A DNA stretch of 36,057 nucleotides from an uncultured Chthonomonas sp. (GTDB lineage Bacteria; Armatimonadota; Chthonomonadetes; Chthonomonadales; Chthonomonadaceae). The stretch covers positions 1 through 36,057 of the forward strand of contig CAIJLM010000556.1 of NCBI GenBank assembly GCA_903821495.1. Reading direction: 5' to 3'. The position numbers and the translations under genes were made by a program. Below, piece after piece: positions 1-36,057 of this stretch (positions are counted from its first letter, which is position 1; the number at the start of each line of letters is the position of its first letter). The notes beneath the pieces were generated by a model. That model ran no database searches. It saw only the letters and a list, made by a program, of their open reading frames with translations, and was not told where the DNA came from.

Positions 1-1
1 C

Positions 2-880
2 TCTGGGGCGGTTCTAACATGGACTAGCGCGATTGAATCGTATCTCCTTGTGGCGGGACTGGTAGCGTGGATATTTTTGATTGTGCGTAGCGTTATCACA
101 CGGACATCGCCTGCTTTCGCGCTGTTACGCCAGAAAGCGCATGGGGAGACGTTGGAATTCGGCTACCACCCTCGCGTTTTCGTCTTCGTTACCTATCTCG
201 TCCTACCGTTCGCAATGCTTCTGCTGTCTCCTATTATTAGCGCCCTATTTAAGGGAAGTTCCGCGCTCACGTATGCGCGAGGCTATACGATTTTCTATCT
301 CGTAGAGAGCGCCGCGACGCTTATTTTTTGTGTATGGCTTCTGCGTAGGCGCTCCTTAGAGGCGGGACTTTGTACGCCAACGCCCATGCGAGAGGCGTTC
401 GCGAAACTGGGATGGCGCTCCCCCAAAGGGGCGTTCTGGCTGGGCGTTAGAAGTTACGCGCTTTTGCTGCTACCCCTTCTTATGGTAACCGCCTTCTCGC
501 AAAACCTCTTCCGTCACTTTCAGACTCCCTCGCACCCCATTGTTCTCTCTATGGCGCTGATGAATAAGCCGTTCGACTGGCTTCTTCTTCTGCTTGAAGC
601 CGCTGTTCTCGCGCCGATAGTAGAGGAGACGCTCTTTCGGGGGATACTCTACCCCGCTCTGCGAAGCAAGATGGGCGTGATGGGCGGTATCGTTATGACC
701 TCGACCATTTTCGCAATACTGCACCCCACGCTTCCCGCTGGGTTTTTGCCGCTCTTCCTGATGGGCGCGGTAATGGCGTATCTCTACGAAGTAAAGGGGT
801 CGCTTTTGCCCGGTATGATACTTCATGCGCTCATCAACGGTTTTATCATGCTTCTTCAACTCTCCGCGCTTGCGAACTAA
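2..880 (+). CDS. CPBP family intramembrane metalloprotease (5' end outside window)
   Basis: Polytopic membrane protein of the CPBP (CAAX protease/Abi) family, which cleaves or binds peptides inside the membrane with a metal-bound active site. The three family motifs are visible: EETLFRG (EExxxR) near residue 195 counted from the GTG at 50, FAILH (FxxxH) about 35 residues later, and HALIN (HxxxN) near the C-terminus. Hydrophobic segments alternate through the whole length. The frame is open from base 2 and the GTG at 50 has no ribosome binding site, so the gene most likely begins left of the window. It ends 19 bp before the DUF167 gene and probably shares its transcript. The family is secure, but the substrate is unknown. 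Members act in CAAX processing, bacteriocin immunity or membrane-protein turnover. Confidence 0.88.
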   Translation, partial: SGAVLTWTSAIESYLLVAGLVAWIFLIVRSVITRTSPAFALLRQKAHGETLEFGYHPRVFVFVTYLVLPFAMLLLSPIISALFKGSSALTYARGYTIFYLVESAATLIFCVWLLRRRSLEAGLCTPTPMREAFAKLGWRSPKGAFWLGVRSYALLLLPLLMVTAFSQNLFRHFQTPSHPIVLSMALMNKPFDWLLLLLEAAVLAPIVEETLFRGILYPALRSKMGVMGGIVMTSTIFAILHPTLPAGFLPLFLMGAVMAYLYEVKGSLLPGMILHALINGFIMLLQLSALAN

Positions 881-899
881 ACAAATATCGGGGGAAAGT

Positions 900-1199
900 A
901 TGGCGGAAACTGCCATTTTGAGGGTACGATTAACACCAAAGGGCGGACGTTCCGCCTTGACGCGCTACGAAGCGAATACGCTTCATGCGCGGGTCTCTGC
1001 GCCTCCTAGCGACGGCGCGGCGAACAAAGCCCTTATCGAACTGCTCTCCGATAGCCTGAAAATTCCCAAATCCCGTTTCTCGTTCGCCTCCGGCGAAACG
1101 AGTCGGGAGAAGGCGCTACGTGTTGAAGGAATTGGGGCGGAGGAGTTGCAGGCTCGTATCGAAACAGCATTGAAGGTCAAGCGAGGAGAAGAGGGATAG
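900..1199 (+). CDS. DUF167 (YggU/UPF0235) family protein
   Basis: Small 99-residue protein of the DUF167/YggU family, which has a known fold but no established biochemical role. The family signature RVRLTPKGGRSAL sits at the N-terminus and VSAPPSDGAANKALIELL in the middle. The length matches the usual 95-105 residues. I chose the ATG at 900 because GGGGGAAAG lies just before it. An earlier in-frame start at 825 would overlap the CPBP gene. The stop at 1197-1199 is directly followed by the purS start at 1201, so the two are tightly coupled. Function remains unknown. Confidence 0.9.
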   Translation: MAETAILRVRLTPKGGRSALTRYEANTLHARVSAPPSDGAANKALIELLSDSLKIPKSRFSFASGETSREKALRVEGIGAEELQARIETALKVKRGEEG

Positions 1200-1200
1200 G

Positions 1201-1443
1201 ATGCCACAAGTAAAAGTGATTGTAACGCTCAAGCCGAGCCTACTAGACGCGCAGGGGCGCGTGGTGAAGGACGCGCTGAACAATATGGGCTATACGGATG
1301 TGCAACAGGTGCGTATTGGGAAGTATATGGAGGTAGAGGTCAGCGGCGAGAGCGGCGACCTCCACGCGGAGATTAAGGCGATGTGCGAAAAACTGCTCTC
1401 AAACCCCGTGATTGAAGACTACCGCTATGAGGTGATAGCATGA
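1201..1443 (+). CDS. purS: Phosphoribosylformylglycinamidine synthase subunit PurS
   Basis: PurS is the small structural subunit of the three-part FGAM synthase (PurS-PurQ-PurL) in step four of de novo purine synthesis. It helps pass ammonia from PurQ to PurL. The 80-residue length, the opening KVIVTLKPSLLDAQG, the segment VKDALNNMGY and the ending CEKLLSNPVIEDYRYE are typical. A ribosome binding site (GAGGAGAAGAGGG) precedes the ATG, overlapping the end of the DUF167 gene. Its stop overlaps the purQ start as ATGA at 1440-1443, which suggests translational coupling. PurL is not in the window. Confidence 0.96.
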   Translation: MPQVKVIVTLKPSLLDAQGRVVKDALNNMGYTDVQQVRIGKYMEVEVSGESGDLHAEIKAMCEKLLSNPVIEDYRYEVIA

Positions 1444-2186
1444 GTACCGCTCCAACAGCGGAACGACCCGCCGAAAAGAGCGGAAAACGTCCGCGCTTCG
1501 CTGTCGTGCGTTTTCCGGGTTCTAACTGCGACCAAGACGCTTACTTCGCCATTAAGAATGTTCTGAACTGCCCAGTGGACTACGTATGGCATCAGGATAA
1601 GAGCCTGCGAGGGTTCGATGTTGTTGTGCTTCCCGGCGGCTTTTCGTATGGCGACTACCTGCGTTGCGGCGCGGTAGCCCGTTTCTCGAATATCATGGAT
1701 GCGGTTATCGCGCACGCCGAGCGGGGCGGATACGTGTTTGGAACCTGCAACGGCTTTCAGGTCTTGTGCGAGGCGCATCTGCTTCCGGGGGCGTTGGTAC
1801 GGAATAGCGGTTGCCAGTTCCGTTGCCAACACGTCCACCTCAAGGTTGAAAATACCGACACCCCTTTCACGAACGCCTATAAGGTTGACCAGACGATAAA
1901 AATTCCCATCGCACACGGCGAAGGGTGTTATATCGCAGACGACGCGACGCTACAGGAGTTGGAGAGCGCGAGCCGCGTTCTGTTCCGTTACTCAAACGAA
2001 AAGGGACGCGTAACCCCCGAAAGCAACCCGAACGGTTCGCTGAACAACATTGCAGGAATCGCTAACGCGAAGTTCAATGTTGTGGGTATGATGCCCCACC
2101 CGGAACGCGCTTGCGAGAAGATACTCGGCTCTTCGGACGGCTTAGGCTTGTTCACGTCGTTGGTGAAGGCGTTCGCTTTGCGGTAG
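1440..2186 (+). CDS. purQ: Phosphoribosylformylglycinamidine synthase subunit PurQ (glutaminase)
   Basis: Class I glutamine amidotransferase subunit of FGAM synthase. It releases ammonia from glutamine for the PurL reaction. Visible features are FPGSNCDQDA near residues 25-33, LPGGFSYGDYLRCGA at 64-78, the nucleophile Cys103 in GTCNGFQVLCE, and the His220/Glu222 pair in MMPHPER. At 248 residues it is slightly longer than typical PurQ because of an N-terminal extension of about 18 residues rich in Pro, Ala and Lys. The start overlaps the purS stop by four bases. The gene ends 38 bp from the convergent NUDIX gene, so purL must lie elsewhere in the genome. Confidence 0.96.
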   Translation: MSTAPTAERPAEKSGKRPRFAVVRFPGSNCDQDAYFAIKNVLNCPVDYVWHQDKSLRGFDVVVLPGGFSYGDYLRCGAVARFSNIMDAVIAHAERGGYVFGTCNGFQVLCEAHLLPGALVRNSGCQFRCQHVHLKVENTDTPFTNAYKVDQTIKIPIAHGEGCYIADDATLQELESASRVLFRYSNEKGRVTPESNPNGSLNNIAGIANAKFNVVGMMPHPERACEKILGSSDGLGLFTSLVKAFALR

Positions 2187-2224
2187 GGAGACTACGAACT
2201 CCTAATTTTCGCGTCTCTCCTATT

Positions 2225-2977
2225 CTACCGCTGTCCCGTCTGCGCCAACCAGTCAAGATAGCGGGGGAGAGAGTAGCGCATACCGCTTGCGATACTCTCG
2301 CCCCCCAGAAGGCTCCAAGCCGTCTCCCAGTTGACGAGTAGAAGCCCCGAAACCTCATTGTCAGGAAAGCGAAGGCGCGAAAGCCCCCGCCCGGTCAGCG
2401 TCGCCGCGAAAATCTGACGCACTTCGGTATTGAAGAAGGGGGGAGTTCGCTCTATCGCCACATCGAGGCTCAGGTAGGGCGAGCCGATAGGCGACAGCTC
2501 TTTCTCCACAAGGTTCGTCTCCGCGTCGTCGTAAGAGAGACCAATCTCCTCCTCCATCTCCTTCCACGCGCCCTCCAGAAAGGTCATGTCGGAGCCGTCG
2601 GGCTTCTGCGGGATATGCCCCGCCACCGCCATATCCGGCGCGTTGGGCCAGTCCTGAACCGTAGGCGAACGCCTCTGCAAAACTATCAGCCCCGTCTCCG
2701 TCTTGAGGGCGATTTCCGTCGCCCTGTGCCGTAGCCCAAAGAGATGGAACGCCCAGCGCGGGGCGGTCACCCCCGTCGTCGTTCCATCGGGCGAAACCAG
2801 CGCGAAGCTCTCGCTACGCTCCTTCGCATTCGGCTGTATACGCGCCTCCCACTCGGAAACAAGGCTATCCAGCTCTCTCTGAGAGAGGTTGTCGCCCTGC
2901 TTTAGGGCGTGGTATAGCTTCACAATGCGCGGACGGTCATCGGGGTCGAAATAGGGGTTCATAGTTGCGCCATTCAC
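2225..2977 (-). CDS. NUDIX hydrolase, isopentenyl-diphosphate isomerase-like subgroup
   Basis: A 250-residue NUDIX protein. The NUDIX box is split by a short insertion: GHIPQKPDGSDMTF is followed by LEGAWKEMEEEIGL, which supplies the EExxE-type metal ligands, with Lys in the usual Arg position. The preceding HRATEIALKTETGLIVLQRRS and PNAPDMAVAGHI resemble the Idi/YfcD type, which acts on diphosphates linked to larger moieties. An N-terminal helical region of about 75 residues is extra. The start is GTG at 2977, overlapping the serine hydrolase stop as GTGA; an ATG at 2962 is an alternative. It is the last gene of a long minus-strand run. The exact substrate cannot be read from the sequence. 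Confidence 0.85.
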   Translation of the reverse strand: MNGATMNPYFDPDDRPRIVKLYHALKQGDNLSQRELDSLVSEWEARIQPNAKERSESFALVSPDGTTTGVTAPRWAFHLFGLRHRATEIALKTETGLIVLQRRSPTVQDWPNAPDMAVAGHIPQKPDGSDMTFLEGAWKEMEEEIGLSYDDAETNLVEKELSPIGSPYLSLDVAIERTPPFFNTEVRQIFAATLTGRGLSRLRFPDNEVSGLLLVNWETAWSLLGGESIASGMRYSLPRYLDWLAQTGQR

Positions 2978-4392
2978 TCCGCAGGCTGTAGGTTCAAGCC
3001 CTCTATTTTGCCATCCTTGTTCACTATATAGGTGGCGTTCATCTTCGCGGCGGCATAGGTCACAAGGTAGCGCAAGCGCGTCTTTCCATCCTTCTCCGCT
3101 CTCTCTACAAGGGCAAACGACTTCATCTCCCCAAAGGTAGCGAACATCCGTTTCCCTTCTTGCTGAATACGCGGGACGATGAGTTGCGCGGTGGCGGGCG
3201 TAAAGAGGTCTGCGTTCGCTCTGCCCTCCGCCGCTTCTAGGAGAATCCCTTTTAGAAATTTTGAGCGTGCGGGATTGTCGTCCGCCACCGTTTTCGGGGC
3301 GGCTACCACGACTTTGAGGGCAGGTTCGTAGAGCGCGGCGACTTCGTTGGCGACCTTCTCCGCCCGTCCGCCATCCGAGTTCGTGAGGACGATAACGGTC
3401 AATTTATCGTCTACAAAGCGGCTAATCTGTGTCGAGAAGCCGTCAATCCCGCCGCCATGCTGTATATCGCGCCGCTTGTTCACCTCGCCAACGCTCCAGC
3501 CAAACCCATAGTCCGCCTTCTCGCCGCTCTTCAAAACCACTCGCGTCCACATCTGTTGCAGGCTCTCTTTTTTTAGGACTGTTTCGGTGTAGAGCGCCGC
3601 GTCCCACTTCGCCATATCCAGAACGTTCGAGACAAGCGCCCCCGCCGCAAAGGGTTGCGTCGGGCTAACGAACTCAGCGTTCCCCCAGTCGTTTCCGCGC
3701 CACGAATAGCCTATCACCCGCTCAGGAATAACGTCGGCGCGGCTATTGAGGCGCGTATGCGCCATGCCTAGCGGCTTGAAGATACTCTGCGCGAGAAACT
3801 GGTCGTAGGGTTGCCCTGAGACCTGCTCAATAAGCATACCCAGCAGGTAGTACCCTGTGTTGTCGTAATGCCACTGGGTTCCGGGTTCAAAATCGAGGGG
3901 GAGGTTGCGAACGAGGTCAATGAGCTCTTTTTTCGTATAATCTTTGCGCTGATTGCCATTTGCGAAGAAGCCAGCGGTCTCCGTATAGCTCTTAATCCCG
4001 GAGGTGTGGGTCAGGAGGTGGCGCGCCGTCACCTTGCTCCATGTTTCGGGGGTGTCTTTGAGATAGGCGCTAATGGGTTCGTCGAGGTTGATTTTGCCAG
4101 ATTCCACCAGTTTCATAACGGCGGTGGCGGTGAACTGCTTGGAGACGGAGGCGAGTTGGTAGATAGATTCGGGGGAGGCGCGGCGCATGGATTCGAGGTT
4201 CGCTAACCCATACCCTTTGGTCATGGCGATTTTGCCGTCGCGAACCACCGCTATAGAGAGACCGGGTATATGATATTTCGCCATCGCCTGCTTGACAACG
4301 CCGTCCACTCTCTCCGAAACGGCTTCCGAGTGTTTGGGAGCGTCTCCCGCCCGTAAAAGGCTGAAAGCCAGCAAAGCGACCACAAAATTCAT
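2974..4392 (-). CDS. Exported serine hydrolase, class C beta-lactamase/DD-peptidase fold
   Basis: Penicillin-binding-protein-like serine hydrolase of 472 residues. A short hydrophobic N-terminus (MNFVVALLAFSLL) looks like a signal peptide. The catalytic set of the beta-lactamase superfamily is complete: S82-V-S-K85 (SxxK), Y176-D-N178 (YxN) and H312-G-G (HxG). Residues from about 360 onward form an extra C-terminal domain of the kind that often follows this fold. The ATG follows CAGGAGA by five bases and lies 12 bp after the transglutaminase-like gene. Relatives include peptidases, esterases and D-amino-acid amidases, so antibiotic hydrolysis should not be assumed. A larger homologue is at 31998-34121. 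Confidence 0.9.
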   Translation of the reverse strand: MNFVVALLAFSLLRAGDAPKHSEAVSERVDGVVKQAMAKYHIPGLSIAVVRDGKIAMTKGYGLANLESMRRASPESIYQLASVSKQFTATAVMKLVESGKINLDEPISAYLKDTPETWSKVTARHLLTHTSGIKSYTETAGFFANGNQRKDYTKKELIDLVRNLPLDFEPGTQWHYDNTGYYLLGMLIEQVSGQPYDQFLAQSIFKPLGMAHTRLNSRADVIPERVIGYSWRGNDWGNAEFVSPTQPFAAGALVSNVLDMAKWDAALYTETVLKKESLQQMWTRVVLKSGEKADYGFGWSVGEVNKRRDIQHGGGIDGFSTQISRFVDDKLTVIVLTNSDGGRAEKVANEVAALYEPALKVVVAAPKTVADDNPARSKFLKGILLEAAEGRANADLFTPATAQLIVPRIQQEGKRMFATFGEMKSFALVERAEKDGKTRLRYLVTYAAAKMNATYIVNKDGKIEGLNLQPAE

Positions 4393-4404
4393 ATTCGTCT
4401 CCTG

Positions 4405-5643
4405 TTAGTGCATGGCGATACGCTCCGTTGTTTTGTCGTATCGCACAAAGTAGCGGCTACTCTTTTTAATGCGCTCCACCACGCCGCCGGGCATAGAGCG
4501 GGGCCAGATGTCGGCAATCCATCTGCCATCGCAAGACACAAACCAGTTTCCACAGCGGTTCAGGTAGGAGAGGGTTCGTGTGGAGACCTCTTCCGGGATA
4601 GTCGTGATACCATCGCGCACTGCGTTTCGCAAGTCCCCCTGAAAAGCGATAAAATGGGGTTGCATCACCTTTCCCAACTGCTCTATGGAGGGAGTTATTT
4701 TACCTGCGCCCTTCGCCGCTAACGACGCAGGGTCGATGGTCACGAAGGTTTCGAGTTCTGCGTCGTACTCTTGTGCAATCGTATGCCCCTCCTCTTTTCC
4801 GGCGATTCTACCTCCAATTTTTCGAGCCACGCCTCCCTCTACACGCCGTCCGAACACATACGCCTCCGCGAGAGGATTGCAACTCCAGCCTGTGTCGCCC
4901 ATCGTCTCGAAAATCTGATTGATGTCGGTACTATTTGCATACGGGTCATATCTCACATGGGTTGCAAAAAAGTAGGAAAACCTTTCAATCCCCGAACGAG
5001 TCGGCTCTTCAGAAGCCCACCAGAGGTTATTGACGGCGAGAAACTCCTTGAGCCTGCCCGTATCTACGCGGTTGCCCTTCAAATCAATTTTTTGGTAGGC
5101 GGATTTGAGAGTCTGGCTGAGGAGGATGGGAGGTTCAGAGGCATCCCGCTCCGCCCCTTCTACTGGTTTGCGTAGCACTCTCGTGAGGTCGAGTTCGATA
5201 CGAAGCGTAACGGCGCGAGGCGAGTTTCGAGGCGGGGTGAAACGAATCGCTACCTGGTCTCCTCCCCGCAAAACCTCTCTGTCCAGACACCAGAAAAAGG
5301 TATCTCGCAGAGTAGGACGCTCCTTAAAGGGTATGACGATTCCATTCATTTTTACGTTGATGGAGTGTACGACTTGGTCTTGATAACTGCGGTTTTCTTC
5401 GGATACGGCGTTGACAAACCCTAAAGGACAGTCGAACTTGACCGTTACGGGTTTACCGGAAAAGGGTTCGCCCCTATCCGGTCTAATGTCCGCCTCTAAT
5501 GTTTCAAAGATGTGAAACTGTTCGCGGGTATCGATGTGGTAGGTAGGGTGGCGGGGCGAGGTTTCGCCGTCTCCGCCAGACGCGAAGGAGGCGCAGGGAA
5601 GCGCAAGCAGCGATAGGAATGTCCAAAGTAGCGGCAATCTCAT
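4405..5643 (-). CDS. Exported transglutaminase-like (papain-fold) protein
   Basis: A 412-residue protein with a clear Sec signal peptide (MRLPLLWTFLSLLALPCASFASG). The middle resembles the bacterial transglutaminase-like fold: Cys255 in GWSCNPLAEAYVFGRRV, His287 in EGHTIAQEYD and Asp304 in TIDPASL are spaced like the Cys-His-Asp triad of that superfamily. The first 160 residues look beta-rich and the C-terminal 100 residues show no motif I know. Such proteins usually act as peptidases or amidases outside the cell rather than as cross-linkers. The ribosome binding site is weak (AAAGGCG). The neighbouring serine hydrolase and deacetylase-like protein suggest an envelope or surface role. The triad is read from sequence; the function is inferred. 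Confidence 0.7.
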   Translation of the reverse strand: MRLPLLWTFLSLLALPCASFASGGDGETSPRHPTYHIDTREQFHIFETLEADIRPDRGEPFSGKPVTVKFDCPLGFVNAVSEENRSYQDQVVHSINVKMNGIVIPFKERPTLRDTFFWCLDREVLRGGDQVAIRFTPPRNSPRAVTLRIELDLTRVLRKPVEGAERDASEPPILLSQTLKSAYQKIDLKGNRVDTGRLKEFLAVNNLWWASEEPTRSGIERFSYFFATHVRYDPYANSTDINQIFETMGDTGWSCNPLAEAYVFGRRVEGGVARKIGGRIAGKEEGHTIAQEYDAELETFVTIDPASLAAKGAGKITPSIEQLGKVMQPHFIAFQGDLRNAVRDGITTIPEEVSTRTLSYLNRCGNWFVSCDGRWIADIWPRSMPGGVVERIKKSSRYFVRYDKTTERIAMH

Positions 5644-5718
5644 ATAGCGCCTTTTTCTCTTCTATGTATTCGTGAGGGTAGAAGGAGAGCGCAGCGTCAG
5701 GGATGATCACTCCTAGAA

Positions 5719-5727
5719 ACATTATAA
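5719..5727 (-). promoter_or_regulatory. Possible internal -10 element
   Basis: TATAAT reads on the minus strand (complement of 5721-5726) between the coiled-coil gene and the transglutaminase-like gene. No convincing -35 box lies 16-18 bp upstream. It could give the transglutaminase/serine hydrolase/NUDIX group an extra internal promoter, but the support is weak. Confidence 0.25.
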
Positions 5728-5734
5728 CCTATAA

Positions 5735-6154
5735 TCAGGGCTTGGAGAGGCGCGATTCGACCCTTATTATTACCTGTTTTATCTCATCAAGGCTCTGTTT
5801 CAAAGAGTCTATATCGTTCTTTAGCTCTTTTATCTCATCCAGCTCCAGCATAAGAGTCTCATGGTCTTCGGCGGCGCGGCGCTCTGTCGCTCTGTTCAGT
5901 ACAATTCCCCCTACCATCAGTAGCGGTAAAGCCCAGAGTTGCACCCAACTTCCCCAGTAGAGAAACTTATCTTGATACTTCGTGAGGGCGGGTAGCAGGG
6001 GCAGAAACCCGTACAGAAAAAAGAGGTAGAAAGTCCACATAGAGCCGAACCATATCGTGCTAGATGCGGCGATGCGGGTGTTCAAATCCTCAACGCGCAG
6101 GTGGTCTAAAGCCTTAATCGCTTGCAATCTGTCCTCTAAACTCTTCTTGGGCAT
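5735..6154 (-). CDS. Small membrane protein with C-terminal coiled coil
   Basis: I do not recognise a family for this 139-residue protein. The N-terminal 30 residues are charged and helical. Two hydrophobic stretches follow (IWFGSMWTFYLFFLYGFLPLL and WVQLWALPLLMVGGIVL), making a likely membrane hairpin. The last 45 residues (ELDEIKELKNDIDSLKQSLDEIKQ and onward) have the heptad pattern of a coiled coil. Both ends would face the same side, probably the cytoplasm. GGAGGAGA stands four bases before the ATG. It lies 31 bp after the deacetylase-like gene in the same direction. It could be a scaffold or partner for a neighbouring product, but nothing in the sequence shows that. Confidence 0.75.
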   Translation of the reverse strand: MPKKSLEDRLQAIKALDHLRVEDLNTRIAASSTIWFGSMWTFYLFFLYGFLPLLPALTKYQDKFLYWGSWVQLWALPLLMVGGIVLNRATERRAAEDHETLMLELDEIKELKNDIDSLKQSLDEIKQVIIRVESRLSKP

Positions 6155-6185
6155 AGTGTCTCCTCCGAGTGTGGCGTTAGTCTAC

Positions 6186-7196
6186 TCAAACAGAGAGGCG
6201 CCTCCAGTCGTAGCGTTTGAGGGTGAAGAGGCGCTCTTTCGTCACCGCCGCGATTTTCGAGAGGTCTAAATCTTGCGGCACGATGGGCCAGCCGCTCATC
6301 GCCAACAGATTCCCCTGAATCTCGCTCCAAACTTGGGTCTGCTCATGGGGAGTGATGTTGTGATGGGGCAGGGGCGCGAGAAGTTGGTTCATATCGCGAA
6401 TAGCGCGTATCTCCACGCCCGGAACGCTCTTCACCGTTTGGATTGCGGCGCGGAAGTTCTTTAACGCTCGTTGCAGGTCAACCTCCGATTTGCGGGGCGC
6501 AGGAACCCACGCCTCTTTCGGAGTGACCTTTCCGCGTTCAAAGTTCGCTAAATCCCAAAACGCTTCGTGCAGAATGCGGGTCGGGTGTCCCAGAAAGACC
6601 TCCTGCCAAAAGGCTCCTCTATCTCTCTGCGTGGCGAGGTTTGCCTTCACGCTCTCTCTGTTCGCTTCCGCCTTCGCGTCGTCCTGATAGTCTCCGTCGT
6701 TGAAGCCCCCGCCCCAAGGATACGCCGTTAGCCCGTTAAAACGATGGATACCCCCCTCTGGTATGCGGGTGTGCGCGTAGACGAAGGCGTGAATTCCAAG
6801 ATGCTCCATCGCCCCGCAGATTTGAGCGCCCCATGTATTTCCGGGACCCGCGAAGCAGGAGGGCATAAGGTTGAAAGCGTCGAGGATAGCCTGCACTCCG
6901 GGCTTTTCACGGTGTATCGCTTCCGATACGCCCTCTTCCCAGTCTTTGTCGGCAAGATACTCGGAGATAGTGGGGTGGACGGAGTGAGTGGCGGAGTGAA
7001 AGCCGATGTCGTGCTGTTTCAGGGCTTGAATAACGTCTGTTCGCCCCCGCTCTTTCAGTAGCCGCGCTTTCTCCCCCACCACGCACATTGTCGCCTGAAC
7101 GCCCTCTTCCGCGAGAATGTCGGAGCAGGTTTTGGCGATGTCGTCCGCTTCTAGGGCGACAAGGTCTTCTACATCCATAAATAGCGTTACGTACAT
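6186..7196 (-). CDS. Polysaccharide deacetylase (NodB-like) family protein
   Basis: A 336-residue protein whose first half looks like a NodB-type metal-dependent deacetylase (carbohydrate esterase 4 relatives). FMDVED near residues 6-11 stands where family members carry TFDDG, and FHSATHSVHP supplies His67, His71 and His74 for a metal site. The segment SCFAGPGNTWG matches the third motif region, which normally reads RxPxG/W. No signal peptide is visible, so it is probably cytoplasmic and may act on a soluble amide or sugar rather than the wall. AGGAGGG precedes the ATG by eight bases. It begins 21 bp after vapC. Substrate unknown. Confidence 0.75.
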   Translation of the reverse strand: MYVTLFMDVEDLVALEADDIAKTCSDILAEEGVQATMCVVGEKARLLKERGRTDVIQALKQHDIGFHSATHSVHPTISEYLADKDWEEGVSEAIHREKPGVQAILDAFNLMPSCFAGPGNTWGAQICGAMEHLGIHAFVYAHTRIPEGGIHRFNGLTAYPWGGGFNDGDYQDDAKAEANRESVKANLATQRDRGAFWQEVFLGHPTRILHEAFWDLANFERGKVTPKEAWVPAPRKSEVDLQRALKNFRAAIQTVKSVPGVEIRAIRDMNQLLAPLPHHNITPHEQTQVWSEIQGNLLAMSGWPIVPQDLDLSKIAAVTKERLFTLKRYDWRRLSV

Positions 7197-7217
7197 TCTG
7201 TTATCCCTCCTAACCTG

Positions 7218-7682
7218 TTAGGGGTGAGCGTTAGGGTCTTCAACGCTCAATCCTTCCGTTCTTGCGGCAACGTTAATCTCTTTATCCGATGAAATCAGAA
7301 CTACAGGGGGCAATCCGCCCGATAGGTAACGCGAGTTCGCTTCTAAGCAGGTAGCCAACTGTATAGCGTCGTAGCCGCGTAAAGCGTAGGTCTCCGCCAG
7401 AAGCATCGCATGGTTGGCAATGTTAGGGGTCACTTCTACAAGGATATACTCCGCCGCCACGTCTCTACGGAAAGAAGATATTGCAACGGTTGCATCGGCG
7501 ATAGTTATACTACCGCCACGCGCCCTCCGAACAGTAGCCGCCACTATCTCGACTGTTGTCACACGAGCGATATACACAGTGCAACCCGTAGCAGGTTCCA
7601 GTATGCTCTGCACCCATAGAGAGCCTCTCTCCGTGACATAACGCTTCGCTAAAGCGCTCGACTCTACAAAGTAGGATGCCAC
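7218..7682 (-). CDS. vapC: PIN-domain toxin (VapC-like)
   Basis: A 154-residue PIN-domain ribonuclease of the VapC type, which cleaves RNA using acidic residues that bind Mg2+. The N-terminal motif YFVESSALAKRYV has Glu7 where most members have Asp. Glu45 (TTVEIVAA), Asp105 (GYDAIQLA) and Asp133 (SSDKEI) complete the usual acidic pocket. The start is GTG at 7682 and shares one base with the TAG of the upstream antitoxin gene, a typical toxin-antitoxin arrangement. The target RNA is unknown. Glu at position 7 is conservative but could affect metal geometry. Confidence 0.88.
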   Translation of the reverse strand: MASYFVESSALAKRYVTERGSLWVQSILEPATGCTVYIARVTTVEIVAATVRRARGGSITIADATVAISSFRRDVAAEYILVEVTPNIANHAMLLAETYALRGYDAIQLATCLEANSRYLSGGLPPVVLISSDKEINVAARTEGLSVEDPNAHP

Positions 7683-7945
7683 TATCGGCGCTCCTCAATT
7701 ATCGTTTCAGAGAGAGGTTCGCCCTGTATAGAAACGAGCGGTCTCTCCACCTTCCTGAGAGCGGGTTTTGGCTTGATTTCTGCTATCAACCCAGCCTTGA
7801 GCATCCCCCTCAAGACCTCCTCCTCTGAATGCGAATAGCCATTTGGAGTGAGTTTCGCCTGAACCGCATTTTGAATTTGACGTAGTTCGTCAAGTTCCAT
7901 ACGGTCAATTTCCGCCAAAATGCGTGTCAGTGTCGCTTGCGCCAT
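7682..7945 (-). CDS. Antitoxin of the VapBC-type pair
   Basis: An 87-residue protein directly before the PIN toxin, with a one-base TAGTG junction. The N-terminal half is a charged helix (RILAEIDRMELDELRQIQ). The C-terminal half carries a Pro/Lys-rich stretch ending in PLVSIQGEPLSETIIEERR, the kind of tail antitoxins use to wrap their toxin. I see no classical ribbon-helix-helix or AbrB signature, so the DNA-binding type is uncertain. A very strong ribosome binding site (AAAAGGAGG) lies seven bases before the ATG. This would favour antitoxin excess over the toxin, which has no independent site. The call rests mainly on position and size. Confidence 0.75.
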   Translation of the reverse strand: MAQATLTRILAEIDRMELDELRQIQNAVQAKLTPNGYSHSEEEVLRGMLKAGLIAEIKPKPALRKVERPLVSIQGEPLSETIIEERR

Positions 7946-7978
7946 ACTCTAACCTCCTTTTACACAAAGACTATCCCC

Positions 7979-9619
7979 CTACCGCAACTGCACCACCCGT
8001 TCGTCTGTGCGAATGTCCTTCTGTTTCAACAGGTCGTGGATAGTCGCGGTTAGGAAGCGGTTTTCGTCTATCGCAAAGTCAATACGCAGTCGCGCCTGAT
8101 TTCCCGCCCCCGCGGCAGGAAGGCGCACCGTATCTCCTTGGTTCAGCGTAATGACGCACTCGTCCTCTTCGGCTCCGGTGGGTATCCAGTACTCATTACC
8201 GTTCGAGCGGCGTTGCCAAGGGAGGGAGAGCCTACCTGCATAGCCCACCTCGCAGACGGGTAGGCGAAACTGCGCCTGCCCCTCCGCCACCGCATAGTAG
8301 CGCGTCTCGGAGGGTTTTGGAGTGGGGTAGGGGGTTCCGCGCCGAACTAGGCGCTCGTATTCGGGGCGTTGCTGGCTGTCGCTATAGACTCGGATAGAGT
8401 AGTCGTGGTGAACAATCTGGTCTACGCTAAAGCCCGCGCCATAAATCGCCGCGCCCTTCGCCACCGCCTCGAACGGCTCCCAGTAGTGGACGCGCTGAGA
8501 GCCGAATATCCGCTCGAAGAGGTCGCGCACGCCCGGCAGGAGGGTAGAGCCGCCCACCAGAAGCACTGCGTCTATCTCCGTCTCGTTCACCTCGTGGCGG
8601 CAGTCGTCCAGAACCGCCTCCGTGATAGTCTCTAGCGTTTTGTAGAGACCATTTTTCTCAAGAAGTTCCAGAAACTCAGGGCGCGTAATCTCAATACGTC
8701 CGCCGCCTTGAAGCAGGAAGAAACTACTATCTGCAACAGAAGCCTTGTTGCTCAGGTCTTTTTTGATGGCTTCCGCCTGCCCTGCAAGGATGGGGCGTAG
8801 GGTGGACTGGTGGGCGCGAAGCCGTTCACATCCAAACTCGGTAATCCATGCGTCAATCGTTTCGCCGCCGTAGGTTAGCCCGCGTCCCGCCACCAGCGTA
8901 GCGCGTCGGTTAGCCTCCTGCGCGGTGCGCCCTGTCGCGCTAAAGGGGTGAGTGCGAACGAGGGCGAGGTCGAGGGTTCCTCCGCCAAAGTCTACCACAA
9001 GGAGATGCTTCTCTTCGGAGAGGTCTAGCCCGTAACCAAGCGCGGCGGCGACGGGTTCGTCCAGAGCCTTGAACTTCGACACGCCTAGTTTACGCGCTAT
9101 CTGCCCCAGTTCGGCGCGATAGGGTTCAAAACTGTCGATGGGAACCGTCATCGTCAGGTCGGTGACTTGCCCCTCCTTGCGCCAGAACTGAAGGTATCGC
9201 ATGAGGCGGTTTTTGAGGGAGGGGTCGGGGGTCGCATGGCTACGTTGGTACTCCGCCATCTCGTCGAAGAGATGTTTCATAAAGACGGAGGCGCACTGAC
9301 GCGCCGAAATGGTCTCGGTTCCCACCTGCGCTACCGCCTGCTGACTAGAGCGAGAGAGCGTTTTCTTGAAGGAGCGGGCGAGAGGGGTCAGCATCTGAAG
9401 GTCGCCGGAGTACATTATCTCGCGAGCGGACAGCGCAGGGCGACCAATCATCGCGTTATTGGCATCTTGAAAATAGATGACGGAGGGGATAAGCGGAGTC
9501 TGCCATGCAGGTTCGTACTCCACCAAGTCCTCAAGGGCGACGACAATCGCGTGCGTGCCTACCCACTTCGCCAGTATTGTGTTTGTCGTGCCGAAATCAA
9601 TCGCCCAACTCGTCTCCAT
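7979..9619 (-). CDS. Hsp70-family (DnaK-like) ATPase, shortened C-terminus
   Basis: A 546-residue actin-fold ATPase of the Hsp70 family. The phosphate-1 motif is AIDFGTTNTIL at residues 6-16, the phosphate-2 motif is VVDFGGGTLDLAL near 208-220, and the adenosine motif is VLLVGGSTLLPGV near 347-359. The last 150 residues keep a beta-domain-like region (RLRIDFAIDENRFLTATI) but there is no room for the alpha-helical lid and GGMP/EEVD-type tail of true DnaK (about 610-640 residues). It is therefore an Hsp70-like paralog rather than the housekeeping chaperone. No DnaJ or GrpE gene is adjacent. CAGGG lies about eight bases before the ATG. It is 33 bp upstream of the antitoxin gene, in the same direction. 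Confidence 0.88.
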   Translation of the reverse strand: METSWAIDFGTTNTILAKWVGTHAIVVALEDLVEYEPAWQTPLIPSVIYFQDANNAMIGRPALSAREIMYSGDLQMLTPLARSFKKTLSRSSQQAVAQVGTETISARQCASVFMKHLFDEMAEYQRSHATPDPSLKNRLMRYLQFWRKEGQVTDLTMTVPIDSFEPYRAELGQIARKLGVSKFKALDEPVAAALGYGLDLSEEKHLLVVDFGGGTLDLALVRTHPFSATGRTAQEANRRATLVAGRGLTYGGETIDAWITEFGCERLRAHQSTLRPILAGQAEAIKKDLSNKASVADSSFFLLQGGGRIEITRPEFLELLEKNGLYKTLETITEAVLDDCRHEVNETEIDAVLLVGGSTLLPGVRDLFERIFGSQRVHYWEPFEAVAKGAAIYGAGFSVDQIVHHDYSIRVYSDSQQRPEYERLVRRGTPYPTPKPSETRYYAVAEGQAQFRLPVCEVGYAGRLSLPWQRRSNGNEYWIPTGAEEDECVITLNQGDTVRLPAAGAGNQARLRIDFAIDENRFLTATIHDLLKQKDIRTDERVVQLR

Positions 9620-10034
9620 TATTTACCCTGTCGTTTCCGTATTTTAGAATCGTATAGAGGGGCGGACAGCCTCTAGGTGACGCGCCCGTTTTAGCGCCCG
9701 CCCGTTCGTAAGGGGTGAGTGCAATACACGAAATTGAAAGGCTTCCGCGTTGCCCGCAGCCACCTCTTCCCAATTCTGGGCGAAGGGGGGCTAGTGCGGG
9801 AGGCTTATCACGCTACTATAGCCACCCCTTCCCAACCCTACCCCTTCACAAAGGGCAGGGCGAATGCCAATGTCGGAAGGCTTCCGCGTTTCGCAAAAGT
9901 CGGCGGAAACGAGAGTATTGCAAGTCTCCCCTTTGTGGAGGGAGAGACTTAGAAGGGGTGGCTGGGTCAGCGCAGAAGCCTTTTGCACTCGCCCCCGCCG
10001 GGTATGCCCCTTGTGAAGGGGCGCTGTCCGCCCC
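9620..10034. repeat. Intergenic repeat cluster (direct and inverted repeats), no gene
   Basis: This gap of about 415 bp holds no credible gene. AAGGCTTCCGCGTT occurs twice in direct orientation (9738-9751 and 9877-9890), and a near-copy lies inverted at 9971-9982. GCCACCCCTTC at 9821-9831 pairs with GAAGGGGTGGC at 9952-9962. Smaller hairpins include AGTCTC/GAGACT near 9923-9950 and GCCCCTT-GTG-AAGGGGC near 10007-10023. The C/G-run hairpins resemble those at 24492-24664 and 34150-34200. It looks like a nest of non-coding interspersed repeats. The promoter of the Hsp70-like gene should lie near 9630-9690, but I see no strong consensus. Confidence 0.6.
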
Positions 10035-10898
10035 TCACACGTCGCAGACGCGAATCGCCTTCGCCAACGAGGTTAGCCCGTTTTTGGGTGTAAACTCGTG
10101 CGCGAGATAGCCCGTGAACTTCGTATCCACAATCGCCTGACAGACTCGCGTGTAGTTCAACTCCTGCGTATCGTCTATATCGCGCCGCCCCGGAACGCCG
10201 CCCGTGTGGAAATGCGCTATGTAGGCTATGTTCTCTGTGATTGTCGCGCAGACATCGCCCTCCATTATCTGCATATGGTAGATGTCGTACAGAAGTTTGA
10301 AGCGGGGGGAGGCGATACGCTTGCAGAGTTCCACGCCCCATGCCGTATGGTCGCACTGGTAATCGTGGTGGTCGCGCTTGCTGTTGAGGAGTTCCATACA
10401 GACATTTACGCCCTGCTCTTCCGCGATTTTGATGATGCGCTTGATTCCCTTTTCGCAGTTGTCCATGCCCTGCGGGTCGGATAGCCCCCTGCGGTTCCCT
10501 GAAAAGGTGATGATATTGGGCACTCCCGCCTTCGCCGCTTTCGGTAAAACATCTTCCGCCTGCTTCACGAGGTTTTCGTGATTGGCGAGCGTGTTCCAAG
10601 CGTCGGGCAGGCTTCCGATGCCGTATCCCATTGAGACGACCATTCCATGCCTCTTCACGGTCTCCCAGTCGTCTGGTCCGAGTAGGTCTATACCGACAAT
10701 CCCCATCGGCTTCACCTTCTCGCAGAGCGTTTCGAGGTCTAGAAATCCATAACACCCCCGGCTGATAGACTGTTTGATACGCCCTTTCAGAGCGACAGGA
10801 GGCGGCTGGTCTGCGGCGAGCGCCTTTTCAACGCCAATAGCGCCCGCCGCGCCTGCCATTAGGGTAAGGGCGGAGCGGCGGCTGAGTGTGTCTGACAT
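10035..10898 (-). CDS. Tat-exported sugar phosphate isomerase/epimerase-like (TIM barrel) protein
   Basis: A 287-residue xylose-isomerase-like TIM-barrel protein of the hydroxypyruvate isomerase/sugar epimerase group. The start at 10898 has AAAGGAG eight bases upstream and opens a twin-arginine signal (SRRSALTLMAGAAGA), so the folded enzyme is probably exported. Likely metal ligands and catalytic acids are Glu169 (CMELLNS), Asp205 and His208 (YDIYHMQ), the HFHTGG segment at 229-234, and Glu268 (AHEFTP). These are placed as in Hyi and tagatose epimerase. Exported relatives are common in planctomycete- and Armatimonadota-like genomes, generally without known substrates. A 27-bp palindrome lies 39 bp upstream of the start. 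An earlier ATG at 10952 was rejected because it would cross that palindrome and hide the Tat motif. Confidence 0.85.
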   Translation of the reverse strand: MSDTLSRRSALTLMAGAAGAIGVEKALAADQPPPVALKGRIKQSISRGCYGFLDLETLCEKVKPMGIVGIDLLGPDDWETVKRHGMVVSMGYGIGSLPDAWNTLANHENLVKQAEDVLPKAAKAGVPNIITFSGNRRGLSDPQGMDNCEKGIKRIIKIAEEQGVNVCMELLNSKRDHHDYQCDHTAWGVELCKRIASPRFKLLYDIYHMQIMEGDVCATITENIAYIAHFHTGGVPGRRDIDDTQELNYTRVCQAIVDTKFTGYLAHEFTPKNGLTSLAKAIRVCDV

Positions 10899-10936
10899 CG
10901 GCAAAACTCCTTTCTCAGAGGTAGGGGAAATATGGA

Positions 10937-10963
10937 AAGAAGAGAGTTTCAAACTCTCTTCTT
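10937..10963. repeat. 27-bp perfect palindrome upstream of the exported isomerase gene
   Basis: Thirteen bases on each side of C10950 are perfectly complementary; the left arm is AAGAAGAGAGTTT. As DNA it is an ideal site for a dimeric regulator of the gene starting at 10898. As RNA it could fold into a hairpin ending transcription from the D-lyxose isomerase gene, whose stop is about 100 bp upstream on the same strand. The arm is followed on the minus strand by TTCC, not a run of T, which favours an operator over an intrinsic terminator. No second copy was found in the window. Confidence 0.6.
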
Positions 10964-11061
10964 CAAGTACGACTTATCCTATACAGGTTATTCTCCAACG
11001 ACCGGAAAGAATCCTGCCCTGCATCCGCCCTAACACTCTAAAGACGCATCTAAGCGAGCGG

Positions 11062-11637
<576 letters not shown>

Positions 11638-11718
11638 TTAAAAACCGCTTCCAGAAGTGAAATTTCCACCTCTAACGCCAAAAAAGAAGAGGATTCCTCA
11701 TCCTGAAAACACAACTAC

Positions 11719-11748
11719 ACTATAGGCGGCTCGTTCGACGTTTGTCAA
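11719..11748 (-). promoter_or_regulatory. Sigma-70-type promoter for the D-lyxose isomerase gene
   Basis: On the minus strand TTGACA (complement of 11743-11748) and TATAGT (complement of 11719-11724) are separated by 18 bp. Transcription would start near 11712 and give a leader of about 105 nt. The upstream flank carries the inverted repeat GCGAAAAC (11749-11756) and GTTTTCGC (11784-11791), placed well for an activator or repressor. Confidence 0.75.
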
Positions 11749-11791
11749 GCGAAAACTCTTTTGAAAAAGAAGAAAATAGAAGGGTTTTCGC
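11749..11791. repeat. Inverted repeat between the divergent promoters
   Basis: GCGAAAAC at 11749-11756 is matched by GTTTTCGC at 11784-11791, with a 27-bp A-rich centre. The left arm directly adjoins the -35 box of the minus-strand promoter. It may be a regulator site shared by both divergent genes. No bound protein can be named. Confidence 0.4.
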
Positions 11792-11842
11792 CTTCGTTTG
11801 TCGTAATGAACGCAGGAAGAAGAAAAACGCCTCTTACGTCGC

Positions 11843-11871
11843 TTGACAGCGTAGAGAGATTATTCTATAAT
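11843..11871 (+). promoter_or_regulatory. Consensus sigma-70-type promoter for the PQQ propeller gene
   Basis: TTGACA at 11843-11848 and TATAAT at 11866-11871 are both perfect and are 17 bp apart. An inverted repeat, GAGATTAT (11856-11863) and ATAATCTC (11867-11874) with a 3-bp centre, lies over the -10 box. A dimeric repressor bound there would shut the promoter. The start site would be near 11878, leaving an unusually long leader of about 180 nt before the ATG at 12057. Confidence 0.85.
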
Positions 11872-11881
11872 CTCCTCTATA

Positions 11882-11933
11882 TGAGACGAACCCTCTTTTA
11901 TCGGTGTAACGTTTTTTTTCGCAGTTCGTCTCA
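11882..11933 (+). promoter_or_regulatory. Stem-loop at the 5' end of the PQQ propeller mRNA
   Basis: TGAGACGAAC (11882-11891) pairs perfectly with GTTCGTCTCA (11924-11933) around a 32-base loop that includes a run of eight T. Because transcription should begin near 11878, the stem would lie at the extreme 5' end of the message. That is a place where stems stabilise mRNA or serve as attenuators. A second TATAAT follows at 11936-11941 without a good -35 box. I recognise no known riboswitch in the remaining leader (11942-12056). Confidence 0.5.
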
Positions 11934-12056
11934 CTTATAATAGACAAGTATTGGCGGTTCGTGTTTTTTAGGTCGCGATATCGGACATTTCGCGGCTATG
12001 GAACCGTCTAAAATAATGCCCTTGCGTGCCGAATTCTCTCCAAGGAGTTCTCAACT

Positions 12057-13733
12057 ATGACGCTATCGCGTATTCGTTTGCGCGGAATGTACGCCCTTCC
12101 TCTACTGTTATCGGCGCTCGCCCTTGTAGGGATAGGTTCGCCCGCACTTGCAGGAAAGCCTAAGCCCAAAAAAGGCGCTGGCGCAGGGCTTACCGCTCCG
12201 TTCGCCGTCAACTGGAAGTTCACAGGAACACAGTACCCCAATAACCCCACTAGCCCCATAGTAGTAGACAACATCCTCTACTATGCAACGGGCGTTCGTA
12301 TCTATGCAATGGATGCAAGGTCGGGCGCGCTGAAGTGGAAATATCCCTCCGATGTGACCCTCACCGCGCCCATCCTGACGACCCCTGCGGTAAGCGGCGG
12401 AACCGTCTACTTTGGAACAGGCGAAGGTCTCTACGCTCTGGACGCTGTCAGCGGCAAACAGAAGTGGCCCCACTACAATTCAAAAACGGGCGTAGTCACC
12501 TCTCCGACGGTCATCAACGGCGTTGTCTACTTTGGTTGCAACGACCAGAAGATATACGCTCTGGATGCGAATACTGGCGAACTGCTCACCAGCGTTTGGG
12601 GAACAGGAAGACGCGCCGGACGCGAAATCGGCGGCGATTTTGCAGGCAATATGGTCTCTTCCGGGAGCGACCTCTACTTTGTCACGAGCGACCAGGTGCT
12701 TCGCGCTGTCAGTTCCAGTAGCGCGACGCTACGCTGGGCGAAACGCCTGAACACCTCCGCCGCGTCCATGACTCCCACTCTTGCAGGCGAGAATATCTAC
12801 CTGAGCGCTGGCGATGTCCTCTACTGCTTCCGCGCTCTTAACGGGCAGACCCGCTACTCTATGAACATCGGCTCCGAGTCGCCTTCAGGACCGGGCGTGG
12901 ATGACGATGGCAACGCCTATGTCACCAACAACGACAGATACCTCATTGCGGTCTCCCCGCGAGGTCGCCCTCTCTGGAAAACTCCTCCTCAGCTAGAGCA
13001 TGACCCTATTGCGCCTCCCATTGTATCCGGCGACACTGTGATTGTGGGAACCGTGCTTGGAGGCGTGTACGCCTTCGACAGAAGTAGCGGCGCGATGCTG
13101 TGGCGCTATGTTATTCAGCCCTCCTCCACGAATAACACCACGATACCTACCACTACCAATGTATCTGGGCTACCTATCGTAAGCGGCGACACCCTCTACA
13201 TATCTACGGATGACGGAACGCTTACCGCCTTCCAAAACAGAGGGCTAGACACTCAGGCTCCGAAGGTGACGGTTATCGAACCTACGCAGGGCGACTACAT
13301 TAGCGGACGACCTCCTTTCTATGTCGCCGCGAAAGTGGTGGATGAGGGTTCCGGCTTAGTTCCGAACTCCATCTCCTTGCAGATGGACGGGCAACCCATC
13401 GCTAAGAAGCCCTCCGCTCGTTCGTTCTCCGAGAAACCGGGCTTCTCCTTCGATTCGGATACAGGCGAACTAATCTACATCCTTCAGGATAACGATAGCG
13501 GTCAGCGTACCACTATCGCCGATGGACACCATACGCTTACAGTCTCCGCAAGAGACTGGATGGGAAATACCGTCAACAAAACGTGGTCGTTCTACGTAGA
13601 CGACACCATTCGTCCCCGCGCCCGTAAGTCGAAAGCGACCGCAGGCGCAGGTAAAGGACCTGGCGGACTCGCTGGCGGCGCAAGCGGCGCTGGCGGCAAG
13701 GGTAGCGGCGGCGGCGGCGGAAACGGCAACTAG
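12057..13733 (+). CDS. Exported PQQ/WD40-like beta-propeller protein with Gly-rich tail
   Basis: A 558-residue secreted protein. Residues 1-32 form a signal peptide (LPLLLSALALVGIGSPALAG). Then come PQQ-type propeller blades with the recurring pattern (I/L)YA(L/M/F)D..(S/T)G...W, for example IYAMDARSGALKWKY, IYALDANTGEL and VYAFDRSSGAMLWRY. A domain of about 100 residues follows, resembling an Ig-like adhesion module (VTVIEPTQGDYISGRPPFYV to TVSARDWMGNTVNKTWSFYVDD). The tail is a basic linker and then almost pure Gly/Ala/Ser. BamB-like scaffolds and surface proteins use such propellers; the absence of quinoprotein dehydrogenase motifs argues against an enzyme. AAGGAG lies nine bases before the ATG. 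It is transcribed alone from a consensus promoter, suggesting strong expression. Confidence 0.85.
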   Translation: MTLSRIRLRGMYALPLLLSALALVGIGSPALAGKPKPKKGAGAGLTAPFAVNWKFTGTQYPNNPTSPIVVDNILYYATGVRIYAMDARSGALKWKYPSDVTLTAPILTTPAVSGGTVYFGTGEGLYALDAVSGKQKWPHYNSKTGVVTSPTVINGVVYFGCNDQKIYALDANTGELLTSVWGTGRRAGREIGGDFAGNMVSSGSDLYFVTSDQVLRAVSSSSATLRWAKRLNTSAASMTPTLAGENIYLSAGDVLYCFRALNGQTRYSMNIGSESPSGPGVDDDGNAYVTNNDRYLIAVSPRGRPLWKTPPQLEHDPIAPPIVSGDTVIVGTVLGGVYAFDRSSGAMLWRYVIQPSSTNNTTIPTTTNVSGLPIVSGDTLYISTDDGTLTAFQNRGLDTQAPKVTVIEPTQGDYISGRPPFYVAAKVVDEGSGLVPNSISLQMDGQPIAKKPSARSFSEKPGFSFDSDTGELIYILQDNDSGQRTTIADGHHTLTVSARDWMGNTVNKTWSFYVDDTIRPRARKSKATAGAGKGPGGLAGGASGAGGKGSGGGGGNGN

Positions 13734-13759
13734 CCCGCTCCCCCTACTCACTCAAGAAT

Positions 13760-13796
13760 CAAGACCCGGAACAGAGTAAGCGTGTTCCGGGTCTTG
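13760..13796 (+). terminator. Strong hairpin terminator after the PQQ propeller gene
   Basis: CAAGACCCGGAACA (13760-13773) pairs perfectly over 14 bp with TGTTCCGGGTCTTG (13783-13796) around a nine-base loop. It lies 27 bp past the stop codon. The following bases are only moderately T-rich (CATTACAAGGGACATTTTT), so termination could be partly Rho-dependent. Confidence 0.75.
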
Positions 13797-13864
13797 CATT
13801 ACAAGGGACATTTTTGTATGTCTTTTTGACTTGTATTCTGTTTGCGACGAGGTTCAGAGAAGAT

Positions 13865-15013
13865 ATGACAACAGGACGCTCGCAAGAAGAGGTTGAGGCG
13901 TGGCTTTCGCTCGCCAACCTACAGTTTACTCCACGTTTGCTAACCGCTCTCCTAGAACGCTTTCAAGGTAGCCCGCAACGCGCTCTCGCCGCTACGGATG
14001 CAGAGCGGGAAGACATACCCGGCTGGCTTTCGCGCCATACCGCGCGTCTCCAAGACCCTGCGAACAGGGTGACTGTGAAGCAGAGGAGTTGGCTTCAAGA
14101 GCATCCTCTTCGTATACTTCTTGTAAGCGATAGCGACTACCCTCCGCTTCTTCGCGAAATTCACGACCCGCCCCCCTTTCTCTTTGTCTACGGCTCCTAC
14201 ACGACGCAAGACCACCTCGCCGTTGGAATCGTGGGGTCGCGGCGGGCTACGCCCTATGGCAAGGGTATCGCGGAGAAGATGGCGCGAGAACTGACCGAGC
14301 GGGATGTGACCATCGTAAGCGGCGGCGCGTCGGGGATAGATACGTCTGCGCATCGGGGGGCGTTGGCAGGGGGTGGAAGAACCGTCGCCGTGCTGGGGTG
14401 TGGGGTGGATGTCTGCTATCCTAAGGAGAATGCGGCTCTCTTCAAGCAGATAGTTGAGAACGGCGCTCTACTCTCCGAGTTTGCGCTAGGCTCGGAACCG
14501 GAGTTCTGGCGCTTCCCGCAACGCAACCGAATTGTGAGTGGAATGTCGCTCGGCTTGCTCATCGTAGAGGCTCCCAAGAGTAGCGGGGCGTTGATAACGG
14601 CGCGGCTAGCCGGAGAGCATGGGCGAACGCTGATGGTCATTCCGGGCAATATAGACCGCCCTATGTCTGTTGGAAGCAACGAACTGCTACGAGAGGGAGC
14701 CATACCTATCCTGAGTACAGCGGATATTCTCTACGCCCTCCAACTCGTTCCCGTTCCCTCCAAGAAGGCGCAACAGTTCCAACTCGGCTTAGAGGAGGCT
14801 CCCTCCGCCTCGCTTCCGCCTCCCAACCTGAGCGACCTCTCTCCGCAGACCGCGCAGATACTCCAACGCCTCTCCAGTACGCCCAAACATCTGGATAACC
14901 TCGCTCAGGAGTGCGGCATAGATAGTTCACAGGCGGGAGTCGAGCTGACCTTGATGGAACTCTCTGGGTTGGTAAGCCGGCTGCCCGGCAATAGCTGGAT
15001 TCGCGTACCGTGA
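13865..15013 (+). CDS. dprA: DNA-processing protein DprA
   Basis: A 382-residue DprA (Smf), which loads RecA onto incoming single-stranded DNA during natural transformation. The extended Rossmann domain is typical: GIVGSRRATPYG, VSGGASGIDTSAHRGAL, AVLGCGVDVCYP, FPQRNRIVSGMS and SSGALITARLAGEHGR. The N-terminus has helix-hairpin-helix-like sequence (LAATDAEREDIPGW). The C-terminal 65 residues match the DprA winged helix (LDNLAQECGIDSSQAGVELTLMELSGLVSR). I chose the ATG at 13865; a TTG start at 13814 would add a hydrophobic stretch with no match to the family. No other competence gene is in the window. The downstream aminotransferase gene is 187 bp away. Confidence 0.94.
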   Translation: MTTGRSQEEVEAWLSLANLQFTPRLLTALLERFQGSPQRALAATDAEREDIPGWLSRHTARLQDPANRVTVKQRSWLQEHPLRILLVSDSDYPPLLREIHDPPPFLFVYGSYTTQDHLAVGIVGSRRATPYGKGIAEKMARELTERDVTIVSGGASGIDTSAHRGALAGGGRTVAVLGCGVDVCYPKENAALFKQIVENGALLSEFALGSEPEFWRFPQRNRIVSGMSLGLLIVEAPKSSGALITARLAGEHGRTLMVIPGNIDRPMSVGSNELLREGAIPILSTADILYALQLVPVPSKKAQQFQLGLEEAPSASLPPPNLSDLSPQTAQILQRLSSTPKHLDNLAQECGIDSSQAGVELTLMELSGLVSRLPGNSWIRVP

Positions 15014-15200
15014 GAGGAGAACAGAAGCAGAAGAGGCTGGGCGAGGGGCGTGGAAGCCCTCCAATACCCCAAAACTCTTACCGAAAATCGCCTAATTGAG
15101 CGGTAATAAGAAGGAGATTCGCGCTTGTCGCTATAAGTGTAAGGGTGTTGGAAATCGGGCGAACAGACCAGCGACTATCAGAAGCGCGGAGGCAAGCACC

Positions 15201-16508
15201 ATGAGTATTCTGGAAACACAAGAGCTTTTAGCGAGAGACGGGGGCGAGAAGGTCATTGCAGACCCTATACCCTCGTTCGGCGGAGGAGTGGGAGCCGACT
15301 GTATTGACGAGGAGGAGATAGAGGCGATTGCCGCCGTTCTACGAAGCAAAGCCCTCTTCCGCCACAACCCCAACAGTCAGGCGCGGGCGTTTGAGCAGGA
15401 GGCGAACGCCGTATTAGGGGTGCAGAATAGCCTCATGTTGAACTCTGGCACAAGCGGACTGATATGCGCTCTGTTTGGTTTGGGTATCGGACCCGGCGAC
15501 GAGGTTATCGTACCCGCCTACACCTACATCGCTACAGCGGCGGCGGTGGTCGCTGTCGGCGCGGTTCCTATTATTGCAGAGATTGACACGTCGCTAGGGC
15601 TTGACCCTATTGACGTGGAGCGAAAGATAACCCCGCGCACGAAGGCGATAGTTCCCGTCTATATGCAGGGCGTTCCGGGACGTATCTTCTCTCTGCTAGA
15701 GGTCGCTCAAAAACACGGATTGAAGGTAGTTGAAGACTGCGCCCAGTGCATCGGCGGGCGCTACTTCGGGAAGATGGTCGGCACGTTTGGCGACGTTGGC
15801 GAGTGGAGTTTCAACTACTTCAAGATATTGACCTGCGGCGAAGGCGGTCTTCTCTTTACAAACGACTACAACGTCTACGAACGCGCCTGCTTCGCCTCCG
15901 ACCCCGCGCTCCCGATGTGGATGAAAGACGAGAAGGGGCGGACCTCATGGCATACTCTCCCGTTCTCGGCGAACTGTTACCGCCCTAGCGAAATCATGGG
16001 GGCGATGGCGCGGGTCCAACTGCGGAAACTCGACTCCATTTTGGCGCATACCCGTAGCCTCAAATCAGCCTTTTTAGACGAGGTTCAGCAGGGAGGAGAG
16101 CCTCGCGGCTTCGCGCTCCAACACGTTGACGACCCGGAAGGCGACTGCGGAATCAGCGGCGCGGTTATCTGCCATACTACAGACTTGGCGAAGCGCTACT
16201 TGGAGGCGTTGAAGGCGGAGGGACTCTCCTGTGGAACCGCGCACAACGCGGGTTTCCCAGATAGACACATCTATCGCTACTGGGATTCCGTTTTGCAAAA
16301 AGCAAGCCCTCACCCTACAGGCTACCCTTGGAACGACCCAAACTACCTTGCGAAGGGCGGAGACGCGCAGTACGACACAGAGATGTGCCCGCAGTCGCTG
16401 GATATTCTGAACCGCTCGCTACGCTTCGGGTTTAATATGCGAATGACGACGGAACACGCCCGCCTGATGGGTAGAGCGATTGCGAAAGTGGATAGACTGC
16501 TACGGTGA
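15201..16508 (+). CDS. DegT/DnrJ/EryC1-family PLP aminotransferase
   Basis: A 435-residue PLP-dependent enzyme of the DegT/DnrJ/EryC1/StrS group, which aminates keto-sugars or related compounds. The PLP lysine is Lys208 in NYFKILTCGEGG, and Asp179 in VVEDCAQCIGG contacts the ring nitrogen. NSGTSGL (81-87) binds the phosphate and VPAYTYIATAAAV follows. Family members usually have 370-400 residues; the extra length lies in the C-terminal half. I chose the ATG at 15201 because GGAGG lies eight bases upstream. The frame is open further 5', but that part has no family similarity. The stop overlaps the glycerate kinase start (GTGA). Nucleotide-sugar and inositol-type substrates are both possible. 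Confidence 0.88.
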   Translation: MSILETQELLARDGGEKVIADPIPSFGGGVGADCIDEEEIEAIAAVLRSKALFRHNPNSQARAFEQEANAVLGVQNSLMLNSGTSGLICALFGLGIGPGDEVIVPAYTYIATAAAVVAVGAVPIIAEIDTSLGLDPIDVERKITPRTKAIVPVYMQGVPGRIFSLLEVAQKHGLKVVEDCAQCIGGRYFGKMVGTFGDVGEWSFNYFKILTCGEGGLLFTNDYNVYERACFASDPALPMWMKDEKGRTSWHTLPFSANCYRPSEIMGAMARVQLRKLDSILAHTRSLKSAFLDEVQQGGEPRGFALQHVDDPEGDCGISGAVICHTTDLAKRYLEALKAEGLSCGTAHNAGFPDRHIYRYWDSVLQKASPHPTGYPWNDPNYLAKGGDAQYDTEMCPQSLDILNRSLRFGFNMRMTTEHARLMGRAIAKVDRLLR

Positions 16509-17719
16509 GCGGGGAGACGCAAGCGATATTTAACATCCTGCTCGCCCCGAACGCCTTCAAGGGGAGCCTGACCGCCCTCTCCGCCGCTCTTGCGATGGAC
16601 GAGGGGATTCGGCGCGTAGGCGGTCTCCCCAACGGCGTAGCCCTGAACACGCTCTTCGCTCCGCTGGCGGATGGCGGCGACGGCGCTCTCGAAACGCTTA
16701 TCTCTGCGACAGGCGGGAGCCTCGAAAGCGCGGAGGTTCAAGACCCGTTGGGGCGAACCATTCAGGCGCGGTGGGGGCGGCTTGGCGGAGAGCATTCGCA
16801 TATCGCCGTGATTGAGATGGCGGAGGCGAGCGGGTTGCGCCTCCTACAGCGCGACGAACTCGACCCGCTTCACGCCTCCACCTACGGCGTGGGACAGCTG
16901 ATGCTGAAAGCGATTGAGGCGGGGTGTCGGGAACTTCTCGTAGCGATAGGCGGTAGCGCGACAAACGACGGCGGCGCGGGAATGGCGCAGGCGTTGGGTA
17001 TAAGGTTGCTTGATGAGACGGGGCGCGACCTTCCTCCGGGCGGCGTAAATCTGAACAGGTTAGCCGCGATAGATAGGTCCTCCTCCCTTCTCTCCAAGGA
17101 TATTCGGGTGAGCGTGGCTTGCGACGTAAACAACCCGCTCTGCGGCGCGGAGGGCGCTAGCGCGGTGTATGGTCCCCAAAAGGGCGCCACAGCGGAGGAT
17201 GTCGTCGCTCTGGATGCAGGATTGTGGCGCTTTTCAGAGGTGATAAAATCGCAGTTGTCTATTGATGTGGCGGAGCGTCCGGGCGCAGGCGCGGCGGGGG
17301 GGCTTGGCGCAGGACTCATGGCGTTCTGCGGCGCGGAGTTGCGCTCTGGCAGTGATTGGGTGATGGAGGTCGTCGGTTTCGAGGAGAAACTGGCGCAGTG
17401 CCAACTGGTAATTACGGGCGAGGGGCGGATTGACGGACAGACGGCGCGGGGAAAAGTGATTGCGGGGGTCGCGCAACGGGCTAAGGCGCGCGGCATTCCG
17501 GTGATTGCGTTGGCGGGTTCGATAGAGGAGGGCGCGGACGCTCTGTTACGCGAGTCGGGCTTGACGGCGACTGTCTGTATTCTCGATTCTCCCTGCACGG
17601 TGGACGAAGCGATGCGGCGCGGCTACGCGCTGATAGCGGACACAACGGAGCGGCTCATACGTTTGAGAGGCGTTTTCGGAGGGCATTTCGTGTTGGAGGA
17701 AGGGCGCGGGGCAGGTTAA
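16505..17719 (+). CDS. Glycerate kinase
   Basis: A 404-residue glycerate kinase of the GlxK/GarK type, which phosphorylates D-glycerate to a phosphoglycerate using ATP. Markers are APNAFKGSLTA at the N-terminus, LLVAIGGSATNDGGAGMAQALG in the middle and VITGEGRIDGQTARGK in the last third. The length is near the usual 375-400. It starts with GTG inside the aminotransferase stop (GTGA) and is therefore coupled to it. The galactonate dehydratase gene follows 43 bp later. That pairing fits a route in which a sugar acid is split to pyruvate and glyceraldehyde, which is oxidised to glycerate and phosphorylated here. Whether the product is 2- or 3-phosphoglycerate cannot be read from the sequence. 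Confidence 0.9.
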   Translation: MSGETQAIFNILLAPNAFKGSLTALSAALAMDEGIRRVGGLPNGVALNTLFAPLADGGDGALETLISATGGSLESAEVQDPLGRTIQARWGRLGGEHSHIAVIEMAEASGLRLLQRDELDPLHASTYGVGQLMLKAIEAGCRELLVAIGGSATNDGGAGMAQALGIRLLDETGRDLPPGGVNLNRLAAIDRSSSLLSKDIRVSVACDVNNPLCGAEGASAVYGPQKGATAEDVVALDAGLWRFSEVIKSQLSIDVAERPGAGAAGGLGAGLMAFCGAELRSGSDWVMEVVGFEEKLAQCQLVITGEGRIDGQTARGKVIAGVAQRAKARGIPVIALAGSIEEGADALLRESGLTATVCILDSPCTVDEAMRRGYALIADTTERLIRLRGVFGGHFVLEEGRGAG

Positions 17720-17762
17720 AAAGCGCTCTGCGTCGTTACACAAAATTGAAGGACAAATTTCG

Positions 17763-18887
17763 ATGAAGATTACACGGTTAGAGACTTTTTTGGTGCAACC
17801 GCGCTCCCTCTTCCTCAAAATCCACACCGACGAAGGTCTGGTGGGGTTAGGAGAGCCAGTGCTAGAGGGAAGAGCGAATACAGTCGCTCAGGCGGTACGG
17901 GAGTTGGAGGAGTACCTGATTGGGAAAGACCCTACGCAGGTAGTTCACCACTGGCAAGCGATGTACCGCCACGCCTTCTATCGCGGTGGTCCTATCCTCA
18001 CTAGCGCCATTTCGGGAGTCGAACACGCGCTCTGGGATTTGGCGGGCAAAGCGGTAGGGCTACCTGTCTATCGCCTACTGGGAGGTCCTACTCGCGAACG
18101 GGTGCGCGCCTACACCCACGTCGGCGGCAGTACACCCGAAGAGGCGGCGAAAAACGCAAAGGCGGCGGTAGCGCGAGGTTTTACCGCTATGAAAACAGGT
18201 CCCTCTGGCGGAAGACCTCCGCGTATTATCGAGTCGTTCGCGTATGTGGATAAGGTGGTGAACACCTTCGCGGCGATGCGGGAGGCGGTCGGAAAAGAGG
18301 TAGATATCGCGATAGATTTTCATGGCGCAGTGAGTCCGCAGACGGCGGGGCTACTCATTAAAGCGCTGGAACCCTATCAGCCGATGTTTATCGAGGAGCC
18401 TGTGCAGTGCCAGAATGTAGAGGTGATGGCGGAACTTGCCCGAAAGACCCACATTCCTATCGCTACAGGCGAGCGCCTCTTCACAAAGTGGCAGTTCCGC
18501 GAGGTCTTAGAGAAGGGAGCCGCCTCGATTCTTCAGCCCGACCTTTCGCACGCAGGGGGTATCTTTGAGTGCCGTCTTATCGCGGGAATGGCGGAGGCGT
18601 ACTACGCGGCGGTCGCGCCGCACTGTCCGCTGGGGGCGATTTCGTTGGCGGCGTGCGTTCAACTGGATGCCTGTATTCCTAACTTCCTCCTGCAAGAGCA
18701 GGTCAACACAGGCGATGCCTATCTCAAAAACCCGCTTGTAATTAAGGACGGCTACATCGAACTTCCGCAAACACCGGGGTTAGGCGTAGAGTTGGATGAG
18801 GAGAAACTACAGAGCCAACTCAAAACCGAAGACTGGCATACTCCTCAACTCTACGACCCGGACGACGGCTCGGTGGCGGACTGGTAG
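17763..18887 (+). CDS. dgoD: Galactonate dehydratase-like enolase-superfamily enzyme
   Basis: A 374-residue member of the mandelate racemase branch of the enolase superfamily, very like D-galactonate dehydratase, which makes 2-keto-3-deoxy-D-galactonate. Metal ligands are Asp185 (IDFHG), Glu211 (IEEP) and Glu237 (TGERL). His187 in DFHG and His287 in APHCPLG are placed like the catalytic histidines His185 and His285 of E. coli DgoD, offset by two. The ATG follows GAAGGAC. The last 37 bases overlap the end of the convergent nth gene. Gluconate- or xylonate-type specificity is possible, so the symbol rests on motif placement and general resemblance. Confidence 0.85.
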   Translation: MKITRLETFLVQPRSLFLKIHTDEGLVGLGEPVLEGRANTVAQAVRELEEYLIGKDPTQVVHHWQAMYRHAFYRGGPILTSAISGVEHALWDLAGKAVGLPVYRLLGGPTRERVRAYTHVGGSTPEEAAKNAKAAVARGFTAMKTGPSGGRPPRIIESFAYVDKVVNTFAAMREAVGKEVDIAIDFHGAVSPQTAGLLIKALEPYQPMFIEEPVQCQNVEVMAELARKTHIPIATGERLFTKWQFREVLEKGAASILQPDLSHAGGIFECRLIAGMAEAYYAAVAPHCPLGAISLAACVQLDACIPNFLLQEQVNTGDAYLKNPLVIKDGYIELPQTPGLGVELDEEKLQSQLKTEDWHTPQLYDPDDGSVADW

Positions 18888-19531
18888 GCTTGGCAGTGCG
18901 CTGTAAGCGGGCAGACTCCGCAACGGGGATTCAAGGCTTTGCATATCTGCCGCCCATGCGTAATTAAACCGACATGGAATCGGAAGACGAGTTCGGGGGG
19001 GACTAGCGCCTGTAGCGCGTCGTGCGCCTTCGCCTCCCCAATTCGTTTTTCGATAAGCCCAAGCCGCCACGCCACGCGAAAAATGTGCGTGTCTACGGGT
19101 ATAACGGGGCGCCCCATTGCAAAGCAGAGGACTATCGCGGCGGTTTTGGGTCCCACGCCGGGAAGCGCCATAAGACGTTTACGCGCCTCTGTATCGCTCA
19201 TATCTTCCAGAAAATCGAGATTGTAGTCGTCCTGCTCCGCCTTAATTTGACGCAGAACGGCTTGAATGCGCGGGGCTTTAGAGTCGGCAAGCCCCCCTGT
19301 CCGAATCGTGTCCGCCAACTCTTTAACGGGCGCGTCTACTACGGACTGCCATGTACGATAACGTTGCATTAGGTTCGCGAAAGCCCGCAAGGAGTTGGTA
19401 TCTGACGTGTGTTGCGATAGGATGCACTGCACCAACTCCTCTATGGGGCTGAAGCGGGGAAACCACTCCGCCCTGCCATACTGGTTCTCCAGTATGGCAA
19501 GGATTTCTGGTATGTTATGAGGTTTTTGCAT
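18851..19531 (-). CDS. nth: Endonuclease III (DNA glycosylase/AP lyase)
   Basis: A 226-residue base-excision repair enzyme that removes oxidised pyrimidines and nicks the abasic site. The helix-hairpin-helix LPGVGPKT lies at 123-130 with the catalytic Lys129, and the catalytic Asp147 is in PVDTHIFRVA. The 4Fe-4S loop is intact: Cys197, Cys204, Cys207 and Cys213 with C-x6-C-x2-C-x5-C spacing. There is no good ribosome binding site before the ATG. It starts 17 bp after the triple-YbjQ gene and probably depends on its transcript. The 3' end overlaps the galactonate dehydratase gene by 37 bp on the opposite strand. Confidence 0.95.
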   Translation of the reverse strand: MQKPHNIPEILAILENQYGRAEWFPRFSPIEELVQCILSQHTSDTNSLRAFANLMQRYRTWQSVVDAPVKELADTIRTGGLADSKAPRIQAVLRQIKAEQDDYNLDFLEDMSDTEARKRLMALPGVGPKTAAIVLCFAMGRPVIPVDTHIFRVAWRLGLIEKRIGEAKAHDALQALVPPELVFRFHVGLITHGRQICKALNPRCGVCPLTAHCQAYQSATEPSSGS

Positions 19532-19548
19532 ATCTATGATGATTGCAA

Positions 19549-20694
19549 TTAATCCCCCGTTTTCGCGTTCAGGTTGGTTCCGACAGCGAGTTCCGCCGTA
19601 TTCAGGAAGGTCTTCTTGTCGCGGATAATCGCTTGCGGAGGCAGTTGCGGGGTGTAGGTCTGTAGCCCGTCTATCTTCTTGACGGCGGTTCCTATCGCCA
19701 TAAACTCAATAATTCCGCTTCCTATCTCGTAGACGTAGGTTTTAATCCCCATCACATCGTCCGCGCCACAGGCTTGAGCGTCTCGCGCAATGCGCCCTAG
19801 CGCATTTTCACGCGCTTCGTAGATGAGCGAAGTCAGTTCAGGAATCTCGCCGCGCCCTAGCGACTTGAAGGCGGCGGTGATGCCTCCCACTAGCCCTAGC
19901 GAGTAGACGGAGACCCCAAGAACCAACTGAATAGGCATGTAGCCCATGCTGACGATATTCCACATCTCTTCGTTGGTGAGGTCGCTGGTGATAGGGGACT
20001 GCGTGTACTGCGCGGGGAGCGCCTGATGATAAGAGGCGGTTCCGACCATCATCATCTCCTGTATACCAGAAAACGGAAGAATCGTCGTCTGAATCCCAAC
20101 TACGGCGTTGGCTCCTGATTGACGCGCCTCCGCGGTGATTCTCTGGAGAGCGAGGTGGCGGGTGGTGTTGAATATCTCGGAGTACTCATGCACCTCGCCG
20201 CGCCCCAGACTGCGGAGAGCGCCCATAAATCCGCCGCCCACGCCAATAGAGTAGGCGACATTCCCAAAAACGAACTTGAGAGGGCGGAAGCCCGCATCCA
20301 TCTGGCAGTAGAGTTCCTGACCGTCGGCGGAGCTAGAAAAGGCGAGTTTTTCCGCGCCGGGAGGCACGCCCTCTTGATGAACGCAGGAGCCTATCGAGAG
20401 AAATTCGATATTACCGGAGTGTTGCACCAGTTCGCTGGACACGCCCGTAATTCCAATACCCCCCTGCTTTACCGCCTCTGCGTGCATTCGCTCGTAAGCC
20501 TTCTGCCGCCCCTCATGGATAATACTCGTAACCTGCGTGACCTCGCCCCCCGCAAGCGTGCGGAGACCAGAGCCTACGCTTCCCAGAAAACCCATCGAGA
20601 AGACGCTGTTTCCTAGCACAAGCGAGCCGGGAGATAGCCCCTTGAGTTTCAAACAGTACATCTCATTTCCAGAGAGACCCGTCATTACAGCCAT
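19549..20694 (-). CDS. Protein of three tandem YbjQ (DUF74) domains
   Basis: A 381-residue protein built from three YbjQ-like units, near residues 10-110, 120-228 and 238-345. Each has the pattern VLGN/GxxxxSxGxxG, then (G)RGE(V/I), then a helix with R..A..R(I/M)..(E/D)A, then GA..V.GI......SG.I.....IGTA. Ordinary YbjQ proteins have one unit of about 105 residues and assemble into rings of identical subunits. Joining three in one chain is unusual. The function of the family is not established. No signal peptide is present. AAAGGA lies eight bases before the ATG. The gene lies 18 bp after the lactonase gene and 17 bp before nth in one operon. Confidence 0.85.
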   Translation of the reverse strand: MAVMTGLSGNEMYCLKLKGLSPGSLVLGNSVFSMGFLGSVGSGLRTLAGGEVTQVTSIIHEGRQKAYERMHAEAVKQGGIGITGVSSELVQHSGNIEFLSIGSCVHQEGVPPGAEKLAFSSSADGQELYCQMDAGFRPLKFVFGNVAYSIGVGGGFMGALRSLGRGEVHEYSEIFNTTRHLALQRITAEARQSGANAVVGIQTTILPFSGIQEMMMVGTASYHQALPAQYTQSPITSDLTNEEMWNIVSMGYMPIQLVLGVSVYSLGLVGGITAAFKSLGRGEIPELTSLIYEARENALGRIARDAQACGADDVMGIKTYVYEIGSGIIEFMAIGTAVKKIDGLQTYTPQLPPQAIIRDKKTFLNTAELAVGTNLNAKTGD

Positions 20695-20712
20695 CGGTGT
20701 CGTCCTTTCGTT

Positions 20713-21576
20713 CTATAGGCGCAGGCGCGAGAAGTGTTCCGGCAGTCCTTGAACTCCAAGTCGGAGGCGATAGAGGGAGCCTGCGTGTTCTCCATCCGTC
20801 GCTTTTTCGTCTCCGCCTGCGGTGGTGATGTACATATCTTTGTAGTCGTCGCCGCCGAAAATCACGCTAGAGACCTTCTTAACAGGGAAGTCAATCTGTA
20901 GCGTCTGTTCGCCCTGCGGGTTGAGGCGCACAAGGCGGTTTCCATCCCATCGCGCCGACCAGATATTGCCCTCTGCGTCTACCGTCATGCCGTCGGGCAG
21001 TCCCTCTTCGGGTGGGTTCGAGGCGAAAAGGGTCTGGTTGGAGAGGTCTCCCGTCGCCTCGTCGTAGTCGAAGCGATAGATTTTGTAGACCATCGAATCC
21101 GTGTAGTAGAGGTGTTTTCTATCGAGAGTAAGCCCCATGCCGTTGGAGCAGGAGATACCCTCTACCACTTTGTGAAGCGAGCCGTCTGTATCGAGGCGAT
21201 AGAGGTTGCCTAATCGGTCTCCGACGGGCATGGTTCCGCAGTAGACTCGCCCCTGCGGGTCTGCGAACACGTCGTTGAAGCGGGAGTCCTCTTCGCCCTC
21301 CAGCGCCTCGCGAATAGTGGTTAGTTCGCCGTCTTTCCAGTGGCGTATCCCGCCCTTGTTCATAAAGAGGAGGAGGGAGCCGTCCTCTTGAAAGGTGAAG
21401 CCGCCTACGGGGTCGCCGGTATAGAACTGCTCATGCTCGCCCGTTGCGGGGTCGTAGCGAAAGAGTCGCCCTGTGCTGATATCCGTCCAGTAGACGCGCT
21501 TTTCGAGGGGATGCCAGAGTGGGTTCTCCCCAACGACGCAGGCGTAATCTGCAATTAGTTCGAGTTCGACGCTCAT
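20713..21576 (-). CDS. SMP-30/gluconolactonase-family lactonase
   Basis: A 287-residue six-bladed propeller enzyme of the SMP-30/gluconolaconase/LRE family, which opens sugar lactones to aldonic acids. The metal ligands expected for the family are present: Glu17 (GENPLWHP), Asn145 (CSNGMGLT) and Asp195 (PDGMTVD). Asn101 (RFNDVFADPQGR) supplies the usual substrate-side residue. The length is typical. There is no signal peptide, so it acts in the cytoplasm. AAAGGAG lies six bases before the ATG. It could feed the galactonate dehydratase encoded nearby on the other strand, but the sequence does not fix which lactone it prefers. Confidence 0.9.
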   Translation of the reverse strand: MSVELELIADYACVVGENPLWHPLEKRVYWTDISTGRLFRYDPATGEHEQFYTGDPVGGFTFQEDGSLLLFMNKGGIRHWKDGELTTIREALEGEEDSRFNDVFADPQGRVYCGTMPVGDRLGNLYRLDTDGSLHKVVEGISCSNGMGLTLDRKHLYYTDSMVYKIYRFDYDEATGDLSNQTLFASNPPEEGLPDGMTVDAEGNIWSARWDGNRLVRLNPQGEQTLQIDFPVKKVSSVIFGGDDYKDMYITTAGGDEKATDGEHAGSLYRLRLGVQGLPEHFSRLRL

Positions 21577-21633
21577 TTCACGCTCCTTTGTGTGCCATCA
21601 ATTAGATATACGTTCTATGCACGAGTTTGGCTT

Positions 21634-22938
21634 CTAAGATTTTGTTGGCTTCTTCTTGAATTTGCTGGCGATAAGAGCCGCAAATACCACGCTATTAATC
21701 GCTACAATTAACAGCATACCGATAGCCCGCCCTCTTCTATTCGATATTGTAGCGCGAGATACCTGCGGATTGTCGGGCAGATACTCGACTCGTATGGGGT
21801 TTCCTATCTGTAGAGCCTTCGCCTCTTTTGGTACGATGGAGCTTTCGCCTTCGTACTCTACATTTAGCGCGGTGAAGGAGTAGTAGACGCGGTTTTGGGC
21901 GAGTTGGGTTATCCGTCCGTTGACAGGCTGGCTTTGACGGTCTAAAAGGCGTTCCGTTTGAAGGGCGGTCACACCCATAAACCCGATAGAACTCGCTATG
22001 CAAAGTAAAATCAGAAAGACGAATCCTAACTGTAGGTTATTACTGCCCCTCGTTTTTAGTTTTGCAGGGTCTTTCGGGGGCATTATGGGCATGGAGCGGT
22101 CTGAGATATAGCTCGCTAGAAAATGAGATTCCTGCGCCTCTCTCGGAAGTGTGATAGCGGTTTTGAGGCTACGTATCGTATATCCCGGCTTATGGACTTC
22201 GATGGCGGTTATATCGCGGAACTCGATTCGTTTGCTTATGAACGGGGCTTCAATGGCTACGCCCTGCCCGTCTATCTGAATTTTCCATCGGTAAAACCAG
22301 TATGCGCCGACCATTCCCGCTATACCGAACAGTTGCATTAGGACTAGCGCGATGCGGTCTGCTTCGGGATGCCTGGAGGGGGAGGAGGGCAGTAGAGGAA
22401 TCAGAAGAGAAAACACTCCACAGGCAATGGACAGGGGACAGGTTATTTTGCGGTGCGGGTAGAGAGTGGTCACTTCCTTTTCTATGCGCCCCCTCATTCT
22501 CTGCGTGACAGGCTCCAGGCGCAGTAGCAGGAGAGCGTTCATCTCGGAAGCCCTGTCGCCGACGTACACGAGGTGGATGGTAAGGGGGCTCCCTTCTGCA
22601 CGGCGCAGACGATAGACAGGTTTGCCCTCTTCAGAACGCACCTCGTAGACCGTGATTTCGTCCCATCGCGCCTCTTCGGTTCCCAGCCATGTCGTCTTTT
22701 TTACGCTCTGTTCGTCCAGCGTGTACAGCGCCCATGTCTCTATGCCTATATAGCGAACCGTTAGCGCAAAGAACGCGCCAAAAACCAGAAAGAACGCGCC
22801 GAACACTATCCATTCGCCGCTATGCTTGTGCGGCTCGGAGGTATAACCTATCACTCCTACGAGCAGGATGAGCGCGAAGCAACCTGAGAGAAACCAGAAC
22901 TGTTTTTTTCTCGCGGCGCTACTCTCGAATGTCTGCAT
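21634..22938 (-). CDS. Membrane protein with bacterial PH-like and DUF3592-like regions (long paralog)
   Basis: A 434-residue membrane protein starting at the ATG at 22938, five bases after GGGAGG. A pair of N-terminal membrane helices is followed by a soluble region (LDEQSVKKTTWLGTEEARWDEI). A second pair of helices follows, then a short beta-rich region resembling bacterial PH domains (QIDGQGVAIEAPFISKRIEF). One more helix, a DUF3592-like module (VNGRITQLAQNRVYYSFTAL with VEYLPDNPQVSRATI) and a final membrane helix complete it. The first 270 residues are paralogous to the protein encoded at 23014-23889. Residues near the C-terminus (AALIASK) are encoded by a 21-nt block that recurs upstream at 22962-22982. 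Role unknown. The family names are judged from pattern only. Confidence 0.7.
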   Translation of the reverse strand: MQTFESSAARKKQFWFLSGCFALILLVGVIGYTSEPHKHSGEWIVFGAFFLVFGAFFALTVRYIGIETWALYTLDEQSVKKTTWLGTEEARWDEITVYEVRSEEGKPVYRLRRAEGSPLTIHLVYVGDRASEMNALLLLRLEPVTQRMRGRIEKEVTTLYPHRKITCPLSIACGVFSLLIPLLPSSPSRHPEADRIALVLMQLFGIAGMVGAYWFYRWKIQIDGQGVAIEAPFISKRIEFRDITAIEVHKPGYTIRSLKTAITLPREAQESHFLASYISDRSMPIMPPKDPAKLKTRGSNNLQLGFVFLILLCIASSIGFMGVTALQTERLLDRQSQPVNGRITQLAQNRVYYSFTALNVEYEGESSIVPKEAKALQIGNPIRVEYLPDNPQVSRATISNRRGRAIGMLLIVAINSVVFAALIASKFKKKPTKS

Positions 22939-22961
22939 GACGACCTCCCAATTCACAAGGT

Positions 22962-22982
22962 TTTGCTGGCGATAAGAGCCGC
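22962..22982 (-). repeat. 21-nt footprint of the long paralog's 3' end
   Basis: The 21 bases at 22962-22982 are identical to 21661-21681, in the same orientation. At 21661-21681 they encode AALIASK near the C-terminus of the long membrane paralog. At 22962-22982 they lie in the noncoding gap just after the short paralog. This suggests the short paralog once had the same C-terminal region and lost the part in between. Confidence 0.65.
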
Positions 22983-23013
22983 CTGTCAAAATACGTTCGC
23001 GATACGCTTTGCG

Positions 23014-23889
23014 CTACGAAGCGGTAGGGAGTGTAGCGTATTGAGAGAGATATTCCAAGACGAACTGAAAATCGGGCATGGATGCGTTCAGAGGTATCTG
23101 CGTAGCCCCGCTATGGACGATATAGCCCTTCTGCGGGGTTTGAGTTATGGCGGTTATCTCGCTCAGTTTGATAACTGTTCGCGAGCGTAACGTTCTCTTC
23201 TCAAGCGTCTCCTTACCTATACGTAGCTCCTGACGGTAGAGAAAGTAGGCGTCAGCGAAGCAGTAAGCGGCGGCGCTAAGGGGCATGCCTAAGAAAGTGA
23301 AAGGGTGGTCTTTAACCCAATCTGATGGAGATAGAAGGCTGAGAGACCCTAAAACAAAAACTGCGCCATTTCCAAGGTATGCGTAGAAGATTGGTCCGCG
23401 TTGCGGAAAGTAGGTTTTGCCCCTGTGCAGTATCTCTTCCCGCTTTTTTCTCAGGGCTGGCGCAAGTTTCGCTACGAGTATCTCCTCAAATTCGGTAGCC
23501 TTTTTACCCGTATAGCCGAGTTGTACGACGAGGACGCTTCCGTTCTCACCTCTTGCTCTATATTGGGAATTACGTGGCGAAGTCGCTCTCACGTCAAAGT
23601 CGACGATTTCGTCCCAGCGTATCTCCCTTGTCTCAAGCCATGTCATCTTTTGGATGCTCTGTTCGTCCAACGCGTACCGCGCCCACGCTTCTAAACCCGT
23701 AAAACGAACGATTACGGTAAGCAGGGTCAGCAGAAGAAAACAAAAAAGACCAACCCCTATTTTGTCTAAGCGCGTAGTTGGGGGGGAGTCGAGGAAGAGC
23801 GCTACAACGGACGCAAGCAGAAACAGCCACATCGCCAATAACGCATAGAACCCTCGCTTCGCGCCTACGTCGCCCTCGAATGTCTGCAT
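23014..23889 (-). CDS. Membrane protein, short paralog of the adjacent PH-like protein
   Basis: A 291-residue membrane protein. Both paralogs begin MQTFE and share W(A)xY(A/T)LDEQS(I/V)(Q/K)K.TWL.T.E.RWDEI near residues 75-100, then a charged helical stretch. A second pair of hydrophobic segments and a PH-like strand region (LRIGKETLEKRTLRSRTVIKLSEI) follow. It ends where the long paralog continues into its DUF3592-like module, so it lacks about 140 C-terminal residues. A strong ribosome binding site (AAAGGAGGGA) precedes the ATG. It is the first gene of the minus-strand operon running to nth. Function unknown. I see no signal of decay inside the remaining frame. Confidence 0.7.
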   Translation of the reverse strand: MQTFEGDVGAKRGFYALLAMWLFLLASVVALFLDSPPTTRLDKIGVGLFCFLLLTLLTVIVRFTGLEAWARYALDEQSIQKMTWLETREIRWDEIVDFDVRATSPRNSQYRARGENGSVLVVQLGYTGKKATEFEEILVAKLAPALRKKREEILHRGKTYFPQRGPIFYAYLGNGAVFVLGSLSLLSPSDWVKDHPFTFLGMPLSAAAYCFADAYFLYRQELRIGKETLEKRTLRSRTVIKLSEITAITQTPQKGYIVHSGATQIPLNASMPDFQFVLEYLSQYATLPTAS

Positions 23890-23915
23890 AGCGTCCCTCC
23901 TTTTTGTATGATTCC

Positions 23916-23944
23916 ATTATACGCTAAAAAGAGTCTTATACAAA
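23916..23944 (-). promoter_or_regulatory. Probable promoter of the membrane-paralog/lactonase/YbjQ/nth operon
   Basis: TATAAT reads on the minus strand at 23916-23921, about 27 bp before the ATG at 23889. The -35 region (TTTGTA, complement of 23939-23944, 17 bp spacing) is poor. The downstream genes are separated by 17-75 bp and lack other obvious promoters, so this may drive all five. Confidence 0.5.
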
Positions 23945-24045
23945 ACTTAACAGAGAGGCTTTCCGCTTTGTGGTAGACTTTTGTAGTGTAGAACTGACGG
24001 GGCGAAACCCCGCAACATCAACTACATTGCAGAGGAGAAGAGAGC

Positions 24046-24420
24046 ATGAGCCGCGTTATTCATTTTGAGATTCATACCAACGAGCCGGAGAGAGCGATAA
24101 CGTTCTATAGCGAACTGTTCGGCTGGACATTCAACAAGTGGGGGGAGATGGACTACTGGGTTATACTGACTGGCGAAGGACCCGGTATTGACGGCGGGCT
24201 GATGAAGCGCCCTTGCGCCCCCGAAGGAGAGAGCATTTTCGCGTATGTGTGTACGGTAGATGTGGCGGATGTTCACGTCGCCACCGCTCGCGCTATCGAG
24301 TTGGGCGGTGTTGTGGCTATGCCCGTCGTGGCGGTTCCTACGGTGGGTTGGTTGGGGTACATAAAAGACACCGAGGGCAACACCTTCGGCATGATGCAGA
24401 TGGATCCTTCCGCCGCGTAG
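24046..24420 (+). CDS. VOC-family (glyoxalase/bleomycin-resistance-like) protein
   Basis: A 124-residue vicinal-oxygen-chelate fold protein. It opens with VIHFEIHTNEPERAITFYSELFGWTF, typical of the first beta-alpha-beta unit. The second unit (YVCTVDVADVHVATARAIELGGVV) ends in WLGYIKDTEGNTFGMMQ. Candidate metal ligands are His6 or Glu8 near the start and the Glu in DTEGN. The GAEGGK-like substrate signature of true glyoxalase I is absent, so the substrate is open. GAGGAGAAGAGAG precedes the ATG. The gene stands alone and converges with the glycosyltransferase-methyltransferase gene across a repeat element. Confidence 0.88.
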   Translation: MSRVIHFEIHTNEPERAITFYSELFGWTFNKWGEMDYWVILTGEGPGIDGGLMKRPCAPEGESIFAYVCTVDVADVHVATARAIELGGVVAMPVVAVPTVGWLGYIKDTEGNTFGMMQMDPSAA

Positions 24421-24491
24421 GGCTTTTGACGTAACGCCCATAGATAAGCGAACCGTCTCGCCTCGTAACTACTCAGCCTCTCTTTAGGGGA

Positions 24492-24664
24492 ACCTAACCC
24501 CCGTCCCCTTCCCGGCGCGGGAAGGGGTGACTCCAACAAAGACGGCGTTACGCTAGGATAGGCTTTGGCATAGGTCAAAAACCTATCGTTACATCGCCTC
24601 CGTTATCTTCTTAGCGACAGTGGTTCCCCCTTCCCGTTTCGGGAAGGGGGCTAGGGGGTTAGGT
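24492..24664. repeat. MITE-like element with terminal inverted repeats
   Basis: ACCTAACCCCC at 24492-24502 and its exact complement GGGGGTTAGGT at 24654-24664 bound a 173-bp segment. Inside each end lies a nested hairpin: CCCCTTCCCG/CGGGAAGGGG with a GCG loop on the left, and CCCCCTTCCCG/CGGGAAGGGGG with a TTT loop on the right. The two ends are imperfect inverted copies over about 38 bp. There is no reading frame in it. It sits between convergent genes, where it may also end transcription from both sides. Confidence 0.6.
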
Positions 24665-24713
24665 CGCATTGCATAGGGCGAGAGCGAAAGGCTCTACGCT
24701 TCTCCCTTTGAGG

Positions 24714-27677
24714 CTAAAACCGCGCCCCCAACCTCTCGAACTCAGACAGCAAAATTTTGGCGACATGGGAGTACGTAAAACTCTCTTCGAGATGCGTCCT
24801 CGCCCGTTGACCCATCTCTTTCGCCGTTTTCCTATCCTCAAAGACCTGCCGCATAAGTTGGCGCAGGCGCGGAAGCGAAGGCTCCGCCCACTGGTGTCCC
24901 TGATAAGTAGGAATTTCGCGCCAACTCGATTCGGGCACCTCCGTCAGCGTGTAGTCCAGAAGAAAGCTGTTCTCCTCACTCATAAAGGCGGTCTGTCCGC
25001 TCCACCCCGTGCCTATAACGGGAAGCCCCATCGCCATCGCCTCCATAAAAGGGCGCCCCCATCCCTCTCCGCGAGTGGGGAGTACAAAGCAGTCGGCGGC
25101 GCGATAGAGGTTTGGCATCTGCGCGTCCGGGATGTTCGTATCTTGGAAGATGACGAGCGGAATGCGGTTCGGGTCACAACCGACGGTCTCCGTCAGGTAG
25201 GTTGAGACCCTCTCTACAATTTTTTCGGTGGAGTAGCCGAAAGAGGAGTGCGTCTTAATAGTGAGCGACACATCCTCGTTCCTGCTGAACTCCTCCACGA
25301 ACGCCCGTATCAATACATCCCACCCTTTACGAATCTGCCAATCGAAGACAGAGAGGAAGTTATAGCCACGCGCCTCCTCAATGCCTAATGGGGCGCAGTT
25401 CGGGTTGTAGGGGGTCAAATCGATAGTTCCCGGCACGACGCGCAGTTTATCGGGGCGCACTCCCGCAAAAGTAAACGTCTCACGGTTGAACTCTGTGGGA
25501 ACCCATATCTCATCCATGCGGTTGCACGCCTCTACCCAGTCGGCGGGAAGCCTGTCCGTCTCGAACATCGTGCGCCCCACATTCACTCGCGCCTGCGGGT
25601 CGCGCTGTAGGCTTGGCGCAAGGATATGCGATATGCGTATAGGGCTTGCTTGCGCGGGGGTTTGGAGGAGTTTTTGCAGGATACGCTCGCGTTCGCGGGG
25701 CAGAGCCGCTATCTTATTACTCCACCGCAACTCTCGCGCAGCCACGCTAACCCCTACCGATTCCAGAGCGAACAGAAAGTGCCGCGCCTCGTCTGCGTAG
25801 CCGCTAGGGTCTAGCAGAGGCGCAGACCAGAGAACAGAGGAGAGCCTCGTCTGATTTTGTGGCGCAAGCGTCGCGCTAAATCCTGTTGTCAAAGCGCGTA
25901 GTTGGTTCCGCAGTTCGGAGATTTTGGGGTAGTCGCCCATCGCCGTCGCTATCTCTAGGCGTAGCCGAATAGCCTCCTCTTGAAGCGCGGGGTTTGGAGC
26001 CAATTTTAGCGCATCCTCCGCTTCCGCCACCGCCACCGGAGCCAGCCCCGAAGTAAATATGTCGCGGGAGTAGTTCATACTGCCGCGTGTCGCGTCTTCG
26101 GCGCGTCCCATATAGTCGTAGGGCGCGTCTTCGGTGTCGTCCTCTACACGCACTTCAAAAGGATGCTCTTCATCCCAACTCACCTGCGTGGTCGTTAGGT
26201 TGCGGAAAGAGACCTCGAAAGCGCGTTGAACGTCGCCTTGCGTGTAGAGCAGGGGTATTATCGCGCTGTGAAACGGCATTCTATCGAAAGGCTTGCGCTT
26301 AAAGACAATAGTGCGTGTCGCCGCCTCCCACTCTATTACCCAGCGGTGGGTAGGATGACCGTAGAAGCACTCCCAGAAGGTGTTGGGAGTCTCAAGAAAG
26401 CCCCGTTTCGCCACGCGCTGCAACTCCTTACAGGCGAGGGCGGGGTTCATAACGTGTTCTAACACCATGCGGCAACAGGCGACATCAAAGGCTTTGGTGG
26501 CGAAGGGAAGCCTCTGCACATCTCCGCAGACGAGCGGCTTCTCACGACTAATCGTCAGCCCCTGCCTATGCGCCCCTTCAAAAACATCGAAATCGATACT
26601 CACATCGGCGCGTTTCAGGGGTCTCTGTCCGCCGCCCACATCCAACACCCTATCGGTAGGCGTTATCCCCATATCGTCTGCAAGACGCGCATCGAAGTTC
26701 ACAAAAGCGTAGTAGACTTTGCCCCCGAAATTCGTTTTAATATCCTCTATGTCTTCCCGCATGGGCGGGAGCAGTTCGAGGTGCAGGGGGCTACTCGGAG
26801 CGGGAAGCGCCCGCGCATTCTTCTGGAAGCCTTCATGCGCGGGGGCGAGGCGGGAGGCTTCGCGGAAAGCCTTATTCGCCTCCGCATAGCGGGCGAGCAT
26901 CCAGAGAACACAGCCGAGCGCGTTCTGGGCTATCGCCGAGTTAGGGGTCAGGGTAACCGCCCGCTCTGCGTCGGGTAGTAGTAAAATGGGCGGGATATTC
27001 CCGAAGCGCATGCCCTGAATAGCGCGGTCGAGGTGCGCCTCTGCGCGTTGTAGCGGGTCGTCGGGGTCGTAGCCGTCGGGGTCGTCCTCCACCCGATAGG
27101 CGAAACCGCTCTCCCATGCGAACTGGGTGTGCGTTACGTTACGATAGGCGTACTCCCATGCAAAGCGATAGTCCGCGTCGTTGTGCAGTCGCCCGCTTAG
27201 AGCATGGCGGAAAATTGAGCGCCCAAAGGGCTTGCGCCGAAACACAAGAACCTCTTCGCCCTCGCTACCTTTCTCTACCGACACCAGCCAGCGATGCGCG
27301 GGGTCGCCTCCCAGATACTCGTTGAGCGGAGAGGGCGCTTCGAGAAAACCACGGGTTGCAACGGTTTGAAGCCTCTCGCACAGGGCGGCGGGGTCGGGAA
27401 CGGAAGCCAAGCCCTGCCGAATCAGTGCGAAATCGTACCCCGACTGAGAGAGAGAGAGGGGCGGGCGGGCGCTGTCAATCTCCAGAACGCGGTCAGCGGG
27501 ACTAATTTTTAGCAGGCTCCTCAGCAGGTCGGTCTGTAGCGTCGGGTAGTTGCGCCCTTGAAAGTTCATAAGGGGGAGTGTGCGAGACCTGCGCTCAATA
27601 TAGAGGCTCTGAGGCGTGTTCCAGAGGGAGTTGGTTTCGGCAAGCGTAGGCTTGCGTAGGGTTTGCGTAACGGTCAT
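24714..27677 (-). CDS. Methyltransferase-like x2 / GT4 glycosyltransferase fusion protein
   Basis: A 987-residue multidomain protein. Residues about 45-200 form a SAM-methyltransferase-like unit whose cofactor loop is degraded (VLEIDSARPP). A TPR-like stretch follows (AVTLTPNSAIAQNALGCV to KAFREASRLAP). Residues about 310-500 repeat the unit with an intact loop (VLDVGGGQRPL) and the same ending: G(D/H)P(A/T)HRW, (F)(R/K)RKPF, then VRVEDD or YRVEDD. A helical linker leads to a GT4 glycosyltransferase near 640-985 with EGWGRPFMEAMAMGLPVIGTGWSG at about 868. The ATG at 27677 has AAGGA nine bases upstream. It stands alone. It probably modifies a glycan or glycopeptide. The acceptor and sugar donor cannot be read. 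Confidence 0.82.
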   Translation of the reverse strand: MTVTQTLRKPTLAETNSLWNTPQSLYIERRSRTLPLMNFQGRNYPTLQTDLLRSLLKISPADRVLEIDSARPPLSLSQSGYDFALIRQGLASVPDPAALCERLQTVATRGFLEAPSPLNEYLGGDPAHRWLVSVEKGSEGEEVLVFRRKPFGRSIFRHALSGRLHNDADYRFAWEYAYRNVTHTQFAWESGFAYRVEDDPDGYDPDDPLQRAEAHLDRAIQGMRFGNIPPILLLPDAERAVTLTPNSAIAQNALGCVLWMLARYAEANKAFREASRLAPAHEGFQKNARALPAPSSPLHLELLPPMREDIEDIKTNFGGKVYYAFVNFDARLADDMGITPTDRVLDVGGGQRPLKRADVSIDFDVFEGAHRQGLTISREKPLVCGDVQRLPFATKAFDVACCRMVLEHVMNPALACKELQRVAKRGFLETPNTFWECFYGHPTHRWVIEWEAATRTIVFKRKPFDRMPFHSAIIPLLYTQGDVQRAFEVSFRNLTTTQVSWDEEHPFEVRVEDDTEDAPYDYMGRAEDATRGSMNYSRDIFTSGLAPVAVAEAEDALKLAPNPALQEEAIRLRLEIATAMGDYPKISELRNQLRALTTGFSATLAPQNQTRLSSVLWSAPLLDPSGYADEARHFLFALESVGVSVAARELRWSNKIAALPRERERILQKLLQTPAQASPIRISHILAPSLQRDPQARVNVGRTMFETDRLPADWVEACNRMDEIWVPTEFNRETFTFAGVRPDKLRVVPGTIDLTPYNPNCAPLGIEEARGYNFLSVFDWQIRKGWDVLIRAFVEEFSRNEDVSLTIKTHSSFGYSTEKIVERVSTYLTETVGCDPNRIPLVIFQDTNIPDAQMPNLYRAADCFVLPTRGEGWGRPFMEAMAMGLPVIGTGWSGQTAFMSEENSFLLDYTLTEVPESSWREIPTYQGHQWAEPSLPRLRQLMRQVFEDRKTAKEMGQRARTHLEESFTYSHVAKILLSEFERLGARF

Positions 27678-28041
27678 GGCGTTTTGTCCTTGAGGATTAC
27701 AGTTCACCCTTGTATTATCGGAAATCACGCAAAAAGAACTCAGTGGTTTCTCTAGGTTCAGACTAAGAGGCAGGCGTGATTCCGTAAATATACGGTGTTT
27801 TCGTTGTTTAGGTAAAGATTACAGGTTTTGCGCTCAAGTCGTATCTGAATTATCCGATAATTCTTCTGACTTAAATCGCCTTCGCCTTGAGAGATACTTT
27901 AAGAGCCGACTTGCCAAAGTAGCCTAACACTTTTTTCAGAAGTAGGTTGTTTGGATGGCAGGGGGAGCCTAGACGTTCGCCCGAATGAGAGCGAGAGCCT
28001 TGAAATACCGTAACCAGACTGAAATGCGAGGGTGGTAAGAT
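27678..28041. promoter_or_regulatory. Divergent intergenic region with a 17-bp palindrome
   Basis: This 364-bp gap separates the divergent glycosyltransferase fusion and HDOD genes. GAATTATC (27847-27854) and GATAATTC (27856-27863) form a perfect palindrome around C27855. Its right arm contains GATAAT, a possible -10 box toward the HDOD gene, so it is a plausible operator. A smaller hairpin, CCGTA-AATA-TACGG, lies at 27782-27795. On the minus strand a GATAAT near 27714-27719 could be a -10 for the fusion gene. No -35 box is convincing. I see no small gene and no known riboswitch. Confidence 0.45.
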
Positions 28042-28995
28042 ATGCCTAAAACATCTGTAGAATCGAAAAACACAGCAGTAGAGACCAAAACCAGATACCG
28101 CTCCGCTCCCGCGCCTCGCGCAGAGGCTGAGAGCGCTAAAAAGTGTCTTCCCATATCCGCAGAAGAGGTGTTGGCAGGTGTACGCGACCTTCCCGCTATG
28201 CCGAATGTGGTCATAAAAATTATGCGAATGACGGGCAAGGGGGAGACTTCGTCGCCGAAAGAGTTGTCGAGCATTATCGCGCAAGACCCCAATTTTTCTG
28301 CGCGTATCCTCAAGATGGCGAACTCCGCCTACTACGGCTTGCCGCGCTCGGTATCCACGCTGTCCGATGCGGTTCTTATGCTAGGCAACCACTCTATTCG
28401 GAATATAGCGATGCTCGCCGCCACCAAAGACACTCTGCGTCAGAAGATAGAGGGCTATGAACTCCGCCCTGGCGAACTATGGAGACACTCTCTGATGTGC
28501 GCGTTGGCATCACAACTGCTGGCGGAGCAGACCTTCTACCACGATAAAGAGGTCGCTTTTGTGGGCGGTCTCCTCCACGATGTGGGCAAACTCGTACTAG
28601 GTCCCTACGTACACGATAGGCTACCCGCCATCCGCGAAACGATTGCGGCGCAGGGGTGTTCATTTGTGGAGGCGGAACGCGCCGTTTTAGGGTTCGACCA
28701 TGCTGAGATTGGAGGCAGAATAGCCCTTCACTGGAACCTTCCCTCCGCTCTCGTGAGCGCCATCTCGCTTCATCATAATCCGGTGCAAAAAGAGTGTGTT
28801 AGCCCGCTAGTGGCGCTCGTCTATCTCGGTAATCTCATCTGTTTCTCTAGCGCCGATAGTAGCGCAGTAGGTGGTTCTAGCGAAACTAATAAGCAGTGCA
28901 TGGAGGTACTTCACCTAAAGGAGAAGCATATCTCCTCAGTGATTCTGAACCTTCAAGAGCAGATGGAGAAAGTCCCCTTGCTTTCAGTGGAGTAG
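28042..28995 (+). CDS. HDOD-domain signalling protein
   Basis: A 317-residue protein with an HDOD domain near residues 45-250, preceded by a basic, Ser/Ala-rich N-terminal stretch of about 30 residues. Typical HDOD features are LPAMPNVVIKIM, IIAQDPNFSARILKMANSAYYGLPR, VSTLSDAVLMLGNHSIRNI and the degraded HD-type motif GGLLHDVGKLVLG. The sequence continues HAEIGGRIALHWNLP and ISLHHNP. HDOD proteins act in stress, c-di-GMP and motility control without being proven phosphodiesterases. The HD pair is retained here, so catalysis cannot be excluded. GAGGGTGG precedes the ATG. CheR follows 63 bp downstream. Confidence 0.9.
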   Translation: MPKTSVESKNTAVETKTRYRSAPAPRAEAESAKKCLPISAEEVLAGVRDLPAMPNVVIKIMRMTGKGETSSPKELSSIIAQDPNFSARILKMANSAYYGLPRSVSTLSDAVLMLGNHSIRNIAMLAATKDTLRQKIEGYELRPGELWRHSLMCALASQLLAEQTFYHDKEVAFVGGLLHDVGKLVLGPYVHDRLPAIRETIAAQGCSFVEAERAVLGFDHAEIGGRIALHWNLPSALVSAISLHHNPVQKECVSPLVALVYLGNLICFSSADSSAVGGSSETNKQCMEVLHLKEKHISSVILNLQEQMEKVPLLSVE

Positions 28996-29058
28996 CCATA
29001 GAACTCGCCACTTGTTTAGAGCGGATTGCAGAGGGCGGGCTAGAAAGGGGCGTAGAAG

Positions 29059-29982
29059 ATGGAGTGGAGAACCCTCCGACAGGGAGCGAACTCGCTTAGG
29101 AGCGTAGGAGCGCCGAATAGCCTTTTTGCGCCGTTGAGAGAGCAGCCTCCTCTCTCTGAATCACTCTCTCAAGACTCGACGGACTATCTACGCTTCAAAG
29201 AGGCTATCTATCGTAAAACAGGCATAGACCTCAACCTCTACAAACAACAGCAGATGCAACGTCGCCTCTACAACATGGTGGAGCGGGCGGGCTTGAAGAC
29301 CTTTGAGGAGTATTTCGCTCTCATCAACCGAGAGGATAGCGCGTTTTTCTCCTTTTTAGACCGTATGACCATCAACGTTTCGGAACTTTTTCGGAACCCT
29401 GAAAAGTGGCAGGAGCTACAGACCTACATTCTGCCGTCCCTGTTGAAAGCGAGAAGCGGGCTTCGTATCTGGAGCGCAGGTTGCTCTTATGGGGCGGAGC
29501 CGTACACTTTGGCGATTTTGCTCGACGAACTTAGCTCCGGAACACAGCATATCCTACACGCTACCGACCTTGACCGTAAGATGTTGGCGAAAGCGCGTGA
29601 AGGCTGTTTCACGACAACCGATGTGAAAGGCGTGGCTCTCCCGCTTTTAAGCAGGTATTTCCTCACGCTGGATAGGGCGAAGGAGCGACAGTCTAACCCG
29701 ACGCTACCCATCTATCAGGTGAAGCCGGAGATAAGGAGCGGAGTCGCGTTTCAACAGCATAACCTTCTTGCAGATAGGTTCGATAAGGACTACGACCTGA
29801 TTTGCTGTCGGAACGTGGTTATCTACTTTACCGATGAGGCGAAAGACCGCCTCTACCAGCAGTTCGTGCAGTCTCTTCGTATAGGAGGCTTTCTCTTTGT
29901 GGGAGGCACGGAGCGGATTTTGAACTATGCGGAGATGGGATTGGAAAGTCCCTATCCGTTCTTCTATCGTCGTATACGGTGA
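29059..29982 (+). CDS. cheR: CheR-type chemoreceptor glutamate methyltransferase
   Basis: A 307-residue CheR, which transfers methyl groups from SAM to glutamates of chemoreceptors. The N-terminal helical domain is typical (IYRKTGIDLNLYKQQQMQRRL, FLDRMTINVSELFRNPEKW). The SAM loop is IWSAGCSYGAEPYTLAILL, and DYDLICCRNVVIYF and FLFVGGTERI follow. The first 40 residues are a weakly conserved extension. ATG 29059 is the first start after in-frame stops, but its ribosome binding site (AGAAG) is poor, so the true start may be further in. No CheB, CheA or receptor gene is nearby. The methylated target may thus be encoded elsewhere. Confidence 0.9.
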   Translation: MEWRTLRQGANSLRSVGAPNSLFAPLREQPPLSESLSQDSTDYLRFKEAIYRKTGIDLNLYKQQQMQRRLYNMVERAGLKTFEEYFALINREDSAFFSFLDRMTINVSELFRNPEKWQELQTYILPSLLKARSGLRIWSAGCSYGAEPYTLAILLDELSSGTQHILHATDLDRKMLAKAREGCFTTTDVKGVALPLLSRYFLTLDRAKERQSNPTLPIYQVKPEIRSGVAFQQHNLLADRFDKDYDLICCRNVVIYFTDEAKDRLYQQFVQSLRIGGFLFVGGTERILNYAEMGLESPYPFFYRRIR

Positions 29983-30083
29983 CTCTTACAAAATTGCTAT
30001 CCAGCCGCCCCTAAAGCAAGCCGAAAATCAAGAGTGTAGCCATACTCAACGAACCGACTTGGGGATACTAGGAGAGACAGAAC

Positions 30084-30257
30084 ATGAGCGTAAACATGAC
30101 AAGCGGAGTCAGCGGAAGTATTCTCGCCTCCATGAACAACAACGTGGAGGCGGGGACCCTACTGCTAAAGAAGGCGGCTAACGCCGACAAGGAGATGGTG
30201 CAGGAGCTACTGCCCCCGCCGCCCCCCCATAATGGCAAACTGGACATAAGCGCGTAG
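30084..30257 (+). CDS. Small YjfB-like putative motility protein
   Basis: A 57-residue protein, easily missed because of its size. It opens MSVNMTSGVSGSILASMNNN, has the central helix TLLLKKAANADKEMVQELL, then five prolines, and ends NGKLDISA. This layout (Ser/Ala-rich helix, LLKKA.....M..LL, short linker, LDI.A end) matches the YjfB family of putative motility proteins, often found beside flagellar or chemotaxis genes. AGGAGA lies about nine bases before the ATG. It follows CheR by 101 bp and is followed by a strong terminator, so it closes the HDOD-CheR cluster. The function of the family is unknown. Confidence 0.75.
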   Translation: MSVNMTSGVSGSILASMNNNVEAGTLLLKKAANADKEMVQELLPPPPPHNGKLDISA

Positions 30258-30301
30258 AGGGCTGTTTGATACGAGCGCCCTATTGGTTTTGTAGCGACTT
30301 G

Positions 30302-30331
30302 GAGGCGGGAGAACTCTCCCGCCTCTTTTTT
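30302..30331 (+). terminator. Intrinsic terminator after the YjfB-like gene
   Basis: GAGGCGGGAG (30302-30311) pairs perfectly with CTCCCGCCTC (30316-30325) around AACT and is followed at once by six T (30326-30331). This is a textbook Rho-independent terminator, 45 bp after the stop codon. It closes the HDOD-CheR-YjfB transcript and isolates it from the SDR genes. Confidence 0.93.
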
Positions 30332-30426
30332 CGTCAATCCTACAGACAAATTTTCGCTATTTACTATCGCTCGTTTTTGGTGTAGAGTGAGGGGTATCCA
30401 CAAACAGAACGAAGGAGAGGCAAACA

Positions 30427-31176
30427 TTGGGAAACTTAGACGGGCGAGTAGCCATTGTGACGGGAGGAGCGCGAAGCATCGGCTTTGCGATAGCCACGCG
30501 CCTAGCGCAGTCAGGGGCGCATATTGTGATAGCGGACATAGACGGGGCGGTAGCGGAGGACTCGGCGGCGTGTCTTCGCGCTGAGGGAGTGGAGGCTTTG
30601 GCGGTTGAGACCGACTGCGCCAACCGCGAATCTATTGAGGCGATGGTCGCCAAGACGTTAGAGCGTTTCGGTAGAGTAGATATTCTCGTCAACAACGCGG
30701 GAATTTCGGGCGGCTCGGCGCGACTCTGGGAGCAGACCGACGAGAACTGGGATAGAGTGATGGCGCTCAACCTCACGGGGGTCTTCTACGCCTGTAGAGC
30801 CGTGATTGGAGCCATGCGGACGCAGAAGAGCGGCGCGATTGTGAGTATCGCCTCCATTGCAGGCAAGGAGGGCAACCCTACGCTTATCCCCTACTCCGTA
30901 TCCAAAGCGGGCGTTATCGGTCTGACGAAGGCGTTGGCGAAAGAGGTGGCTACGGAGGGGATTCGCGTCAACTGCGTGGCTCCCGCCGTCATTGAGACCG
31001 TCATTCTCAACCAGATGTCGGAGGAGACGGTCAACTACATGATAAGCAAAATCCCGATGGGGCGCGTCGGAAAGCCGCAGGAGGTCGCCGCCGTCGTGAA
31101 CTTCCTCGCTTCGGACGACGCGAGTTTCGTAACGGGGCAGTGCTACGATGTGAGCGGCGGGAGGGCTACCTACTAA
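30427..31176 (+). CDS. Short-chain dehydrogenase/reductase (FabG-like)
   Basis: A 249-residue classical SDR oxidoreductase. The cofactor loop is TGGARSIG (12-19), Asp37 at the end of strand two favours NAD(H), NNAG lies at 89-92, and Asn115, Ser143, Tyr156 and Lys160 (YSVSK) form the catalytic set. The C-terminus DVSGGRATY is typical. The start appears to be TTG at 30427: GGAGAGG lies six bases before it, there is no in-frame ATG nearby, and the next codons encode the family N-terminus. The following epimerase gene overlaps the stop by one base (TAATG). The substrate may be a sugar, sugar acid or polyol, but this is not determinable. Confidence 0.9.
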   Translation: MGNLDGRVAIVTGGARSIGFAIATRLAQSGAHIVIADIDGAVAEDSAACLRAEGVEALAVETDCANRESIEAMVAKTLERFGRVDILVNNAGISGGSARLWEQTDENWDRVMALNLTGVFYACRAVIGAMRTQKSGAIVSIASIAGKEGNPTLIPYSVSKAGVIGLTKALAKEVATEGIRVNCVAPAVIETVILNQMSEETVNYMISKIPMGRVGKPQEVAAVVNFLASDDASFVTGQCYDVSGGRATY

Positions 31177-31910
31177 TGCGCGTACTGGTTATCGGGGGCG
31201 CGGGGTATGTCGCCTCCATCACGCTACCCTACCTTATGGAACGACACGAACTCCGCATCTACGACAGAGTTGCGCCAAAACACGACGCTGTGACGGAGTT
31301 TATCGAGGGGGATGTGTGCGATTTCGAGGCGGTTCGGGCGGCTTCAGAGGGGTGCGACGCGCTTCTCTATATGGCGATGGGGCGTTATATTCCTATTGGA
31401 ACGCCCTACGCCGAAAACGTGGATGCGCTGACGAGTTCTCTGGATGCGAACGTAAAGGGACTCTACCTGTCGCTCTACGCGGCGAACACGGCGGGTATTC
31501 AACACGCCGTCTACACTAGCAGTATGTCTATCTACTCGGAAGAGAACCTCTATCAGCGGTACTTTCCCGACGAAGACCTTACCCCCGATGCCAGAGACAA
31601 CTACGGCTTCACCAAGCGCATGGGCGAACTTGTCTGTCAGAACGCCTGTCGGGAGCGTGGTATGAGCGTAAACGCCCTACGGCTCTGCTTTCCGCGCCTT
31701 GACGCAGACTGGCGCGCTGAAACGACAGACGATAAGCCTACAATCGCGACAGCCGCCTCGGATGTCGCGGGCGCGTTTGAAGCGGCGCTTCAACTTAGGG
31801 CGGGGTATCAGACGTTTATGTTATCAGGGGACTACCGAAACACGATACTGAACATGAGCAAGGCGAAGCGGCTACTGGATTGGGAGCCGCGTGTCCGCCC
31901 TGAAAAGTGA
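31176..31910 (+). CDS. NAD-dependent epimerase/dehydratase-like protein (extended SDR)
   Basis: A 244-residue extended-SDR protein. The Rossmann loop is VLVIGGAGYVAS (3-14), with Ser in place of the last Gly of the usual GxxGxxG. TSSMSIY and YGFTK supply the Ser/Tyr-x3-Lys catalytic set. The protein is shorter than typical nucleotide-sugar epimerases (310-340), mostly in the C-terminal substrate domain, which suggests a small substrate or a dehydrogenase role as in uronate dehydrogenases. The ATG shares one base with the SDR stop, and GGGAGGG lies about 11 bases upstream. Together with the SDR gene it forms a two-gene operon. Confidence 0.82.
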   Translation: MRVLVIGGAGYVASITLPYLMERHELRIYDRVAPKHDAVTEFIEGDVCDFEAVRAASEGCDALLYMAMGRYIPIGTPYAENVDALTSSLDANVKGLYLSLYAANTAGIQHAVYTSSMSIYSEENLYQRYFPDEDLTPDARDNYGFTKRMGELVCQNACRERGMSVNALRLCFPRLDADWRAETTDDKPTIATAASDVAGAFEAALQLRAGYQTFMLSGDYRNTILNMSKAKRLLDWEPRVRPEK

Positions 31911-31927
31911 GGCTTTCCCCCTCGATT

Positions 31928-31974
31928 TATGCGTATATCCCCCTCCCGATTCTGGGCAGGGGGATGTACGCATA
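31928..31974. terminator. Long hairpin between convergent genes
   Basis: TATGCGTATATCCCCCT (31928-31944) pairs with AGGGGGATGTACGCATA (31958-31974); the only mismatch becomes a G-U pair in RNA. The loop contains CCCGATTCTGGGC. It stands midway between the epimerase stop (31910) and the serine hydrolase stop (31998). It could end transcription from both sides or be a dispersed repeat like those at 24492-24664. There is no T tract on the plus strand. Confidence 0.55.
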
Positions 31975-31997
31975 GGTCTGGGCGTGCATAGAGCGCG

Positions 31998-34121
31998 TTA
32001 TCTTGCTGTGCCTTCCGCCGTATCGGTAGCCTCAAACAGGCTATCCGATAGCTCTTCGTCTAACTTCGCCTTCTGAACCGTGACGATGACATTACCCTCG
32101 CCCTGAGTGGTTAGGAACGCACGGAAGGGGTAGACGAAAGCGCCAACCTTGCGGTAGTCGTGGTAGGTGGTCGTCGCGCCTTTGGAGACGCTTTTCAGGA
32201 TGAGGTAGCTCTGTGTTGAGACGTACTCTTTGATGGCTGCTCCTTTGTCGGGGGTCTTCTCCAAAACGTAAGCCTCTTCGCCATCCACCTTCTCAACCCC
32301 TGTAATAGCGATACTCTTGTAGAGCCGTTTCGCTTCCAGAAGGGCGTACAGAATATGTCCGCGCCCCGCGTCCGCCAGTTCGTCGCCGCTCTTTGTATTG
32401 GGGAGGGTGAAACTGCTCGTATTTCCGCCGTTTACGCCGTCAAAGTACTCGCGTATCCAGCCTATCCTCTTTCCCGACGCACGTAACTCGTTGGTCTCGC
32501 CTGTAAGGTTCGGCGCTTTGTAGTACTGCGTGACGGTGTTGGTGTATCCCTGACTCTCCAGCTCTACCAAAGCCGTTATCGTTATCGTCTTAATCTTGCG
32601 AAGGTTCGCCTCGCCACCTACAGCGGTCAGCATTTTTTGCAGGAGTTCGTCTGTAGAGATAGGCGACTGGAAGGCGGATTTCGCCTCCTTCTTAACGAGA
32701 GTGATAGCGCCCTGCGGCTGTTCAAGGAAGGCTTCCGTAACATTGGGGCTCTCTTTCTTGGGGCGGAAGGTGACGAAGAAACCTGCGGGCGCAGGAGAGC
32801 CTAGTTTGTACCGCCTACCGCCCAGAGATTCCAGCGTGTAGGCGGGTTGACCGGGAACTTTCACTACCAGTTTGCTATTTTCAAAGGTTATATTAAAGTC
32901 TACGTTCGCCTCCGCAAGATGATAGACTCCCGCCTCCTCTTCCGGTTTCACAGTAGAGGCTTGGGGCGTTTGCGGTTTTGTCTCCTCAGTTTTCTTTGCG
33001 CCGCCTACAAGATTCTCCCAAACGCTCTCCATCATACTGGAGCCGAGCGATGAAGCGCTGACGTTGGTGAGAAGGACAAAGCCTAACTTCTGGTCGGGCA
33101 TCAGCGCAACCTGCGCGTTGAAGCCATCTATGTTGCCGCCATGCTCTACTATCTTGTGCCCATTCCAGTCGTGGAGCATCCAGCCAAACCCGTAGTTCGC
33201 TTTCGCGCTCATCTTCATCTGCGGCTTCGTCATCTCGTCAATGCTCGATTCTGCGAGAAGTCTTTTGCCGTTGTAGACTCCCCTGTTCAGCCAGAGACGC
33301 ACCCACTGCGCCATCTCAGTTGCGTTGGAGTTTATGGCTCCTGCGGGGGCGGCGTTTGTGAGGTCGCGCATAGGCAGATGTTCCGCCTGTTTTTTTGTTT
33401 CAGAGTAGGCGTATCCGAGCGCGTAGTCGGGATAGCGGCGCATCTCTCGCGGGGTAAAGTTGGACTCTTTCATTCCAAGCGGCGCGAAGATACGCTGTCG
33501 CGTGAAGTTTTGCCAACTTGTCTTCTGGACTCGCGCTACGATTTCGCCAGCGGTGAGGAACATCACGTTCTGATACTGGAACTTCTCGCCCAATTTCGCA
33601 GTGGGAACGGCGGTACAGGCGGCTCGAATCACCTCCTCCGGACTAAGAACGCCCGTGTACCACATAATGTCAGTACGCGGTAGCCCAGAGCGGTGGCAGA
33701 GCAGGTCGCGAATGGTGATTCGCGTGTCTGCATCCGAGTCGCGGAGGTGAAAGAAGGGGAGGTACTGGCGTGGCGCGTCCTCTAGGCTGAGTCTCTTCTC
33801 CTCTAGCGACATCATCACAGACGTTGCGGTGAAGGCTTTGGACGAGGAGCCTATCGCGAAGAGCGTGTTGGGCGTGACGGGCAGTTTCGCCTCTACATTG
33901 CGTAGCCCCAAGCCCTTGCTATAGATAATTGTGTCGTCTTTCACAATGGCGATAGCTACGCCTGGTATATGAAGTTCCTTGTATTTTTTGTCGAGGGTCT
34001 CTTCAATTTTCGCCAGTTTGGACGCAAAGACATCTGTGGTTTGAGCGTAGGCGGGGAGCGAGGCGGCGGCGAGGAGCCATAGAGAGCCTACTACGTAAGC
34101 GGAGCGAGTGCGGGAACGCAT
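31998..34121 (-). CDS. Large exported serine hydrolase (beta-lactamase fold) with C-terminal extension
   Basis: A 707-residue secreted protein with a signal peptide ending near AYAQ (residue 27). The penicillin-binding fold is intact: S92-S-S-K95, Y183-Q-N185 and H327-G-G. Residues about 385-480 resemble DUF3471, which commonly follows this fold. Residues about 490-707 (LLQKMLTAVGGEANLRKIKTI and YVLEKTPDKGAAIKEYV) look like the LolA/lipoprotein-sorting type of beta sheet found in periplasmic proteins. AAGGAGA lies nine bases before the ATG. It is a monocistronic homologue of the protein encoded at 2974-4392, with a longer tail. Substrate unknown; an envelope or peptide-degrading role is the inference. 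Confidence 0.87.
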   Translation of the reverse strand: MRSRTRSAYVVGSLWLLAAASLPAYAQTTDVFASKLAKIEETLDKKYKELHIPGVAIAIVKDDTIIYSKGLGLRNVEAKLPVTPNTLFAIGSSSKAFTATSVMMSLEEKRLSLEDAPRQYLPFFHLRDSDADTRITIRDLLCHRSGLPRTDIMWYTGVLSPEEVIRAACTAVPTAKLGEKFQYQNVMFLTAGEIVARVQKTSWQNFTRQRIFAPLGMKESNFTPREMRRYPDYALGYAYSETKKQAEHLPMRDLTNAAPAGAINSNATEMAQWVRLWLNRGVYNGKRLLAESSIDEMTKPQMKMSAKANYGFGWMLHDWNGHKIVEHGGNIDGFNAQVALMPDQKLGFVLLTNVSASSLGSSMMESVWENLVGGAKKTEETKPQTPQASTVKPEEEAGVYHLAEANVDFNITFENSKLVVKVPGQPAYTLESLGGRRYKLGSPAPAGFFVTFRPKKESPNVTEAFLEQPQGAITLVKKEAKSAFQSPISTDELLQKMLTAVGGEANLRKIKTITITALVELESQGYTNTVTQYYKAPNLTGETNELRASGKRIGWIREYFDGVNGGNTSSFTLPNTKSGDELADAGRGHILYALLEAKRLYKSIAITGVEKVDGEEAYVLEKTPDKGAAIKEYVSTQSYLILKSVSKGATTTYHDYRKVGAFVYPFRAFLTTQGEGNVIVTVQKAKLDEELSDSLFEATDTAEGTAR

Positions 34122-34222
34122 AGTGTTGTATCTCCTTGAAGGTAGAGCGGAGTTAAGAAACTCCGCGAAAAGCGGCGCATTCGCCCCTCGCCGCTTCAGA
34201 GAGGGGTTGGGGAGAGGCTAGG
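34122..34222. repeat. Short C/G-run hairpin in an intergenic gap
   Basis: CCCCTC near 34183-34188 can pair with GAGGGG a few bases on, followed by TTGGGGAGAGGC. The segment read on the minus strand (CTCCCCAACCCCTCTC) resembles the C-run hairpins in the 9.7-10.0 kb and 24.5 kb gaps. No gene is present. Confidence 0.35.
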
Positions 34223-34978
34223 CTATCCCGCCTTTTTTGCAATTGTTAGGAGCGTGACTCCAAAGGGGAGATTGACCCGACGCGCTACCGAGTTCTCTAC
34301 TGCAAGTAGCTTCTTGAGACCGAAATTTACGGGCGCGGGGAAGAGCGGGATGGAGGTATGAGAGTAGTGGCTCTTGATAGGCTTCCTTGCGCTCAGGCGG
34401 CGTTGTAGAGCCACGATGGGGTAGAGAGTAGTCATCGTGTGGGAGATTTTCTCTACGCGAAAGCCAGCGGCGCGGACGCGACTGAGAAGTTCGGGGCGCA
34501 GGTAGCGGCGGAAGTGCATAGCGGCGACATCGTGGTCGCTCCAGAGATGCGGATAGGCGGGAACAGTGGCTATCATCGTTCCGCCGGGCTTCAGCACGCG
34601 GTAGAACTCGGAAAGCGCGGCGGCGTCATCGGGAAGGTGTTCTAGCATATCCATTGCGATAAGCACATCGAACTGCCCGGTGGCGAGCGGAAGTTTCATT
34701 GCGTCGGCGCGAACCATACTCGTTAACCCCCTCCGTTGCGTAAAATGAAGGGCGAGCGGCGAGAAGTCTGCGGAGACCACTCTGCCCCACTTGGTGAGAC
34801 GCGCCGACATGGCTCCTGTGCCGCACCCTACATCGAGTATCGTCCGTTCTGAGATAGAGAGAGGGTTTGGCGCTCCAAAGCGAGAGCGGAGAATGGATTC
34901 AACAAGGCAGTGCCTACCGACATACCACCAGTACGAATCCTCCAAGTGATACATTCGCTCATACTCTTCGGTGTTCAT
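34223..34978 (-). CDS. Class I SAM-dependent methyltransferase
   Basis: A 251-residue methyltransferase. It opens with the aromatic-rich motif MYHLEDSYWWYVGRH found in a group of glycan- and lipid-linked methyltransferases. The SAM loop is ILDVGCGTGAMS, motif II is VSADFSPLAL, and FDVLIAMDMLEHLPDD and YRVLKPGGTMIATVPAYPHLWS follow. A basic C-terminal segment (RRLSARKPIKSHYSHTS) and a hydrophobic end may associate with the membrane. Its start overlaps the GT2 stop as ATGA, so the two are translated together. The linkage suggests a substrate made or displayed by that transferase, perhaps a polyprenyl-linked sugar. Confidence 0.88.
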   Translation of the reverse strand: MNTEEYERMYHLEDSYWWYVGRHCLVESILRSRFGAPNPLSISERTILDVGCGTGAMSARLTKWGRVVSADFSPLALHFTQRRGLTSMVRADAMKLPLATGQFDVLIAMDMLEHLPDDAAALSEFYRVLKPGGTMIATVPAYPHLWSDHDVAAMHFRRYLRPELLSRVRAAGFRVEKISHTMTTLYPIVALQRRLSARKPIKSHYSHTSIPLFPAPVNFGLKKLLAVENSVARRVNLPFGVTLLTIAKKAG

Positions 34979-35760
34979 GGGGTGGGCAACCTATAGGGGG
35001 AGGTAGCCTCGCCGTAGTGGGTGAAGCGTATGCGAAAGAGAGTTTTCAACATTCTGATAGCGTCTCGAACGAAGCGGACTTTCGAGCCTTCCTGATGCGC
35101 CCAGCGCACGGGGATTTCGGAGATTCTCAAGCCGTATTTCCGCGCTAGAAATAGCGCCTCCACATCAAAAGCGAAGTGGTCTATCTGGCAACGCGAGAAG
35201 ATGGCTAACGCGGAGCGGCGCGTGAAGAGTTTGAAGCCGCACTGCGTGTCGTGGATACCGGGAACAGCGATAAGTTGGACGAGTTGATTGAAGAAGCGCC
35301 CCCCCATCTCCCTCACCATAGATTGACGGCGGATAAGTTGGGAGCCTACGGTGTCTCGCGAACCAATCGCAATATCACAACCGTTGTCCAGCGCCTCCGA
35401 GAGTTTTTCTATCTCTTCAATGGGGGTCGCTAGGTCGGCATCGCTAAATAGAAGACGCTCTCCTCCTGCGGCGAGCATTCCCACGCGCACAGCGTAGCCT
35501 TTCCCGCGATTGGGGCTATAGGTCATTAGGCGCACTTGCGCGTGCGCTTCCGCTATTCTGTTTACAATAGCGTTAGTGCCATCGTCGCTACCATCGCTCA
35601 CAACGAGGAGTTCAAAACTCTCGCCTCTCGCTTCCAAGTAGGCGACCATGCGCTCCAAAGTGGCTCCGATACGCGCCTCTTCGTTGTACGCTGGGACGAT
35701 AATAGACAGTCGTGGAGACGTAGTCTCTCCCTCTTCCTTCGCAGATGAAACAGGATTCAA
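34975..35760 (-). CDS. Family 2 glycosyltransferase (dolichyl-phosphate glucosyltransferase-like)
   Basis: A 261-residue GT-A glycosyltransferase like ALG5/DPG synthases that load a sugar onto polyprenyl phosphate. IIVPAYNEEARI, VVSDGSDDGT, YSPNRGKGYAVRVGM, LFSDADLATPIEE (with the DxD metal site) and GSRDTVGSQLIRRQS are typical. So are GIHDTQCGFKLF and IDHFAFDVEALFLARKYG. I chose a TTG start at 35760 because AAAAGGAG lies seven bases upstream. The longer frame from 35790 would add ten mostly basic residues (RVKKKRSVR) and overlap that site. No transmembrane helix is evident. The methyltransferase gene follows with a four-base overlap. Confidence 0.9.
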   Translation of the reverse strand: MNPVSSAKEEGETTSPRLSIIVPAYNEEARIGATLERMVAYLEARGESFELLVVSDGSDDGTNAIVNRIAEAHAQVRLMTYSPNRGKGYAVRVGMLAAGGERLLFSDADLATPIEEIEKLSEALDNGCDIAIGSRDTVGSQLIRRQSMVREMGGRFFNQLVQLIAVPGIHDTQCGFKLFTRRSALAIFSRCQIDHFAFDVEALFLARKYGLRISEIPVRWAHQEGSKVRFVRDAIRMLKTLFRIRFTHYGEATSPYRLPTP

Positions 35761-35971
35761 TCTGACGCTCCTTTTCTTTTTAACGCGCAAGGCTAAACAG
35801 GCGCTGACATAGCCTTCGCCCCCCGATGGCGCTCTCTCGCTGGCAGTGCATTATATTCCACAACCCCCCCTTTAGTCAATATACGGATGGAAAGGGCGAA
35901 AGGTTTACTCTATATTAAAGGCGAAAGGAGTCCTCTTGAGACAAATTCGCCACTATTTTGAGTGAAAGCGC

Positions 35972-36001
35972 TTGACAGGCTGACAAAAAACGGTGTACAG
36001 T
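35972..36001 (+). promoter_or_regulatory. Promoter pointing out of the right edge
   Basis: TTGACA at 35972-35977 and TACAGT at 35996-36001 are 18 bp apart. Just downstream are the small hairpins GACG-CTCGTG-CGTC and CGTAA-AAA-TTACG (36023-36035), then GAGGGAGG near 36046-36053, which looks like a ribosome binding site. A gene probably begins just beyond base 36057. The rest of the 35761-36057 gap shows nothing further. Confidence 0.65.
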
Positions 36002-36057
36002 TATTAGTAGACGCTCGTGCGTCGTAAAAATTACGTACATTCGCAGAGGGAGGTCTC

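Follow-up and report, generated by a model that had tools for sequence, protein, structure and literature searches.

A predicted HDOD, CheR and YjfB-like remainder of a chemotaxis operon reduced in place in an Armatimonadota genome

Chemotaxis adaptation operons of the CheC/CheD/CheX type are known from Bacillus and Thermotoga. In the literature searched, no paper was found that joins HDOD proteins with CheR, CheC and CheD, and none that deals with CheC, CheD and CheX in Armatimonadota. A paper found on the loss of chemotaxis genes and CheR has, judged by its title, another subject. YjfB is reported as an uncharacterised small protein placed in a flagellar sub-module and in operons with sigma-28 (PMC11607428), and yjfB appears in an expression table (PMC4326333).

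The window analysed here, 36,057 nucleotides long, is one entire contig (C556) of a draft genome of an uncultured Chthonomonas sp., referred to as G000 (5.37 Mb in 733 contigs, 97% complete, 2.7% contamination). A sequence-only reading of this DNA had picked out an HDOD gene, a cheR gene and a frame of 57 residues as a cassette of an orphan methyltransferase with its own regulator and small partner. All three are present where they had been noted and run in the same direction. The methyltransferase does lack its usual local partners; Pfam scans of 17 proteins of the window yielded no CheA, CheW, CheB or receptor. The comparison set included three genomes of the same genus (G001, the sister genome G002, and G003, which is 64% complete). 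An operon-type CheR (E below 1e-48) occurs in 19 of the 41 genomes searched, G000 counted in, and the operon locus was examined in the 18 others.

The eight-gene operon of relatives and its counterpart in the window

The genes in all three same-genus genomes follow the order CheC-CheD-HDOD-CheB-CheR-CheY-CheX-YjfB, CheC of G003 being truncated by the contig end. The Che genes of G002 were verified by Pfam and those of G001 and G003 by in-house profiles, which were built from the loci that they score and are no independent proof for these two genomes. Close versions of the full operon are also found in other Armatimonadota. HDOD lies within the operon in 9 of the 18 loci and is missing between CheD and CheR in 6, while 3 end at contig edges; the peptide follows CheX in 9, was not found there in 8 and could not be judged in 1. 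In the 14 loci judgeable for both, which come from related, non-independent genomes, HDOD and peptide occur together in 7, HDOD alone in 2, the peptide alone in 0 and neither in 5. One genome with neither at the locus (G013) carries a peptide gene on another contig.

The neighbourhood of CheR was surveyed over up to 7 kb per side, less at contig ends, with in-house profile thresholds. Among the best 80 of 204 CheR relatives, the Armatimonadota loci are L087-L095, L110, L112, L118, L125 and L126 (L088, L091 and L092 by assumption), L087-L094 being the same loci as 8 of the 18 above. The same order without a peptide match is found in L095, L110, L112, L118 and L126, and without an HDOD match in L125. 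The remaining 66 loci of these best 80, all outside Armatimonadota, have neither HDOD nor peptide near CheR (0/66), and conservation of the trio beyond the phylum was rejected.

Seven of the 18 other loci hold HDOD, CheR and peptide together, and in these CheC, CheD, CheY and CheX are present in 7/7 and CheB in 6/7. The idea of a self-made cassette of methyltransferase, regulator and partner does not survive this comparison, since the trio in every one of them belongs to a Che operon. The sequence-only reading had named, as a result that would speak against it, relatives in which the three genes are always part of a complete chemotaxis operon. The relatives come close to that picture in their CheC, CheD, CheY and CheX and depart from it in one respect: the same-genus operons, read on contigs of 5.8-11.8 kb, showed no CheA, CheW or receptor gene.

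By the letters of the DNA, the window trio is this eight-gene operon reduced in place, with three gaps that took five genes (cheC and cheD, cheB, cheY and cheX). The DNA match between G002 and G000 is interrupted at the missing genes. Upstream of the trio stands a gene for a 1004-aa protein with methyltransferase and glycosyltransferase domains (24714-27728, minus strand). G001 has this same neighbour, and the gene's cluster precedes the operon in G004, G006, G011 and G014 as well. A leader at 27796-27875 (plus strand, as are the operon features of the window below) is the homologue of the 80 bases that precede G002 cheC, with 91% identity. It is followed at 27891-27927 by a remnant of the cheD 3' end with a broken frame, whose last codons read LAKVA-stop and whose positions 27911-27926 are identical (16/16) to the end of G002 cheD. 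At 29002-29043 a remnant of the cheB 3' end, SPLV-stop-SGLQRAG-stop with an in-frame TAG, can be compared with the G002 end PPLLQSRLQRAG-stop. The third junction, a spacer at 29983-30083, shows in sequence alignment short resemblances to the cheR-cheY spacer of G001 and a cheY-like ribosome-binding site. Its stretch 30063-30086 aligns to G001 5268-5290, ending at the ATG that opens the presumed cheY frame, and has no alignment of equal score to G002; the ribosome-binding site directly precedes the peptide ATG at 30084. Because the cheD and cheB remnants and the cheY-like ribosome-binding site are still in place, the operon genes appear to have been lost rather than absent from the start.

The reduction is known from one draft genome, G000. 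As observations beside it, a separately reduced operon of HDOD-CheB-CheR only is found in G017 (contig C34; L049 8445-11304), a genome in which neither the CheC nor the CheX profile matches. At window 24465-24682 lies an interspersed repeat, some 200 bases long, on which most of the other G000 matches listed for window 16101-36057 fall (49 matches including the window's own, from a scoring of 40 of 186 candidates).

The three retained genes

The HDOD gene (28042-28995) encodes 317 aa and matches PF08668 with 198.8 bits against a cut-off of 22.9, and the HD-type His/Asp motifs are present in the alignment; it also scores 36 bits, above the cut-off, with the HDIG model TIGR00277. CheR (29059-29982, 307 aa) is predicted to be a chemoreceptor-type protein-glutamate methyltransferase, with an N-terminal all-alpha domain (PF03705, 53.2 bits) and a SAM-binding domain (PF01739, 162.4 bits), both above cut-off. 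DNA identity to G002 is 85% for HDOD and 82% for CheR. The HDOD gene of G002 itself (L033 6315-7268, minus strand) is cut to 306 aa by an in-frame stop.

The 57-aa peptide (30084-30257) was aligned with its family of 10 members. Alone it matches PF14070 (YjfB) with 17.1 bits, under the curated cut-off of 27, and is for this reason named YjfB-like only; of the 10 aligned members, 6 reach the model with E of 1 or below, the best at 1.4e-7. L28, L53, D54 and A57 are invariant across the alignment. Both the five-proline run and the terminal LDISA are there as first described, the former common only to the window peptide, G002 and G001 among the 10 members. The DNA is 74% identical to G002, with 9/9/28 mismatches by codon position, and a profile of the 10 members picks out 26 of the phylum's 151 genomes (E up to 0.01). 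The small frame is a conserved gene. YjfB-like genes also stand apart from che-operon genes in other Armatimonadota (L197-L202); the one in L200, for example, has a ketoacyl synthase and an integrase nearby. FliG accompanies an operon-type CheR in 18 of 19 genomes and occurs in a further 5 that lack this CheR.

Two direct connections of the peptide with CheR were considered and rejected. Against its being a substrate, no Glu column reaches 90% conservation among the 10 members, and no receptor-type methylation site was recognised by eye. The receptor pentapeptide motif is xWxxF, and the LD[IV]xA end of the family is unlike it, which speaks against a tether in the style of the receptors. The terminator described after the trio was recovered as a terminator-like hairpin at 30301-30326, with 11 pairs, 8 of them G-C, and then a T run. 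A scan of 27700-30600 gave 3 such sites against 2.6 expected, and this one is therefore set apart only by its stem.

All three genes are free of stops and frameshifts. Since the Yang-Nielsen estimate of dN/dS is unusable for most of the distant pairs and synonymous sites to G001/G003 are saturated in most pairs, only the G000-G002 ratios and amino-acid counts were used. By two methods, dN/dS is 0.08/0.12 for HDOD, 0.09/0.13 for CheR and 0.09/0.22 for the peptide. Amino-acid changes polarised by G001/G003 number 7 on the G000 branch against 9 on the G002 branch in HDOD, 19 against 19 in CheR and 8 against 5 in the peptide, with 21, 14 and 4 unpolarised, respectively. At the columns that are invariant across 15 Armatimonadota relatives the window CheR is unchanged throughout, the alignment covering 15 of the 18 loci. 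Judged by these patterns of substitution, the three kept genes are still evolving like working genes, and for that reason their job may not depend on the lost chemotaxis genes.

Chemotaxis genes elsewhere in the genome

Profile matches to CheW, CheA and receptors in G000 occur only on contig C563, and the CheC and CheX profiles have no match in the genome. In the 18 other genomes with an operon-type CheR, the CheX profile matches 16 and the CheC profile, which also matches CheX genes, 17. The C563 cluster (L051, 2-8344) is a complete chemosensory cluster of CheY, CheA, CheW, CheR, CheD, CheB and a receptor, and holds both the one CheA match and the one receptor match (PF00015) of G000. The CheA of the cluster shares 63-64% identity with CheA of G004 (contig C14) and G007 (contig C99) and 33-36% with the G001 and G002 proteins, which are 71% identical to each other; the cluster is therefore taken as another class. 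G001 and G002 have one CheA match each, of a class other than that of C563, and G003 has none. Receptor matches number 1 in G000, 3 in G001 and 2 in G002, and from these counts genus-type receptors have probably been lost from G000.

This cluster suggests that CheR might have been kept because it also methylates the C563 receptor, HDOD and YjfB then being separate passengers of the flagellar regulon. The presence of exactly one receptor match, within a complete cluster, would agree with such a use, as would the fact that the window CheR is an ordinary CheR by sequence. The cluster, however, has its own CheR, 34% identical to that of the window, as well as its own CheB and CheD, and its CheA places it in another class. 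We regard this explanation as tentative and somewhat unlikely.

A second che locus of the genus has also been reduced. In G002 a cheW-cheA pair is followed by an HDOD gene; at the matching place on contig C650 of G000, some 120 bases stand where G002 has about 2.5 kb. The pair has been deleted there, leaving a remnant of the cheA tail with a broken frame. Over the 99 bases of this tail, mismatches are 8/7/14 of 33 at codon positions 1/2/3, and the coding pattern is largely gone. As the frame is broken and the coding pattern mostly effaced, the tail suggests that the loss of cheA is not recent; the sample is small and dates cheA, not the window gaps. The second HDOD gene itself (L203, C650 7788-8693, minus strand) is intact, with 301 aa and 206.6 bits to PF08668. 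With HDOD intact both in the window and on C650, the two HDOD genes have outlived the che genes that adjoined them.

Three gaps in one operon and the loss of cheA-cheW amount to strong erosion of the pathway, and it could be argued that the operon is dying and that its three genes have merely not been lost yet. The intact frames of the trio argue against this, as do the lack of a clear acceleration on the G000 branch (the peptide has 8 changes against 5) and the conservation of CheR at the columns invariant in its relatives. The seemingly old cheA loss, with the reservation given above, points the same way. On balance a dying operon is an unlikely explanation.

The draft state of the genome, with 733 contigs and 2.7% contamination, and the restriction of the reduction to one genome could also be taken to indicate an artefact of assembly or binning. 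Against this stand the diverged and partly decayed remnants at two of the three junctions, the cheY-like ribosome-binding site at the third, and the decay of cheA-cheW on another contig. Nor were the lost copies found elsewhere: among the 43 G000 matches listed, from a scoring of 40 of 156 candidates, none covers the cheC-cheD, cheB or cheY-cheX stretches of G002, and the CheC and CheX profiles find nothing, although C563 carries a CheB, a CheD and a CheY of its own. An artefact is thus very improbable. A misplaced contig was considered since FliG of G000, on contig C88, is 93% identical to G001 and 89% to G002, yet the window is nearer G002. The FliI-like ATPase (93% to G002, 90% to G001) and FliH (65% and 63%) of the same contig are also slightly nearer G002, and for this reason the window was not taken as foreign. 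Just past these flagellar genes, C88 (L078) carries at 4214-6022 a gene for an RCC1-repeat protein, matched over 11 stretches and left open by the end of the contig.

Proposed roles and comparison with known systems

A strict pattern for a sigma-28 (FliA/SigD)-like promoter motif, TCAA-N15-TCCGATAA, matches at 27834-27860, kept from the ancestral operon, and fits the sigma-28 consensus. It is the single match in the window against 0.15 expected per shuffled window (100 shuffles), for a pattern chosen after the site had been seen. An equivalent motif lies close upstream of cheC in G002, G001 and G009 and further upstream in G020, and CCGATAA occurs no more than 75 bases from the presumed start of the operon in only 4 of the 13 relatives viewed. 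The motif was not found before the tested receptor and cheW genes of G001/G002, nor before the tested C563 genes.

Taken together, we favour, with a probability of roughly 0.55, a reduced Che operon whose HDOD, CheR and YjfB genes have been kept for a flagellum-linked job without the flagellar CheA. The sequence shows the in-place loss of cheC with cheD, cheB, and cheY with cheX from an Armatimonadota chemotaxis operon; what remains would be read from a flagellar sigma-28 promoter. The three products may then serve the flagellum or the motile state without a CheA-CheY phosphorelay. In favour of this, G000 still carries FliG, FliH and a FliI-like ATPase. The likeliest role of HDOD would be that of a regulator of the motile/sessile switch, that of YjfB a small accessory of the flagellar regulon, and that of CheR a methyltransferase with a substrate different from the genus-type flagellar receptors. 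A more specific proposal, which we consider unlikely, is that CheR, HDOD and the peptide form a sigma-28-controlled unit independent of the flagellar phosphorelay. In it HDOD and YjfB would partner a CheR that methylates some flagellar or regulatory protein other than a receptor, the loss of the phosphorelay in this species having exposed a hidden function.

The suggestion that an orphan methyltransferase modifies a non-canonical target has fared better than the cassette in which it was framed. The picture of a built cassette was wrong; a non-canonical target of CheR has become more plausible on the present comparisons, because the genus-type CheA has been lost from G000 and CheR shows no sign of relaxation. 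With CheA, CheW, CheB, CheC, CheD, CheX and CheY gone at the two loci known from G002, and two HDOD genes, CheR and a small YjfB-like protein left there, this genome may be seen as a natural gene-loss experiment. It distinguishes the components of a che operon with a role in the phosphorelay from those that may have none, offers a concrete way into the unsolved roles that YjfB and HDOD proteins play in motility, and provides a candidate for CheR activity beyond the usual receptors.

Comparison with described systems places the retained genes within known families. The best solved match of CheR is PDB 5FTW, the CheR of Bacillus subtilis (225.7 bits, residues 51-305); the loop start differs, being GAE and not GEE, and GAE is found in 16/16 Armatimonadota rows and in the Selenomonas row. 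The peptide has its small size in common with YjfB, a putative motility protein (PF14070) reported beside sigma-28 in flagellar operons (PMC11607428), and differs in its proline-rich linker, its position at the end of a che operon and its score below the cut-off. The window CheR and the CheC, CheD, CheB, CheY-like and CheX proteins of G002 match the Pfam families of CheC/CheD/CheX-type adaptation operons, and the best NCBIfam matches of CheC, CheD and CheX are Thermotogales models, below the equivalog cut-offs. Compared with those operons, the window keeps CheR alone of their members, whereas the Armatimonadota operon has an HDOD gene and a YjfB-like gene built into it.
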